64,000 nt of DNA, taken from contig NZ_CP041242.1 in NCBI RefSeq assembly GCF_006547045.1, positions 3,544,001 to 3,608,000 on the forward strand, in the 5' to 3' direction. Source of the stretch: Lysobacter alkalisoli (lineage in GTDB: Bacteria > Pseudomonadota > Gammaproteobacteria > Xanthomonadales > Xanthomonadaceae). The translations under genes were made by a program, and so were the position numbers. Below are positions 1-64,000 of this stretch, piece after piece. The notes under the pieces were generated by a model. The model was not told the DNA's origin. It made no database searches and saw only the letters and a program-made list of their open reading frames with translations. Numbering within the stretch: position 1 is the stretch's first letter; every line of letters begins with the position of its first letter.

Positions 1-2209
1 GATAGTCATGCTGCTCCACCACTCGGCTCTTCTCGAGCCGATCAATCAGACCATCCACTGGAGCATCATCATCCAGTCGCTGTAGCAACAATCCTGCGAT
101 GAGAGCGATCCCTATATCGTCGGGTGCCTCAACCGGGCTGGATGCCTCGGCAGCGTCCATGGCATCACGCATAACGCTCCTGGCAGACTTCGCGGCAACC
201 TGAGCATCACCGCATAGCCATTCTACGGTCGCGGCAGAGATCTGCAGCGCCCGTAGGTACTGCGCTGGCACTTCACTTTTCGGAGTCAACGCGCGCTTCG
301 CTGTCTCATTGGCAACCGTACATTTGCCTTTATCCATCGCAATACTGATACGGTCCAAGCTGGAGACGGCATCGCCTACGGGCGCTTCTTCAAGGAGTTT
401 TTCCGCAGCCGGGAAGTTGTATTGGGCAGCCTCCACATTGGCTCGGCGTCGAAGACTGCTCCTGTTTCCCAAAGTCAATGCCTGGTCGAACGCCGAACCC
501 GCCCCCTCAAAATCCTCCAATCCAAGCTTGACCCTACCGAGCTGGTCGAATGAATTTCCAATGAGTTCGTACTTCAACGACGTAGCTCTATTAGCAAACG
601 GAAGCGCCTCCGAGAATCTGTTCGCTGCCACAAGACGGATGACTACGTTTGCCTGAGCAGGGCCATTGTCCGGATAAAGAGTTGCCATCATGCGCCACTT
701 GGCAAGAGCATTCTGGGGCTCATCAAATTCAGCTACCCAGCCATCCAGATACTGGGCTTCCTTCGGTACAAGCCGCTCACGAAGAGACTGGGCCTTTCTC
801 AGTGAAGGCACCGCGGCTTGGATATCCCACAATCCAAAGCCGGCGCGCGCCCGAGCCAGCCATGCGAGAGCAAATTCGGGATCGATCTCAGTTGCTTTCT
901 GGTAATACGAATCCGCTTCGAGATAGTCGTTCTTGCTGAACGCCTTCTGTCCCAATGCATACGCTCGCAATGCATCAATGTTGTCCGTAGTCACTTCCGG
1001 CAGCGGCTTCGAGTCATGCTCTATCTGTTTGACCGCCTCGCCCAGGTTGGCACGCACGGAACCAGTGACCTGATCGATGGAGGCGAGCACGGATTCCTCG
1101 CCCCTGCCGTCGGCGGCGCGGGCATAGACGGTGGTCTGGGTGAGCGGGTCGACCACTTCGACGCTGAAACGCAGGCGACCACCGATTTCCGAGACCGTGG
1201 GCAGGATGACGGCGCGGGCGCCGTCGCGCTGGGCGATCTGGGAGGCGATGTCGCGATCGACGACGGTACCGGGCTCAAGCCGCATGCGGGCAAGGCTGTC
1301 GCGGACCTTGAGGTCGGACAGCACGTTGACGTGACGCGACTGTTCCAGGCTGATGCGGAAGGCCTGTTCCAGCGAATCCTCCAGGCGGATGTCGCCGGTC
1401 AGGTTGCGCAGGTCACCGACCACGACCCAGTCGCGTTCGTTGAAGGCGATCGCCGGCGGTGTGCGGGTCGCGAACCAGGCGCCGAAGGTGACCGCGACCA
1501 GCACGGCGGCCTCGGCCATGAGCGCGGCCGGCCGGCGCCATAACGGCAGCCGGCGCCACGCCTTGGAGCTGTTGCCCGGAGCACGCAACGGGGCAAGTCC
1601 GGGCTCACCCACCTCGAACACCAGCTGGCGCTCGGCCACTCCCTTGAACTGCCACAGCCCATGCGACTTCCACACCAGGTTCTGGCCGCGCTCGCCAAGC
1701 TCGCGGGCCGAACGGTGCGCCAGCGGTTCGGCGACCGCGGACATCAGAATCTGGCCGGGGCGGGCGATCGACATCAACCGCGCGGCGATGGGCTTGGCCA
1801 GGCCTTCGACCTCGATCGGCTTGGCGCCAAGACGCACCGCCTCGTCGCTGTTGCGCCAGGTCAGCACCTCGCCGACATGCAGACCGGAGCGGGTCTTGAT
1901 GTCGAGATGGCGCAGCTTGCCGATGTCGGCCAGGCCACGGGCATAGTCGAGGGCGAAGCCAAGACCGTCGACAGGGCGCTCGAACAGCAGCAGCAGGCCG
2001 TCGGCGCGGTCGATCAGCCGCCCGCGCCACTGCTGTTGCAAACGCAGGACGAGCCGATCGTGTTCGCGGAAGAACTGTGCGGCACCACCGTCGCCAAGCC
2101 GCTCGACCAGGTTGGTGGAGTCGCAGATGTCGGCCAGCAGGATGGTGCGCAGCAACGGTGCGGCCGACTCGGCCTGGGGCTCGCTCTGGAGCACTACAGC
2201 GTCTTCCAT
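1..2209 (-). CDS. Class III nucleotide cyclase with TPR domain (partial)
   Basis: The gene runs off the left edge; about 736 residues are visible and the C-terminus is missing. Residues 20-200 are a cytoplasmic class III cyclase domain, which would make cAMP or cGMP. Both metal-binding aspartates are visible (Asp27 in LADICDS, Asp70 in DRADG). The substrate-lysine position of adenylate cyclases is Ile66, and the usual Asn of the VNxAAR motif is Pro140 (KPIAARL), so substrate cannot be assigned. One membrane helix (about 227-248) is followed by a probably periplasmic TPR-like region from about residue 410. ATG at 2209 has GAGAGGT just upstream and lies 11 nt after the cNMP-GGDEF gene, so the two form an operon. 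This pairing recalls the Xanthomonas campestris XC_0250/XC_0249 cGMP system. It also resembles the family named putative peptide modification system cyclase. Family sure, substrate unsure. Confidence 0.8.
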   Translation of the reverse strand, partial: MEDAVVLQSEPQAESAAPLLRTILLADICDSTNLVERLGDGGAAQFFREHDRLVLRLQQQWRGRLIDRADGLLLLFERPVDGLGFALDYARGLADIGKLRHLDIKTRSGLHVGEVLTWRNSDEAVRLGAKPIEVEGLAKPIAARLMSIARPGQILMSAVAEPLAHRSARELGERGQNLVWKSHGLWQFKGVAERQLVFEVGEPGLAPLRAPGNSSKAWRRLPLWRRPAALMAEAAVLVAVTFGAWFATRTPPAIAFNERDWVVVGDLRNLTGDIRLEDSLEQAFRISLEQSRHVNVLSDLKVRDSLARMRLEPGTVVDRDIASQIAQRDGARAVILPTVSEIGGRLRFSVEVVDPLTQTTVYARAADGRGEESVLASIDQVTGSVRANLGEAVKQIEHDSKPLPEVTTDNIDALRAYALGQKAFSKNDYLEADSYYQKATEIDPEFALAWLARARAGFGLWDIQAAVPSLRKAQSLRERLVPKEAQYLDGWVAEFDEPQNALAKWRMMATLYPDNGPAQANVVIRLVAANRFSEALPFANRATSLKYELIGNSFDQLGRVKLGLEDFEGAGSAFDQALTLGNRSSLRRRANVEAAQYNFPAAEKLLEEAPVGDAVSSLDRISIAMDKGKCTVANETAKRALTPKSEVPAQYLRALQISAATVEWLCGDAQVAAKSARSVMRDAMDAAEASSPVEAPDDIGIALIAGLLLQRLDDDAPVDGLIDRLEKSRVVEQHDY

Positions 2210-2220
2210 GAAGGCACCTC

Positions 2221-3288
2221 TCAGGTCGGATCCTGCCATTCCACCCGGCCCCCGCCGTGGCGCTTGGCACGATACAGCGCGGCATCGGCCCGCGCATACC
2301 AGGCATTCCAGTCGCTACCGGCCTCGACCAGGCAGGCACCGACGCTAAGCTGGCAGATCACCGGCGGCGCGCCCTCGTTACCTTCCATGGCGAGCAACTC
2401 ACCCGCCGTGCGGGCGATGTAGTTGGCGACGCGCATCACTTCGTCTCGACTTCCGGATGCGATGACCAGACAGAACTCGTCGCCGCCCAGGCGACAGGCC
2501 AGGTCTTCGGGGCCGATCACCGCGCGCAGAATACTGGCCACGCTCTGCAGCACGCGATCGCCAGTGAGATGGCCGAAGTCGTCGTTGACCTGCTTGAAGC
2601 GGTCACAGTCGACCAGTACCAGGCCGAACCGATCGGCCTTGCCGATGTCGCGGCATTCCTGCACGTGCATCATCAGCCCGCGGCGGTTGTAGAGGCCGGT
2701 CAACTCGTCGGTACGGACCAGTTCCTCGGTCCTGTTGAGTTGGTGGGTGGTGGCATGCAGGCGGTCGAGCGCGGCCTGCAGATCCTGGTTGCGGCGGCGC
2801 AGGCGACGGATCAGGCCCTGCTCGTTGAGCACCACGCGCATGATCGCGCGGCGCAGGAAGAAAGACACCACCACCGGGGCGTGCTCGACCAGGCGTTCGA
2901 ATGCTTCGTGGCGCAGCTCGATCAGCTCGCCTTCGCAGACGGCGACGGCGTCGGCGCTGCGACCGTGGTCGCCGATCAGCAGGCCGAGCTCGCCGAAGAA
3001 CTCGTTGGGCCCCAGGCGCTTGGGCCGCAGGTCGTCACCGAAATCCAGGTCGACTTCGCCGCGAGACACAACGTACATCGAAGTACCGCGGTCGCCGCGG
3101 CGGAACAGTACCTGCCCCTGCTGGATGGAACGCAGGCGGCCCATGCGCGCGAACAGCGCGACTTCCTCGGCGCTGAGGATCGCCGTGGTCATGGCCTCTT
3201 CGCCAAGCTCCGCGCGCGGCACGCCCGCAGCGGCCCCTCCCGGGACCGTCCTGGCAGACATGGCCAGCACTGGATTTTCGTGGTCCAC
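2221..3288 (-). CDS. cNMP-binding domain diguanylate cyclase (GGDEF)
   Basis: Predicted cytoplasmic diguanylate cyclase (2 GTP to c-di-GMP) gated by a cyclic nucleotide. Residues about 40-150 form a CRP-like cNMP-binding fold with the phosphate-binding cassette (FFGELGLL, then RSADA). A helical linker (150-190) leads to the GGDEF domain, whose active-site GGDEF at 268-272 is intact. The RxxD inhibitory site is degenerate (GPED), so product inhibition may be absent. The start is the GTG at 3288, which has AGGAGG nine bases upstream; ATGs at 3261 and 3192 are alternatives. The downstream co-transcribed gene is a nucleotide cyclase, so one gene may make the ligand for the other, as shown for XC_0250 and XC_0249 in X. 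campestris. That functional link is inference. Confidence 0.85.
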   Translation of the reverse strand: MDHENPVLAMSARTVPGGAAAGVPRAELGEEAMTTAILSAEEVALFARMGRLRSIQQGQVLFRRGDRGTSMYVVSRGEVDLDFGDDLRPKRLGPNEFFGELGLLIGDHGRSADAVAVCEGELIELRHEAFERLVEHAPVVVSFFLRRAIMRVVLNEQGLIRRLRRRNQDLQAALDRLHATTHQLNRTEELVRTDELTGLYNRRGLMMHVQECRDIGKADRFGLVLVDCDRFKQVNDDFGHLTGDRVLQSVASILRAVIGPEDLACRLGGDEFCLVIASGSRDEVMRVANYIARTAGELLAMEGNEGAPPVICQLSVGACLVEAGSDWNAWYARADAALYRAKRHGGGRVEWQDPT

Positions 3289-3534
3289 CCCTATCTCCCT
3301 CCTGCCGGGCCCTTGATGCCGCATCCATGGTCGCAAGGCCATGCATTCCCCAATGCACGGACCCGGCGAGCATAGCACCACGTCTGGCAGGACAACGGAA
3401 AAGCCACGGTCCGGCGGACAGGCCTGCGCACCACCCGGACGCCCTCCCGGGACTCGCACCAACCAAAGGCACGCACGGGGCCGCACGATCCCTGCTACCG
3501 TCCCGCCTTCATTCGACAGATCATGGAGGTCACC

Positions 3535-5601
3535 ATGCAACGCCTTGTCCTCGCATCAGCCCTCGGGCTGGCCCTTGCCGCCTGCGGAGGCGGAGGCAGC
3601 ACCGACGCACCGACGGCCTCAGCGCCCGGCTCCATCGACGATGTCGAACTGATCCCGCGCGAGGCCCTGTTCGGCAATCCCGAACGCGCCAACGTGCAGA
3701 TCAGCCCCGACGGCAAGTACCTGAGCTGGATCGCGCCGGTGGATGGCGTGCTCAACGTGTGGGTGTCCCCGGCCGACGACGTCGGCGCGGCCCGCGCGGT
3801 CACCCGCGACGACGCCCGCGGCATCCGCAACTATTTCTGGTCGCACCGGCCGGACACCCTGCTGTACATGCGCGACACCGGCGGCGACGAGGATTTCCAT
3901 CTCTATGCCCTGGATCTGGTCAGCAACGAAAGCCGCGACCTGACCCCGTTCGAGAAAACCACCGCGCGGATGGTCGGCGTCAGCGACCTGCATCCGGACA
4001 CGATCCTGGTCGGCATGAACGACCGCGACCCGCAATGGCACGACCTGTATCAAGTCGACCTGGCCAGCGGCGAGCGCACCCTGATCGAGCGCAACGAGCA
4101 GCGGATCGGCGGCTACATCGCCGACGAGGAATACGCCTTGCGCTATGCCACCCGCTCGCGTCCGGACGGCGGTGTCGAGGTGCTCCAGCGCAACGGTGCC
4201 GGCGCCTGGGAGGCGTACGACGACATCCCGTTCGAGGATGGCCTCACCACCTCCCCCGGCGGCCTGACCAAGGACGGCAACACGCTGTATTTCATCGATT
4301 CGCGCGGGCGCAACACCTCGGCACTGTTCGCGATCGACACCACCAGCAACGACAAGGTCCTGGTCCACGAGGACCGGCGGGCCGACGTCGGCGCAAGCCT
4401 CTCCGATCCGAAGACCGGGCTGGTGCAGGCGGTGCGGGTGAACTATCTGCGCCCGGAATGGAAGCTGCTGGACCCGGCCATCGGCGCCGACCTGGAGAAA
4501 CTGGAGGGCATCGGCCCGGGCACGGTCAGCGTCAATCGCACACTCGACGACCGCACCTGGATCGTCACCTATTCCGCCGCCGAGGCACCGGCAGTCTATT
4601 ACCGCTACGACCGCGATAGCGGCGAGCTGACCGAACTGTTCTCCGCCCGCCCGGATCTGGATGGCAAACCACTGGTGCCAATGTGGCCGCAGGAGATCAC
4701 CTCGCGCGACGGCCTGAACCTGGTCAGCTACCTCAGCCTGCCCGCTCACGCCGACGCTGACGGCGACGGCCGTGCCGACAGTGCGGTGCCGATGGTGCTG
4801 TTGGTGCATGGCGGCCCCTGGCATCGCGACAGCTATGGCTACAACACCTACCACCAGTGGCTGGCCAACCGCGGCTACGCGGTGCTGTCGGTCAACTTCC
4901 GTGCCTCTACCGGGTTCGGCAAGGACTTCACCAATGCCGGCGATGGCGAGTGGGCAGGCAAGATGCACGACGACCTGCTCGACGCGGTGCAATGGGCGGT
5001 CGATCAGGGCGTCACCACCGAGGATCAGGTGGCGATCATGGGCGGCAGCTACGGTGGCTACGCGACCCTGGCCGGGCTGACTTTCACCCCGGATACCTTC
5101 GCCTGCGGCGTCGACATCGTTGGCCCGTCCAACCTCAACACCTTGCTGGAAACGGTGCCGCCGTACTGGGCCAGCTTCTTCGAGCAGCTCGCTCGGCGAA
5201 TGGGCGATCCGCGCACCGAGGAAGGCCGCGCCTGGCTGACCGAGCGCTCGCCGCTGACCCACGCCGACAAGATCGTCAAGCCGCTGCTGATCGGTCAGGG
5301 CGCCAACGATCCGCGGGTGAAGCAGGCCGAGAGCGACCAGATCGTCGAGGCGATGACCGGCAAGCAGATTCCGGTGACCTACGTGCTGTTCCCGGACGAG
5401 GGCCACGGCTTTGCCCGGCCGGAGAACAGCAAGGCGTTCAATGCGGTCGCCGAGGGCTTCCTGGCCACCTGCCTGGGCGGACGCGCGGAGCCGATCGGCG
5501 ATGACTTCAACGGTTCCAGCATCGATGTGCCGGCCGGTGCCGATATCGTGCAGGGACTGGCCGAGGCGCTGGAATCGCATACCCAGGCCATCCGGAAGTA
5601 A
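3535..5601 (+). CDS. S9 family (prolyl oligopeptidase) lipoprotein peptidase
   Basis: A 688-residue serine peptidase of the dipeptidyl/acylaminoacyl peptidase type, releasing short peptides or acyl-amino acids from oligopeptides. The N-terminus is a lipoprotein signal with lipobox LAAC before a Gly-rich stretch, so it is probably membrane-anchored in the periplasm. A beta-propeller fills residues 40-410, followed by an alpha/beta hydrolase domain. The triad is Ser505 (GGSYGGY), Asp592 (GANDPR) and His624 (DEGHGF). The ATG at 3535 has GGAGGT four bases upstream and gives a proper signal peptide; the ATG at 3523 would add four residues only. It is monocistronic and ends at a strong hairpin. The exact substrate is unknown. 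Confidence 0.9.
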   Translation: MQRLVLASALGLALAACGGGGSTDAPTASAPGSIDDVELIPREALFGNPERANVQISPDGKYLSWIAPVDGVLNVWVSPADDVGAARAVTRDDARGIRNYFWSHRPDTLLYMRDTGGDEDFHLYALDLVSNESRDLTPFEKTTARMVGVSDLHPDTILVGMNDRDPQWHDLYQVDLASGERTLIERNEQRIGGYIADEEYALRYATRSRPDGGVEVLQRNGAGAWEAYDDIPFEDGLTTSPGGLTKDGNTLYFIDSRGRNTSALFAIDTTSNDKVLVHEDRRADVGASLSDPKTGLVQAVRVNYLRPEWKLLDPAIGADLEKLEGIGPGTVSVNRTLDDRTWIVTYSAAEAPAVYYRYDRDSGELTELFSARPDLDGKPLVPMWPQEITSRDGLNLVSYLSLPAHADADGDGRADSAVPMVLLVHGGPWHRDSYGYNTYHQWLANRGYAVLSVNFRASTGFGKDFTNAGDGEWAGKMHDDLLDAVQWAVDQGVTTEDQVAIMGGSYGGYATLAGLTFTPDTFACGVDIVGPSNLNTLLETVPPYWASFFEQLARRMGDPRTEEGRAWLTERSPLTHADKIVKPLLIGQGANDPRVKQAESDQIVEAMTGKQIPVTYVLFPDEGHGFARPENSKAFNAVAEGFLATCLGGRAEPIGDDFNGSSIDVPAGADIVQGLAEALESHTQAIRK

Positions 5602-5622
5602 GCCGGCAACTCCTGCGATGCA

Positions 5623-5650
5623 AAGAGGCCCGGCATACGCCGGGCCTCTT
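5623..5650. terminator. Bidirectional hairpin between S9 peptidase and aceA
   Basis: A perfect 12-bp stem (AAGAGGCCCGGC with its complement) and a 4-nt loop lie between two convergent genes. An A pair precedes and a T pair follows the stem, so it can serve both strands, although the T-tract is short. Confidence 0.7.
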
Positions 5651-5684
5651 CATTTCCATCCCTGGACCAATCGTGCCGGTGCGC

Positions 5685-6983
5685 TCAGGCCGCCGCACGC
5701 TCATCGGTGAACTGCTCTTCCTCGGTCGAACCCTTCAGCGCGACGGTCGAGGACTGGGCGCCCTGGATGGTCTGGGTAACCGCATCGAAGTAACCGGTGC
5801 CGACCTCGCGCTGGTGCTTGACCGCGGTGAAGCCCTTCTCCGCGGCGGCGAACTCGGCCTCCTGCAGCTCGACGAAAGCGCTCATCTGCCGGCGCGCGTA
5901 GCCGTGGGCGAGGTTGAACATGCCGTAGTTGAGCGCGTGGAAGCCGGCCAGGGTGATGAACTGGAACTTGTAGCCGTACGACGCGATCTCCTTCTGGAAC
6001 CTGGCGATGGTCGCGTCGTCGAGGTTCTTCTTCCAGTTGAAGCTCGGCGAGCAGTTGTAGGCCAGCATCTTGCCCGGGTACTTGGCGTGGATGGCCTCGG
6101 CGAACTTGCGCGCGAACTCCAGGTCGGGCTTGCCGGTCTCGCACCACACCAGGTCGGCGTAGGGTGCGTAGGCCAGGCCGCGGCTGATCGCCTGATCGAG
6201 GCCGTTGCGGGTCTTGTAGAAGCCCTCGACGGTGCGCTCACCGGTGCAGAAGTCCCTGTCGTTGTCGTCGATGTCGCTGGTCAGCAGGTCGGCGGCTTCG
6301 GCATCGGTGCGGGCGACGATGATCGTCGGCACGCCCATCACGTCGGCGGCCAGGCGCGCGGCGATGAGCTTGTCGACCGCCTCGCGGGTCGGCACCAGCA
6401 CCTTGCCGCCGAGGTGGCCGCACTTCTTGGCCGAAGCCAGCTGGTCCTCGAAGTGCACACCTGCGGCGCCGGCCTCGATCATGCCCTTCATCAGCTCGAA
6501 CGCATTGAGCACGCCGCCGAAGCCGGCCTCGGCATCGGCGACGATCGGCTGCAGGAAGTCGACGTCACCACCTCCCTCCGCGCACTGGATCTGGTCGGCG
6601 CGCAGCAGGGTGTTGTTGATGCGCTTGACCACGGCCGGCACCGAGTCGGCAGGGTACAGCGACTGGTCGGGATACATCTGCCCGCCGAGGTTGGCGTCGG
6701 CGGCAACCTGCCAGCCGGACAGGTAGATCGCCTTGAGCCCTGCCTTGACCTGCTGCATGGCCTGGTTGCCGGTGAGCGCGCCGAGGGCATTGATGAAGTC
6801 CTCGGTCTGCAGCGAGTTCCACAGCTTGTCGGCGCCATGGCGGGCGATCGAGTACTCGACCGGCACCGTGCCGCGCAGGCGCACGACGTCCTCGGCGGAG
6901 TACGGGCGGGTGATCCCGGCCCAGCGCGGGCTGCTCGCCCATTGCTGGCGCAGTTGGTCGGCGGTGGCGTGGATGTGGCTCAT
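5685..6983 (-). CDS. aceA: Isocitrate lyase
   Basis: Cleaves isocitrate to glyoxylate and succinate, the first step of the glyoxylate shunt, in the cytoplasm. The 432-residue product matches the short bacterial form (about 434 in E. coli). The catalytic loop KKCGH is present, with Cys188 as the active-site base. The chosen ATG at 6983 begins [11 protein letters not shown]; an in-frame upstream ATG at 7097 would add a repeat-encoded, non-conserved extension. It lies downstream of aceB on the same strand with a 155-nt spacer holding an inverted pair of REP-like repeats, so the two may be partly uncoupled. Regulation by the divergent LysR gene next to aceB is likely but inferred. Confidence 0.97.
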
Positions 6984-7051
6984 GGTGGTGGCCTCTCTTA
7001 CAGTGCCCTTGCTCGGGCGTGTGGGGTTCGGGTTTGTGGTGTGGTGTTTTT

Positions 7052-7118
7052 GTAGGAGCGGCGTAAGCCGCGACTGGCCTTCACGGGAACGTTTCATCGC
7101 GGCTTACGCCGCTCCTAC
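7052..7118. repeat. Inverted pair of REP-like palindromes between aceB and aceA
   Basis: Two 22-nt units reading GTAGGAGCGGCGTAAGCCGCGA face each other (7052-7073 and 7097-7118) with 23 nt between, and can form one long hairpin. Sequences starting GTAGGAGCGGC are abundant extragenic palindromes in Xanthomonadaceae and Pseudomonas. Here the element separates the two glyoxylate-shunt genes and could act in mRNA processing or attenuation. Confidence 0.8.
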
Positions 7119-7138
7119 GGATGTCGGCCGGGCTCGGA

Positions 7139-8803
<1,665 letters not shown>

Positions 8804-8899
8804 GGTTCTCCTGCTGGATTCATCGTGGGGAGGCGGCCCTCTCGGGCGTTTCGCCTTGTCCAGCACCATGCGACTGCGTTTGGTATTTGACAATCAAGT

Positions 8900-8914
8900 T
8901 TTTGCAATGCAAAA
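8900..8914. promoter_or_regulatory. LysR-type operator palindrome (T-N11-A)
   Basis: A perfect 15-nt inverted repeat, TTTTGCAATGCAAAA, sits midway between the divergent aceB and LysR-type genes. It contains the T-N11-A core typical of LysR binding sites and is AT-rich within GC-rich surroundings. It probably binds the product of the adjacent regulator; no binding data are available. Confidence 0.65.
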
Positions 8915-8941
8915 CATTAGGAAAACTTATACTTGACTCCA

Positions 8942-9910
8942 ATGGCCCGTTCAGCCTCCTCCACGCCCCGGTTTGCGTACAAGGGTGACCGCCTCAAACC
9001 GTTGCGCGCGTTCTGCCAGACCGCCCGGCTGGGCTCGGTCTCACGGGCAGCTGAGGCGCTGTACCTGAGCCAACCGGCGGTGACCCTGCAACTGCAGGCA
9101 CTTGAACGCGACATGAGCGTCAAGCTGCTCGAGCGCAGCGGCAGGCGGCTGGTGATGACCCCCGAAGGCGAGGCGCTGTACGAGCTGGCGCGGCCGCTGG
9201 TTGAGGGGCTGGACGGGATCGAGGGCGCGTTCCGCGAGCGCATGCGCGGGATGGATGCGGGCGAGCTGCACGTCGCCGCCGGAACGTCGACCATCCTCTA
9301 CCTGCTGCCGGCGATCGTGCAGCAGTTCAAGCAGGCCCATCCGGACGTGCGGCTGTCGCTGCACAACGTCACCGGCGCCGGCGGCCTGGACCTGCTGCGC
9401 TCGGACGAGGTGGACCTGGCGGTAGGCTCGATGCTCGACGTGCCGGCCGACCTCGACTACGCACCGGTGTACAGCTTCGAGCCGATGCTGATCATGCCGC
9501 CCGACCACCCGCTGGCGGACAAACCCGAACTCGAGCTGGCCGACCTGTCGCCCTATGGCCTGATCCTGCCGCCGCAGCGGCTGACCACCTACCGCATGGT
9601 CGACCTGGTGTTCCAGCGCGCGCGGGTGCCCTACACGGTGGCGCTGGAGGTCGGCGGCTGGGAGGTGATCAAGCAGTACGTGGCGATGGGTCTGGGCATC
9701 AGCATCGTCACCGCGATCTGCCTGACCGAGACCGACCACGGACGGCTGGCGACACGCTCGCTGGCCGAATATTTCCCCGACCGCAGCTACGGCGTGGTGG
9801 TACGCAAGGGCAAGTACCTGAGCCCGCAGGCGCGCGCCTTCACCGAGCTGATCAAGCCCGACCTGTTCACTCGCGGCGGTTACGACGATACCGGCCCATC
9901 AGAGCGCTGA
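8942..9910 (+). CDS. LysR-type transcriptional regulator, divergent from aceB
   Basis: A 322-residue regulator with an N-terminal winged helix-turn-helix (SVSRAAEALYLSQPAVTLQL, about residues 30-50) and a type-2 periplasmic-binding-like effector domain. The ATG at 8942 was chosen. A TTG at 8933 has TAGGA ten bases upstream and would add three residues, so the start is open. It is divergently transcribed from aceB with a LysR-type palindrome between them, so it most likely controls the glyoxylate-shunt genes and its own transcription. The effector is unknown; a central-carbon metabolite is a reasonable guess only. Confidence 0.9.
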   Translation: MARSASSTPRFAYKGDRLKPLRAFCQTARLGSVSRAAEALYLSQPAVTLQLQALERDMSVKLLERSGRRLVMTPEGEALYELARPLVEGLDGIEGAFRERMRGMDAGELHVAAGTSTILYLLPAIVQQFKQAHPDVRLSLHNVTGAGGLDLLRSDEVDLAVGSMLDVPADLDYAPVYSFEPMLIMPPDHPLADKPELELADLSPYGLILPPQRLTTYRMVDLVFQRARVPYTVALEVGGWEVIKQYVAMGLGISIVTAICLTETDHGRLATRSLAEYFPDRSYGVVVRKGKYLSPQARAFTELIKPDLFTRGGYDDTGPSER

Positions 9911-9939
9911 CGGTCCGCAAATGAAAGGTTCTTCTAAAA

Positions 9940-10361
9940 GGCTCTTCGCCCGATCGAGGGGAAAGCGCCGGGTCTGTTGGATGACCGCGGCGCCGGGGGC
10001 GAAGGCCCTTGGATGCGAATGCCCCCCGGCACCGGCCAGGGCCGGCGCCTCCTCCTTGATTTCGCACCCAAGGGCCTTCGCCCCCGGCGTTCCGACATGA
10101 CCGGTGGTTCCAGAAGCGCACTCCCAGGGAGGGTCTGCTTGGCGTTCCAGCGTGGCCGCGCGATCCCGACGCGATCTGCCGGCCTTGACGGCGAAATCAA
10201 GGAGGAGGCCGCCGCCACAGGCGGCGGCCGGGGACATTCGCCGTCAAGGCCGACAGGTCGCGTCGGGACAGCCAGACAGCGGCGAGAACCGGCGATCGAA
10301 CGCAAGCGGCGGCGCCCACGCCTTCGCTGAAGGCGAGCCCCCCTCACTTGGGAGAAGCACC
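9940..10361. repeat. Copy 1 of a ~430-nt intergenic element with terminal inverted repeats
   Basis: This 422-nt non-coding block is highly similar along its whole length to 17266-17700. The ends form an imperfect inverted repeat (GGCTCTTCGCCC-type left end, GAAGCACC right end). Inside are two large stem-loops: arms CGAAGGCCCTTGG with complement, and CCGGCCTTGACGGCGAA with complement. Several frames stay open through it by composition, but nothing resembles a protein family. It fills the gap between the LysR gene and oleA and ends eight bases from the oleA terminator. It could be a MITE-like element; no transposase is present. Confidence 0.8.
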
Positions 10362-10368
10362 AAAGAAA

Positions 10369-10396
10369 ACGCCCCGGACCTTGCGGACCGGGGCGT
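10369..10396 (-). terminator. Rho-independent terminator of oleA
   Basis: On the minus strand a 9-bp stem ACGCCCCGG with complement is followed by GTTTTCTTT. It lies 27 nt past the oleA stop and next to the end of the 422-nt repeat. Confidence 0.75.
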
Positions 10397-10422
10397 CGAA
10401 GAGGCTTGCTTGCAGTCGACGG

Positions 10423-11445
10423 TTACCAGACCACCTCGGCCATCGAGCAGTTCAGACCGGAGCCGATGCCGAGCAGGGCGATGCGGGTGCCCTTCTTCAG
10501 GCGCCCACCCTCGCGCAGCTTGCTGAGCACGATCGGCACCGAGGCCGGGCCGATGTTCCCATGCTCGCCGAAGATCGTAAGCACTTTCTTCGGATCGATG
10601 CGGAACGCCTTGAGGAAGGCCTTGGTGTGAGCCTTGCTGACCTGGTGGATGACGAACTCGTCGAGCTCCTCGACCACCCAGCCGAGCGCGGCGCGGGCGG
10701 CACCGAAGGTGTTCTGGGCCAGCTTGAGGCCTTCGATCATCAGCATGCGGCCGTCGGCGATCATGCGGTCGTGGACCAGGTCGCCGCGGCACAGCTGGTT
10801 CCACTCGGTCGCCGAGCGGGTCACGCTGCCGCGGTAGCGCGGCGCGCCCGGAGCCAGCTCGGTGCGGGCCAGGACCATCGCGGCGGCACCGCTGCCGAGG
10901 GTCAGCGTGGCCATCTCGTCCTTGAACTGCTCCTCGGTGACGTCGTCGCGGCTCAGTCGCTCGAGGGTCTTCTCGTAGGCCAGATCGGCGGTTTCGCCGT
11001 TGACGACCAGGGCATAGTCGATCTCGCCACGCTCGATCATGCGGCTGGCGATGTCCATGCCGTTGAGGAACGCCAGGCAGGCGTTGGCGACGTCGAAGTT
11101 CTGGCAGGTGTCGGGCAGGCGCAGGTTGCCGGAGACGATCGACGCGGTCGACGGCTCCAGGTAGTCGCGGCTGACCGAAGTGTTGACCAGCAGGCCGATG
11201 CGGTCGGCGTCGATGCCGGCGTCGGCCAGCGCCTTGACCCCGGCCAGGGTGGCGGCGTCGGAAGCCTTGACCTCGCCGTCCCACAGCCGGCGCTCGCGCA
11301 CGCCGGCGACTTCCTCAAGGACGTTGTACTTGATGCCGAGACGATCGAGGGTCGGCTTGAGCCGGGCATGGATCTCGTCCGAGGTCAGCCGGCGCGGAGC
11401 ATCGATATGGGCCAGGCCGGCGATCGCGACGTGTTGGAACAGCAT
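10423..11445 (-). CDS. oleA: OleA-type beta-ketoacyl synthase III
   Basis: A thiolase-fold enzyme expected to condense two fatty acyl-CoAs head-to-head to a beta-keto acid, the first step of long-chain olefin synthesis. The 340-residue sequence closely follows what I recall of Xanthomonas campestris OleA (MLF-V-IAGLAHIDAP at the N-terminus, LLGIGSGLNCSMAEVVW at the C-terminus). Catalytic Cys123 (NACLA), the His in FVIHQVS and the Asn in EHGNIGPAS are present. The ATG at 11445 matches the family start; a longer frame to 11754 overlaps the neighbouring lipoprotein gene. No oleB, oleC or oleD is nearby, so the rest of the pathway must lie elsewhere. A FabH-like role is the alternative but less likely. 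Confidence 0.9.
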   Translation of the reverse strand: MLFQHVAIAGLAHIDAPRRLTSDEIHARLKPTLDRLGIKYNVLEEVAGVRERRLWDGEVKASDAATLAGVKALADAGIDADRIGLLVNTSVSRDYLEPSTASIVSGNLRLPDTCQNFDVANACLAFLNGMDIASRMIERGEIDYALVVNGETADLAYEKTLERLSRDDVTEEQFKDEMATLTLGSGAAAMVLARTELAPGAPRYRGSVTRSATEWNQLCRGDLVHDRMIADGRMLMIEGLKLAQNTFGAARAALGWVVEELDEFVIHQVSKAHTKAFLKAFRIDPKKVLTIFGEHGNIGPASVPIVLSKLREGGRLKKGTRIALLGIGSGLNCSMAEVVW

Positions 11446-11530
11446 GGCGGCAGCTACCGGAAAGCGGAAAAAGCGTGCAAGCATACCGCGTTGACGGCAT
11501 TCCCGCCATCCGCCTCCGTAGGGTGCCTGT

Positions 11531-11866
11531 TCAGCGGTTGCCGCAACGGTATCCGGCGAAGCGCTGCCCGCCGTCGACCGGCTCACCCAGCGGCTGGATG
11601 GTATCGGCACCCAGGTCCGGCCCCTCGTTGCGGGCCAGGGTTTCCAGCTCCTCGCGCACGCGCAGTTCGTTGCGCTCGTAGAAGGCGACGCTGTGCTTGA
11701 CCGAAACGCTGATCTCGCCAAGCTTCTGGCAGCCGGCAGGCGCCGGTCCGGCACTGATCACCCGCACCGCACTGGCGCCCGGGGCCATGTGGACCCAGGT
11801 ACAGGCCGGGAGGGCAACGGCGAGGAAGGCCGCGACGACTGCAGGGGCAAAAGGACGCAGGGACAT
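11531..11866 (-). CDS. DUF4156-type small lipoprotein
   Basis: A 111-residue lipoprotein with signal peptide and lipobox (ALPAC). The mature part contains a GCQKLGEISVSV segment and a block NELRVREELETLARNEGPDLGADTI, both typical of DUF4156 proteins. Function unknown. It precedes oleA on the same strand by 85 nt but is probably unrelated. The ATG at 11866 gives a correct signal peptide; the upstream ATGs at 11902 and 11971 do not. Confidence 0.75.
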   Translation of the reverse strand: MSLRPFAPAVVAAFLAVALPACTWVHMAPGASAVRVISAGPAPAGCQKLGEISVSVKHSVAFYERNELRVREELETLARNEGPDLGADTIQPLGEPVDGGQRFAGYRCGNR

Positions 11867-12034
11867 GTCGGGAAGGCTCCGGTGTATGCGAGGTATTGTC
11901 ATCCGGACGGGTGAATCAGGGAAGAATGCGGGTCGTGGCCCATCGCGTACCACTCCAGCGGCGGCGATCATGCACCCGCCTGTCGACGCGGCCCGGACGT
12001 CCCCTCCCGCAGCGGCGGAAGGGGACGCACGATG

Positions 12035-14962
12035 TCACTCGACCGGCTTGCCGTCGGCGTCGAGCACCTGCATCCGGCCAAGATCCAGTTCGCGCAGCGG
12101 AGCCTCGATCTGGCCAAGGTCGCCGACCACCACCCAGACCAGCCGTGACGGATCGATGGCCGTGGCCGCCTCGGCGATCTGCGCCGGGGTCAGCGACTGG
12201 ATCTCGTCGTTGCGGCGGATCACATGGTCGTCCGGCCGGTTGTAACGGACCAGCCCGCCGATGGTGCCCATCACCGCACGGGCGGTTTCGTAGGCACCGG
12301 GCAGGCGGCGGCTCTCGTTGGCCTGGATCTTGGCGACTTCCTCGGCGGTCGGCGGGGTCTTGCCGCTGACGTATTCGCTGATCTCGCGCTGGATCTCGGC
12401 CACCGATTCGCCGGTCTTGTCGATCTGGACCGGGGCGATGGCCAGCCACGGGCGCTGGCCGAGCGCATTGGTCAGCACGGTATAGGCGCCATAGGACCAG
12501 TGTTTGTCCTCGCGCAGGTTCATGTTCAGACGCGCGGTGAAGGAACCGCCGATCACGTCATTGGCCACTTCCAGCGGCACCTCGCCGGGGCTGCCGGTCG
12601 GCGCCATCAGCTGGCCGGCGAAGATGTTGGCCTGCACCGCGCCCGGCTGGTCGACCAGATAGACCCGGGGCGCATCCGGCCGCGCCACGTCCGGTACCGT
12701 CAGCGGAGCCGGGGCCTTGCCCTCGCCCTTCCACTTGCCCAGGTGCCGGTTCAGCGCCGGCACGATCTCCTTCAGCGTGGTGTCGCCGACCACGATCAGG
12801 GTCGCGTTCTCCGGCCGCACCCAGGCCCGGTGGTAGGCGACCAGATCGTCGCGGGTCAACGCCGCGATCGATTCCTCGGTGCCCGAGCCGCTGAACGGCA
12901 TCGCGTACGGATGATCGGCGCCGTACAGCAGCGGCGGCAGCACCCGCAGCGCGGCCGAGTTCGGGCGCGCCTTCTCCTGCTTGATGCCGGCGATCCACTG
13001 CGCCTTGACCCGGTCGATCTCGGCCTGCTCGAAGCGTGGCTCACGCAACATGGTCGCGAACAGCTCCAGCGACGGGTCGATGTTCTCCTTCAGTGCCGAC
13101 AGCCAGGCATTGCCGCCATCGAGCGAGGCGCCGGAACCGAGGTTGGCGCCAAGCGCCTCGGCACGTTCGCGGAACTCCAGCGCACCGTACCGGCCGGCCC
13201 CCTCGTCGATCATGTTCATCGCGAAACTCGAGGTGCCGAGAGTGACGCCATGGTCGGCCTTGTAGCCGCCTTCGAATTCGTAACTGAACTGCACCACCGG
13301 GATATCGTGGCGCTGGGCCAGGATCACCCGGGTGCCGTTCTTCAGCGTCGCCCGCTGCAACTCGGGGAACTTCAGGGTCGGGAATTCGTCAGGCATCGGC
13401 ACGCCGGTGCTGCGGTCGACCGTGCTTTCGGTGGTGCTGTATTTCGGATCGGCGGCCAGCAACCGGAATGGCGCCGGGGTTTCGGCCGGTTCCTCGACCA
13501 GCGGGGTGCGCTCGCCCGGCTCGACAATCAGGGTGTGCGAGCCGACATCCAGCCACGTGCGACCGACCGCCTGCACATCGGCCGCGGTGGTCGCCTCGAC
13601 ATTCGCCAGGCTCTCGCGGAAGCAGCCCGGGTCACCGGTATAGACCGCGCACGCGGCCAGCGCGTCGGCCTTGCCGCCGAAACCGCCAATCCGTTCGATG
13701 CCGCGGATGAATCCGGCGCGATGGACGGTCCTGGCCTGTTCCAGTTCACCGGGAGTCGGGCCTTCGGCCAGCAGGCGGTCGAGCTCCTCGTCGATGATGG
13801 CCTCGACCTTCGCCGGATCGACGCCTTCCTTGACGTTGGCGACGACCAGGAAGTTCGAGCTCAACTGCGAGCCGTAGGCGGCGGCGCTGACGCTGTCGAC
13901 CAGCTTGTCGACATGCACCAGGCGGCGGTCCAGGCGCGAGGACGCGCTGCCGCCGAGAACCTGCGCCAGCACCTTGAGCTGGTCGAGGTCGCGGGTGTTG
14001 GTCTGCGATACGTTCCAGACCCGGTAGATGCGCGCCTGCGGCACCCGGTCGGCCATCACCTCGCGGGTGTCGGCCGGGCGCCGGGCCACATCGACCGCCG
14101 GCTGGGCCATGGTCGGCCCGGCCGGAATGTGGCCGAAGTACCTGGCCGCCTTCTCTTTCGCGGTGGCGACGTCGATGTCGCCGGCCAGTACCAGCACCGC
14201 GTTGTTGGGGCCGTACCAGGCACGGAACCACTGCCTGACGTCGTCCAGCGTGGCCGCGTTGAGGTCGGCCATCGAACCGATCACGCTGTGGTGGTAGGGG
14301 TGGCCCTTCGGATACATCGCCCGGCCGATCTTTTCCCAGACCTGGCCGTACGGCTGGTTCTCGCCCTGGCGCTTCTCGTTCTGGACCACCCCGCGCTGCT
14401 CGTCGAGGGTCTTCTGGTCGACCGCGCCGAGGAAGTGGCCCATGCGGTCGGACTCCATCCACAGCGCCAGGTCGAGCGCGGTGGTCGGCACGTTCTGGAA
14501 GTAGTTGGTGCGGTCGGAATTGGTGGTGCCGTTCATGTCGGTGGCGCCCACCAGCTCGAACGGTTCGAAATACTCGCCCGGGTAATTCTCCGAGCCGTTG
14601 AACATCAGGTGTTCGAACAGGTGGGCGAAGCCGCTGCGGCCGGCCGGCTCGTTCTTGCTGCCGACGTGGTACCAGATGTTGACCGCGACGATCGGTGCCT
14701 TGCGGTCGGTGTGCACGATCACCCGCAGGCCGTTGGGTAGGGTGAAGCTCTCGTACGGGATGTCGACGCCGACGCGGACCTGCTCTCCGGCGGCAGGCTG
14801 TTGTGCATGCACGGACAGCGGCGCGGTATAGGCCAGGCTGCCCATCGCAGCCGCCAGCGCGACCGCGAGCAGGCCACGGTTGAGCAGCGCACGCCCGCCG
14901 CGCAGGCCGGTCGTGTTGAGGTTGGACATTCCCGCATGGCGCGGCCCACGATCAGCAAGCAT
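12035..14962 (-). CDS. M16 family (pitrilysin-like) zinc peptidase, secreted
   Basis: A 975-residue exported metallopeptidase with two M16 halves. The first half has the inverted zinc motif HxxEH (HLFEH, residues 114-118) and the third ligand Glu196 in VVQNEKR. The second half lacks the motif and should be the inactive partner that closes the chamber. A hydrophobic signal segment spans about 30-55 and ends VHAQ. The ATG at 14962 has AAGGAG six bases upstream; the ATG at 14929 is an alternative. The likely role is degradation of small peptides in the periplasm or outside. It is transcribed alone. Confidence 0.92.
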   Translation of the reverse strand: MLADRGPRHAGMSNLNTTGLRGGRALLNRGLLAVALAAAMGSLAYTAPLSVHAQQPAAGEQVRVGVDIPYESFTLPNGLRVIVHTDRKAPIVAVNIWYHVGSKNEPAGRSGFAHLFEHLMFNGSENYPGEYFEPFELVGATDMNGTTNSDRTNYFQNVPTTALDLALWMESDRMGHFLGAVDQKTLDEQRGVVQNEKRQGENQPYGQVWEKIGRAMYPKGHPYHHSVIGSMADLNAATLDDVRQWFRAWYGPNNAVLVLAGDIDVATAKEKAARYFGHIPAGPTMAQPAVDVARRPADTREVMADRVPQARIYRVWNVSQTNTRDLDQLKVLAQVLGGSASSRLDRRLVHVDKLVDSVSAAAYGSQLSSNFLVVANVKEGVDPAKVEAIIDEELDRLLAEGPTPGELEQARTVHRAGFIRGIERIGGFGGKADALAACAVYTGDPGCFRESLANVEATTAADVQAVGRTWLDVGSHTLIVEPGERTPLVEEPAETPAPFRLLAADPKYSTTESTVDRSTGVPMPDEFPTLKFPELQRATLKNGTRVILAQRHDIPVVQFSYEFEGGYKADHGVTLGTSSFAMNMIDEGAGRYGALEFRERAEALGANLGSGASLDGGNAWLSALKENIDPSLELFATMLREPRFEQAEIDRVKAQWIAGIKQEKARPNSAALRVLPPLLYGADHPYAMPFSGSGTEESIAALTRDDLVAYHRAWVRPENATLIVVGDTTLKEIVPALNRHLGKWKGEGKAPAPLTVPDVARPDAPRVYLVDQPGAVQANIFAGQLMAPTGSPGEVPLEVANDVIGGSFTARLNMNLREDKHWSYGAYTVLTNALGQRPWLAIAPVQIDKTGESVAEIQREISEYVSGKTPPTAEEVAKIQANESRRLPGAYETARAVMGTIGGLVRYNRPDDHVIRRNDEIQSLTPAQIAEAATAIDPSRLVWVVVGDLGQIEAPLRELDLGRMQVLDADGKPVE

Positions 14963-15141
14963 CTGACGCTCCTTTTCCCTGGTGATGGCCCTCCGTCCCC
15001 CTGACGGGCCGGGCCGACATGAACGCCCATCCTAGCCCGCGGACCGATACCGGACACTAGGCCACAAGTCCCGGGCCGCATTTGTGGTTTCATGTCGGTG
15101 ATTGCCCACGCACGCCGTCATCCCGCCCCGTGAGGTGCGCC

Positions 15142-15843
15142 ATGTCCCACCCCCGCCGCAGCCTGGTCACCGGCGCGAACCGTGGCCTCGGACTGGAATT
15201 CGCCCAGCAGCTGCTCGAGCGCGGCGACCATGTCGTCGCCACCTGCCGCCAACCCGGCCGGGCATCGGCGTTGAACGGGCTGGTCGGCGAGTACCCGGGC
15301 CGCCTGCACATGCTGCCGCTCAACATCGCCGACCCCCGATCCATCGCCGAGCTGGCGCGCGAACTGCCGCTGGTCTGCGACGGTCTGGACCTGCTGGTCA
15401 ACAACGCCGGCGTGCTGCACTCGGGCGAGCGCTTCGGCAGCGTGCCGCCGGCCAATCTCGACGACAGCTTCCGCACCAACGCCAGCGGCCCGCTGCTGTT
15501 GACCCAGGCGCTGGCCCCCGTGCTGGCGGAGGGCGCGCGGGTGGTGAACCTGTCCTCGTCGTGGGGCTCGGTGAGCGAGCTGGAGGCGTTTCGCACGCCC
15601 AGCTATGCGATCTCCAAGGCCGCCCAGAACATGGTCACCGCCCTGCTGGCCAAAGCGCTGGGCGAGCGCGGGATCGTGGTGCTGGCGATGAACCCGGGCT
15701 GGGTGCAGACCGACATGGGCGGCGCCCACGCCGAACTGACCCCATCCGAATCGGTCGCCGGCATGCTGAAGGTGATCGAGACCGCCGGAGCCGACGACAG
15801 CGGGCGCTTTCTCGACTGGCGTGGCCGGCCGGCGCCTTGGTGA
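15142..15843 (+). CDS. Short-chain dehydrogenase/reductase
   Basis: A 233-residue classical SDR with the cofactor motif TGANRGLG (10-17), the NNAG motif (87-90), and catalytic Ser139/140, Tyr155 and Lys159 (YAISK). Its shortness and the MNPGWVQTDMGG segment resemble the C-factor/sniffer subgroup. The substrate is unknown. The ATG at 15142 has GAGGTG just upstream. It is followed 65 nt later by trmL on the same strand. Confidence 0.88.
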   Translation: MSHPRRSLVTGANRGLGLEFAQQLLERGDHVVATCRQPGRASALNGLVGEYPGRLHMLPLNIADPRSIAELARELPLVCDGLDLLVNNAGVLHSGERFGSVPPANLDDSFRTNASGPLLLTQALAPVLAEGARVVNLSSSWGSVSELEAFRTPSYAISKAAQNMVTALLAKALGERGIVVLAMNPGWVQTDMGGAHAELTPSESVAGMLKVIETAGADDSGRFLDWRGRPAPW

Positions 15844-15907
15844 ACGCACGCCTGAGTTCGGTGCAGCCCGGGGTGCAAGCGGGTGTCTTCAGGCAAGATG
15901 GCGCCCC

Positions 15908-16387
15908 ATGTTCGACGTCATTTTGTTCCAGCCCGAAATCCCGCCCAACACCGGCAACGCGATCAGGCTCTGCGCCAACACCGGCGCCCGCCTGCACCTG
16001 ATCGCCCCGCTCGGTTTCGACATGGACGACCGCCAGCTGCGCCGGGCCGGACTGGACTACCACGAGTACGCCACCGTGCAGATCCACGACGGCCTCGACG
16101 CCGCGCTGGCCGTGATCGCGCAGGCCAACGGCACCCCGCCACGGCTGTTCGCCCTCAGCACCCGTGGCCGCACCCGCTTCGACGCCCCGCGCTACCGGGC
16201 CGGTGACGCCTTCCTGTTCGGCCCCGAGACCCGCGGCCTGCCCGACGCCGTGCTCGACGCACTGCCGCCGGAACAGCGCCTGCGCCTGCCCATGCGCCCC
16301 GGCAACCGCAGCCTGAACCTCTCCAACTCCGTCGCGGTGGTGGTGTTCGAGGCCTGGCGGCAGCAGGGCTTCGACGGCGGCGCCTGA
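15908..16387 (+). CDS. trmL: tRNA (cytidine(34)-2'-O)-methyltransferase
   Basis: Methylates the 2'-OH of the wobble base C34/U34 of tRNA-Leu isoacceptors using S-adenosylmethionine. The 159 residues match E. coli TrmL (157). The minimal SPOUT fold is visible: N-terminal IPPNTGNAIRLCANTG, then FGPETRGLP and the knot segment LNLSNSVAVVVFE. The ATG at 15908 begins the canonical MFDVILFQPEIP; the longer upstream frame overlaps the SDR gene. Confidence 0.95.
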   Translation: MFDVILFQPEIPPNTGNAIRLCANTGARLHLIAPLGFDMDDRQLRRAGLDYHEYATVQIHDGLDAALAVIAQANGTPPRLFALSTRGRTRFDAPRYRAGDAFLFGPETRGLPDAVLDALPPEQRLRLPMRPGNRSLNLSNSVAVVVFEAWRQQGFDGGA

Positions 16388-16475
16388 GCCGTCGTCACCG
16401 CCTGCCGGCGGACATCGGCACAAACCGGGCTCCCGGCGAGCACGGACCCGTGACCATGAACGGGAGCAATAGTTC

Positions 16476-16493
16476 ATGAACCGGCAGGTTCAT
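16476..16493. promoter_or_regulatory. Small inverted repeat in the Ax21-like gene promoter region
   Basis: ATGAACC-GGCA-GGTTCAT forms a perfect 7-bp inverted repeat 112 nt before the Ax21-like gene. A TATTAA sequence follows at 16494-16499 and could be a -10 box. An operator is possible, but no regulator is identified. The rest of 16388-16604 shows nothing else clear. Confidence 0.3.
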
Positions 16494-16604
16494 TATTAAG
16501 TTTTCGTTCCGGAGCGCTGCGGATACTGGCTCACACCGGATGCGACGGCTCCCAAGAAAGCCGCCCTCCGGCCCGATACCAAAGACAATAAAAGGCTGAG
16601 TCCC

Positions 16605-17186
16605 ATGAAGCGTTCCAACGCCATTTCCAAGCTTGCCGCTCTGTCCCTGATCGCTGCCATCCCGTTCGCCGCGTCCGCGGCCGAGGGCGTGTCCTACAAC
16701 TATGTTGAGGCCGGCTACGCCGCCATCAACGGCGACCGTGATGCCGACGGCTGGGCCATCGGCGGCTCCGCCGCGATCGCGCCGAACTTCCACATCTTCG
16801 GCAGCTACAGCAACCAGGAAATCGACAACACCAGCATCGATTTCGACCAGTGGCGCCTGGGCGTGGGCTACAACCACGAAATCAACCGCAATGTCGACCT
16901 GCTGACCCGTGTCGCCTACGAGAAGTTCGACGCCGGCAGCGGCTTGGATTCCGACGGCTGGAGCGTCGAGGCCGGCGTTCGCGGCGCGTTCACCCCGAAC
17001 TTCGAGGGCTACGCGCTGGCCGGCTACGAGGACTACGACGATCTCGCTGGCCAGAAGATCGACGGCGAGTTCTACGGCCGCCTGGGCGCACTGGTGAAAT
17101 TCAACCAGACCTGGGGCATCAGCGGCGACGTCAAGTTCGTCGACGGTGACACCCAGTGGTTCGTGGGCCCGCGCGCCAGCTTCTGA
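16605..17186 (+). CDS. Ax21-family outer-membrane beta-barrel protein
   Basis: A 193-residue protein with a clean signal peptide (cleavage after AASA, about residue 25) and a mature part of alternating short strands ending in the outer-membrane signature ...GPRASF. The mature start AEGVSYNYVEAGY and the overall length match the Ax21 family of Xanthomonas and Stenotrophomonas. Early claims that Ax21 is a secreted quorum or immune elicitor peptide were retracted, so the safe description is a small outer-membrane barrel of unknown role. It is monocistronic and ends at a strong terminator. Confidence 0.85.
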   Translation: MKRSNAISKLAALSLIAAIPFAASAAEGVSYNYVEAGYAAINGDRDADGWAIGGSAAIAPNFHIFGSYSNQEIDNTSIDFDQWRLGVGYNHEINRNVDLLTRVAYEKFDAGSGLDSDGWSVEAGVRGAFTPNFEGYALAGYEDYDDLAGQKIDGEFYGRLGALVKFNQTWGISGDVKFVDGDTQWFVGPRASF

Positions 17187-17236
17187 GCACCACCCCATCG
17201 CGCTGAATCTCTCTCTCCCCCGAAACATCGCGATGC

Positions 17237-17265
17237 AGCCCGGCCCTTGTGGCCGGGCTTTTTTT
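17237..17265 (+). terminator. Rho-independent terminator of the Ax21-like gene
   Basis: A 9-bp stem AGCCCGGCC with complement and a 5-nt loop is followed by seven T. The 435-nt repeat begins immediately after the last T. Confidence 0.9.
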
Positions 17266-17700
17266 GGTTCTTCGCCTGATCGCGGGGAAAGCGCGGGGCC
17301 TGTTGGATGACCGGGCGCCGGGGTCGAAGGCCCTTGGATGCGAATGTCCCCCGGCACCGGCCAGGGCTGGCGCCTCCTCCTTGATTTCGCACCCAAGGGC
17401 CTTCGACCCCGGCTTTCGGACATGGCCGGTAGTTCCAGAAGCAGAATCCCGAGGAGGACCGGCTTCGCGTTTCGGCGTGGCCGCGCGATCCGACGTGGCC
17501 TGCCGGCCTTGACGGCGAAATCAAGGAGGAGGCCGCCGCCACTGGCGGCGGCCGGGGGACATTCGCCGTCAAGGCCGGCAGGTCGCGTCGGGACAGCCAG
17601 GTAGCGGCGAGAAGTAGCGGCGAGAACCGGCGATCGAACGCAATCGGCAGCGTCCATGCCTTCGTTGAAGGCGAACTCCCCCTCACTTGGGAGAAGAACC
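17266..17700. repeat. Copy 2 of the ~430-nt intergenic element with terminal inverted repeats
   Basis: This 435-nt block is collinear with 9940-10361. Its ends read GGTTCTTC...GAAGAACC; the first 22 nt and the complement of the last 22 nt agree at most positions. Two internal stem-loops are conserved, including CCGGCCTTGACGGCGAA with its complement. One small difference is a duplicated GTAGCGGCGAGAA near the right end. It is wedged between the T-tract of the Ax21 terminator and the T-tract of the sX13-like RNA terminator. It shows no credible coding potential. Confidence 0.85.
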
Positions 17701-17702
17701 AT

Positions 17703-17738
17703 AAAAAAGCCCCGCAGGCAGGGGGGGCCGGCGGGGCT
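17703..17738 (-). terminator. Terminator of the sX13-like RNA
   Basis: An 8-bp stem AGCCCCGC with complement, a C-rich loop and six T on the minus strand. It also closes transcripts arriving from polA. Confidence 0.85.
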
Positions 17739-17827
17739 GGTGGAACGGGGCCTGGGGAGGGGCACACCGTTCCGGGGGATCGCTCCAGGGGAGGGGAGAG
17801 ATCAGCGACAGGCGTTGCACCTGTCGC
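17703..17827 (-). ncRNA. sX13: sX13-like small RNA downstream of polA
   Basis: About 125 nt on the minus strand, 118 nt past the polA stop. It starts with a GCGACAGG stem-loop and continues through a C-rich single-stranded stretch (CTCCCCTCCCC, GATCCCCC). A second hairpin (GGAACGG with complement) has a loop holding two CCCC motifs. The RNA ends in a terminator (AGCCCCGC with complement, loop with seven C, then TTTTTT). A CATATAT -10-like box sits just before the first stem. Position next to polA, size and C-rich loops match sX13 of Xanthomonas, an sRNA reported to act with 4C loops on mRNAs. The 5' end is inferred; promoter strength is uncertain. Confidence 0.65.
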
Positions 17828-17944
17828 GACATATATGACCACTTCCCGCATTGATGGTTCGTGAAGATCGGGGTTAATAAAACGTTGGATTCAGGGTCGA
17901 TTCACCGATTCAACTCCCGCCAATCTGACGCCAAATCCGGCACA

Positions 17945-20740
17945 TCAGTGCGCTTCTTCCCAGTTGTCGCCGATCCCGCTATCCACGATCAGCGGCACCC
18001 TCAGTTCCGCGGCACGCGCCATGCGGCCGGAAACCTCCCCGATCAACGTTTGTACGAAATCCTCCTCCACCTCGAACACCAGTTCGTCGTGGACCTGCAG
18101 CACCATCAGCGCGCGATCGGCATGGGCCTGCAGCCAGCCGTCGATATCGACCATCGCGCGCTTGATGATGTCGGCCGCGGTGCCCTGCATCGGTGCGTTG
18201 ATCGCCGCGCGTTCGGCACCGGCACGCAGGCCGGCGTTGCGGGCGGCGATGTGCTCCAGGTACAGGCGGCGGCCGAACACGGTCTCCACGTAGCCCTGGT
18301 CGCGCGCCTGCTGGCGGGTACGCTCCATGAAATCGCGCACGCCCGGATAACGGCTGAAGTACAGCGCGATGTAGTCCTGCGCCTCGCCGCGAGCCACGCC
18401 TAGCTGCCTGGCCAGGCCGAACGCGCCCATGCCGTACATCAGGCCGAAGTTGATCGCCTTGGCCGCGCGGCGCTCGTTGCCGCTCACTTCGTCGATCGGT
18501 TTGCCAAACACCTCGGCTGCGGTCGCGCGGTGGATGTCGGCGCCCGACTCGAAGGCCTTGACCAGGCTCTCGTCTCCGGACAGGTGGGCCATGATCCGCA
18601 GTTCGATCTGCGAATAGTCGCAGGCGACGATCTTCCTGCCTTCCGGCGCGACGAAGGCGGTGCGGATGCGGCGGCCGTCGTCGGTACGGATCGGGATGTT
18701 CTGCAGGTTCGGTTCGCTGGACGCGAGCCGGCCGGTCGCCGCGCCGGCCTGGTGATAACTGGTGTGGACGCGGCCGGTATCGGGGTTGACCATTTCCGGC
18801 AGCTTGTCGGTATAGGTGCTGCGCAGCTTGGCCAGGCCGCGGTACTCGAGGATCACCCGCGGCAGCTCGTGCTGGTCGGCGATCGCTTCCAGCGCCTCCT
18901 CGTTGGTGCTCGGCTGACCCTTGGGTGTCTTCACCAATGCCGGCAGCTTGAGTTCGTCGAACAACAGCGCGCCGAGCTGCTTGGGCGAGTCGAGGTTGAA
19001 GGTGCGCCCGGCCAGTTCGGTCGCCTTCTGCTGGGCTGCAAGCATGCGCTTGCCGAGGTCGGCCGACTGCCGGCGCAGCTCATTGGCGTCGACCTTCACG
19101 CCGTTGGCCTCGATGCGTTCGAGCACCTTGACCAGCGGCATCTCGATCTCGCGGTAGACCTTCTCCAGCGTCGGCTCGGCGGCCAGCTTCGGTTGCAGCA
19201 CGCGATGCAGGCGCAGGGTGACGTCGGCGTCCTCGGCGGCGTAGCGGGTGGCATCGTCGAGCGCGACCTGCGAGAACAGGATCGCCTTGGCGCCCTTGCC
19301 GGCGACATCGCTGTACTTGACCGTCTCGTAGCCGAGGTAGCGCCTGGCCAGCGAATCCATGTCGTGGCGGGTGGCGGTGGCGTTGTAGACGAAGCTCTCG
19401 AGCATGGTGTCGTCGGCATAGCCTTGCACGTCGATGCCGTGGCGGCGCAGCACGTGCAGGTCGTACTTGCCATGCTGGCCGAGCTTGCGCTTGCCGGCAT
19501 CGGTCATCACAGGGCGCAGCGCGGCGAGGACGTCGGCGCGGTCGAGTTGCTGCGGTGCGCCGGGATAGTCGTGGGCGAGCGGGAGGTAGCAGGCGCGGCC
19601 GGGTTCGACCGCGAAGCTGAGGCCGACCAGGTTGGCGCGCATCGGGTCGAGCGAATCGGTCTCGCAGTCGAAGGCGAACTCATCGGCCGCCTGCAGGCGT
19701 TCGAGCCAGGCATCGAGTTGCGCCCGGGCGGTCACGCATTCGTATTCGCCCACGGCCGACAGGGCAGGATCGGCATCGTCAGCGGTGGCCGCGGCTTTCG
19801 CATAGCCGGCGGCGGTGTTGCGCATGCCGGCAGCCTCGGCACGGGCCTGCGCCTCGTTGGCGGCGGCACCGCCACCCAGTTCCTTGAGCGCCTGCCTGAA
19901 ACCGTAGCGGGTATACAGCGCGCGCAGTGCGTCGGTATCGGCCGCGCGCAGGACGAGATCGGAGGGTGCCGATTCCAGTTTTACATCGGTCCTGATCGTC
20001 ACCAGGGTGCGATTGAGCGGCAGGCGCTCCAGCGCCTGGCGCAGGTTGTCGCCGATCTTGCCCTTGATCTCGCCCGCATGTTCGATCACGCCGTCGAGCG
20101 AGCCGTATTCGCCGAGCCACTTGGCAGCAGTCTTGGGCCCGCATTTGGTCACCCCCGGCACGTTGTCGACCGTATCGCCCATCAGCGCGAGGTAGTCGAC
20201 GATCTGGTCCGGACGCACGCCGAACTTGTCGATCACGGCCTGCTCGGAATCCAGGCGGCTGCCGGTCATGGTGTTGATCAGGGCGATGCCGGCACCGCTT
20301 CCGTCCGGCCGCACCAGCTGGGCGAAGTCCTTGTCGCTGGTGGAAATGGTGACATCGACACCATCGCCCGCAGCCTGCACCGCGAGGGTGCCGATCACGT
20401 CGTCGGCCTCCACCCCCGGCACGCGCAGGATCGGGATGCCGAGCGCTCCGACGATCTTCATCATCGGCTCGACCTGCGCGCGCAACTCGTCCGGCATCGG
20501 CGGGCGGTTGGCCTTGTAGTCGGGGTAGAGGTCGTCGCGGAAGGTCGGTCCGGGCGCGTCGACGACGAAGGCCACGTAGCCGGGGTTCTCCTTCAGCGTC
20601 GCGCGCAGCATGTTGACCACGCCGAACAGGGCCCCGGTCGGCTCGCCGTCGTCGTTGCTCAGCGGCGGCAGGGCATGGAAGGCTCGGTAGAGATAGCTCG
20701 ATCCGTCGATCAGGACGAGGCGGGGGGCGGTGTCGGTCAT
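17945..20740 (-). CDS. polA: DNA polymerase I
   Basis: The 931-residue repair and Okazaki-fragment-maturation polymerase (E. coli 928). All three domains are present. These are the N-terminal 5'-3' exonuclease (LVLIDGSSYLYRAFHALP, later YKANRPPMP); a proofreading domain whose catalytic DCE is intact (FDCETDSLDP), unlike Taq; and the polymerase domain with motif A DYSQIELR, the O-helix RRAAKAINFGLMYG and motif C QVHDELVFEV. The ATG at 20740 gives the canonical start; the open frame extends to 21073 through the divergent promoter by chance. It is followed by the sX13-like RNA. Confidence 0.98.
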   Translation of the reverse strand: MTDTAPRLVLIDGSSYLYRAFHALPPLSNDDGEPTGALFGVVNMLRATLKENPGYVAFVVDAPGPTFRDDLYPDYKANRPPMPDELRAQVEPMMKIVGALGIPILRVPGVEADDVIGTLAVQAAGDGVDVTISTSDKDFAQLVRPDGSGAGIALINTMTGSRLDSEQAVIDKFGVRPDQIVDYLALMGDTVDNVPGVTKCGPKTAAKWLGEYGSLDGVIEHAGEIKGKIGDNLRQALERLPLNRTLVTIRTDVKLESAPSDLVLRAADTDALRALYTRYGFRQALKELGGGAAANEAQARAEAAGMRNTAAGYAKAAATADDADPALSAVGEYECVTARAQLDAWLERLQAADEFAFDCETDSLDPMRANLVGLSFAVEPGRACYLPLAHDYPGAPQQLDRADVLAALRPVMTDAGKRKLGQHGKYDLHVLRRHGIDVQGYADDTMLESFVYNATATRHDMDSLARRYLGYETVKYSDVAGKGAKAILFSQVALDDATRYAAEDADVTLRLHRVLQPKLAAEPTLEKVYREIEMPLVKVLERIEANGVKVDANELRRQSADLGKRMLAAQQKATELAGRTFNLDSPKQLGALLFDELKLPALVKTPKGQPSTNEEALEAIADQHELPRVILEYRGLAKLRSTYTDKLPEMVNPDTGRVHTSYHQAGAATGRLASSEPNLQNIPIRTDDGRRIRTAFVAPEGRKIVACDYSQIELRIMAHLSGDESLVKAFESGADIHRATAAEVFGKPIDEVSGNERRAAKAINFGLMYGMGAFGLARQLGVARGEAQDYIALYFSRYPGVRDFMERTRQQARDQGYVETVFGRRLYLEHIAARNAGLRAGAERAAINAPMQGTAADIIKRAMVDIDGWLQAHADRALMVLQVHDELVFEVEEDFVQTLIGEVSGRMARAAELRVPLIVDSGIGDNWEEAH

Positions 20741-20860
20741 GGCGGGAATTCTACGCTCCAGCGGACCGTCGCCTGCCAACGGCATCACTTCGCACGAAAC
20801 GTGGCAGGCGTATGCTGATGGCATCGGGAATGCCTCCCGCAGAACTCCAGGAGCCCAGCC

Positions 20861-21145
20861 ATGCGCGCCGCCCTCATCGCCCTGCTCGTCCTGTCGTTGG
20901 CCGCCTGCGCCAGTACCGCCCCCGTCAGCGACGACCCGACCGCGGGCCTGGCCAATCCCGAGGTGATCCGCCACGAGGAGCCCAGCGGCGACGTGATCGA
21001 GGAATACCGCGTCAACGGCCGCCTGCACGTGGTCAAGGTCATCCCTGCGCGCGGCCCGGTCTACTACCTGCATCCCGGCGACCGCAGACCCGACGACGGC
21101 ACGCCGGTTTCGCCGGTGCTATGGAAGCTGTTCGGCTGGGATTGA
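20861..21145 (+). CDS. DUF2782-type small lipoprotein
   Basis: A 94-residue protein with a lipobox (LSLAAC) after a short hydrophobic signal. The mature part (YRVNGRLHVVKVIPARGPVY, then YLHPGD) follows the DUF2782 pattern found next to polA in many gammaproteobacteria. It is divergent from polA across a 120-nt spacer. Function unknown; an envelope location is predicted. Confidence 0.85.
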   Translation: MRAALIALLVLSLAACASTAPVSDDPTAGLANPEVIRHEEPSGDVIEEYRVNGRLHVVKVIPARGPVYYLHPGDRRPDDGTPVSPVLWKLFGWD

Positions 21146-21167
21146 GCGATCCCATGCCTCGATAACG

Positions 21168-21196
21168 AAAAAGCCGACGCAAAGCGTCGGCTTTTT
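21168..21196. terminator. Bidirectional terminator between the DUF2782 and HU genes
   Basis: A perfect 13-bp stem AAAAAGCCGACGC with complement and an AAA loop. Five A on one side and five T on the other let it work in both directions for the convergent genes. Confidence 0.92.
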
Positions 21197-21252
21197 CGTG
21201 TCTTCCGGCGCTGCCTCCATCCGCAAGGCAGCCGCCGGCGATGGGATGCCGC

Positions 21253-21645
21253 TTACAGCGCGGCGTCCTTGAGCTTCTTCAACGGGCGCACCTTGACCTT
21301 GACGGTGGCCGGCTTGGCGGCGAACCACTGCTCTTCCTTGGTGAACGGGTTGATGCCCTTGCGCTTCGGCTTGGCCGGCACCTTGACCGAGGTGATCTTC
21401 AGCAGGCCCGGCAGGGTGAACGCACCCGCGCCCTTCTTGCTGATCGATCCGTGCACGGCGTTCTCCAGCGAGGCGAGCACAGCACGCACGTCCTTGGCGA
21501 CGACGCCGGAAGTCTCGGCAATGTGGGCGACCAGGCCGGACTTGGTCAGGGTTTCCTTGATCGGCTTCGGAGCGGCCGGCTTGGCGGCGGCCTTCTTCGG
21601 TGCAGCTTTCTTTGCGGCTTTCTTTGCGGTTTTCTTGGTGGCCAT
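21253..21645 (-). CDS. HU-family DNA-binding protein with Lys/Ala-rich tail
   Basis: A 130-residue nucleoid protein. Residues about 35-125 are the HU/IHF fold (LVAHIAETSGV, then a beta-arm region INPFTKEEQWFAAKPA). The first 32 residues are almost only Lys, Ala and Pro (KKTAKKAAKKAAPKKAAAKP), resembling histone H1 tails, as known in some Xanthomonadaceae and Bordetella relatives. Normal HU is about 90 residues. The tail probably adds non-specific DNA binding and compaction. It is monocistronic between terminators. Confidence 0.9.
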   Translation of the reverse strand: MATKKTAKKAAKKAAPKKAAAKPAAPKPIKETLTKSGLVAHIAETSGVVAKDVRAVLASLENAVHGSISKKGAGAFTLPGLLKITSVKVPAKPKRKGINPFTKEEQWFAAKPATVKVKVRPLKKLKDAAL

Positions 21646-21835
21646 GCGTGTCCCCTAATGGGTCGTCGTTGGGTTTCTGATGTGTGCCTGCAGAGCCGGC
21701 ACCCGGAATGTAGGGCATGCGCGCGCCTACGCCAAGCGGTCACAGGTCGAAAAACGCCTGAAAACAGGGTCAGAGCGAAAAAAAGTCCGGATTCGCCCTG
21801 CCGGGATGGGGGATTTCACCTGTCGAACACACCAA

Positions 21836-24055
21836 TCACGCCGGCTGCAGGTTGGCGTAAGCCAGCACCAGCCACTTGCTGCCGGCGTCGTCGAAGTTGA
21901 CCTGGACGCGGGCGTGCGCGCCGCTGCCTTCGTAGTCGATAACGGTGCCACTACCGAACTTCGGATGGGTCACCTGCGCGCCGAGCGGGATCGACGGCCC
22001 CTCGATCGCGGCGTGCCCCACGTTGCGGCGCTGTTGCGCGCCCGCGCCCATGCGCCCGAGCGGCCGCGACACCTGCACCTTCGGCCGCACCTCGTGCAGC
22101 AGCGCCGCCGGGATCTCGCGCAGGAATCGCGACGGCATGCCGTACATGTCCATGCCGTGGATGCGGCGGGTCTCGGCATAGCTGAGCACCAGCTTGTGAC
22201 GAGCGCGGGTGATGCCGACGTAGGCAAGCCGACGTTCCTCTTCCAACCGGCCGTGTTCCTCGGTCGACTTGTTGCTCGGGAACAGGCCTTCCTCCAGTCC
22301 GCCGAGGAACACCAGCGGGAACTCCAGCCCCTTGGCGCTGTGCAGGGTCATCAGCTGCACGCCCTCCTCGCCGGCCTGCGCCTGGCCCTCGCCGGCCTCC
22401 AGCGAGGCGTAGCTGAGGAAGGCGACCAGCTCGGGCATCGCCTCCACGTCCTCCTCATCGCTGCGGGTGAAGCGCGAGGCGACCGATACCAGTTCGTCGA
22501 GGTTGTCGGTGCGCGAATCGAGCTGGCCGCGCGATTCGTTGGCGTAGTGTTCGCGCAGGCCGGAACGGGCCAGCACGTGGTCGATCTTCTCCGGCAGCGG
22601 CATCTCCACCAGTTCGGCGTCGAGCGCGTCGATGAGATTGATGAAAGCAGCCAGTGCGTTGCGCGCACGTGCGGCGAGCCCGGTCTCGACACTGATCCGC
22701 TGCGCCGCGTCCCACAGCGGGATGCGGTCGCCGCGGGCACGCTTGCGCACCTCGTCCAGGGTGCGCTCGCCGATCCCGCGCGTCGGCGTATTGACCGCGC
22801 GCTCGAACGCGGCATCGTCGCCGCGGTTGGCGACCAGCCGCAGGTAGGCCAGGGTGTCCTTGATCTCGGCACGCTCGAAGAAGCGCAGTCCGCCGTAGAC
22901 GCGGTACGGCACCTGCTCGGCCAGCAGCGCCTCTTCGAACACCCGCGACTGCGCGTTGCTGCGGTAGAGCACCGCGCAGTCTCCGTGGCTGCCGCCGTCG
23001 CGCACCCACTGCTTGATCCGCTCGACCACGAAGCGGGCCTCGTCGATCTCGTTGTAGGCGGCGTACAGGTCGATAGGCTCGCCACTGCCGGTATCGGTCC
23101 ACAGTTTCTTGCCGAGACGGTCCGGGTTGTGGGCGATGACGGCGTTGGCGGCATCGAGGATGTTGGCGCTGGAGCGGTAGTTCTGTTCCAGGCGGATGGT
23201 CTGCGCACGGCCACGTTCTTCAGAACCGAAATCCTTGAGGAAGCGCTGCATGTTCTCGACCTTGGCGCCACGCCAGCCGTAGATCGACTGGTCGTCGTCG
23301 CCGACCACGAACACCTGGCCCCTGCTTTCATCGGTATCGCTGCCGGCCAGAACGCGCACGAAGGCGTACTGGATCGCATTGGTGTCCTGGAACTCGTCGA
23401 CCAGGATCTGGCGGAAGCGGTGGCGGTAGTGCGCGAGCAGGGCCGGGTTGTCGCGCAGCAGTTCGTGCGCGCGCAACAGCAGCTCGGCGAAGTCGACCAG
23501 GCCGGCGCGGTCGCAGCGCTCCTGATAGGCGGCGTAGACCTTGCGCATCACGTCGGTCCACTCGTCCTGCCCGCCCTGCAGATGCTGCGGGCGCCGACCC
23601 TCGTCCTTCTGCGCATTGATCCACCAGGCGATCTGGCGCGGTGGAAAGCGGGTGTCGTCGATCTCCAGCCCCTGCACGACGCGCTTGACCAGGCGCTGCT
23701 GGTCGTCGGAGTCGAGCACCTGGAAGGTCTCCGGCAATTTCGCCTCCTGCCAGTGCAGGCGCAGCAGGCGATGGGCGAGGCCGTGGAAGGTGCCGATCCA
23801 CATCCCGCGCGCGCCGTGCGACAGCTGCGCCTCGACACGATGGCGCATCTCGCCGGCGGCCTTGTTGGTGAAGGTGACCGCGAGGATGCCGTGGGTCGGC
23901 ACCCCGAACACTTCGTTCAGCCAGGCGATGCGGTGGGTGAGGACGCGGGTCTTGCCGGAGCCGGCGCCAGCGAGGACCAGGTAGTGACCGGGAGGCGCAC
24001 TGACCGCCTCGCGCTGGGCCGGGTTGAGCCCGTCGAGCAGGTGGGAAACATCCAT
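21836..24055 (-). CDS. uvrD: DNA helicase II (UvrD/Rep superfamily)
   Basis: A 739-residue ATP-dependent 3'-5' DNA helicase used in nucleotide excision repair and mismatch repair (E. coli 720). The superfamily 1 motifs appear in order: Walker A GAGSGKT (about 30-36), Ia VTFTNKAAGEM, II VDEFQDTN, III GDDDQSIYGWRGA, IV RLEQNYRS, V LMTLHSAKGLEFP and VI AYVGITRARHKL. The N-terminal LLDGLNPAQREAV is typical of UvrD rather than Rep. The C-terminal SH3-like tail (GTVIDYEGSG...VNFDDAGSKWLVLAYANL) fits UvrD and PcrA. Confidence 0.95.
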   Translation of the reverse strand: MDVSHLLDGLNPAQREAVSAPPGHYLVLAGAGSGKTRVLTHRIAWLNEVFGVPTHGILAVTFTNKAAGEMRHRVEAQLSHGARGMWIGTFHGLAHRLLRLHWQEAKLPETFQVLDSDDQQRLVKRVVQGLEIDDTRFPPRQIAWWINAQKDEGRRPQHLQGGQDEWTDVMRKVYAAYQERCDRAGLVDFAELLLRAHELLRDNPALLAHYRHRFRQILVDEFQDTNAIQYAFVRVLAGSDTDESRGQVFVVGDDDQSIYGWRGAKVENMQRFLKDFGSEERGRAQTIRLEQNYRSSANILDAANAVIAHNPDRLGKKLWTDTGSGEPIDLYAAYNEIDEARFVVERIKQWVRDGGSHGDCAVLYRSNAQSRVFEEALLAEQVPYRVYGGLRFFERAEIKDTLAYLRLVANRGDDAAFERAVNTPTRGIGERTLDEVRKRARGDRIPLWDAAQRISVETGLAARARNALAAFINLIDALDAELVEMPLPEKIDHVLARSGLREHYANESRGQLDSRTDNLDELVSVASRFTRSDEEDVEAMPELVAFLSYASLEAGEGQAQAGEEGVQLMTLHSAKGLEFPLVFLGGLEEGLFPSNKSTEEHGRLEEERRLAYVGITRARHKLVLSYAETRRIHGMDMYGMPSRFLREIPAALLHEVRPKVQVSRPLGRMGAGAQQRRNVGHAAIEGPSIPLGAQVTHPKFGSGTVIDYEGSGAHARVQVNFDDAGSKWLVLAYANLQPA

Positions 24056-24097
24056 GCCGTCATTCTACCGGGCCGGGTTCGATTTCCGGTCAGTAGT

Positions 24098-24298
24098 GTC
24101 ATCCCGAGCATCGCGAGGAACCTGCTTTGATGCGTCCGCGCGAGGACGCAACCGGGCATGCCTTTGCAGGACACGCCGTAAACCCGTCCATGGGGGCTCG
24201 GATGCGGCATCCATGCCGCATACGGTCCTGCAAAGGCATGCCCGGCTGCGTCTGGATGGTTGGCCGGAAAGCAGGTCCCTCGCGATGCCCGGGATGAC
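24098..24298. repeat. Complex palindromic extragenic element (copy A)
   Basis: A 201-nt nested palindrome. The outer arms begin GTCATCCCGAGCATCGCGAGG and close with the complement at 24278-24298. Middle arms are at 24145-24171 and 24226-24252. A small ATGCGGCAT-CC-ATGCCGCAT hairpin sits at the centre. A 28-nt core between arm and hairpin (CACGCCGTAAACCCGTCC...) also occurs in the element at 38390. It fills the gap between uvrD and the YqhA-like gene. Confidence 0.75.
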
Positions 24299-24301
24299 GG
24301 C

Positions 24302-24883
24302 TCAGTGCGCGCCCTTGGCGTGCGCGTGCGCCATCAGCCGGTCGGTCCAGGCGATGCCGATCGCCGAAAGGATGAACACGCAGTGGATGATGGTCTGCCA
24401 CATCACCCCGGTTGCGGTCGCCTTGGTGCACAGCACGCCGGCCGCCAACTCCGGGCCACACAACGGCAGGCCCAGCGAGCCGGCCTCGATGAAGGTCTTG
24501 AGCAGGTGGATCGAGGAGATGCCGATGATCGCCATCGCCAGCTTGACCTTGAGCACGCTGGCGTTGACGTGGCTCAGCCACTCCGGCTGGTCGGGGTGGC
24601 CCTGCAGGTTCAGGCGCGAGACGAAAGTTTCGTAACCGCCGACGATCACCATCACCAGCAGGTTGGAGATCATCACCACGTCGATCAGGCCGAGCACGAT
24701 CAGCATGATGCCCTGCTCAGTCAGGTGGCCGGCGTCGCGGATCAGGTGCCACAGATCCTTCAGGAACAAGAACACGTACACGCACTGAGCCAGGATCAGG
24801 CCGAGGTACAGCGGCAGCTGCAGCCAGCGCGAGCTGAAGATCAGGGCCGGCAGCGGGCCGAGGCGCGGGGTCTGTGTGGACAT
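24302..24883 (-). CDS. UPF0114/YqhA family inner-membrane protein
   Basis: A 193-residue membrane protein with about four hydrophobic helices (IFSSRWLQLPLYLGLILAQC, LIDVVMISNLLVMVIVGGY, then LKVKLAMAIIGISSIHLL and a C-terminal helix). The core SRWLQLPLYLGL...ETFVSRL matches the YqhA/UPF0114 family, whose function is unknown. It is longer than E. coli YqhA (164) because of an N-terminal extension and an insert GLPLCGPELAAGVLC before the last helix. The ATG at 24883 was chosen; upstream frames enter the divergent GST promoter. Confidence 0.85.
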   Translation of the reverse strand: MSTQTPRLGPLPALIFSSRWLQLPLYLGLILAQCVYVFLFLKDLWHLIRDAGHLTEQGIMLIVLGLIDVVMISNLLVMVIVGGYETFVSRLNLQGHPDQPEWLSHVNASVLKVKLAMAIIGISSIHLLKTFIEAGSLGLPLCGPELAAGVLCTKATATGVMWQTIIHCVFILSAIGIAWTDRLMAHAHAKGAH

Positions 24884-24989
24884 GCGGTTCACTGGGAATG
24901 AAAGCGCCGCAGAGTAGCCATCGACGATGACGGGCTCAAGTCCCAGTCGGCACGTACACTGGGCGTCCCCCGCCGCAGGAGGCCCATCC

Positions 24990-25685
24990 ATGATCGATCT
25001 GTATTACTGGCCGACCCCGAACGGCCACAAGATCACCCTGTTCCTCGAAGAGACCGGCCTGGACTACACCATCCACCCGGTCGACATCGGCGCCGGCGAC
25101 CAGCACAAGCCCGAGTTCCTGGCGTTCTCGCCGAACAACAAGATGCCGGCGATCATCGACAACGCCCCGGCCGACGGCGGCCTGCCGGTGACCGTGTTCG
25201 AGTCCGGCGCGATCCTGCTGTACCTGGCCGAGAAAACCGGCCGCTTCATTCCCGCCGACCCGCGCGGACGCGTCGCGACGCTGGAGTGGCTGTTCTGGCA
25301 GATGGGCGGGCTGGGACCGATGACCGGTCAGTACGGGCATTTCCACGTCTATGCGCCGGAACCGATCGGATACGCCCGCGATCGCTATGCGCGCGAAGCC
25401 ACCCGCCTGCTCGAGGTGCTCGACAAACGGCTGGACGGCCGCAATTTCATCGCCGGCACCGAGTACACCATCGCCGACATGGCCTGCTACCCGTGGATCG
25501 ACCCGTACGACAAGGCGCCGATGGACCTGTCGGGTTTCAGGCACCTGCGCCGCTGGCACGCCGCGATTGCCGAACGCCCGGCAACCAAGCGTGCGTACGC
25601 GGTCGCCGACCGGCACCGCGTGCAGCGCGAGATGAGCGCGGAGATGCGGCGCAACCTGTTCGGCACACCGTCGCAGCCCGCGTAA
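24990..25685 (+). CDS. yfcG: YfcG-like glutathione S-transferase
   Basis: A 231-residue thiol-transferase of the nu-class GST type, a GSH-dependent disulfide reductase in E. coli. The N-terminus MIDLYYWPTPNGHKITLFLE closely follows YfcG, with the Thr-Pro-Asn GSH-contact segment in place of a catalytic Ser, Cys or Tyr. An NKMPAIID segment and the ESGAI turn contact GSH in this family. The ATG at 24990 has AGGAGG seven bases upstream. It is divergent from the YqhA-like gene. Confidence 0.9.
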   Translation: MIDLYYWPTPNGHKITLFLEETGLDYTIHPVDIGAGDQHKPEFLAFSPNNKMPAIIDNAPADGGLPVTVFESGAILLYLAEKTGRFIPADPRGRVATLEWLFWQMGGLGPMTGQYGHFHVYAPEPIGYARDRYAREATRLLEVLDKRLDGRNFIAGTEYTIADMACYPWIDPYDKAPMDLSGFRHLRRWHAAIAERPATKRAYAVADRHRVQREMSAEMRRNLFGTPSQPA

Positions 25686-28082
<2,397 letters not shown>

Positions 28083-28113
28083 TCGCGGGAATCATTGGCA
28101 AGCCGTAGGCGCC

Positions 28114-28196
28114 GTAGCCCGGGTAAGGCGAAGCCGCACCCGGGGAATTGCCAGGCATGCCAGACCCCGGGTGCGGCTTCGCCTTACCCGGGCTAC
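28114..28196. repeat. Long perfect extragenic palindrome (GTAGCCCGGGTAAGG)
   Basis: 31-nt perfect arms (28114-28144 and 28166-28196) enclose 21 nt, between the convergent DPP-IV-like and DUF218 genes. A single related arm is found at 44419-44451. It could fold in transcripts from both genes and act as a terminator or stabiliser. Confidence 0.8.
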
Positions 28197-28223
28197 ACGC
28201 GAACCGTTACGGGGCCGCCGCGC

Positions 28224-28946
28224 CTACTCCGTCCGCGCCAGCATCCGCCGGCTGCCGATCAGCTTCGCCCAGCGCGTGCCGAGGTCGACCAGGGCGATGT
28301 AGCCGGCCTCGCCGGCGAGGCGGCACAGATTGGCGGGCGTCATCCGCAATGCCGGTTCGGCCGCGCAGGGTTCGGCGTCGTAACCGAGCCGACGCGCGAA
28401 CCACAGGCAGCGGGCAAGGTGGTAACGGCTGCTGAGCAGGGTGACGCGGTGCCGGTCAGGGCCGGTGCCGATCAGCGCAAGCAGGTCGCGGGCGTTGCGC
28501 AGGTTCTGCAGCGTGTCGCGCGATTGATCCTCCAGCCACAGCGGTGCTTCGCCCGGCAGACCCCGCGCAAGCAGGCCCCGGCGGGCCAGTTCGGCTTCGC
28601 TGGGTTCGCCGGCCGCACCACCGCCGAGCAGGATGAAGCCGGTACCGGGGCGTTGTTGTCCCAGTGCGGCAGCACGGTCGAGCCGGGCTTCGAAATCCGC
28701 ATCCGGCCGACCGCCCGGCGCGTGCTTGCCGAACACCAGCACCCGGCGACCCTCCCCGGCCTCGCAGCCAGCCCCACGCGCGACCCGCCACACATGAACC
28801 AGATAGGCCAGGTAGACCAGGCCAAGACTGGCCACGCAGGCGGTCACAGCCACCAGCGACCCATGGAGCACATCGCGGTCGCTGAACAGTCGCAGGCGAT
28901 GGGCGAGACGGGTGGCGGGGGGCGGAGCCCGCCTCGTATCCGGCAT
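28224..28946 (-). CDS. YdcF/DUF218 (ElyC/SanA) family membrane protein
   Basis: A 240-residue protein with one N-terminal membrane helix (about 31-53, SLVAVTACVASLGLVYLAYLV) followed by a DUF218 domain. The LVFGK start, the GGGAAGEPSEAE loop, the conserved ED-SRDTLQNLRNA and the VTLLSSRYHLAR segments are typical. Family members (SanA, ElyC, YdcF) are linked to envelope integrity or nucleotide binding; the reaction is not established. It is downstream of a small exported protein with a 22-nt gap. Confidence 0.85.
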   Translation of the reverse strand: MPDTRRAPPPATRLAHRLRLFSDRDVLHGSLVAVTACVASLGLVYLAYLVHVWRVARGAGCEAGEGRRVLVFGKHAPGGRPDADFEARLDRAAALGQQRPGTGFILLGGGAAGEPSEAELARRGLLARGLPGEAPLWLEDQSRDTLQNLRNARDLLALIGTGPDRHRVTLLSSRYHLARCLWFARRLGYDAEPCAAEPALRMTPANLCRLAGEAGYIALVDLGTRWAKLIGSRRMLARTE

Positions 28947-28968
28947 GACGGTGCGCGGCCCTGGTGCA

Positions 28969-29376
28969 CTAACCTTCGATGCTGAGCTGCATGTTGGTCG
29001 ACAGGTCCGAAACCAGGAAACCGATCCAGCTCAGGTAGTTGGAGTGGATGTAGGTCACGCCTTTCTTGATCTTGTGGTCGAGGTTGATGCTGTCGATGTA
29101 GGCGAACCGGACATGGGTATCGTCGTAGGTGATGCGGATCCGCGCCACGTGGTCGCGCAGGTGCAGGGTCGAGTCGATCCGCCCGGGCTGCTCGTCGGTC
29201 ACCGCCCAGCCACGGCCGGCGAGCGCGCGCTTGATGTCCTTGGCGACCTGCCCACTGTCGAGGCCGGCCGGGATCGCGACCGGATCCGGATCGACCAGCG
29301 GTGACTTGCGTGCTTCTGCCGCAGGCGCGAACACGGCCAGCGAAATGACGACAAACAGCAGATGGATGATGCGCAT
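28969..29376 (-). CDS. Hypothetical exported protein
   Basis: 135 residues with a signal peptide (IIHLLFVVISLAVFAPAAEA, cleavage before RKSPL). I do not recognise the family. The mature part has a small alpha/beta pattern with the phrases AGLDSGQVAKDIKRALAGRG, IRITYDDTHVRFAYIDS and SNYLSWIGFLV, suggesting a periplasmic lipid- or membrane-adjacent domain. The ATG at 29376 follows a GGGAGG site. It is co-directional with the DUF218 gene 22 nt downstream, probably an operon. Confidence 0.75.
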   Translation of the reverse strand: MRIIHLLFVVISLAVFAPAAEARKSPLVDPDPVAIPAGLDSGQVAKDIKRALAGRGWAVTDEQPGRIDSTLHLRDHVARIRITYDDTHVRFAYIDSINLDHKIKKGVTYIHSNYLSWIGFLVSDLSTNMQLSIEG

Positions 29377-29481
29377 GAATGCCTCCCGGGATGAATGGCA
29401 CCGCTCGACGCGGCGCGCGGCCAGCACGAAGCATACGCGCCGCGGCCACGCCGGTGCAGCGGGCTTGCCGTACGGCCTGTG

Positions 29482-29510
29482 TTCGATCGCTCCCTTGCGC
29501 TGGCTATACT
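29482..29510 (+). promoter_or_regulatory. Candidate sigma-70 promoter for the aryl-polyene KS gene
   Basis: TTCGAT and TATACT are separated by 17 nt, placing a start near 29517, 36 nt before the ketosynthase ATG. The -10 box is good; the -35 box matches consensus at only about half its positions. Confidence 0.4.
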
Positions 29511-29552
29511 GAGCCCCCGCGTACTTCTGCCGTTTCCAGCGCACCCTGCTGA

Positions 29553-30791
29553 ATGCCCGCCACCCTGAAACAGCGCCCGCCGCTGGCGATCCGCGCCCAT
29601 ACCGCCACCACCGCCCTGGGCCGTGGCCGTGAAGCCCAGGCCGAGGCGCTGGCGACACGCCGCGGCGGGTTGCGCCGCAACGATTTCCCGACCACCGCGC
29701 CCGGCGAGACGCCGCTGGACTGCTGGATTGGCCGTGTCGACGGTATCGAGGACAGCCCGCTGCCGGCGGAACTTGCCGATTGGGAATGCCGCAATAACCG
29801 GCTCGCCTGGCTGGCGCTGCAGCAGGACGGCATCGACGCGGCAGTTGCCGATGCGATCGACCGCTACGGTGCCACTCGCGTCGCACTGGTCGTTGGCACC
29901 TCGACCTCGAGCATCGGCGCCACCGAGGAGGCCTATGCGCGGCTGCAGCCGGACGCCGACGGCAACCTGCATTTCCCACCCGACCTCGCCCGTCCCGGCA
30001 TCCATACCCCGCACTCGCTCGGCGCCTTCGTGCAACAGGCGACCGGTGCGCGCGGGCCGTGCGTGACCGTCGCCACCGCCTGCTCGTCCAGCGCCAAGGT
30101 GTTCGTCCAGGCAGCGCGCCTGATCGACGCCGGCCTGGCCGATGCGGCCCTGGTCGGCGGCGTCGACACCCTCTGCGGCAGCGTGCTGTTCGGCTTCAAC
30201 GCGCTGCAACTGGTCTCGACCTCCCCGTGCCGCCCGTTCGACGCCCACCGCAACGGGCTGTCGCTCGGCGAAGCCGGCGGTTTCGCCCTGCTCGAGCGTA
30301 GTTCAAGCATCGACGACGGCGACGCCACGCTGAAACTGTGCGGCTACGGCGAATCCAGCGACGGCCACCACATGTCCGCCCCGCATCCCGAGGGCCTCGG
30401 CGCGCGACTGGCGATGGAGGACGCGCTGGCCCGCGCCGGCATCGACGCATCGCAGCTCGGCTACCTCAACCTGCACGGCACCGCCACGCCTGCCAACGAC
30501 AGCATCGAGGCAATGGTAGTGGCGGCGCTGTTCCCGTCCGCGTTGCACGCCAGTTCGACCAAGGGCTGGACCGGCCACACTCTCGGCGCGGCCGGCATCG
30601 TCGAATCGGTGTTCGCACTGATCGCGCTCGAGCGCGGGCTGTTGCCGGGCACGCTCAACAGCTCCGCGCCGGACCCGGCCTGCGGGCCACAGATCCGCTT
30701 CGACAACGCCGAGCGCGAGGTGCGCCATGCGATGAACAACTCGTTCGGCTTCGGCGGCAACAACTGCTCGCTGGTGTTCGGAAAGGTATGA
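29553..30791 (+). CDS. Beta-ketoacyl-ACP synthase (KS) of aryl-polyene/xanthomonadin type
   Basis: A 412-residue FabF-like condensing enzyme. The Cys-His-His triad is complete: Cys177 (TACSSS), His308 (NLHGTATP) and His342 (GHTLGAAG). It overlaps by 4 nt with a second, cysteine-less KS-like gene. That pairing defines the KS/chain-length-factor heterodimers (ApeO/ApeC type) that elongate the polyene of aryl-polyene pigments such as xanthomonadin on an acyl carrier protein. The ATG at 29553 lacks a clear ribosome site. Other pathway genes (ACP, ligase, dehydratase, exporter) are not adjacent in this window. Confidence 0.85.
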   Translation: MPATLKQRPPLAIRAHTATTALGRGREAQAEALATRRGGLRRNDFPTTAPGETPLDCWIGRVDGIEDSPLPAELADWECRNNRLAWLALQQDGIDAAVADAIDRYGATRVALVVGTSTSSIGATEEAYARLQPDADGNLHFPPDLARPGIHTPHSLGAFVQQATGARGPCVTVATACSSSAKVFVQAARLIDAGLADAALVGGVDTLCGSVLFGFNALQLVSTSPCRPFDAHRNGLSLGEAGGFALLERSSSIDDGDATLKLCGYGESSDGHHMSAPHPEGLGARLAMEDALARAGIDASQLGYLNLHGTATPANDSIEAMVVAALFPSALHASSTKGWTGHTLGAAGIVESVFALIALERGLLPGTLNSSAPDPACGPQIRFDNAEREVRHAMNNSFGFGGNNCSLVFGKV

Positions 30792-31603
30792 GCATGCTCG
30801 CCGCACAGATCGAAGGCATCGGTTTCTGGGCCCCGGGGCTGCCGTCCTGGCAGGCCGCGCGCGACTTCATTCGCACCGGCTCGCTGGCGGCCGACGCGCC
30901 GCGACGACCCTCACCGCAGCTGCTGCCGCCGAACGAACGTCGGCGCACACCGGACACGGTGGCGATCGCGCTCGACGTCGCGCTCGCCGCCTGCCACGCC
31001 GCCGGCCGCGACCCGGCCACGCTGCCGTCGGTGTTCGCCTCCACCCACGGCGACCACGCCATCACCGACTACATGTGCGAAACCCTGGCCCGCGAGCCTC
31101 GCACCGTGTCGCCGACCCGCTTCCACAACTCGGTGCACAACGCCGCCTCCGGCTACTGGACCATTGGCACCCGCAGCCACCGGCCCGCCACCGCGATCAG
31201 CGCGTTGGACGCAAGCTTTGCCCAGGGCCTGCTGGAAGCGCTGCTGCAGCTGGCCGCAGGCGAAGAGGCGGTGCTGCTCGCCGCCTACGATGGCAATGCC
31301 AATGGCCCGGTCGGCAGACAGTGGCACAGCAAAGGGCTGCTCGCTGGCGCGCTGTTACTGTCGCAAAGCGGTGCCGAAACCGGCCCGGTGCTGCAGGCCG
31401 AACTGGTCGATGGCGTACCGCCACCCGCCGATGGCCCGCTCTCCCGTCACGCCGGCAGCAATGCGATGGCGCCGATGCTGCCGCTGTTCGAGGCCCTCGC
31501 GCACGGCGCGCCAGCCGCGGTCGCGCTTGCAGCAGGCCCCGGCCGGGTGCTGTCGGTCACGCTGCTGCCGGGCGCGGCCGCGATGGAATCGGTCGATGCC
31601 TGA
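30788..31603 (+). CDS. Beta-ketoacyl synthase chain length factor
   Basis: A 271-residue partner of the upstream ketosynthase. It has the N-terminal half of a thiolase fold, but the nucleophile region reads FHNSVHNAASGYW with no cysteine, so it is non-catalytic and should set polyene length and stabilise the KS. The sequence HNS-HNA-SGYW is the signature of the chain-length factor in aryl-polyene clusters (ApeC type). The start ATGA overlaps the KS stop by 4 nt, which implies translational coupling. The next gene starts 8 nt inside its end. Confidence 0.85.
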   Translation: MSMLAAQIEGIGFWAPGLPSWQAARDFIRTGSLAADAPRRPSPQLLPPNERRRTPDTVAIALDVALAACHAAGRDPATLPSVFASTHGDHAITDYMCETLAREPRTVSPTRFHNSVHNAASGYWTIGTRSHRPATAISALDASFAQGLLEALLQLAAGEEAVLLAAYDGNANGPVGRQWHSKGLLAGALLLSQSGAETGPVLQAELVDGVPPPADGPLSRHAGSNAMAPMLPLFEALAHGAPAAVALAAGPGRVLSVTLLPGAAAMESVDA

Positions 31604-32437
31604 TCCCGACCATGCCGCCGCCTTGAACATCGCCGTTGTGATTCCGGCGCTCAACGAGGCGTTGCGCATCCGCGAGGTGGTCGAGAGGGCGCTGTCCGAG
31701 TGCCCGAACGTGATCGTGGTCGACGACGGTTCGGACGACGACACCGTCGAACGCATCGCCGACCTGCCGGTCATCGTGCTGCGCCACGCCCGCCGTCAGG
31801 GCAAGGGGCCAGCCTGCGCGACGGCTTCGCCGAGGCGATGCGGCGCGGCTTCGACGGCGTACTGAGCATGGACGGCGACGGCCAGCATGCCGCGGCCGAC
31901 ATCCCGCGCCTGCTCGACGCGGCACGCCATAATCCAGGCGACATCGTAATCGGTGCGCGTCTGCAGAAACGGGCGTGCCAACCGCTGTACCGTCGCCTCG
32001 CCAACGAGTTCGGCGACTGGGGCATCGGCTGGGGTTGTGGCTTCCGCATCGCCGACAGCCAGAGCGGCCAGCGCTACTACCCGGCCGCCGTGTGCATGCT
32101 GGATGACGTGCCCGGCGAGGACTTCGTGTTCGAGGCACAGATCCTGATCTCGGCCGCACGCCGGCTCGGCGTGGGCGTGGTGTCGGTGCCGGTGGAGTCG
32201 CGTTACGGTCTGGACGCTGCCGAAACCGACGCCCCGCGCTTTCGAAAAAGCCATTTCCGCCCGCTTCGCGATCTCTACCGGATCACCTCGCACGTGGTCG
32301 CGAAGGTGTGGAACCAGGGCAACGTGGTCGCAGAGTACCGTCGCACGCGTGCGAACCCGCCGCGCATCCACGATCCGGACGATAACCGCGATGCCCCCGC
32401 TCAAGGGCACATCCAGCGGGTGCCGAAGGAAACCTAG
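31596..32437 (+). pseudogene. GT2 glycosyltransferase, frameshifted
   Basis: A family 2 glycosyltransferase split by a one-base loss. The first frame gives IAVVIPALNEALRIREVVE and VVDDGSDDDT and then leaves the family at QGKG. The next frame resumes exactly with ASLRDGFAEAMRRGF and continues through VLSMDGDGQH and DIVIGARLQKR to the stop at 32437. Restoring one G in the G4 run at 31805-31808 gives a normal protein of about 280 residues. It is the third gene of the aryl-polyene-type set and overlaps the previous gene by 8 nt. Either a recent mutation or a consensus error; two other genes here show the same defect. Confidence 0.8.
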
Positions 32438-32512
32438 CGCCCTAGGTCAGGCTTGCCTTCCAGTTGCGGGCGGCGCTCGAGCTTCACGCTCGCGAAAGGC
32501 GGCGCCCCGGAA

Positions 32513-33850
32513 TCAGTTCCGCAGCAGTTTCAGCTTCCGGTTCGCCAGCAGCGCGAGCACCGTGCAGACCGCGCCGGACAGCAGGTAGGCGCCGACGAAG
32601 GCGAGACCGAACTTCGCGCATAGCCACAGCGCGACCAGCGGCGCGAACGCGGCGCCGATCAGCCAGGCCATGTCGGCAGTCAGCGCAGCACCGGTATAGC
32701 GATAGCGGGCACCGAAATTGACCGTTACCGCTCCCGCGGCCTGGCCGTAGCACAGCCCGAGCAGGATGAAGCCGAGCAGCACGAACGCGTATTTTCCGAC
32801 CGTACCGCCGGTGAGCAGGGTCGGTGCGAAGCCGCTGAACACCGCGATCGCGGCGGCGAAGCCGCTCAGGGTCCGGATGCGGCCATAGCGGTCGGCGATC
32901 CAGCCGGACGCGACCACGCCACCGGCAGCGAGGAAGGCGCCGGCCACCTGCAGCAGCAGGAACTGCCCGACCGGCTCGTCGGTGAACAGCAGGATCCAGG
33001 AGATCGGGAAGATCGTGACGACATGGAACAGCGCGTAGCTGGCCAGCGCGGCGAACCCGCCGATCGCCACGTTCGGCCCCTTGGCACGCAGCAGCTCGCC
33101 CACCGGGACCGGCTCGAGGTCGTTGCGATCCAGTTCGTGCACGTACTCGTGCGTGACCACCAGCCGCAGGCGCGCGAACAGCGCCACCACGTTGAGCGCG
33201 AACGCAGCGAAGAACGGATACCGCCAGCCCCAGCCGAAGAAGTCGTCCGTGTTCAGGTTGCCGAGCAGGTAGGCGAACAGGGCGGCGGCGATGATGAAAC
33301 CGGCGGGCGCACCGAGCTGGCCCAGCATCGCGTAGTGGCCACGGCGCTCCTCGGGCGCGTTCAGCGCGAGCAGTGACGGCAGCCCGTCCCAGGATCCGCC
33401 GAGGGCGACCCCTTGCAACACCCGGAACAGCGCCAGCAGACCGATCGACAGCGCACCGATTCTCTCGTAGCCGGGCAGGAAGGCGATGCCGGCGGTGGCG
33501 GTGCCGAGCAGGAACAGCGCCGCAGTCAGCTTGGTGCTGCGGTCCCAGCGCCGCTGGATCCACATGAACAGTACGGTGCCCAGTGGGCGCGCGATGAAGG
33601 CCAGGGCGAAGATCGCGAACGACCACAAGGTCGCTTGCAGCGGCTCCAGGAACGGGAAGAACACCCGCGGGAACACCAGCGCCGAAGCGATGCCATAGAC
33701 GAAGAAGTCGAAATACTCCGACGCACGACCGATGACCACGCCAACGGCGATGTCGCCGGGAGCGACGGCATGTTTGTTCTCGCCATGCACCGAGACGGTC
33801 GCATGCCGGTCATTCGGGTCGGAGGCGGGGACGGAACTCGATGTCTGCAT
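32513..33850 (-). CDS. MFS transporter, metabolite:H+ symporter type
   Basis: A 445-residue inner-membrane carrier with about twelve hydrophobic helices. The first part, IGRASEYFDFFVYGIASALVF, and the loop region RPLGTVLF...QRRWDRSTKL match the metabolite:H+ symporter (ProP/ShiA-like) group. The substrate is unknown. The ATG at 33850 was chosen; a GTG at 33883 would add eleven polar residues. It is convergent with the aryl-polyene genes and divergent from cyoA. Confidence 0.85.
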   Translation of the reverse strand: MQTSSSVPASDPNDRHATVSVHGENKHAVAPGDIAVGVVIGRASEYFDFFVYGIASALVFPRVFFPFLEPLQATLWSFAIFALAFIARPLGTVLFMWIQRRWDRSTKLTAALFLLGTATAGIAFLPGYERIGALSIGLLALFRVLQGVALGGSWDGLPSLLALNAPEERRGHYAMLGQLGAPAGFIIAAALFAYLLGNLNTDDFFGWGWRYPFFAAFALNVVALFARLRLVVTHEYVHELDRNDLEPVPVGELLRAKGPNVAIGGFAALASYALFHVVTIFPISWILLFTDEPVGQFLLLQVAGAFLAAGGVVASGWIADRYGRIRTLSGFAAAIAVFSGFAPTLLTGGTVGKYAFVLLGFILLGLCYGQAAGAVTVNFGARYRYTGAALTADMAWLIGAAFAPLVALWLCAKFGLAFVGAYLLSGAVCTVLALLANRKLKLLRN

Positions 33851-34076
33851 GGTCGGACGGGGCGATGTTTGCGGCAGGGCCACGTCGGCCGGAGTGTTCC
33901 GCCACCCCCGCGAAGGCGGGATGATGGCCCCGCACGGGCGCCGACGGTTCCTAGGTTCCCATCACTGCCGCTCGGACACCATAGGACAAAACGTCCAATC
34001 GTGCGCCGCAGCATCGGCGGTTAGAGTTTCCCGTTGCCGTTCCTCGGCCCCTCCCCGACCGTCGAATCGATTGCCG

Positions 34077-35129
34077 ATGCCCACGCTCCGATCCCTTGGC
34101 CGCCCGCTGCTCGCCGCACTGGCCGCACTGTCGCTGCCCGGGTGCAACACCATCCTCCTCAACGCACCCGGCGACGTGGCCCGGCAGCAGGGCGATCTGA
34201 TCGTCGTCTCCACCGTGCTGATGCTGCTGATCATCGTCCCGGTGATCGCGCTGACGTTGTTCTTCGCCTGGCGTTACCGCGCCTCCAACACCAAGGCGAC
34301 CTACAAGCCCGACTGGGACCACTCCGTCCAGCTCGAACTGCTGATCTGGGCGGCACCGCTGGTGATCATCATCGCGCTGGGCGCGATCACCTGGATCAGC
34401 ACCCACACCCTCGACCCATACCGCCCGCTGGAGCGCATCGCCGAAGGCCAGCCGGTGCCGGAGGGCGTGGAGCCGCTGGAAATCCAGGTGGTGGCGCTGG
34501 ACTGGAAGTGGCTGTTCCTCTACCCCGAACAGAACATCGCCACCGTCAACGAGATCGCCGCGCCGGTCGACCGTCCGGTCCGCTTCCTGATCACCGGCAC
34601 CACGGTGATGAACTCGTTCTACATCCCCGCCATGGCCGGGATGATCTACGCCATGCCCGGGATGGAAACCAAGCTGCACGCGGTGATGAACGAGCCAGGC
34701 GAATACGTCGGCTTCTCCGCCAACTACAGCGGCGAGGGCTTCAACGGCATGCGCTTCCGCTTCCGCGGAATGAGCGAGGATGACTTCGAGCAGTGGGTCG
34801 CGCAGGCCCGCGCGAGCGGGCAGGCCCTGGATCGCGACGGCTTCCTGGAACTGGAGAAACCCAGCGAGCGCGAACCGGTGCGCCATTACGCCGGCGTCGC
34901 CCCGGGCCTGTACCACGCCATTCTCAACCGCTGCGTCGACGCCAACCATATCTGCATGGACGAGATGATGGCGATCGACGCCGGCGGCGGCCTCGGCCGG
35001 GACGCGATCGATGCGCTGATCCCGCGCCTGCGCGGCGACCTGCGCGGCGGCCCGGTGGTCGCGGCGGCAGTATGCCGCGCCGATGACCTGATCCCGCCGC
35101 TCGCACCGCTGGCGCGGACCGCGCCGTGA
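34077..35129 (+). CDS. cyoA: Cytochrome o ubiquinol oxidase subunit II
   Basis: A 350-residue lipoprotein subunit of the heme-copper quinol oxidase. There is a signal with lipobox (LPGC), two membrane helices (IVVSTVLMLLIIVPVIALTL and LLIWAAPLVIIIALGAITWI) and a periplasmic cupredoxin domain (VVALDWKWLFLYPEQNIATV). That domain has lost the CuA ligands, as expected for quinol oxidases. The C-terminal extension with two cysteine-containing segments (ILNRCVDANHICMDEM) is typical of the Xanthomonad form. It begins the cyoABCD-SURF1-regBA block. Confidence 0.95.
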   Translation: MPTLRSLGRPLLAALAALSLPGCNTILLNAPGDVARQQGDLIVVSTVLMLLIIVPVIALTLFFAWRYRASNTKATYKPDWDHSVQLELLIWAAPLVIIIALGAITWISTHTLDPYRPLERIAEGQPVPEGVEPLEIQVVALDWKWLFLYPEQNIATVNEIAAPVDRPVRFLITGTTVMNSFYIPAMAGMIYAMPGMETKLHAVMNEPGEYVGFSANYSGEGFNGMRFRFRGMSEDDFEQWVAQARASGQALDRDGFLELEKPSEREPVRHYAGVAPGLYHAILNRCVDANHICMDEMMAIDAGGGLGRDAIDALIPRLRGDLRGGPVVAAAVCRADDLIPPLAPLARTAP

Positions 35130-35172
35130 TCCTTCTCCCACGTCCTGAAGCGGGAACTCGCTTCAGTTGGAC

Positions 35173-35237
35173 TGTCATCCCGGGCGCAGCGACGGATCTG
35201 CGTTGAAAACGGATCCCTCACTGCGTCCGGAATGACA
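35173..35237. repeat. Extragenic palindrome between cyoA and cyoB
   Basis: An imperfect inverted repeat with outer arms TGTCAT-CCGG and complement and an inner GGATC pair, in the 161-nt cyoA-cyoB gap. It may tune the ratio of subunit II to subunit I by affecting mRNA stability. Confidence 0.6.
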
Positions 35238-35290
35238 GGACTTTACGAACCCCACACCGCGCGCTGCCCGCGCGCACCGTGAGAACACAG

Positions 35291-37297
35291 ATGTCCAACC
35301 CCGCAAGTCCGACCCACCCGTTCTTCGGCCGCCTCTCCCTGGAGGCGATCCCGTACCACGACCCGATCCTCCTCGGCACCTTCGCCGGTGTCGCCGTGGT
35401 CGGCATCGCGGTGCTGGCGCTGCTCACCCGCTACCGGCTGTGGGGCTACCTGTGGCACGAGTGGTTCACCAGCATCGATCACAAGAAGATCGGCATCATG
35501 TACTGCGTGCTGGGGCTGGTGATGTTCCTGCGCGGCTTCGCCGACGCGATCATGATGCGGCTGCAGCAGGCGATGGCCTTCGGCGATTCGGTCGGTTATC
35601 TGCCACCGCACCACTACGACCAGATCTTCACCGCCCACGGCGTGATCATGATTTTCTTCGTGGCGATGCCGTTCGTCACCGGCTTCATGAACTACGTGGT
35701 GCCGCTGCAGATTGGCGCGCGCGATGTCGCCTTCCCGTTCCTCAACAACTTCAGTTTCTGGATGACCGCCGGCGGCGCGGCGCTGGTGATGCTGTCGCTG
35801 TTCGTCGGCGAGTTCGCGATGACCGGCTGGCTGGCCTATCCGCCGCTGTCGGGCATCGACTTCAGTCCCGGGGTCGGGGTCGATTACTACATATGGGGGC
35901 TACAGGTGGCCGGCGTGGGCACCACGCTGTCGGGCATCAACCTGATCGCCACCATCGTCAAGATGCGCGCACCGGGCATGACCCTGATGCGGATGCCGGT
36001 GTTCACCTGGACCGCGCTGTGCTCGAACGTGCTGATCGTCGCTTCGTTCCCGGTGCTGACCGCGACCCTGGCGCTGCTGACCCTGGACCGCTACATCGGC
36101 ACCAACTTCTTCACCAGCGATCTTGGCGGCAACGCCATGATGTACGTGAACCTGATCTGGATCTGGGGCCATCCGGAGGTCTACATCCTGATCCTGCCCG
36201 CGTTCGGCATCTTCTCCGAGGTCGTGTCCACGTTCTGCGGCAAGCGCCTGTTCGGTTACGCGTCGATGGTCTACGCGACGGTGGTGATCACGATCCTGTC
36301 GTACCTGGTGTGGCTGCACCACTTTTTCACCATGGGTTCGGGCGCGAGCGTGAACTCGTTCTTCGGCATTGCGACGATGATCATCTCGATCCCGACCGGG
36401 GCCAAGGTGTTCAACTGGCTGTTCACCATGTACCGCGGCCGGATCCGCTTCGAGCTGCCGATGCTGTGGACGGTCGGCTTCATGGTGACCTTCGTGATCG
36501 GCGGCATGACCGGCGTGATGCTGGCGATTCCGGCGGCCGACTTCGTGCTGCACAACAGCCTGTTCCTGATCGCCCACTTCCACAACGTGATCATCGGCGG
36601 CGTGCTGTTCGGCATGTTCGCCGGGATCAACTTCTGGTGGCCGAAGGCCTTCGGCTTCAGACTCGATCCGTTCTGGGGCAAGCTGTCGTTCTGGTTCTGG
36701 CTGGTCGGCTTCGTGCTCGCGTTCGCGCCGCTGTACGTACTCGGCCTGATGGGCGTGACCCGACGGGTGAGCCATTTCGACGATCCGTCGCTGCAGGTCT
36801 GGTTCCTGATCGCCGCGGCCGGCGCGTTCCTGATCGCGATCGGCATCGTCTGCATGCTGGTGCAGTTCGCGGTCAGCATCCTGCGCCGCAAGCAACTGCG
36901 CGACGAAAGCGGCGATCCGTGGGAAGGCCGCACCCTGGAGTGGTCGACCTCGTCGCCGCCGCCGGCCTACAACTTCGCCTTCACTCCGGTGGTGCACGAC
37001 AACGACGCCTGGCACGACATGAAGCAGCGCGGCTTCCAGCGGCCGACCACCGGCTTCATCCCGGTGCACATGCCGAGGAACACCGCCGCCGGCGTGGTCC
37101 TGGCCGGCCTGAGCACCCTGCTCGGCTTCGCCCTGATCTGGCACATCTGGTGGCTGGTGATCGCCAGCTTCGCCGCGACGCTTATCGTCGCGATCGTCCA
37201 CACCTTCAACTACAAGCGCGACTATCACATCCCGGCCGAGGAAATCACCGCAGCCGAGGATGCGCGCACCGCGCAACTGGCGAACCTCCATGTCTGA
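35291..37297 (+). CDS. cyoB: Cytochrome o ubiquinol oxidase subunit I
   Basis: The 668-residue catalytic subunit that reduces O2 to water with electrons from ubiquinol and pumps protons. Heme-copper landmarks are present: WGHPEVYI (CuB His and cross-linked Tyr), LHHFFTMG (CuB His pair) and HFHNVIIGG (heme ligands). The quinol-site residues known from E. coli are conserved (RGFAD, then [11 protein letters not shown]). The ATG at 35291 gives [13 protein letters not shown]; a GTG at 35279 is in frame but less likely. Its end overlaps cyoC by 8 nt. Confidence 0.97.
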
Positions 37298-37925
37298 TAC
37301 GCATGCCATTGCAATGACCGACGCGCAGGGGCGCCCGGTCTTTCTCGATACAGCAGGCCGGCACCACCCGGAGAACGGTACCCTGCTCGGCTTCTGGCTG
37401 TACCTGATGAGCGACTGCCTGATCTTCGCAGTGCTGTTCGCCATCTACGGCGTGCTCGGGCGCAGCTACGCGGCCGGGCCGTCGGGCGCCGACCTGTTCG
37501 ATCTCAACCTGGTCGCGATCAACACCGGCCTGTTGTTGCTGTCGTCGATCACCTACGGCTTCTCGATGGTGGCGATGCAGGCGAAAAAGAAAAAGGCCGT
37601 GCTGGCCTGGCTGGCGGTGACCGGCCTGCTCGGGTTGGGCTTCCTCGGCGTCGAGCTGTACGAGTTCGCCCACCTGATCCACGAGGGTGCCGGCCCGCAG
37701 CGCAGTGCGTTCCTGTCCTCGTTCTTCGCCCTGGTCGGCACCCACGGCCTGCACGTCACCTTTGGCGTTGTATGGCTGGTGGTGCTGATGCTGCAGGTCG
37801 GCAAGCTGGGGCTGACCACGGCCAATCGGCGCCGCCTGCTGTGCCTGTCGATGTTCTGGCATTTCCTCGACGTCGTCTGGATCGGCGTCTTCACCTTCGT
37901 CTACCTGATGGGAGTGCTGCCATGA
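37290..37925 (+). CDS. cyoC: Cytochrome o ubiquinol oxidase subunit III
   Basis: A 211-residue membrane subunit with five hydrophobic helices. [10 protein letters not shown]-type sequence ([19 protein letters not shown]), ELYEFAHLI and [10 protein letters not shown] are family signatures. It lies between cyoB (8-nt overlap) and cyoD (4-nt overlap), so translation is coupled. Confidence 0.95.
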
Positions 37926-38308
37926 GCGACGCGCACCATGACGCCCACGTCGCCGACCACCACGACGAGGACGGCGGCCTGCATTTCAGCGTCAAGGGCT
38001 ACATGACCGGTTTCCTGCTGTCGGTGGTGCTGACCGCGATCCCGTTCTGGCTGGTGATGGGCCAGGTGGTTTCCTCGTCCAACCTGACCGGCTTCGTGGT
38101 GCTCGCTTTCGCGGCGGTGCAGATGGTCGTGCACATGATCTATTTCCTGCACCTGGACGCGAAGTCGCAGGGCGGATGGAACATGCTGGCGCTGATCTTC
38201 ACCGCGGTCCTGGTGGTGATCATGCTGGCCGGCTCGCTGTGGGTCATGCACCATCTCAACACCAACATGATGCCGATGGCGCCGCATGAGATGCGGGTGC
38301 AGCCTTGA
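37922..38308 (+). CDS. cyoD: Cytochrome o ubiquinol oxidase subunit IV
   Basis: A small 128-residue subunit with three membrane helices and a His/Asp-rich N-terminus ([13 protein letters not shown]). The core [19 protein letters not shown] and [14 protein letters not shown] match CyoD, an assembly factor for the CuB centre. Its start ATGA overlaps the cyoC stop. Confidence 0.95.
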
Positions 38309-38389
38309 CCTGCTTCCCGCCGTCCCCATGGGGCGGGAACCCTTGGATGTTAGCTTGGTTCTTCTCAATATTGCGGAAAGTCTGAGGGC

Positions 38390-38497
38390 GAAGCGGGTGG
38401 CCATGCCGTTGCGGGACACGCCGTTAATACGTCCATGTAGGCTCTTCCGAAACATCCATGTTTCGGAAGGTCCCGCAACGGCATGGCCACCCGCTTC
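38390..38497. repeat. Complex palindromic extragenic element (copy B)
   Basis: 27-nt perfect arms (38390-38416 and 38471-38497) enclose a conserved 28-nt core related to the one at 24172, plus an inner hairpin TTCCGAAACAT-CC-ATGTTTCGGAA. The arm bases differ from copy A at many positions yet remain fully complementary. It lies in the cyoD-SURF1 spacer. Confidence 0.75.
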
Positions 38498-38540
38498 TGG
38501 ATAGGTGGTCGGCGCTTGCGGGAAACCCATCCCCACCCAA

Positions 38541-38595
38541 CCCTCCCCTTGACGGGGAGGGCTTGAGAGCCCCTCTCCCGTTTACGGGAGAGGGG
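38541..38595. repeat. Two adjacent GC hairpins (CCCTCCCC and CCCCTCTCCCG types)
   Basis: CCCTCCCC-TTGAC-GGGGAGGG is followed by CCCCTCTCCCG-TTTA-CGGGAGAGGGG, both perfect. They resemble widespread extragenic repeats of GC-rich proteobacteria. With copy B they fill the 327-nt gap between cyoD and SURF1. Confidence 0.65.
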
Positions 38596-38635
38596 TTGGG
38601 GTGAGGGCCCGGCGAAGCCGGCGGTGACACAACTC

Positions 38636-39361
38636 ATGTCGATTCCAACCCACCACAACATCAGCCCTCTTTCTGTTGCCTTCGCCGTGGCGCTCGCGAT
38701 CGCCTTCGCCGGCTTCACCGCGCTCGGCGTCTGGCAGGTCAAGCGGCTGGCCTGGAAGCTGGACCTGATCGAGCGGGTCGAGTCCCGCGTGCACGCGCCG
38801 CCGGTGGCGGCGCCCGGACCGGCCGAGTGGGCGCATGTCGATGCCGCCAGCCACGAGTACCTGCACGTCGTGCTCGAAGGTCGTTTCCTGCCGGGACTCG
38901 ACGCGAAGGTGCAGGCGGTGACGGAACTCGGCGCGGGCTTCTGGCTGCTGGCGCCGTTTGAAACTGCCGACGGCGGCATCGTGCTGATCAACCGCGGCTT
39001 CGTGCCGCCTGACCGGGTGGGGGAGACCGCGCCGCCTGCCGACACCCGTATGACCGGACTGCTGCGGATCAGCGAGCCGGGCGGTGCGTTCCTGCGCGAC
39101 AACGATCCCGCCAACGACCGCTGGTACTCGCGTGACGTGCAGGCCATCGCCACCGCGCGCGGGCTGCGGGAGGTCGCGCCGTACTTCGTCGATGCCGGAC
39201 GCAATCCTGATGCCGATGTCGGCGCTCCGGTCGGTGGCTTGACCGTGGTGCGCTTTCGCAACCACCATCTGGTCTATGCGCTGACCTGGTTCGCGCTGGC
39301 GCTGATGTCGGCCGCGGCCTTCGTGTACCTGCTGCGCGATGCCCGGCGCGGCCGGAGATGA
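38636..39361 (+). CDS. SURF1 family oxidase assembly protein
   Basis: A 241-residue inner-membrane protein with one helix near each end (AVALAIAFAGFTALGVWQV and YALTWFALALMSAAAFVYLL) and a periplasmic domain between. The family marks GVWQVKRLAWKLDLI and GFWLLAPFETADGGIVLINRGFVP are clear. SURF1 helps insert heme into heme-copper oxidases. The ATG at 38636 was preferred to the GTG at 38624. It overlaps the sensor kinase gene by 4 nt, tying oxidase assembly to redox signalling. Confidence 0.92.
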   Translation: MSIPTHHNISPLSVAFAVALAIAFAGFTALGVWQVKRLAWKLDLIERVESRVHAPPVAAPGPAEWAHVDAASHEYLHVVLEGRFLPGLDAKVQAVTELGAGFWLLAPFETADGGIVLINRGFVPPDRVGETAPPADTRMTGLLRISEPGGAFLRDNDPANDRWYSRDVQAIATARGLREVAPYFVDAGRNPDADVGAPVGGLTVVRFRNHHLVYALTWFALALMSAAAFVYLLRDARRGRR

Positions 39362-40677
39362 AGAAGCCACCACGAGGACCTGCGATGCCGGAGCGCCAGC
39401 GATCCGCCCCTCCCCAGTTGCGCGCCCAGCATCCGCTGGTCCAGTTGCGCTGGATCGCGGTGGTCGGCCAGATCGTCACCATCCTGTTCGCCCAGCACGT
39501 CCTCGACATCGCCCTGCCGCTGCCATCGATGTTCGCAGTGGTGGCGGCACTGGCCGCATTCAATCTGGTCAGCATGCTGCGCTGGCGCCCGCGCGCGGAT
39601 GTCCGCAGCGGCGCCCTGTTCCGTGCCCTGCTGGTCGACATCCTGACCCTGACCGCGCTGCTGTACCTGGCCGGCGGGATCTCAAATCCGTTCGTATTCC
39701 TGTATCTGCTGCAGGTCGGCCTGGCCGCGGTACTGCTGCGCCCCTGGGCGAGCTGGACAGTGGTTGCGATCACCACCGCCTGCGTGCTCGCGCTGGCACT
39801 GTGGCCGGGGCCGGTGACGATCCCGGTCGACCTTGCCGGCGGCCTGCACTCCCCCTACGTGTGGGGCCTGCTGATCTGTTTCGCCCTGAACGCGGTGCTG
39901 CTGGTGGTGTTCATCACCCGCATCAACGCCTCATTGCGTGCACGCGACGCGCATCTGGCGACGCTGCGCCAGCGTGCGGCCGAGGAGGAGCACATCGTGC
40001 GCATGGGCCTGCTCGCCTCCGGCGCCGCACACGAGCTGGGCACGCCGCTTGCGACGCTGTCGGTGATTCTCGGCGACTGGCGACGGATGCCGCCGTTCAC
40101 CGAGCGCACCGACCTGCGCGACGAACTCGGCGAGATGCAGATCCAGGTCGACCGCTGCAAGTCGATCGTCACCGGCATCCTGCTGTCGGCCGGCAAGGCG
40201 CGCGGCGAATCGCCCGAACCGACCACACTGGCGACCTTCCTCGACGGCCTGGTCACCGAGTGGCGGGCGACGCGCCCGGTGCGTGGCTTCGAATACACCA
40301 AGGACATCGGCAGCGACATCGCGATCATCTCGGACACCGGACTGAAGCAGATGATCGGCAACGTGCTCGACAACGCGCTGGAAGCCTCGCCGGACTGGGT
40401 GGCGCTGGAAGCCACCCGGGAGGATGATGCTCTGGTACTGCGCGTGTGCGACCGCGGCCCCGGTTTCGCGCCGGCGATGCTGGCCGAGTTCGGCCGCCCC
40501 TACCAGTCGAGCAAGGGCCGTCCGGGTGGTGGCCTGGGCCTGTTCCTGTCGGTCAACGTCGCGCGCGCGTTCGGCGGCAACGTCGCCGCCCGCAACCGGG
40601 AGGCCGGCGGCGCGGAAGTGACGGTGATCCTGCCGCTGGCTTCGCTGACACTGGAGGAGGTGGACGATGAACAATGA
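39358..40677 (+). CDS. RegB/PrrB/RoxS-type redox sensor histidine kinase
   Basis: A 439-residue kinase with about six N-terminal membrane helices. The quinone-sensing motif GGISNPF follows LLYL. The H-box is ASGAAHELGTPLA with phospho-acceptor His225. The redox-active cysteine of the RegB family is present at Cys267 (VDRCKSIV). Both positions are almost the same as in Rhodobacter RegB (225 and 265). The N and G boxes of the ATPase domain follow (NVLDNALEASP, GGGLGLFLS). It phosphorylates the next gene's product and senses the quinone pool, which the neighbouring quinol oxidase oxidises. Confidence 0.92.
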   Translation: MKKPPRGPAMPERQRSAPPQLRAQHPLVQLRWIAVVGQIVTILFAQHVLDIALPLPSMFAVVAALAAFNLVSMLRWRPRADVRSGALFRALLVDILTLTALLYLAGGISNPFVFLYLLQVGLAAVLLRPWASWTVVAITTACVLALALWPGPVTIPVDLAGGLHSPYVWGLLICFALNAVLLVVFITRINASLRARDAHLATLRQRAAEEEHIVRMGLLASGAAHELGTPLATLSVILGDWRRMPPFTERTDLRDELGEMQIQVDRCKSIVTGILLSAGKARGESPEPTTLATFLDGLVTEWRATRPVRGFEYTKDIGSDIAIISDTGLKQMIGNVLDNALEASPDWVALEATREDDALVLRVCDRGPGFAPAMLAEFGRPYQSSKGRPGGGLGLFLSVNVARAFGGNVAARNREAGGAEVTVILPLASLTLEEVDDEQ

Positions 40678-41206
40678 ACCGCGACGACTGCTCATCGTCG
40701 AGGACGACGCCGCCTTCGCCCGTACCCTGGCGCGCTCGTTCGAGCGCCGCGGCTATGTGGTCCGCGGCGCGGAAAACGTTGAGGAGGCGGTGGCCGTGGC
40801 CGCGGAGCACGCGCCCGGCCATGCCGTGGTCGACCTCAAGTTGGCTGCTGGCGACTCCGGGCTGGCCTGTGTGAAGGCATTGCACCGGCACGACCCCGCA
40901 ATGCGGATCGTGGTGCTGACCGGCTACGCCAGCATCGCCACCGCGGTGGAAGCGATCAAGCTCGGTGCCTGCCACTATCTGGTCAAGCCATCGAACACCG
41001 ATGACATCGAGGCCGCATTCGGGCGCACCGAAGCCAGCACCGCGATCGAACCGGCCCACCGCCAGACCTCGCTCAAGACGCTGGAATGGGAGCGCATCCA
41101 CGAGGTGCTGGCGGAAACCGGCTTCAACATTTCCGAGACCGCGCGCCGGCTCGGCATGCACCGGCGCACGCTGGCCCGCAAGCTGGAAAAGCGGCAGGTG
41201 AAGTAA
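40667..41206 (+). CDS. RegA/PrrA/RoxR-type response regulator
   Basis: A 179-residue regulator with receiver domain (acidic pocket VEDD, phospho-acceptor Asp56 in VVDLKL, and Lys in LVKPSN) and a short Fis-type helix-turn-helix at the C-terminus (NISETARRLGMHRRTLARKL). This is the compact RegA architecture. It overlaps the kinase gene by 11 nt. Likely targets are respiratory genes such as the cyo operon; no confirmed binding site was found here. Confidence 0.92.
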   Translation: MNNEPRRLLIVEDDAAFARTLARSFERRGYVVRGAENVEEAVAVAAEHAPGHAVVDLKLAAGDSGLACVKALHRHDPAMRIVVLTGYASIATAVEAIKLGACHYLVKPSNTDDIEAAFGRTEASTAIEPAHRQTSLKTLEWERIHEVLAETGFNISETARRLGMHRRTLARKLEKRQVK

Positions 41207-41223
41207 CGGGCGGGAAACCGCCG

Positions 41224-41703
41224 TCACTGCTCCGCGTCAGGCTCCATCGGCGGTGGCGGATTGGGCACGTGAATCGCAATACCGGTCGCGTACTTGGGCC
41301 GCGGCGAGACGCTGACCCCGACCCCACCGCTGGTATAGCTGCGGCCACCAAAGCGGCCCACCCCGGTACCGACCCCGACGCTGGTACCGCCATAGCCATT
41401 GGCCGTGCCCTGCAACAGCACGCCGTTGGCGCCGAACTTGGCCGCCTCCCGGCGCAGCTTGTCGAGCACCGCGTTGAGCTTGTTCTGCTCGCCGTAGGTG
41501 ACCGGGCCGCTGGCGGTCTCGATCACCGCGATCTGCTCGTAGGGCACCGCTGGCGGCGCATGGTAGATGCGCACCTGCGACACGTCGATCGGCGGCCGCG
41601 CCTGCCCGACCAGCATGCTGGAGGTGGAGCAGGCCGAGAGCAGCAACACGGTTGCCGCGATGACGGCCCGACGGAGCGGGAAGACATGTCGGATACGAAT
41701 CAT
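41224..41703 (-). CDS. Hypothetical lipoprotein
   Basis: 159 residues with a lipobox (LLLSAC) after a 20-residue signal. The mature domain has a conserved phrase VRIYHAPPAVPYEQIAVIET and ANGVLLQGTANGYGG, then a Gly-rich stretch, similar in layout to DUF4156-like lipoproteins. I do not recognise a function. It is convergent with the response regulator (17-nt gap). Confidence 0.7.
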   Translation of the reverse strand: MIRIRHVFPLRRAVIAATVLLLSACSTSSMLVGQARPPIDVSQVRIYHAPPAVPYEQIAVIETASGPVTYGEQNKLNAVLDKLRREAAKFGANGVLLQGTANGYGGTSVGVGTGVGRFGGRSYTSGGVGVSVSPRPKYATGIAIHVPNPPPPMEPDAEQ

Positions 41704-41809
41704 GGAAACCTCCTGGGCGATGCCGCTGTCTACGCTCCGATCCTACGCCGACGAAAGTGAAGGCCCGCTGCAGCACCGGGTGCCAGCAACGGCAGCGGAG
41801 CCAGACGGA

Positions 41810-42310
41810 TCAATCGCCGAGGTGGCTGCCGTCGACCGGATCGGCGAGCCAACCACCGATATCGCGACCGATCGCCTTCACGGTACGGCCCAGGACCGAG
41901 CACGAGCCCTTGAAGCCGGCGAACGCGCCGCCCATCGAGTTGCGCCGGGCCTTGAAGCCGGCCACCTTTTCGCCATCGACGAACAGCGCGCCGTGGACCT
42001 TGGTGTACTTCTGGTGGCCGAGGAAGGCATTGCCCATGCTCATCGCGTCGACAATCTCCAGCCGCAGCACGCGGCCGCTGCCGGTGTCGGGTGCCTCGGC
42101 AACCAACTCGACCGGCTCCGGCGCGTATTCCTTCACGAATTCGGCCAGTTGGCGGCCGATCTCGCATTCGGTCTTGATGGCGTTGGAGATATCGTTGTCC
42201 TCGGCAAACGCCACCGGCGTCTGCAGCTTCAGGCCGTTGGCCGAGGCGACAGGAGCAAAAAAGGACAGGGACAACACGAAGGCGGCCGTCAGGCCAATGG
42301 TCTTGGACAT
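41810..42310 (-). CDS. Hypothetical exported protein
   Basis: 166 residues with a signal peptide (cleavage near SANG). The mature part has two cysteines (KTECEIG and GSCSVLG) that could pair, and a central LRLEIVDAMSMGNAFLGHQK segment. I do not recognise the family. It is monocistronic and lies 3' of a tandem duplication. Confidence 0.7.
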   Translation of the reverse strand: MSKTIGLTAAFVLSLSFFAPVASANGLKLQTPVAFAEDNDISNAIKTECEIGRQLAEFVKEYAPEPVELVAEAPDTGSGRVLRLEIVDAMSMGNAFLGHQKYTKVHGALFVDGEKVAGFKARRNSMGGAFAGFKGSCSVLGRTVKAIGRDIGGWLADPVDGSHLGD

Positions 42311-42413
42311 TTACTTCCCCTTGCTATGAGCGACGGATGCTTTGCACGAGCGTGTCCGCCCCTCCCCGGGCGGACGCATCACTGTAACCGAGCAGGGCGT
42401 TTCATCGACACCT

Positions 42414-42547
42414 CCCCCGGCCCTCGCGCATGGCGCTCCGGCGTTCGTGCGGGCGCGAACCAATGGTTCGCAAACGCCCTCCCCCCGGCCCTCGCGCATA
42501 GCGCTCGGGCGTTCGCGCGGGCGCGAACCAATGGTTCGCAAACGCCC
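42414..42547. repeat. Tandem duplication of a 66-nt unit (period 68)
   Basis: Units at 42414-42479 and 42482-42547 differ at only a few bases. Each contains the perfect hairpin GCGAACC-AAT-GGTTCGC. The second unit ends four bases before the FabG-like stop, so the array may form its 3' end signal. The remaining gap 42311-42413 shows nothing clear. Confidence 0.8.
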
Positions 42548-42551
42548 GCTC

Positions 42552-43289
42552 TCACCCCATGCCGCCGTTTACACCGATGACCTGGCCGTTGATGTAGCCG
42601 GCCGCATCCGAGCACAGGAAGCCGACCAGCGCCGCGACCTCTTCCGGCCGACCGGCGCGCCCCGCAGGCACGATCTGTTTGAGCTGCTCGGGCGGAAACG
42701 CCGCCTCCGCCATCCGCCCCTCGATCACGCCGGGCGCCACGACATTGGCGGTGATGCCGCGGCTGGCCATCTCCCGTGCCAGTGAGCGGGTCGCGCCATG
42801 CAGGGCCGCCTTGGCTGCGGCGTAATTGCACTGACCGCGGTTGCCGAGCACCGCCGCCACCGAGGACACACTGACGATCCGACCCCAGCGGGTGCGGGCC
42901 ATCGGCAGCAGCAACGGCTGGGTGACGTGGAAGAAGCCGTGCAGCGACACGTCGATCACCCGCTTCCACTGTGCATCGGACATGCCGGCCAACGGTGCGT
43001 CATCGTGGATGCCGGCATTGTTGACCACGACCTGGATCGGGCCGGCGGCAAGCAGGCTCTCGATCGCAGCACGTCCGGCCTCGCCATCGGCAACATCGAA
43101 GGCGACGGTCCCGGCACTGCCACCGCTGGCGACGATATCGGCCACGACCGCCTCGGCGGCCTCCCGATTGCGGTTGGCGTGGACGATCACATGGCAACCG
43201 TCGGCAGCGAGCCGGCGGCTGATCGCGGCGCCGATATCGCCGCTGCCGCCGGTGACCAGGGCACGGCGCTGGAGAGTAGGAGCATTCAT
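42552..43289 (-). CDS. 3-oxoacyl-ACP reductase (FabG-like SDR)
   Basis: A 245-residue SDR with TGGSGDIG cofactor motif, NNAG, catalytic Ser in SVSSVAAV, and YAAAK. The C-terminal INGQVIGVNGGMG is typical of FabG. The form resembles the ketoreductase of aryl-polyene clusters (ApeQ/FabG2), which would reduce the beta-keto intermediates made by the KS/CLF pair at 29.5 kb. Being isolated from that set, it could also serve another pathway. Confidence 0.85.
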   Translation of the reverse strand: MNAPTLQRRALVTGGSGDIGAAISRRLAADGCHVIVHANRNREAAEAVVADIVASGGSAGTVAFDVADGEAGRAAIESLLAAGPIQVVVNNAGIHDDAPLAGMSDAQWKRVIDVSLHGFFHVTQPLLLPMARTRWGRIVSVSSVAAVLGNRGQCNYAAAKAALHGATRSLAREMASRGITANVVAPGVIEGRMAEAAFPPEQLKQIVPAGRAGRPEEVAALVGFLCSDAAGYINGQVIGVNGGMG

Positions 43290-43470
43290 CCGGACATTGT
43301 GCCAGTGCCCGCTTCACCAGACCTGGCCGCCTCGTTCGCCGAACCAGGTTCGTGCAGGTCCGCGATATCGGTTTCGGGCCGAGGACGAGCCAGGCGACGA
43401 CCTGCCAACAGTCGCTGCCAACAAGGCGATCTGCCCAGCTCTGCTCTCTGGTCGCACGTAGAATGCGCGG

Positions 43471-44406
43471 ATGGACAATTTCTCGCGTGTACGCGCTTAT
43501 CTTTCCGGTCTGCAGGACCGTATCTGCCAGTCGATCGAGGCGGCCGACGGGGAGGGCCGGTTCATTGAGGACGCGTGGGAGCGGACGCCATCCGGGGACA
43601 GTCCGGCCGGGCTGGGCGGTGGCGGGCGGACCCGGATCCTGCGCGATGGCGCGGTGTTCGAGCAGGCGGGAATCGGATTCTCGGATGTGTCGGGCACGCG
43701 GTTGCCGCCGTCGGCGACCGCGGCGCGACCGGAGCTGGCCGGAGCGTCGTGGCGGGCGGTCGGGGTGTCGCTGGTGTTCCATCCGCGCAACCCCTACGTC
43801 CCGACCACCCATGCCAACGTGCGCCATTTCCATGCGGTACGCGACGGTGAGACGGTGGCCTGGTGGTTCGGTGGCGGCTTCGACCTGACTCCGTTCTATC
43901 CTTTCGACCAGGACGTGCTGCACTGGCACCGCACTGCGCGCGCGCTGTGCGAACCGTTCGGCGGGCAGTCGCGCTACGACGCCCACAGGAAGTGGTGCGA
44001 CGAGTACTTCTTCCTCAAGCACCGCGACGAGACCCGCGGCGTCGGCGGGCTGTTCTTCGACGACCTGCATGGCGACTTCGAGCGCGAGTTCGACTACCTG
44101 CGCGCGGTCGGGAATGGCTTCCTCGATGCCTACCTGCCGATCGTCGAGCATCGCCGCGACACACCGCATGGCGAGCGCGAGCGGCAGTTCCAGCTGTATC
44201 GCCGCGGCCGTTACGTCGAGTTCAACCTCGTGTTCGACCGCGGCACCCTGTTCGGGCTGCAGTCGGGCGGGCGCACCGAATCGATCCTGATGAGCCTGCC
44301 ACCGCTGGTGCGCTGGGAATACGGCTACCAGCCCGAAGCCGGCAGCGACGAGGCACGGCTGGCCGACTACCTGCGGCCGCGGGATTGGCTGACGGAGTTG
44401 GGGTGA
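43471..44406 (+). CDS. hemF: Coproporphyrinogen-III oxidase, aerobic
   Basis: Oxygen-dependent decarboxylation of coproporphyrinogen III to protoporphyrinogen IX in the cytoplasm (heme pathway). The 311 residues match the family (E. coli 299). Signature segments are [41 protein letters not shown] and [16 protein letters not shown]. Monocistronic. Heme pathway genes hemD-hemX-hemY lie 4 kb away on the same strand. Confidence 0.97.
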
Positions 44407-44418
44407 GTCCCGGCGGTT

Positions 44419-44451
44419 CCCGGGTGCGGCCTTCGGTCTTACCCGGGCTAC
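44419..44451. repeat. Single arm of the GTAGCCCGGG palindrome family
   Basis: 33 nt reading CCCGGGTGCGGCCTTCGG... and ending ACCCGGGCTAC, closely related to the right arm at 28166-28196. No facing arm is present. It lies just after hemF. Confidence 0.65.
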
Positions 44452-45572
44452 TTTGGTGTCAAAAGCGAAACGGGTGCCGCACGGGCACCCGTTTCGCTTT
44501 CGGATTTGCTGCTTTCAGATTTGCGCGGTTCAGCCGAACAGGCCGACCGGATATTCCGGCTTCTGCTCGCGCGCGAGCAGCTGGCGGAGACCGTCCTCGG
44601 GGTGATCTCGCCGTGCAGCACGGACTGCACCGCGCTGGAAATCGGCAATTCGATCCCATGGCGCTCGGCCTGGCGCATCACCTCGTCGGCGGTCTGTACC
44701 GATTCGACCACCTGACCGATCTCGCGCACTGCATCCTCGATGCTCTGGCCACGGCCGAGCGCGAGGCCAAGACGGCGGTTGCGCGACAGGTCGCCGGTGC
44801 AGGTCAGCACCAGATCGCCGAGACCGGCCAGCCCCATCAGGGTTTCGGCCTTGCCGCCGATGGCCTGGTTGAGCCGCAGCATCTCGTTGAGGCCGCGGGT
44901 GATCAAACCGGCGCGGGCGTTGAGGCCCAGTTGCATGCCGTCGGCAACGCCGGTGGCGACCGCGAGCACGTTCTTCATCGCACCGCCGAGCTCGGCACCG
45001 ACCATGTCATCGCCGGTGTAGGCGCGGAACGCGGGACCGTGCAGTGTTTCGGCGACCTGCTGGGCGAAATCGGCGTCATCCGAGTGCACGGTGAGCGCAG
45101 TCGGCAGACCCGCAACCACTTCCTTGGCGAAGGACGGGCCGGTCACTACCGCCAGTGGCACGCCGGGGCCGAACACCTCGCCAGCCACCTCGTGCAGGAA
45201 GCGGCCACTGCCCGGTTCGAAACCCTTGGTTGCCCAGGACACGCCGACACCGTCCGGCCGCAACGGCTGCAGCGCGCGCACGACCTCGGTGAAGGCATGC
45301 GAGGGCACGACGACCAGGATCATGCCGACACCGTGAACGGCCTCGGCCATGTCGGTGGTCGCGCGCAGGTTGTCCGGCAGCGGGTGGCCGGGCAGGTAGC
45401 GACTGTTCTCGTGACGGTCGTTGATCGCCTCGACGATGCCGGCATCGCGCCCCCACAGCACGGTCGGGTGACCGTGCCGGGCGGCCAGTGAGGCCAGTGC
45501 GGTGCCCCAGGAGCCCGCACCGAGCACCGCGATGGGGGCCTTGCCGGCCCCCGGGTCGTCAACTGCTGTCAT
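44448..45572 (-). CDS. gpsA: Glycerol-3-phosphate dehydrogenase [NAD(P)+], C-terminal frameshift
   Basis: Makes sn-glycerol 3-phosphate from dihydroxyacetone phosphate for phospholipid synthesis. N-terminal GAGSWGTAL binds the cofactor; [24 protein letters not shown] (catalytic Lys) and [13 protein letters not shown] follow. After VLHGEITPR the reading frame leaves the family and runs to 44448, across a terminator hairpin. The other frame gives the normal ending [20 protein letters not shown] with its stop at 44530-44532. One G is missing near 44595, so the true gene is probably 44530-45572 with 347 residues. It lies 14 nt after secB in the usual rhodanese-secB-gpsA order. Confidence 0.92.
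44462..44500. terminator. Bidirectional terminator between hemF and gpsA
   Basis: A perfect 17-bp stem (AAAGCGAAACGGGTGCC and complement) with a 5-nt loop between convergent genes. The frameshifted gpsA frame reads through it, which supports an earlier natural stop at 44530. Confidence 0.88.
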
Positions 45573-45586
45573 GCCGTCCGGACGGA

Positions 45587-46123
45587 TCAGGCGTTGCCAG
45601 CGGGTTCGGCGTCGGCCAGACCGTCGCCGTTCTGCTGCTGTGCCGCCTGGGCCTGGCGCTGGCGCAGACCTTCGGCGTACAGGGCGTCGAAGTTGACCGG
45701 CTGCAGGTAGAACGGCGGGAAGCCACCGGCCTGGATCAGGTCGCTGATCAGCTGGCGGGCATACGGGTACAGCACGCTCGGGCAATGGCTGCCGAGCAGG
45801 CCGTCGAGGGTCGGGCCGTCGAAGCCGGCCAGGCCGAACACGCCGGCCTGCTTGACCTCGGCCAGATAGATCGACTTCTCGCCGACCGCGCAGGTCAGAG
45901 TCAGGCCGAGCACGACCTCATAGGCGTTGTCGCCGAGGCGCTGCACGCTCTGGTTCATGTTCATCTGCAGCTGCGGCTGGGCCTGTTCATTGAACACCGC
46001 CGGCGCCCCCGGCGCTTCGAACGAGACGTCCTTGGCGTAGATTTTCTCGACCGAGAAGGTCGGAGCGGCCGGCTGCGCGCCTTCGGCAGGTGCGGCGGCG
46101 CCGTTGTTCTGTTCTTCGGACAT
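45587..46123 (-). CDS. secB: Protein-export chaperone SecB
   Basis: A 178-residue cytosolic tetrameric chaperone that keeps preproteins unfolded and hands them to SecA. Core segments [24 protein letters not shown] and [36 protein letters not shown] are clear. The N-terminal 22 residues and the Gln-rich C-tail are family-specific extras. It precedes gpsA by 14 nt. Confidence 0.97.
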
Positions 46124-46310
46124 CTCTAACTCCAGATATTGGGTGTTGGATCAAGGATTCGGATCGCCGGGGGCGGAGTATCGCATGCGAGCGCGACAGC
46201 CCCGACGATTCCCCCTGACTGCCCACGTTGGGGCGAATGCAGCGTTCGCAACCCCTGCCGGACAGCTGACAGGGCACGCGTGACGCCGGCAGGACCTCAC
46301 TAACCCGGGT

Positions 46311-46748
46311 TCAGCCCCGCCCCTTTACCAGCGGCAGGTCGGCCTGCTGCCAGGCGGCGATGCCACCATCGAGCCAGTAGACCTGTTCGAAACCGGCCTT
46401 TTTCAGGCGCTTGGCGGCGCCTGCCGAGGCCATGCCGTTGCGGCAGACCATCACCACCGGCAGGTTCTTGACGTTGGCGAGCAGCTTGCTTTCCGGATCG
46501 AACTGGCTGGGCGCGACCGATTTGCTGCCGGCGATATGGCCCTTGTCGAAATCGTTGCTGGGCGACAGGTCGACGACCAGCGCGTCCTCGCGGTTGATCA
46601 GGCCGGTCAGCTCGGCCGGACGCAGCGCCTTGTAACCTCGCATCAGGCGCCCGATCTCGGTGTAGAGCAGGGCCATCGTCAGGCCGACCAGGGCCAGCGA
46701 CAGGTAGGGATGGCGGCCCAGGAAGGCCAGCAATTCTTCAGCACTCAC
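46311..46748 (-). CDS. Rhodanese-domain membrane protein (YibN-like)
   Basis: 145 residues: an N-terminal membrane helix (about 14-32) and a rhodanese domain with the active-site loop VCRNGMAS (Cys present). It corresponds to E. coli YibN, which sits in the same yibN-grxC-secB-gpsA order; grxC is absent here. The reaction, sulfur transfer or a membrane role, is not established. It lies 187 nt before secB. Confidence 0.88.
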   Translation of the reverse strand: MSAEELLAFLGRHPYLSLALVGLTMALLYTEIGRLMRGYKALRPAELTGLINREDALVVDLSPSNDFDKGHIAGSKSVAPSQFDPESKLLANVKNLPVVMVCRNGMASAGAAKRLKKAGFEQVYWLDGGIAAWQQADLPLVKGRG

Positions 46749-46904
46749 GGATCACAGCCACCGGAAGTAGAGGGAGGGACGGGCCTCGATGCGAGGACCG
46801 CGGGGCCGGGATTGTCGCCCAGGGCCGCCGATGGCGCAAAAAGTGGCGCCGCCATGCGAACTGCCGGTCCCGGCGCGGGCTGCGGAGAGTTCGCGAACAG
46901 GGTG

Positions 46905-47357
46905 TTACTGCCCCTTCCAGAAATCCGGCATGCCACTGGTCAGCCACCAGCGCTTGGCGGCTTCGTCCCAGCGCCAGGTTTCCTTGTAGCGCGCCGTTCG
47001 CTCGGCCTGGGTATGGCGGTTGATCACGCCCATTTCGACGTCGCGGGCAGCGGTACCGGCATCGAGGTCGCGCACGCCACCGTTGTCCCGGTAATAGGAG
47101 ACCTGGATCTGGTTGTAGCGCTCCATCTCCAGTTCGGTGATCGGATGCTGTTCGCGGTACTCAGGGTCCAGCAGGCCCCACGCACCTTCGAAATCACCCC
47201 AGCGGACCGCCCCGGACCAGGCGTATTGACTCTGGTTGAGCGCATCTGCCTTCGGGCCGGCGCTGGCACAGGCGGCGAGGGCGACGACGAGCGCCGCAAG
47301 GCAGGCCAAGCGGGCAACGCGGTTCGGGACGCAGCTCGATCTGCTCGGAATGTGCAT
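46905..47357 (-). CDS. Hypothetical lipoprotein
   Basis: 150 residues with lipobox LAAC. The mature part (YAWSGAVRWGDFEGAWGLLDPEYREQHP ... RYKETWRWDEAAKRWWLTSGMPDFW) is rich in Trp and looks like a small NTF2-like or DUF domain of Xanthomonads. I do not recognise a function. The ATG at 47357 has GGGGAA upstream; an earlier ATG at 47381 adds eight residues. Confidence 0.72.
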   Translation of the reverse strand: MHIPSRSSCVPNRVARLACLAALVVALAACASAGPKADALNQSQYAWSGAVRWGDFEGAWGLLDPEYREQHPITELEMERYNQIQVSYYRDNGGVRDLDAGTAARDVEMGVINRHTQAERTARYKETWRWDEAAKRWWLTSGMPDFWKGQ

Positions 47358-47408
47358 CGGATTCCCCAGGGTGTCAGGCACCGGCGCATGCTAGCAGGCA
47401 ACGGGCCC

Positions 47409-47887
47409 TCAGCGCCGCAGGATCGCGACATAGCGGCCGGCGAACTCGGTCGCGCTGCCGCCCCGGGCAGGCGGGCGTGCGCGACCACGCCGATCCGGGC
47501 CCGTCCGCGCGCGCGCAGCGTCGAGATGAAAGCGGCCCAGTCGGCCTCGTGCGCGGCCTCGGCCTCGACATCGAGGTCGGCGAACAACGGGGCGAGATAA
47601 CCGATCTGACTGTCGGCGACATACACGTCGGCCTCCATGCCTGCCGCCTCCACATGCAGCGACACCAGCCCCCAGCCGGCCAGGGTCATCATCGAAGCCA
47701 GGCTGCCGCCGAACGCGCAGCCCTTGTCGTTGACGTGGCGAGCCAGCGGCGCGTGGAGATGCAGGCAATGGCCGTCGTACCCGGCGACGGAAAGATCCAT
47801 CACCGCGACCGGCGGCATCGAATCGTAGTGGTGCTTGAGGCGATCGAGTGCCTCCGCGTGGGGAGTGAGCTTGGGGACTGACGACAT
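47409..47887 (-). pseudogene. YiiD C-terminal-like thioesterase, frameshifted near the 3' end
   Basis: A hot-dog-fold thioesterase of the YiiD C-terminal type (VMDLSVAGYDGHCLHLHAPLA, then NDKGCAFGGSLASMMTLAGWG). After VAHARLPG the frame leaves the family, while another frame supplies the expected GGSATEFAGRYVAILRR ending at 47409. One G is missing in the G4 run at 47461-47464; the repaired protein has 159 residues. If real, the mutated frame would run on to 47024 with an unrelated tail. A consensus error is the simplest reading. Confidence 0.78.
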
Positions 47888-48083
47888 GGAAAGTAGGAGA
47901 CAGAAAGGGGAAGGCCGGCGCAGGGTACAGGCAACCTGCTGCCGCGACGACGCTGCGGCGGCGTACGGTCGCCGCGATGCCGGCACAGGCACCATCTTGC
48001 GGGCAGTTGATGACACGTCCTGGCGAGAATCCATGCGCCACAGCCATCGTGCATGACCGACCTGTTGTGACAAGCTTGACGCC

Positions 48084-48845
48084 ATGCCCGTGTCCGCTGC
48101 CCCGCCCCGCTGGTACCTGGTCTCGTTGCGCCCTCAGGGAGGACACGAGGCACTGCGGCGTGCGGCGGCGCGCCGGGGCGGCGCCCTGGTCGCGTTGTCG
48201 AGTTGCAGGCTGGTGTTCCGTGACGACGACGCCAGCCGGCAGGCACTCGACATGGCGCTCGCCAGCGGTCTGGCCGTGTTCACCAGCCCGGCCGCGGTAC
48301 ACGCGGCCGATGCGCTGCGGCCGCTGCGCGAGGTCGCGGACGTCCGCTGGATCGCGGTTGGCGCCGGCACGGCCGCCGCGCTGCGGCGGGCCGGTGCGGC
48401 GGACGTCGCCCATCCGGCGCGCATGGACAGCGAAGGCCTGCTGGCCCTGCCCGCCCTGCAACGGATCGCCGGCACCACGATTGGCTTGGTTACCGCCCCG
48501 GGCGGCCGCGGCATGCTGCTGCCCGCACTGCAGGCGCGTGGGGCCCGGGTGTTGCGGGCCGATGTCTACGCACGCGAACCGGTACCGCTTCCCGTCCATG
48601 CCATCGCCCGGCTGCGCACGGCCGATGCTCCGCTGGCAGTGGCGCTGAGCAGCGGCGAAGCGCTCTCCCGCGTCCTTGCCCGGCTGCCCGCCGATGCGGC
48701 GATGAAACTCCGCGGCGCACGCGTGCTGGCGGCCAGCGAACGGCTGGCGACGATCGCGCGCGAAGCCGGCTTCGATGACGTCGTGATCGCGGCCGGACCA
48801 CGGCCCTCGCAACTGGCGGCGGCGGCCGGGTTCGATCGCGACTGA
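48084..48845 (+). CDS. hemD: Uroporphyrinogen-III synthase
   Basis: Closes and flips ring D of hydroxymethylbilane to uroporphyrinogen III. The 253-residue two-domain protein is poorly conserved, as in all HemD. The segments FTSPAAVHAADALRP and WIAVGAGTAAALRRAG, a Glu/Asp-Ser-Glu-Gly-Leu motif (DSEGLLALP) and VVIAAGPRPSQLAAA are family-like. The call is strengthened by hemX and hemY downstream. hemC is not upstream as in enteric bacteria. Confidence 0.9.
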   Translation: MPVSAAPPRWYLVSLRPQGGHEALRRAAARRGGALVALSSCRLVFRDDDASRQALDMALASGLAVFTSPAAVHAADALRPLREVADVRWIAVGAGTAAALRRAGAADVAHPARMDSEGLLALPALQRIAGTTIGLVTAPGGRGMLLPALQARGARVLRADVYAREPVPLPVHAIARLRTADAPLAVALSSGEALSRVLARLPADAAMKLRGARVLAASERLATIAREAGFDDVVIAAGPRPSQLAAAAGFDRD

Positions 48846-48924
48846 TCGGCCGATACACGACGATCGACCAGCCCCCACGGGCGTTCCGGTAGCATGGCGC
48901 CATCCCCGGTTACCGTCTGCTGCC

Positions 48925-50004
48925 GTGTCCGACTCCAACACGCCCTCCACCGCCCAGGCCCCACCCAGGCCGCCACGACGCCGTGCCGCACGCTGGCCCT
49001 GGTTGTTGCTGATCGTATTCGCGGCGCTGGCCGTCGGCGGCTGGCATGGCTGGCAATGGTGGCAGGGCCATGAAGCGCGCGAACGCGCTGCTGTCGCCCA
49101 GGCCGACCACCGCATCGAAGCACTCAACGAGCGCATCGACTCGTTGCGCAGCGACCAGCGCGCGCATGGCCAGCGTCTGCAACAAGCCGACGCCACCAAC
49201 CGCGTGCTGCGCGATGAACTGCTTGGCATCGGCCAGCGTGCGGCCCTGCTGGAGGAAAGCGTGACCCGGCTCGCCGACCCCGGGCGCGACAGCACCCGCT
49301 CGCTGCGCCTGGAAGAGGTCGAAATGCTGCTGGTGTTCGGCCAGCTGCGATTGGAGCTCGCTGGCGACCTGACCGGTGCACAACGTGGTTACGCGCTCGC
49401 CGACGCGGTGCTGGCGGCGATCCAGGACCCGGCCTACGTCAACCTGCGCCAGGCGCTGATCCAGGAGCGGGCCGCACTCGATGCGATCGAAGCCGACCCG
49501 CGGGTAGCCGCGCTGTCCCGGATCGATGCCTTCAATCGGAAGCTGCAGGACGCTCCCCCGGCATCGACCCCTGCACCGCAGGCGGCCGGCGCCCCATGGT
49601 GGAAGCGGGCGTTCTCCAACGTGTTCGACATCCAGCCGCGCGACCGGGTGATCGCCGAACTGCCCTCCGACCGCGCCGACGCGAGTGCCGGCCTGCAGCT
49701 CGAATTGACCTTGGCCCGTGCCGCCGCCGAGCGTCGCGACGAGGCCGGCTTCAGGGCCGCATTGGCCCGCGCACAGGACTGGCTGCTGCGGTTGTGGCCA
49801 CCCTCGCCATCACTCGATGCCCATCGCGCCGAACTCGACGGCATTGCCGCCATGCCGCTTTCACTTTCGGTTCCCACCCTGGGCAGCACACTGCAACAGT
49901 TGCAGCAGCTGCGTAGCACCCAGGCGATCGCCATGCCTGCCGGAACGCGGCCCGCCGCCAGCGCAAGTCCCACAACGCCCGATGCCCCCACGGAGCGCCC
50001 ATGA
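48925..50004 (+). CDS. hemX: HemX-type membrane protein
   Basis: A 359-residue inner-membrane protein. It has a basic N-terminus, one membrane helix (about 24-42, WPWLLLIVFAALAVGGW), then a coiled coil (about 55-110) and a helical periplasmic domain containing SLRLEEVEMLLVFGQLRLELAGD, a HemX signature. Long annotated as a uroporphyrin methyltransferase, it lacks such a domain. GTG start at 48925. It is between hemD and hemY with a 4-nt overlap to the latter. Confidence 0.88.
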   Translation: MSDSNTPSTAQAPPRPPRRRAARWPWLLLIVFAALAVGGWHGWQWWQGHEARERAAVAQADHRIEALNERIDSLRSDQRAHGQRLQQADATNRVLRDELLGIGQRAALLEESVTRLADPGRDSTRSLRLEEVEMLLVFGQLRLELAGDLTGAQRGYALADAVLAAIQDPAYVNLRQALIQERAALDAIEADPRVAALSRIDAFNRKLQDAPPASTPAPQAAGAPWWKRAFSNVFDIQPRDRVIAELPSDRADASAGLQLELTLARAAAERRDEAGFRAALARAQDWLLRLWPPSPSLDAHRAELDGIAAMPLSLSVPTLGSTLQQLQQLRSTQAIAMPAGTRPAASASPTTPDAPTERP

Positions 50005-51251
50005 ACCTGTTCCGCAGCCTGCTGTTCTGGATCGTCCTGGCCCTGCTTGGGGCCCTGGTCGCCCAGTTGATGGCGCAGGATCCGGGGCTGGTGATGGTCA
50101 GCTTCGGAGACTGGACCTACCGCAAGTCGCTGTCCTACACGCTGGTGCTGGTGCTGGCGGTGGCGGCGCTGCTGTGGCTGGCCTGGCGCCTGCTCCGCGC
50201 ACCGTTCGTGATGCTGCGCCGGCGCCGCCGCAAGGCCGCTCGCGCGCGCCTGATCGACGGTCTGCAGGCGGTCCACCTGGGCCACTGGAGCCGCGCCGAA
50301 AAGCTGCTGGCCGAAGCCGCCGACAACCGCGAAACCGGTCCCATTGCCCGCATCGCCGCCGCCCACGCCAGCACCGGCCGTGGCGATGCCGAAGCCGCCC
50401 GCGCCCACCTCGTCCCGCTGGCCGAAAGCCACCCGGCCGCCTTTGCCGTGGCCACCGCCGAACTGGCGCTGGCCGATGCCCGCCCCGCCGATGCACTCGA
50501 GGCCCTCGATGCGGCGGCGGCGCAACCGCTGCCGCCACGCGGCCTTGCCCTGCGTGCCGAGACACTGGCCGCGCTGGGTCGCGCCGGCGATGCCTATGGA
50601 CTTCTCGGTGCGCTGCGCCAGCAGCAGGCGCTGCCCTCCAGTCGCCTGCAGGTGCTGGAAGCGCGCTGGGCCGAGGCCGGCCTGCGCGAGGCTGCCGATG
50701 CCAACGTCCTCGCCGACCGCTGGGAAGCATTGCCCAAGGCCCTGCGCAGCGACCCGGCCGCTGTCGCCGCCTATGCCGAACGCGCCGCCACCCTGCGCTG
50801 GGAAGACGCTGCCGCGCGCAGCATCGAACAGGCACTCGATACGCGCTGGAGCGACGATCTGGCCGACCTCTACGGCCGTCTGCCGATCGGCCGCCTCGAT
50901 GCCCGGCTCGAGAACGCCGCGCGCTGGCTGCAGGCGCACCCGGCCAGCCCGGGCCTGCTGCTGACCCTGGCCCGCCTGCACCGCACGCGTGGCCAGTGGA
51001 CCCAGGCCGAGGGCTTCCTGCACCGCGCGCTCGCCCAGGGCGGCAATGCCGAGGCCTGGGAAGAACTTGGGAACGGCTTCGCCCAGGCCGGCGACGACGC
51101 CCGCGCGCGCCAGTGCTACGCCAACGCGTTGCGCGTCGGCCGCGGCGAGGCGCCGGTCGAGATTCCCGGCCGCGACCTCAAGCAGAAGATCTTCGACCAG
51201 GCCGCGATCGAGGAACGCGACGAGCACGGGCTGCCGCGACTGCGCGGCTGA
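50001..51251 (+). CDS. hemY: HemY-type TPR membrane protein
   Basis: A 416-residue protein with two N-terminal membrane helices (SLLFWIVLALLGALVAQL and SLSYTLVLVLAVAALLWLAW) and a long TPR-like helical domain (about 85-390). It is the proteobacterial HemY, not the Bacillus protoporphyrinogen oxidase of the same name. It is thought to assist the heme pathway at the membrane; the mechanism is not settled. Coupled to hemX through ATGA overlap. Confidence 0.9.
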   Translation: MNLFRSLLFWIVLALLGALVAQLMAQDPGLVMVSFGDWTYRKSLSYTLVLVLAVAALLWLAWRLLRAPFVMLRRRRRKAARARLIDGLQAVHLGHWSRAEKLLAEAADNRETGPIARIAAAHASTGRGDAEAARAHLVPLAESHPAAFAVATAELALADARPADALEALDAAAAQPLPPRGLALRAETLAALGRAGDAYGLLGALRQQQALPSSRLQVLEARWAEAGLREAADANVLADRWEALPKALRSDPAAVAAYAERAATLRWEDAAARSIEQALDTRWSDDLADLYGRLPIGRLDARLENAARWLQAHPASPGLLLTLARLHRTRGQWTQAEGFLHRALAQGGNAEAWEELGNGFAQAGDDARARQCYANALRVGRGEAPVEIPGRDLKQKIFDQAAIEERDEHGLPRLRG

Positions 51252-51452
51252 GCAGGCGCGCTTGGACGATGCCCTATCGGCGCATCGTCTGCGCTTGTGA
51301 ACGCCCGGCCATGAGCCGCTGGCACTGCCAGCGACGGCTGCGCAAGGATGCGTGCCAGAGCTCGCCGACGGTGCAGGATGCGAAGCCGAAGGCCAGACCG
51401 GGCCGGGCAATCCGAAACCAGTCGTGCCCGCCAAGGGCGACAGCAGCTTCTC

Positions 51453-52730
51453 TCAGCGCTCCAGGATCGCCACCACGCCCATGCCGCCGGCGGTGCAGAT
51501 CGAGATCAGGCAGCGGCCGCCGCCGCGTGCCTTCAGTTCCTTCGCCGCGGCGGCAACGATGCGCGCACCGGTGGCGGCGAACGGGTGGCCGGTGGCGAGC
51601 GAGGAACCGTTGGGGTTGATCTTCGCCGGATCGATGCGCCCCATCGCCGCATCCAGGCCAAGACGCGACTTGCAGTATTCCTCGCTCTCCCACGCACGCA
51701 GGGTGCACAGCACCTGCGCAGCGAAAGCCTCATGGATCTCGTAGAAATCGAAGTCCTGCAGGGTCAGGCCGTTGCGGGCGAGCATTTCCGGCACCGCCAC
51801 GGTCGGCGCCATCAGCAGACCCTCGCCGTGGACGAAGTCGACCGCAGCCACGTGCGCGTCGCGCAGATGGCACAGCACCTCATGGCCGTGCTTCTCGGCC
51901 CACTCCTCGGATGCCAGCAGGCAGGCAGCGGCACCGTCGGTGAGCGGGGTCGAGTTGGCGGCAGTCAGGGTGCCGCGGCCGGAGGTTCTGTCGAACGCCG
52001 GCTTCAGCGTGGCGAGTTTTTCCAGAGTGGAATCCGCGCGCAGGATATTGTCGCGCGAGACGCCGCGGAAGCTGACCACCAGATCGTCGAAGAAACCTCG
52101 CTCGTAGGCCGCGGCCAGCTTCTGGTGCGAGGACAGTGCCCACTCGTCCTGCGAATCGCGGCTGATGCTCCACTGCTTGGCCATGTCCTCGCAGTGTTCG
52201 CCCATGCTCTTGCCGGTGCGCGGCTCGGCGACACCGGGGAATTCGGGCTTGAGTTCACGCAGCGAGAAGCCCTTGAACGCGGCCAGCTTGCCCTTGAAGT
52301 CGCGTGCGGCATTGGCTTCCAGCAGGCGCCGGCGCAGCCTCCTGCCGTACACAATCGGCACGTCCGATGTGGTGTCCGAACCGCCGCCGATGCCGGCCTC
52401 GATCTGGCCAACGGCGATCTTGTTGGCGACGGTGATGATCGAATCCAGCGAAGTGCCGCAGGCACGCTGCAGGGTGATGCCCGGGGTCAGCGACGACAGC
52501 CCCGACGACAGCGCCGCCTCGCGGCCGAGGTTCCAGTCGCTGCTGTGCTTGATCACCGCGCCCATCGCCACCTCGCCCAGCTGCTGCCCGTGCAGGCCGA
52601 ACTTCTCGACCAGGGCACCGAGCGTGCGCACCGACATGCCAAGGTTGCCGACATCCGCATAGGCGGTGTTCTGGCGGCAGAACGGAATGCGGACGCCACC
52701 GAGCACGGCGACGGGACGGGCTTGACGCAT
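51453..52730 (-). CDS. FadI-like acetyl-CoA acetyltransferase (thiolase)
   Basis: A 425-residue thiolase, longer than the 390-residue biosynthetic type and close to FadI, the beta-oxidation enzyme. Nucleophilic Cys in QRACGTSLDS, His in NGSSLATGHPFAATG and second Cys in CTAGGMG are present, with NPNG as expected. It should cleave 3-ketoacyl-CoA with CoA. No fadJ-like partner is adjacent. The ATG at 52730 follows AAGAGGTG; the longer frame to 52877 enters the divergent gene. Confidence 0.92.
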   Translation of the reverse strand: MRQARPVAVLGGVRIPFCRQNTAYADVGNLGMSVRTLGALVEKFGLHGQQLGEVAMGAVIKHSSDWNLGREAALSSGLSSLTPGITLQRACGTSLDSIITVANKIAVGQIEAGIGGGSDTTSDVPIVYGRRLRRRLLEANAARDFKGKLAAFKGFSLRELKPEFPGVAEPRTGKSMGEHCEDMAKQWSISRDSQDEWALSSHQKLAAAYERGFFDDLVVSFRGVSRDNILRADSTLEKLATLKPAFDRTSGRGTLTAANSTPLTDGAAACLLASEEWAEKHGHEVLCHLRDAHVAAVDFVHGEGLLMAPTVAVPEMLARNGLTLQDFDFYEIHEAFAAQVLCTLRAWESEEYCKSRLGLDAAMGRIDPAKINPNGSSLATGHPFAATGARIVAAAAKELKARGGGRCLISICTAGGMGVVAILER

Positions 52731-52875
52731 CGGGACACCTCTTGGGGGCTGGGACGGCCGTGCGTTGCGGCCGGATCCGTGACAGGCTGCCCGCCAGCGC
52801 GCGCGGGCATAATCGACAGCACTGGAGTGTAGCGCCGCCCTCGCGCACAACCAAACGCCACCGTATCCTTCACCC

Positions 52876-53853
52876 ATGCCTCACACCGCCCAGCCCCTGC
52901 CGGACGCCACCGCCGACCCGACCGTGTTCGGCGCGCTGGCGCTGGAACTGACCGCCGGGGCCGCAGTGGCCCGGACCACCCTGCCGCAGGGCGATGCCGG
53001 TGCGCTGGCCGCGCTGCTGGCCCGCGACCTGGCCGATTTCGAGCCGGAAGCCGCACGGCTGGACCTGGTCACGGTCGGCGCTCATTACGATCCGGTCGAA
53101 CTGCTGCGGCCGGGCTGGCCGCTGCACCGCGAACTGGGCGATCTGGCCGCCCGCGCGCCTCGGCCGGGGCCGGCCGGAGGCAACACCGCCGATGACAGCG
53201 CCGCCGACGGCAGCGCGAACGGCACGATCATCGCCTTCGGCACCCACGAAGGCCGGCTGCCGGGCGCACTGGCGCCATCGGAGGACCATGGCGGCGGCAC
53301 CTTCAGGCTGCTGCCGTTCGTGCTGTCAGGCGATGCCGGCCTGGTCGCCCGCGTCGGCGAAGCGTTCGAGAGCGGCCTGCTCGAACGCGGCATGGCAGGC
53401 GCCGAAACCGCACTGCAGGCGCAGGCCGCATTCGGGATGCGGATCGAACACGCGCGCTACCTGACCGTCCACGACCTCGCCGCGATGACCGCGATGCAAT
53501 ACGAGCACGCCGGCCTGGCCCCGCTGTGGCCGTTGCTGGAAACCGCCCTGCTCGAACCCGGCGGCAGCGCCTGGCTGGATGCGGTGCCCGAGCCGCTGGT
53601 GCACTACACCGGTGGCGAAGCACGCATCGCCCTGTTCCCACCGCGCGCCTGGCACGCGCGCTACGCGCCCGAAGCCCCCTGCGACAGCGACGATTGCCGC
53701 GCCGAGCTCGAACGCCGCTACCAGCACTTCCAGGTCCGCCAGCGCCAGATCGCCGCCGTGCTCGGCGCTCACGGCGTCGCGGTCAACTTCGTGCATTGCG
53801 AACAGCCCGCGGACATATACTTGCAAACCACGGGAACCCCAGACCAAGGCTGA
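52876..53853 (+). CDS. Hypothetical protein
   Basis: 325 residues, no signal peptide or membrane helix, acidic. I do not recognise the family. It contains patches VTVGAHYDPVELLRPGWPLH, GTHEGRLPGAL, EDHGGGTFRLLPFVL and QQ-rich C-terminal HFQVRQRQIAAVLGAHGVAVNFVHCE. Similar proteins are, as far as I recall, confined to Xanthomonadaceae. It is divergent from the thiolase gene and ends 48 nt before the large regulator gene. Confidence 0.8.
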   Translation: MPHTAQPLPDATADPTVFGALALELTAGAAVARTTLPQGDAGALAALLARDLADFEPEAARLDLVTVGAHYDPVELLRPGWPLHRELGDLAARAPRPGPAGGNTADDSAADGSANGTIIAFGTHEGRLPGALAPSEDHGGGTFRLLPFVLSGDAGLVARVGEAFESGLLERGMAGAETALQAQAAFGMRIEHARYLTVHDLAAMTAMQYEHAGLAPLWPLLETALLEPGGSAWLDAVPEPLVHYTGGEARIALFPPRAWHARYAPEAPCDSDDCRAELERRYQHFQVRQRQIAAVLGAHGVAVNFVHCEQPADIYLQTTGTPDQG

Positions 53854-53901
53854 TTCTCCCCCAGCAACCGCTTTCGAGGGCCTGTCCGACGAGGAGTTGC
53901 T

Positions 53902-56900
53902 GTGAATCAACCGCCGATCGCCAAGCTTTCAGCGCCACGCACGGCCCATCTTGTCCGGCGCCCACGGATTGTCGCTGCGATCGATTCCGCCCTGCAGGGC
54001 GGAATCTGCTGGATCGCGACACCGGCGGGCTACGGCAAGACCACGGCGCTGGCCGATTACCTGGGCAAACCCGCACGACCGAATGTCTGGTACCGCGTCG
54101 ACGAGAGCGACCAGGACATCGCCAGCTTCTTCCACTACCTGGCCCAGGCTCCCCGGCAGAGTGATGGCACGCGGCCCATGCCGGTCTTCGGCCCGGAGTA
54201 TGCCGACCAGCCCGAAGCCTTCGCGAGACGCGCCTTCCGCAGCTGGTTCGACACGCTGCGCGACGGCACCGTCCTGGTCCTGGACGACCTGCACTGCGCC
54301 GACACTCCCGCATTTCGCCATGTGCTGGCGACGCTGCTACGCGAGCTGCCGGACACGCTGCACTGTGTCTGCCTGTCGCGCACCCTCCCCCCCTCCGAAC
54401 TGAACGACCTGATGCTGGCTGGCCGGATCGCCGTGCTCGACCAGCCGGCGCTCGAGTTCACCCACGAGGAGGCATGCGCCCTGATCAGCGCTCGCACGAC
54501 CGCGACGTCGGAGACAGTGGATGTCTCCGTGGCTGGCGGCTGGGCGGCGGGGCTGGTCCTGCTGACCCAGCACGACCTGCTTGCCCGCCTGCAGGTTCGC
54601 AACATCGGCACCTCGGCTGCACGCGGCAGGGAGGCTGCCGTCTTTGAAGCGCTCGGGCAGATGCTGTTCGACACCCTGGCTCCTGCGGAGCAGGACCTGC
54701 TGTTGCAATTGGGCATGGTCCCCGAGATACCGCCGGACCTGGTCGCGGCGTTGGTGGGAACCGAGCAGGCGCATGCTTCCCTGGAGCGCCTGCATCAGCT
54801 GCAACTGCTGGTGGCTACTGGCGACTCGGACCGACTGGTTTTCCAGATGCACGATCTGCTGCGTGGATTCCTGCAGGCCCGGCTTGCCGAGAAGCTGCAG
54901 GGCGAAGACCTGGCCCGGCTCGGCGGGCAGATCGCCGAACTGCTCGACAGGTCCGGCCATCCGGAAGATGCCATCGATCTGGCGCTGCGCGTCCAGGCAT
55001 GGCCGCTCGCACATCGGTTCATCCTGGACCGGGCCGCCATCGTCCTGGCCCAGGGCCGGCGGGCCACCCTGATCGACTGGTGCGCGCGATTGCCGGAGTC
55101 CGAACTCGATGCCTGGCTCTACTATTGGCTGGGCGTGGCCCACACAACCGACGACGCCGCGGCGGAGACCTGGCTGGCGCGCGCATGGGAGCGCTTCGTC
55201 GAGCTGGGCGATCTTCATGGCCAGACGCTCACGGCGGCGCGCGCCGTGCTGATCAAGACCGACAGCTGGCGCACCCACGCCGGCCTTCCCGCCTGGACCC
55301 GGCGCGCGCTGCGACTGGCCGGGCAGGACCTGCCACCGCTGCAGGGCGATGAGGAACTGCTGGTCCTGGCGGGGCTGGTGCGTGCCTTCGATTTCGCCGA
55401 GCAGTACCGCAGCGAAGCCGACGCGGTGAAGCGACTGGAGCAGCGCCTGCTGCAACGGCTGTTGCAGCCGCAGGCGGATGACTCGAACACCCTGCGCATG
55501 CTGGCCAGCGGCGTGCTGGTGCAGCGTGCTGGCTCGACCGCACAGGCCGACCTGTTCTCGCAGGCCGTGGACGCCATCGGCGACGTGCTGAACGATGAGA
55601 ACGTCCCACCGATGGTGCGCGGCCTGTGGCTGGTGGACTTCGGCACGGTCAGTGGCCGCTACTTCCCGTATGCGCGTCGTGGCTTCCCGTATGCAGACGC
55701 GGAGCAGGCGCTGCATGCGGCGATCACCATTGGCGAACACGAACAGCTACGCAGCGTGGAGTTCGGTGCGATCTACCATCTCCAGGTGCTGACGAAGCTT
55801 CGCAACGATTTCGCGGAGTTCGAGCGCCTGGTCGATCGCCTGACCCGGATCGCAGACAGCCGCTACAGCACCCAGACGGATGTCGTAGCCGATTGCCAGG
55901 TCGCACTGCATACCCGGCGCGGGGACCTGCCCGAAGCTTATCGGGCCTGCGAGCGTTGCATGGCCGCGGTGGAAGCAGCCAACGAACCGCCGATCGAACG
56001 CTGGCCCCACTACATCACCCACTACCAGGTGCTGTTGGCCGACAGCCGTGAACGGGAGGCAGCAAGCCTGCTTCAGGAGCACCTGCCGCAGTTCGATGGC
56101 GGCGTCAGGCAGCGGACCGAAGCGGCCATCGCCCTGGCTCATGCACTGCAAGCCAGATCCAGAGGGGACACCGACGCCTACGGCGAGTTGTTGCGCAATG
56201 CCATGGCCCGGCTGCGAGCCACGGACTGGACCGCCGTGCTGATCAATCTTCCGGAACTGCTGGCCGAGGTGTGTGCCGATGCGCTTGCGCAGGAGGTCGA
56301 GCCCGAATTCGTCCGCAGCTTGATCGCGCGCCGCAGGCTGCAGCCCCCGCTGGAGCGGCCATCGCACTGGCCATGGACGTTGCGCGTGCAGGTGCTGGGT
56401 GAGTTCCGGCTACAGCTCGACGGTGCCCCGCTCGCATTCGGTACCCGCTCTCCGCCGCGCATGCTCGACATTCTTCGCGTGCTGGCTGTCGCTCCCGGAC
56501 ACACCTGTGCGGTCGAGAAGCTCCATGACTGGCTCTGGCCGGAGGCTGAGGGCGACCGCGCCAAGGCCGCCTGCGACCAGGCCCTGCATCGGCTGCGCAA
56601 GGCGCTGGGACGCGCCGACCTGGTATTGCTTCGCGAAGGAAAACTCAGCCTGGCGCGCGAGGCGGTATGGGTGGATCTGGCCGACTGGGAACACAAGCTC
56701 GCCCAGGCACTGTCCCCCGCGTCACCGGGAGCGGCCGACTCGAGGTCCAGGGAGTCCGCGCTGGAGCACGTGTTCCGCGCGTTCACCGGCCCGCTGCTGC
56801 AACACGAGCGCGCCAGCGAATGGTCGATCCCCGCGGCCGAACGTACCCGCAGCAAGCTGATCGGCCTGGCGCTGGAACTGGGTCGTTGCCGCGAGGCACG

Positions 56901-57120
56901 CAACATGCCGGCCGAAGCGCAATCGCTCTACCTGCACGCGCTTGATTTCTATCCCGCTTCCACCCGCCTGTTCGAGGCCCTGATCCGCGCCAGACTGGCC
57001 GCCGATGACTCCGCCGGCGCGCTTGCAGCCTACGCCCGCTACGAGCGGGTCCGACAGACCGCCCTCGATACACCCGCCTCGGCCGCCATCCGACGGATGG
57101 TCGCACCCCTGCTCGCGTAA
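53902..57120 (+). CDS. STAND-ATPase transcriptional activator with SARP-type BTAD output
   Basis: 1072 residues. The N-terminal third is a MalT-like STAND NTPase: Walker A ATPAGYGKTT (Lys46), Walker B VLVLDDLH (about 123-130), and an arm region through about 370. A long TPR-like helical domain follows (about 380-800), the usual ligand or partner sensor. Instead of the LuxR helix-turn-helix of MalT, the C-terminus carries an OmpR/SARP winged helix (from about 824, LRVQVLGEFRLQLDG) and a BTAD domain (about 920-1070). GTG start with GAGGAG five bases upstream. Its stop codon overlaps the first CGTAAGT repeat operator, and the array of beta-helix genes follows. It probably activates that array; the signal is unknown. 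Confidence 0.9.
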   Translation: MNQPPIAKLSAPRTAHLVRRPRIVAAIDSALQGGICWIATPAGYGKTTALADYLGKPARPNVWYRVDESDQDIASFFHYLAQAPRQSDGTRPMPVFGPEYADQPEAFARRAFRSWFDTLRDGTVLVLDDLHCADTPAFRHVLATLLRELPDTLHCVCLSRTLPPSELNDLMLAGRIAVLDQPALEFTHEEACALISARTTATSETVDVSVAGGWAAGLVLLTQHDLLARLQVRNIGTSAARGREAAVFEALGQMLFDTLAPAEQDLLLQLGMVPEIPPDLVAALVGTEQAHASLERLHQLQLLVATGDSDRLVFQMHDLLRGFLQARLAEKLQGEDLARLGGQIAELLDRSGHPEDAIDLALRVQAWPLAHRFILDRAAIVLAQGRRATLIDWCARLPESELDAWLYYWLGVAHTTDDAAAETWLARAWERFVELGDLHGQTLTAARAVLIKTDSWRTHAGLPAWTRRALRLAGQDLPPLQGDEELLVLAGLVRAFDFAEQYRSEADAVKRLEQRLLQRLLQPQADDSNTLRMLASGVLVQRAGSTAQADLFSQAVDAIGDVLNDENVPPMVRGLWLVDFGTVSGRYFPYARRGFPYADAEQALHAAITIGEHEQLRSVEFGAIYHLQVLTKLRNDFAEFERLVDRLTRIADSRYSTQTDVVADCQVALHTRRGDLPEAYRACERCMAAVEAANEPPIERWPHYITHYQVLLADSREREAASLLQEHLPQFDGGVRQRTEAAIALAHALQARSRGDTDAYGELLRNAMARLRATDWTAVLINLPELLAEVCADALAQEVEPEFVRSLIARRRLQPPLERPSHWPWTLRVQVLGEFRLQLDGAPLAFGTRSPPRMLDILRVLAVAPGHTCAVEKLHDWLWPEAEGDRAKAACDQALHRLRKALGRADLVLLREGKLSLAREAVWVDLADWEHKLAQALSPASPGAADSRSRESALEHVFRAFTGPLLQHERASEWSIPAAERTRSKLIGLALELGRCREARNMPAEAQSLYLHALDFYPASTRLFEALIRARLAADDSAGALAAYARYERVRQTALDTPASAAIRRMVAPLLA

Positions 57121-57133
57121 GTCCGACGTAAGT
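57116..57133 (+). promoter_or_regulatory. SARP-type direct-repeat operator 1 (CGTAAGT-CCGA-CGTAAGT)
   Basis: Two identical heptamers with a 4-nt spacer give an 11-bp period, one helical turn, as in SARP binding sites. It overlaps the stop codon of the regulator gene. The last base is 90 nt before the first beta-helix ATG, the same distance as at operator 3. Confidence 0.7.
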
Positions 57134-57222
57134 CTTCCCGGCGCACAGTTCCGCCAACGGAGACGCCCACCCGGCGACAGCACACCGGGAATGCCTCCGT
57201 GGCCTGCGCCAGGAGGTGCCCC

Positions 57223-58089
57223 ATGCTCCGTACCGTCATGCTGTTTGCCGTCATCGCATTGTTCCTGCTCGGCCCGGATCGTCCGGCCCATGCCGAGACC
57301 CATCACACCTGCAAGGGTTTCATCGATTCGCTGCCGGCCACCATCTCCACCCAAGGCGTCTGGTGCCTGCGCAAGGATCTGAGCAACGCCATGACCAGCG
57401 GCAGCGCGATCACGGTCAACGCCAACAACGTCACCCTCGACTGCAACGGTTTCAAGATCGGCGGACTGGCGGCAGGTCCGGGAACCCTGGCCAATAGCAT
57501 CAGCGCCAACGGCCGGTTCAACCTGACCGTGCGTCACTGCAACATCCGTGGCTTCCTGCGCGGGATCTACGCCACATCCGGCGGCGCCCACCTGGTCGAG
57601 CGCAATGGCCTGGACAGCAACACGCTCAGTGCCATCGCCATCTTCGGTCCGGGATCGACGATCCGCGGCAACAGGGTGGTCGACACCGGGGGTACGACTG
57701 CACCGCTCTACATCTACACGGCGGGCATCTATGCCGGTAACGGCATCGACATCATCGACAATACGGTCACGGGTGTCGTGGGACCCGGCAATGGCACCAC
57801 CGCAACGACCTACGGCATCAGGACCCAGTTCAACGGCAACGGCAGCGTCACGGCAAACCGCGTGCGCGACCTTGTTCCTGCCGGGGGCGGGACGGTCAGG
57901 GGGATACTCAATTCCAGTTCCGGCCGTCTGGTGGTGCGCGACAACGACGTACAGGATTCCGGCCATGCCAACGGCGTGGGCGTGAGCTGCACCAGCAACC
58001 AGAGTACGGCGCGCGGCAATGTCGTCAGCGGCTTTGCCACCGGGATCAGCAACTGTGCGCTGAGCGGAAACTACGTCAATGCGAACTGA
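57223..58089 (+). CDS. Secreted parallel beta-helix protein, array copy A
   Basis: 288 residues with a signal peptide (cleavage after AHA). The mature start CKGFIDSLPATISTQGVWCLRKDLS introduces a cysteine-patterned N-cap. It is followed by repeated short strands typical of right-handed parallel beta-helices (ITVNANNVTLDC, LTVRHCNIRGF, GSTIRGNRVVDTGG, VVRDNDVQDSG). Six cysteines are shared by the array. I cannot assign an enzyme activity; no lyase catalytic motif is visible. The ATG at 57223 has AGGAGG six bases upstream. It heads the first unit behind operator 1 and is 127 nt before copy B. Confidence 0.88.
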   Translation: MLRTVMLFAVIALFLLGPDRPAHAETHHTCKGFIDSLPATISTQGVWCLRKDLSNAMTSGSAITVNANNVTLDCNGFKIGGLAAGPGTLANSISANGRFNLTVRHCNIRGFLRGIYATSGGAHLVERNGLDSNTLSAIAIFGPGSTIRGNRVVDTGGTTAPLYIYTAGIYAGNGIDIIDNTVTGVVGPGNGTTATTYGIRTQFNGNGSVTANRVRDLVPAGGGTVRGILNSSSGRLVVRDNDVQDSGHANGVGVSCTSNQSTARGNVVSGFATGISNCALSGNYVNAN

Positions 58090-58216
58090 GCCGATACCGC
58101 TCTCCCGGATACGCCAGCCCGATTCATGCAGCCCATCGGCACGACGCCTGGCGATGGATGCGGCGTGCCGGTAGCGGCACCTGCGCAACCGCTCATTCAA
58201 TGCGAGGAGGGTCGTC

Positions 58217-59095
58217 GTGTTTCCCGTGTTCCTCACAGTTCTTCCAATCGCCATCGCAGCACTCCTTGTCTTTTCTCCGGTCCATCGGGCCCATGCTGCC
58301 GGGAGCTACGGCAACTGCACCGGTTTCATCGACTCGCTGCCGGCCACCATCGGCACCCAGGGCACCTGGTGCCTGCGCAAGGACCTGAGCACCGGCATGA
58401 GCAGCGGCAACGCGATCACGGTCAACGCCAACAACGTCACCCTCGACTGCAACGGTTTCAAGATCGGCGGGCTGGCCGCCGGGGTGGGGACCAACGCCAA
58501 TGGCATCCGGGCCGACAACCGCTTCAACCTGACTGTCCGCCGCTGCAATGTCCGCGGGTTCAGGGCGGGCATCCATACCTCGGGGGGTGGCGGCCACCTT
58601 ATCGAACACAATCGTCTGGACGGCAATACCCTCGTCGGCCTCGCCATCCAGAGTTCCGCCTCGAGGATCAGTAGCAACCACGTGATCGATACCGGCGGCT
58701 CGACGGCCACAACCGGGTTCGCCGAGGGAGTCTTCGCGACCTCGGGCGTGGACATCGTCGACAACACCGTCAGTGGGGTGCTTCCTACGCCCAACGGCAG
58801 CGGCATCGGCTGGGCCTATGGCATCTATGCCAACTCGAATGACGGGGGCACCATCACCGGCAATCGCGTCCGCGGTCTGGTGCCGGCGGGAGCAGGCGCG
58901 GCCAGGGGAATCTACGATCTGCAGGCCGGTCGCGCCATCGTGCGTGGCAACGATGTCCAGGGCAATGGTGGCAGCGGCAGTGTGGGCGTGCATTGCAGCA
59001 ACAACAAGGGCACGGCCCGCGACAACCTGATCGCCGGATTCGAGACCGGAATCCAGAACTGCCTGGCTTCCGGCAATACCGTCAACGGAAACTGA
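58217..59095 (+). CDS. Secreted parallel beta-helix protein, array copy B
   Basis: 292 residues, GTG start with AGGAGG six bases upstream, signal peptide cleaved near AHA. The same framework as copy A: NCTGFIDSLPATIGTQGTWC, LDCNGFKIGGLAAG, NRVRGLVPAGAG, VRGNDVQGNGGSG and a closing GFETGIQNCLASGN. All six array cysteines are present. No operator repeat lies upstream, so it is probably co-transcribed with copy A. Confidence 0.88.
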   Translation: MFPVFLTVLPIAIAALLVFSPVHRAHAAGSYGNCTGFIDSLPATIGTQGTWCLRKDLSTGMSSGNAITVNANNVTLDCNGFKIGGLAAGVGTNANGIRADNRFNLTVRRCNVRGFRAGIHTSGGGGHLIEHNRLDGNTLVGLAIQSSASRISSNHVIDTGGSTATTGFAEGVFATSGVDIVDNTVSGVLPTPNGSGIGWAYGIYANSNDGGTITGNRVRGLVPAGAGAARGIYDLQAGRAIVRGNDVQGNGGSGSVGVHCSNNKGTARDNLIAGFETGIQNCLASGNTVNGN

Positions 59096-59097
59096 GG

Positions 59098-59115
59098 CGT
59101 AAGCCCAACGTTAGT
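59098..59115 (+). promoter_or_regulatory. SARP-type direct-repeat operator 2 (CGTAAGC-CCAA-CGTTAGT)
   Basis: Each heptamer differs by one base from the CGTAAGT consensus; spacing is again 4 nt. It begins two bases after the copy B stop codon and precedes a remnant copy and an unknown gene. Confidence 0.6.
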
Positions 59116-59167
59116 CGCCCGTGCCCAGACTGCCGACCTGCATCAGGCAACCCGAGGAAGCCATGCC

Positions 59168-59374
59168 ATGCACCCCCATGCGCACCCAGTCCATCGGGCG
59201 GGCCATGCCGGCCGCCATGACCGCAACTGCCGTCCCGGTCCCGGCCCGCGCTGCGACAGCAGGCCCGGCAGCGCCAACAACAGTATCGTCGACGGCTTCA
59301 GCACCGGCATTTCCGGCAGCGGCAGCGGCAGCGGCACCGGCACCGGCACCGGCGACGGCAACGTGACCAAGTAA
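59168..59374 (+). pseudogene. Remnant of a beta-helix array copy
   Basis: A 68-codon frame whose second half reads CDSRPGSANNSIVDGFSTGIS, matching the C-terminal pattern of the array (xC..rGtArdN.I.GF.TGI). It ends in a low-complexity Gly-Ser-Gly-Thr run and DGNVTK. The signal peptide and helix body are missing, so a large internal deletion is likely. An Ala/Pro-rich frame from 59163 overlaps it and is not credible. Confidence 0.45.
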
Positions 59375-59378
59375 CAGT

Positions 59379-60071
59379 ATGGACGCTTACCTGCTGCGGT
59401 TCGAACGGCTCGAGATCCTCGCCACCGTGAGCGAGGGTGTTCGCCCGGACAATGACTGGCTGTTGCTTCACTGGTTCTCCGGTTCGCACCCCGAGCCGCC
59501 CCGGATCATGCCGCTTCGCAACGCAACCGGATCCACGTTACTGGTCGCAGGCGACATGATCCCGCCATTCTCGTGCGCATGCGAACTGCCATGTGCGGAT
59601 CCCCTCCCGGTGTTCCTGGCATTCCTGATTGTCGAACTGGGCGCCTACCCGCCCGCCGAACAGCCCAGGCGGGCCAACGCAGCCAACAGGAAAGTCGCCG
59701 ACCTGCTTGCCGAGGCCTACGTCGAGGCGAACGAATGGGTAGCGGAGAGCCGGGGCATTGTCCGCGCCGATGCTGCCGCCATCGACACGGCGCTCTCCCA
59801 AGGAATCGTGGACTCAATCGCGCCGGCCTTCGTCGAGGAAGCCCGCACCAGGTTGGCACGGGATGGCTGGTCCGGTACCGGTGGGAGACCCGTTCTCCAT
59901 GACGTGGTTGCATTCAGCCCTGCGCCGAAGGCGTCACGTCTGACACTTGAACGCGCCTATCCCGACGACGGCCATGGTTCCGCTGGCGCCCGCGTCGCCC
60001 TGCGGCTCGTTCTTGAGCAATGCGATCGCCTGTCCCCATCGCTTCCGGCATCGAGAGTGCCGCTCGTATAA
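59379..60071 (+). CDS. Hypothetical protein inside the beta-helix array
   Basis: 230 residues, no signal peptide or membrane helix. I do not recognise it. Visible features are an N-terminal beta-rich part (MDAYLLRFERLEILATV, DNDWLLLHWFSG) and a CxCxxxC cluster (SCACELPC). A helical centre (NRKVADLLAEAYVEANEWVAESRG) and a C-terminal part with VVAFSP complete it. It begins five bases after the remnant copy and is the only non-paralogous gene in the array, under operator 2 by position. A partner or regulator of the beta-helix proteins is possible; there is no direct evidence. Confidence 0.7.
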   Translation: MDAYLLRFERLEILATVSEGVRPDNDWLLLHWFSGSHPEPPRIMPLRNATGSTLLVAGDMIPPFSCACELPCADPLPVFLAFLIVELGAYPPAEQPRRANAANRKVADLLAEAYVEANEWVAESRGIVRADAAAIDTALSQGIVDSIAPAFVEEARTRLARDGWSGTGGRPVLHDVVAFSPAPKASRLTLERAYPDDGHGSAGARVALRLVLEQCDRLSPSLPASRVPLV

Positions 60072-60139
60072 GCCCTCACAAGTCGACATGCCGCTGGAGG
60101 GTGCCCGGCATCGACGCGATTCCGGCTACGGCAGCGACG

Positions 60140-60157
60140 CGTAAGTCCAACGTAAGT
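60140..60157 (+). promoter_or_regulatory. SARP-type direct-repeat operator 3 (CGTAAGT-CCAA-CGTAAGT)
   Basis: A perfect heptamer pair with a 4-nt spacer. The last base is 90 nt before the copy D ATG, exactly as for operator 1. The leader between can form a CGGAAGCC hairpin; the leader after operator 1 has a similar layout. Confidence 0.7.
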
Positions 60158-60246
60158 TCCCTCTGGGCAGGCTGTTTTCCAGCGGAAGCCATAGCCCGGC
60201 GCGGAGAGCACCGGCGGCTTCCGACCTACCAGACAGGAGACCCGGC

Positions 60247-61104
60247 ATGTTCCGCATCATCCCACTTTCGCTTGCCGCCATGGTGCTCGGAGGGCTCTCT
60301 GGGACGTCCAGTGCCGCCGAAAGCTATGACAACTGCACCGGCTTCATCAACTCTGTACCGGCCACCATCGTCACCCAGGGCACCTGGTGTCTCAACAAGG
60401 ATCTGGGCACTGGCATGGCCAGCGGTGCGGCGATCACCGTCAACACCAACAACGTCACCATCGACTGCAACGATTTCAAGCTCGGGGGTCTGGCAGCAGG
60501 AACCGGCACGCTGACCATCGGCATCCAGGCCAACAGCCGCTACAACCTCACTGTCCGTCAATGCAACATTCGCGGTTTCAATCGCGGCGTGGCAACCACG
60601 AATGGCGGTGGTCACAGGATCGAGAACAACCGCTTCGACAGCAATACGCTGCGCGGCATCGACATCCAGAGCCCGGGCTCGGTCATCCGCGGCAATCTGG
60701 TGATCGATACCGGGGGCTCCACCTCGAGCGCCGCTGCGGCATATGGAATCAATGCGGCGGACGGCGTCGACATCATCGACAACACGGTCATTGGGGTGGC
60801 ACCGGGCGGCACCAATGCGAATGCCTTTGGCATTGGTTCCAACTTCAACGGTGATGGCAGCATCAACAGCAACCGTGTCCGCGGCCTGGCCGCCAACGGA
60901 ACCGGGCTGGCTTTCGGGATCTACAACACCAACTCCGGCCGGATCGTGGTCCGGGACAACGACGTCCAGGGAACCGGCAGTACAGGCAGCATCGGCATCC
61001 GCTGCATTACAGACCAGGGAACGGCACGGGGCAACATCATCAGCGGCTTCAATACCAGCATCCAGAACTGTCTGTCTTCGAACAACACGATGAACACGAA
61101 CTGA
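60247..61104 (+). CDS. Secreted parallel beta-helix protein, array copy D
   Basis: 285 residues with signal peptide (cleavage near SSA-AES). Mature start ESYDNCTGFINSVPATIVTQ, then TWCLNKDL, ITVNTNNVTIDCND, LTVRQCNIRGFNRG, NRVRGLAANGTG, VVRDNDVQGTG and the end NCLSSNNTMNTN. All six array cysteines are kept. ATG with CAGGAG seven bases upstream. It heads a run of four copies (D-G) behind operator 3. Confidence 0.88.
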   Translation: MFRIIPLSLAAMVLGGLSGTSSAAESYDNCTGFINSVPATIVTQGTWCLNKDLGTGMASGAAITVNTNNVTIDCNDFKLGGLAAGTGTLTIGIQANSRYNLTVRQCNIRGFNRGVATTNGGGHRIENNRFDSNTLRGIDIQSPGSVIRGNLVIDTGGSTSSAAAAYGINAADGVDIIDNTVIGVAPGGTNANAFGIGSNFNGDGSINSNRVRGLAANGTGLAFGIYNTNSGRIVVRDNDVQGTGSTGSIGIRCITDQGTARGNIISGFNTSIQNCLSSNNTMNTN

Positions 61105-61114
61105 GGAGATCGCC

Positions 61115-61984
61115 ATGCATTCCATGGCTCCGTCACTCGCCCTCGTGCTGTTGTCGGCCTGCGCCGCTTGGTCTTCAGCACTGGCCTCCGAGGACTACGA
61201 CAACTGCACTGGTTTCATCGACTCGTTGCCAGCCACGATCAGCACCCAGGGCACCTGGTGTCTGCGCAAGGATCTGTCCACCGGCATGATCAGCGGCAGC
61301 GCGATCGAGATCGCCGCCAACAATGTCACCCTCGACTGCAATCATTTCAAGCTCGGCGGCCTGGGTGCAGGCACCGGAACCGGCGCCGTCGGCATCAACG
61401 CCGTCGACCGGAAGAACGTGACCGTGCGCCACTGCAGTATCCGCGGGTTCTGGTTCGGTATGTCGACTTGGGGCGGCGACGGCCACCTGGTCGAGCGGAA
61501 CACGTTCGACAGCAACAGGCTCTACTCTGTCCGGGTCAACAGCCCGCAATCGACGATACGGGCCAACCTGATCGTCAACACTGGCGGGTCTACTGCCGGC
61601 GTCGGTGACGCGCAGGCCATACGCACCGACAACGGCACCGACATCATCGACAACACCATCAGCGGCGTGGCGCCGGGAACCACCGATGCCTCGGCCTACG
61701 GCATCTTCGTTGCCGCCGTGTCCTCCAACCTTCCGGCCACTGTCGCCCGCAACCGTATCCGCGGGCTGACGCCAAACGGAACCGGCGTGGCCCACGGTAT
61801 CCACATTTTCAACAGCAACCACACCGTAGTGCGCGACAACGACGTCCAGGGCAACGCCGCCCCCGGCAGTGTCGGCGTGCACTGCGGCAGCGACCGCGGC
61901 ACGGCACGGGACAACAACATCAGCGGGTTCGCAACGGGTGTCGTCAATTGCCTGTTCGCCGGCAACATTGTCAATTCGAACTGA
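61115..61984 (+). CDS. Secreted parallel beta-helix protein, array copy E
   Basis: 289 residues, signal peptide cleaved near ALAS. Starts 10 nt after copy D, with GAGGAG in the gap, so it is co-transcribed. Framework conserved: NCTGFIDSLPATISTQGTWC, LDCNHFKLGGLGAG, VTVRHCSIRGFW, NRIRGLTPNGTG, VVRDNDVQGNAAPGSVGVHC, and NCLFAGNIVNSN at the end. The surface strand bases between these marks diverge more than the N-terminal block. Confidence 0.88.
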   Translation: MHSMAPSLALVLLSACAAWSSALASEDYDNCTGFIDSLPATISTQGTWCLRKDLSTGMISGSAIEIAANNVTLDCNHFKLGGLGAGTGTGAVGINAVDRKNVTVRHCSIRGFWFGMSTWGGDGHLVERNTFDSNRLYSVRVNSPQSTIRANLIVNTGGSTAGVGDAQAIRTDNGTDIIDNTISGVAPGTTDASAYGIFVAAVSSNLPATVARNRIRGLTPNGTGVAHGIHIFNSNHTVVRDNDVQGNAAPGSVGVHCGSDRGTARDNNISGFATGVVNCLFAGNIVNSN

Positions 61985-62148
61985 GCGGCGGGCAGCGCTG
62001 TCCGACTCCCCGATGCCCGACGGGCCCGCGCGCCTGGCCGCACCCGTTCGCCATCTGCGTTCCTGCCAGTAGCACTGCCGCACGTGCCGCGTGGCGCTGA
62101 CGGCAGGCTGTCACCAATCCACGAATCCAGCCATGCGAGGGGCTTCCG

Positions 62149-63012
62149 ATGATCCGCACTCTGACCTGTCTCGCCCTGACCTGCGTGGCCCTGTCCATCT
62201 GCCCGTCCCTGGCCCGGGCCGCCGAGAGCTACGACAACTGCACGGGCTTCATCAGTTCGCTGCCTGCCACCATTTCCACCCAAGGCACCTGGTGCCTGAA
62301 CAAGGACCTGTCCACAGGCGTGACCAGCGGCAGCGCGATCACCGTCAACACCAACAACGTCACTCTCGATTGCAATCACTTCAAGCTGGGTGGGCTGGCG
62401 GCGGGCCTCGGCACAACGGCAACCGGCATTCGTGCCGACACCAGGCAGAACCTTACGGTTCGCAATTGCAACATCCGGGGATTCCAGACAGGAGTCGCCG
62501 CCGTTGGCAATGGCAGTGGCCATCTTGTGGAGAACAGCAAATTCGACAAGAACACGCATACCGCTATCGATGTCAGGGGCGATGGCAATCTGGTGCGCAA
62601 CAACATCGTCATCGACACCGGCGGCGGCACCGGGAACCCTGAAGCGAACGGCATTCACGGCCAAGGCAATACCGATATCCGCAACAATCAGGTCGATGGC
62701 GTCATCGGAACCGGTGGCAGCAATACGACCGTGTACGGTATCCGCCTCACCGGGGGCCATGGCGCCGCTGTTGGCCAGAATGTCGTCCGCAACACGGTAC
62801 CCACTGGAACCGGCCTTGCCCGCGGGATCTACACCTCCAACGGGTTGAAGATCTTCCTGGACGACAACCGCGTCAGCCTGCCCTCACCGCTCGCCGGCTC
62901 ACAAGGCTATCGCTGCAACTCCTCCAATGGCGCATTGCGCAACAGCACCTCCTGGGGTTTTGCAACCGCCAACTCCGGCTGTCTGGATGACGGCGGTAAT
63001 GCGGTCCACTGA
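62149..63012 (+). CDS. Secreted parallel beta-helix protein, array copy F (divergent C-terminus)
   Basis: 287 residues with signal peptide (cleavage near ARA-AES). The first half is nearly the array consensus (YDNCTGFISSLPATISTQ, TNNVTLDCNHFKLGGLAAG). The second half drifts: the VRDNDVQG strand becomes FLDDNRVSLPS, and the end is SGCLDDGGNAVH instead of the usual NCL..GN. Six cysteines are still found. It lies 164 nt after copy E without an operator. Confidence 0.87.
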   Translation: MIRTLTCLALTCVALSICPSLARAAESYDNCTGFISSLPATISTQGTWCLNKDLSTGVTSGSAITVNTNNVTLDCNHFKLGGLAAGLGTTATGIRADTRQNLTVRNCNIRGFQTGVAAVGNGSGHLVENSKFDKNTHTAIDVRGDGNLVRNNIVIDTGGGTGNPEANGIHGQGNTDIRNNQVDGVIGTGGSNTTVYGIRLTGGHGAAVGQNVVRNTVPTGTGLARGIYTSNGLKIFLDDNRVSLPSPLAGSQGYRCNSSNGALRNSTSWGFATANSGCLDDGGNAVH

Positions 63013-63045
63013 GCTTTAACGCAACACCTGCCTATCCCTGAGGAC

Positions 63046-63882
63046 GTGGGCACACCACCTCACGTATCGAGGAAGTCTTCCGAGGCCGCCGAGAGCTACG
63101 ACAACTGCACCGGTTTCACCAGTTCGCTGCCGGCCACAATCGCATCCCAGGGCACCTGGTGCCTGAACAAGGACGTGTCCACCAGCATGACCAGCGGCGA
63201 CGCGATAACCATCAACACCAACAACGTCACCCTCGACTGCAATCACTTCAAGATTGGCGGGCTTGCGGCAGGCACGGGCACAGTCACCAATGGAGTCCGG
63301 GCAGCGTCCAGGTTCAATGCGACGGTCAGGAACTGCAACATCCGCGGCTTCTATCGTGGCGTCTATCTCAACGCAGGCGGCGGGCACCTGGTCGAGAACA
63401 GCAGCTTCGACGGCAATACGCTCTATGGCATCTACGTCATCAGCTCCAATTCCACCATCCGCAACAACCTGGTCATCGACACAGGTGGTTCGACGGCGTC
63501 CACAAGCCTTGCCGCGGGAATCTTCGCGGCGTTCGGCGTGGACATCATCAACAACACCGTCAACGGCGTCGCACCGACCGGCACGGATACCAGCGCAATC
63601 GGAATCAACACAGACTTCAATGGCAGCGGCAGCATCAGCGGCAACCGGGTCCGGGGGCTGGCACCGACGGGCGCAGGCGTGCCTTACGGCATTTACACCA
63701 CCAACACGGGGCGGAGCATCATCCGCGACAACGACGTGCAGGGACCCGGTCCCGGCGTGGCTGGAAGCCTCGGGATACGCTGCTTCACCAATGAAGGGAC
63801 GGTCCTCGACAACGCGATTGCAGGATTCCAGACGGGCATCGCCAACTGTTTTACCGGTTCGAATGTCGTGAACTCGAACTGA
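63046..63882 (+). CDS. Beta-helix array copy G, without signal peptide
   Basis: 278 residues from a GTG at 63046. The mature framework is complete (ESYDNCTGFTSSLPATIASQ, TWCLNKDVST, LDCNHFKIGG, NCNIRGFYRG, NRVRGLAPTGAG, IIRDNDVQGPG, NCFTGSNVVNSN). The N-terminus, however, is the polar MGTPPHVSRKSSEAA rather than a signal peptide. No signal-coding sequence exists in the other frames of the 33-nt gap after copy F. It is either cytoplasmic, a decaying copy, or relies on recombination with an expressed copy. Confidence 0.75.
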   Translation: MGTPPHVSRKSSEAAESYDNCTGFTSSLPATIASQGTWCLNKDVSTSMTSGDAITINTNNVTLDCNHFKIGGLAAGTGTVTNGVRAASRFNATVRNCNIRGFYRGVYLNAGGGHLVENSSFDGNTLYGIYVISSNSTIRNNLVIDTGGSTASTSLAAGIFAAFGVDIINNTVNGVAPTGTDTSAIGINTDFNGSGSISGNRVRGLAPTGAGVPYGIYTTNTGRSIIRDNDVQGPGPGVAGSLGIRCFTNEGTVLDNAIAGFQTGIANCFTGSNVVNSN

Positions 63883-63935
63883 TTCCGTGAGAGCTGCCTT
63901 TCTGGACGCCCGTGACAGTCCGGAAAGGCTTCCCA

Positions 63936-63953
63936 CGTAAGCCCAACGCAAGT
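63936..63953 (+). promoter_or_regulatory. SARP-type direct-repeat operator 4 (CGTAAGC-CCAA-CGCAAGT)
   Basis: Two heptamers, each one base from consensus, with the same CCAA spacer as operators 2 and 3. It follows copy G by 53 nt and stands right before a further remnant at the window edge. Confidence 0.6.
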
Positions 63954-63956
63954 CGG

Positions 63957-64000
63957 TGCACGATCGTCGCCAACAACGTCATTCTCGACCGCAAACACGG
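63957..64000 (+). pseudogene. Start of another beta-helix remnant at the right edge
   Basis: The frame CTIVANNVILDRKH matches the array block AITVNANNVTLDCNH only 3 nt after operator 4. There is no room for a leader, start codon or signal peptide, and the LDC cysteine is Arg. This is probably a truncated copy; the window ends inside it. Confidence 0.45.

Follow-up and report, generated by a model that had tools for sequence, protein, structure and literature searches.

Background

MalT of Escherichia coli carries a STAND ATPase at its N-terminus and its output, a LuxR-type HTH, at its C-terminus. In AfsR of Streptomyces, a large SARP with NOD and TPR regions that works in antibiotic regulation, the SARP output is N-terminal and is joined to a STAND/NOD ATPase; its sites are direct repeats of 11-bp period over the -35 position, with a poor -10 just downstream. 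PimR and other SARP-LAL proteins likewise combine a SARP and an ATPase-type region in one protein, with an N-terminal SARP, operators built of a heptamer and a 4-nt spacer with the consensus CGGCAAG, and a pathway regulator gene as the target. More generally, SARP operators take the form of a heptamer plus a 4-nt spacer (PMC5930380), with repeats 11 or 22 bp apart and the 3' repeat 8 bp from the -10 (PMC10936776).

The present work examines a locus of Lysobacter alkalisoli (NZ_CP041242.1, 3,544,001-3,608,000; genome 3.86 Mb), and all coordinates refer to this stretch of 64,000 nt, termed the window. Its regulator shares the ATPase of MalT and the SARP output of AfsR and PimR, yet it differs from MalT in that the output is a SARP, and from the other two in that the SARP lies at the C-terminus and the heptamer is a different one. 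Downstream lies a tandem array of short, single-domain proteins which belong by profile to the fold family of NosD and the right-handed beta-helices (Beta_helix, PF13229), but which fall far under the NosD cut-off and possess their own set of invariant cysteines. Judged from sequence, the regulator, the operator and the array probably belong together as an activator regulon (probability roughly 0.8).

The regulator and its neighbourhood

The features of the locus are as follows.

53902-57120, + strand: STAND-SARP regulator, 1072 aa (ORF call and profile matches)
57117-57134, + strand: predicted operator 1, GTAAGTCCGACGTAAGTC, overlapping the regulator stop codon, 88 nt before the unit 1 ATG
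57144-57149, + strand: candidate -10 of operator 1, CACAGT
57223-58089, + strand: beta-helix unit 1, frame open from GTG 57199, signal-like N-terminus
58217-59095, + strand: beta-helix unit 2, signal-like N-terminus, without its own operator
59099-59116, + strand: predicted operator at remnant A, GTAAGCCCAACGTTAGTC
59126-59131, + strand: candidate -10 of the remnant A operator, CAGACT
about 59189-59375, + strand: doubtful remnant A, C-terminal scraps of a beta-helix unit, end taken from the stop codon
59379-60071, + strand: unassigned 230-aa ORF lying within the array (ORF call)
60141-60158, + strand: predicted operator 3, GTAAGTCCAACGTAAGTT, 88 nt before the unit 3 ATG
60168-60173, + strand: candidate -10 of operator 3, CAGGCT
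60247-61104, + strand: beta-helix unit 3, signal-like N-terminus
61115-61984, + strand: beta-helix unit 4, beginning 10 bases past unit 3, signal-like N-terminus
62149-63012, + strand: beta-helix unit 5, signal-like N-terminus, the most divergent unit
63046-63882, + strand: beta-helix unit 6, without a signal-like N-terminus
63937-63954, + strand: predicted operator at remnant B, GTAAGCCCAACGCAAGTC, lacking a -10-like hexamer at the expected spacing
63945-about 64227, + strand: clear remnant B of a beta-helix unit (best match 3e-13), running past the window end at 64000

The regulator was annotated at first pass as a MalT-like ATPase ending in a winged helix and BTAD, directly followed by an array on one strand, and this description holds: the ATG of the first beta-helix gene (57223) lies 102 bases past the regulator stop, and all six near-full-length paralogues are on the + strand. 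The front of the protein (residues about 7-390) is a MalT-like nucleotide-binding domain (profile/structure match 8bob, E 5.9e-36) in which the Walker A motif AGYGKTT can be read. The NCBIfam MalT model scores 137 bits over residues 7-402, against a cut-off of 537 for the whole-length equivalog that defines MalT proper. The middle is a sensor region, probably TPR-like, and the C-terminus (about 817-1068 of 1072) carries the output. On its own the regulator scores just below the Pfam cut-offs for BTAD and Trans_reg_C, while a profile of three orthologues reveals an OmpR-like winged helix followed by BTAD, the arrangement of a SARP, and matches both AfsR (8hvr, residues 44-283, E 4.4e-5) and EmbR (2fez, E 4.3e-4). 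The genome holds no second full-length copy.

Distribution of the regulator and the array

The first-pass annotation proposed a search for conserved linkage of the BTAD regulator with beta-helix arrays in related genomes and took its lack as a refutation. Such linkage is not borne out: among the loci and samples examined, the linkage is found only in this genome. The regulator occurs in one of seven genomes of the genus, its own, with all candidates scored. Neither regulator nor beta-helix family was found in the six congeners (the latter search scoring at most 8 candidates per genome), and the locus is empty in all four congeners that hold both flanks. Regulator matches appear in 48 of 297 family genomes and 56 of 397 order genomes, and at E 1e-30 in 5 of 398 genomes of a phylum sample, own included; many of them span the MalT-like front alone, and with at most 2 candidates scored per genome here, or 8 as above, absence in these surveys is no proof. 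One relative in the phylum sample is 27% identical over residues 19-1055. Plasmid records yield 172 with a regulator match, one of which covers at least 80% of the regulator, and no beta-helix relative at 1e-10.

In the genomes sampled, with few candidates scored in each, no beta-helix ORF lies in the 6-19 kb around eight regulator homologues of about 30% identity, and no regulator accompanies 13 beta-helix loci in 7 other genomes. Heptamers repeated exactly at an 11-bp period less than 1.5 kb from these homologues have no sequence in common.

The beta-helix array

Five of the six units pass the gathering cut-off of Pfam Beta_helix (PF13229); the exception, unit 1, has no Beta_helix match and falls just under the cut-off for Pfam NosD. 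In a quick tree, five of the six group in one clade (SH-aLRT 97). Six Cys are invariant across all six units. Export had been proposed for the whole family and is predicted for part of it: a hydrophobic signal segment, judged by hydropathy and eye alone, is present in five units and absent from unit 6, so that five units look exportable, not six. A lipobox is possible by eye in unit 4. Of the at least six intact paralogues and two remnants claimed earlier, the six near-full-length units and remnant B stand, whereas remnant A is doubtful, its best match of 6e-5, obtained without composition correction, being hardly distinct from an antisense match of 8e-5 in the same stretch. The array is also interrupted by the 230-aa ORF (59379-60071), which has no family match among Pfam and NCBIfam profiles and no relative in plasmid records, and which may lie outside the system.

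The clear remnant and the unit without a signal segment suggest decay of the array. It is thus conceivable, though unlikely, that regulator and array were acquired as an island which is now being lost without function, its operators being relics; the doubtful second remnant, the intruding ORF and the failure to find regulator and family in the six congeners fit such a course. Against it, the regulator frame is open over its entire length, five signal-like starts and six Cys in all six units are retained, and the distance from operator to ATG is an identical 88 nt for units 1 and 3. Among the units, differences by codon position are highest at position 3 (0.35, 0.30 and 0.47 for positions 1-3), a mild sign of constraint.

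Partial matches to the Pfam and NCBIfam NosD models would also allow the array proteins to be NosD-like enzymes, handling copper or cleaving polysaccharides, rather than binders. This is quite improbable, since the three units tested score 23-46 bits with TIGR04247 against a cut-off of 300, and the only solved structure among the matches listed is NosD at E 0.75, with no clear relative by sequence. Of the roles suggested at first pass (surface binding, competition, polymer recognition), binding of a polymer or a surface is the likeliest, yet it is a guess that we rate clearly below even.

The operators

The predicted operator is a heptamer direct repeat near GTAAGYC-N4-GTAAGYY with an 11-bp period. 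Four sites occur in the window and none in any of 100 shuffles. The first-pass annotation had placed repeat operators at the heads of the units; the sites are real, yet only two of the six units (1 and 3) have one within 600 bases upstream, the other two sites lying at the remnants. The SARP-type heptameric character assigned to them is supported. Across the whole 3.86-Mb genome, the 18-mer with 3 mismatches allowed matches at four places, each on the + strand in the array (reversed control 1), and no site elsewhere is convincing. A NANNNT hexamer stands nine bases downstream of the repeat in 10 of 12 sites, compared with 8 of 300 at other offsets. Counting from the heptamer as bounded in this analysis, this period of 11 and spacing of 9 nt agree with the SARP arrangement of 11-bp direct repeats and a -10 about 8 bp downstream. 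No sigma-70 consensus promoter was found in 53800-64000 (shuffles 1.4).

The same repeat adjoins the regulator orthologues of two rhizobia, Mesorhizobium (48% identical) and Neorhizobium (49%). The Mesorhizobium locus has four sites in 5.25 kb, where 300 shuffles give a mean of 0.04 and at most 1; the Neorhizobium locus has a single site, and as many arise in 18 of 300 shuffles of its 5.35 kb, though the site begins at the fourth base past the regulator stop. With a matrix built solely from these five rhizobial sites, the four window sites take the first four places in the 64 kb (17.1 to 12.0; fifth 11.2). Against this, the window-derived pattern at up to 2 mismatches gives 12 matches in 839 kb of other loci, array copies and the sites named here included. 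Other genes adjoin both orthologues, with no beta-helix ORF in the 6-19 kb examined. A Mesorhizobium C2 gene that appeared by eye to be a paralogue of a locus gene was not borne out by blastp or phmmer. In the family of Mesorhizobium, 29 of 297 genomes match the regulator at 1e-20, its own included (at most 2 candidates scored per genome), and its regulator is the only full-length one among the matches listed.

Over the whole Mesorhizobium genome, 8 matches at up to 3 mismatches stand against 6 in the reversed control, about equal, which counts against the regulon reading. Some sites of that genome lie at a distance from the regulator, including one located upstream of a gene for a repeat protein. 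Such distant sites, together with three sites outside the Lysobacter array that lie one mismatch from a relaxed pattern, leave a slim chance that the array is incidental and that the regulator's main targets lie elsewhere, at sites too divergent to be recognised. The relaxed pattern, however, matches with 0 mismatches at three array sites only, genome-wide, and at up to 2 mismatches gives 59 matches versus 101 in the reversed control (which is not split by mismatch number).

It is very unlikely that the repeats are an intergenic element without regulatory role, hitch-hiking on tandem duplication of the units. In favour of this, all four window sites fall among duplicated genes, two at remnants, and the downstream 40-base flanks are 17-50% identical (40-50% for three sites, so that some shared descent downstream of these is possible). 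Against it, the sites share 83-89% identity although their upstream 60-base flanks show no homology (15-42%), and the repeat recurs beside the rhizobial orthologues, at loci in which no beta-helix ORF was found. At up to 2 mismatches it is also missing from the 600-base upstream stretches of 36 beta-helix genes in other genomes and of 6 dispersed ones in this genome.

A proposed regulon and its significance

These sequences are best read as a STAND-SARP activator that was acquired along with its operator and is coupled here to a beta-helix array amplified in place, the insert constituting a self-contained regulon. Horizontal transfer probably brought in the regulator, either together with the array or before the latter arose beside it, and the units would have multiplied locally. 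By analogy with MalT and AfsR, an inducer would release and oligomerise the MalT-type STAND ATPase, and the C-terminal SARP domains would sit next to one another on the heptamer repeats of the array promoters, replacing a good -35 element. The bound domains would bring RNA polymerase to the poor -10 nine bases downstream, a geometry that is present in the sequence, with activation itself modelled on AfsR. Transcripts would cover units 1-2 and units 3-6, and we propose that the cell would thus make as many as five beta-helix proteins with disulfides and export them, presumably through Sec, into the periplasm or out of the cell.

A literature search of titles and abstract openings, drawn mostly from outside subscription journals, turned up neither such an array nor such an operator. 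The work provides a cognate operator, predicted from sequence and checked by comparing this genome with two rhizobia, for a MalT-like regulator whose SARP output is C-terminal. The operator is a testable handle, with which the signal read by the STAND sensor may be reported and further cargo genes found. More tentatively, the sensor-activator and its operator could form a mobile control cassette that moves between bacterial classes and is re-wired to different cargo each time, a possibility we rate somewhat below even. If so, a single signal-sensing switch, reading a single DNA code, would govern exchangeable accessory proteins, the beta-helix array here and other gene sets in rhizobia. For the beta-helix family itself, the locus ties its members, in one genome, to a candidate inducible regulon.

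Regulator architecture

The window covers bases 3,544,001-3,608,000 of a complete genome of 3,857,091 bases, in which the regulator has one full-length copy, followed on the same strand by the array:

53902-57120, regulator ORF, 1072 aa

A profile built from the regulator and two orthologues matches the MalT ATPase structure 8bob (E 5.9e-36, positions 7-390), the AfsR SARP domain 8hvr (4.4e-5, 817-1056) and EmbR 2fez (4.3e-4), and the regulator alone scores slightly under the Pfam cut-offs for BTAD (21.0 vs 22.1) and Trans_reg_C (20.0 vs 26.2). By these matches, the protein has a STAND front and a SARP back, a domain architecture visible in the sequence and opposite in order to that of AfsR. 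A second SARP-like stretch of the source genome, a weak match with an in-frame TGA, lies on the minus strand at G000:C1:2413956-2414471.

Operators in the source genome

Four operator-type repeats near GTAAGYC-N4-GTAAGYY are concentrated in the array, while 100 shuffles of the window contain none:

57117, operator-type repeat
59099, operator-type repeat, second heptamer off by one base
60141, operator-type repeat
63937, operator-type repeat, second heptamer off by one base

At up to three mismatches, GTAAGTCCAACGTAAGTC matches four places genome-wide, namely the four array sites. A relaxed pattern finds three of them and no other place in the genome at zero mismatches, and the fourth together with three places outside the array at one mismatch; at up to two mismatches it is swamped by chance matches (59 in the whole genome vs 101 for the reversed control). 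The four sites are 83-89% identical to each other, with 15-42% identity in the 60 bases upstream and 17-50% in the 40 bases downstream, and the distance from operator to ATG is 88 nt for units 1 and 3 alike. Within 600 bases upstream, at up to two mismatches, an operator precedes two of the six array genes, none of the six dispersed beta-helix genes of the source genome and none of 36 beta-helix genes in other genomes.

Operators beside related regulators

The best relatives found come from Mesorhizobium sp. LSHC420B00, at 48%, and from a plasmid of Neorhizobium petrolearium, at 49%; the deposited annotation splits the frame of the latter, which is open over 13851-17156 of its locus, L129. The repeat seen in the array is also present beside both orthologues, at the Mesorhizobium regulator locus (L119) and in L129:

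L119 13178, plus strand, operator-type repeat
L119 13488, plus strand, operator-type repeat
L119 9898, minus strand, operator-type repeat
L119 9261, minus strand, operator-type repeat
L129 17160, plus strand, operator-type repeat, beginning on the fourth base past the regulator ORF

The L119 sites are aimed at adjacent genes, that at 9898 only if its gene begins at an ATG later than the called ORF. The four matches in L119 compare with a mean of 0.04 and a maximum of 1 in 300 shuffles, while the single L129 match is equalled in 18 of 300. When a matrix of the five rhizobial sites is run over 64 kb, the four window sites take ranks 1-4 (scores 17.1-12.0; fifth 11.2). A matrix of the four window sites gives the L119 sites ranks 1, 2, 4 and 5; it also ranks the L129 site first, by a small margin (12.8 vs 12.4). 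Beside a more distant SARP-TPR gene in genome G320, an operator-type site lies 42 bases past the stop. In this region (L133 7436-12894) the SARP-TPR gene, which lacks the ATPase part, precedes the operator, an ORF of 73 aa and a beta-propeller protein of 977 aa (DUF7948/SBBP).

Two wider searches weigh against this evidence: the whole Mesorhizobium genome holds eight operator matches at up to three mismatches vs six for the control, the same order of size, and 839 kb of other loci hold 12 at up to two mismatches, of which two are array copies, two are the G320 site and one is a Mesorhizobium site. Contig C2 of Mesorhizobium carries an operator-like site, accompanied by a -10-like hexamer, 81 bases ahead of a repeat-protein gene:

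L126 1501-1518, minus strand, operator-like site

This gene (L126 1-1419, minus strand), distant from the regulator, encodes repeats like SRIPNSMEVWWIGPNGSIE and has no Pfam match.

No beta-helix genes are found among the called ORFs at the Mesorhizobium and Neorhizobium regulator loci, and seven Mesorhizobium and two Neorhizobium regulator neighbours have no Pfam matches. In the loci seen, the operator accompanies the regulator, not the beta-helix gene.

Promoter geometry

Twelve sites were compared: four from the window, four from the Mesorhizobium locus, two from elsewhere in Mesorhizobium, one from Neorhizobium and one from G320, the grounds being weaker for the two elsewhere in Mesorhizobium and for G320. 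In 10 of the 12, a hexamer with A at position 2 and T at position 6 starts 9 nt past the repeat, vs 8 of 300 at other offsets; at that position the G320 site has TATAAA, which is not such a hexamer, and the remnant B site has no -10-like hexamer. The spacing is promoter-like: in published SARP promoters the repeats are spaced by 11 or 22 bp, with the -10 element 8 bp from the 3' repeat (PMC10936776), and the PimR operator consists of heptamers with 4-nt spacers (PMC5930380). No sigma-70 consensus promoter is found in 53800-64000 (0, vs 1.4 in shuffles).

The beta-helix array and its paralogues

The six array units (278-292 aa) are closely related, with 48-62% pairwise identity and six invariant cysteines. 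By hydropathy and eye, five have a hydrophobic signal-like N-terminal segment and unit 6 does not. Remnant B, which extends as far as about 64227, is clear; remnant A is doubtful as a beta-helix remnant because an antisense match in the same stretch is equally good. A 230-aa ORF within the array (59379-60071) has a GC3 below that of its neighbours and no match in Pfam, NCBIfam or plasmid records.

Six more copies are dispersed at five places in the source genome. A quick tree of 48 members of the family, with 20 of 45 inner branches unresolved, puts five of the six units in one clade (SH-aLRT 97) and all six on one side of a branch only at 71, grouped rows counted; the dispersed copies are intermixed with members from other genomes.

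Insert, linkage and origin

The regulator was not found in any of the six congeners searched, nor was the beta-helix family among the best eight or fewer candidates scored per genome; with the same scoring, 35 of 297 genomes of the taxonomic family have it. The insert is missing from the four congeners with both flanks, where the 325-aa ORF on its left and the GNAT gene on its right adjoin (36-192 bases apart by match ends), vs 11,512 bases apart in the source genome. The other two congeners (L205 after 3700, L206 after 8700), whose contigs stop before the right flank, carry an unrelated ORF next to the 325-aa gene, so the point after this gene may be an insertion hot spot. A gene of the bile acid:sodium symporter family (L014 11371-12276; genome 3608370-3609275) also lies within the insert, on the opposite strand and beyond the window end; it has no match in the congener stretches compared.

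A conserved system of regulator and beta-helix array is unsupported, since none of 13 beta-helix loci in seven other genomes has the regulator and the rhizobial loci have no beta-helix gene among the called ORFs. In G104, of another genus, one-strand beta-helix clusters occur (L092 4248-17941 and L095 4184-8728) with no STAND-SARP regulator near them; its paralogues in the tree number 18, from four places, vs 12 in the source genome.

The regulatory link proposed by the first-pass annotation is upheld on sequence evidence, by operators in the array and beside orthologous regulators and by the promoter-like spacing; we infer that the regulator activates the array and is controlled by an inducer. 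The insert was probably acquired horizontally. The array proteins would be exported by Sec and carry disulfides, and one might guess that they bind a polymer or a surface.
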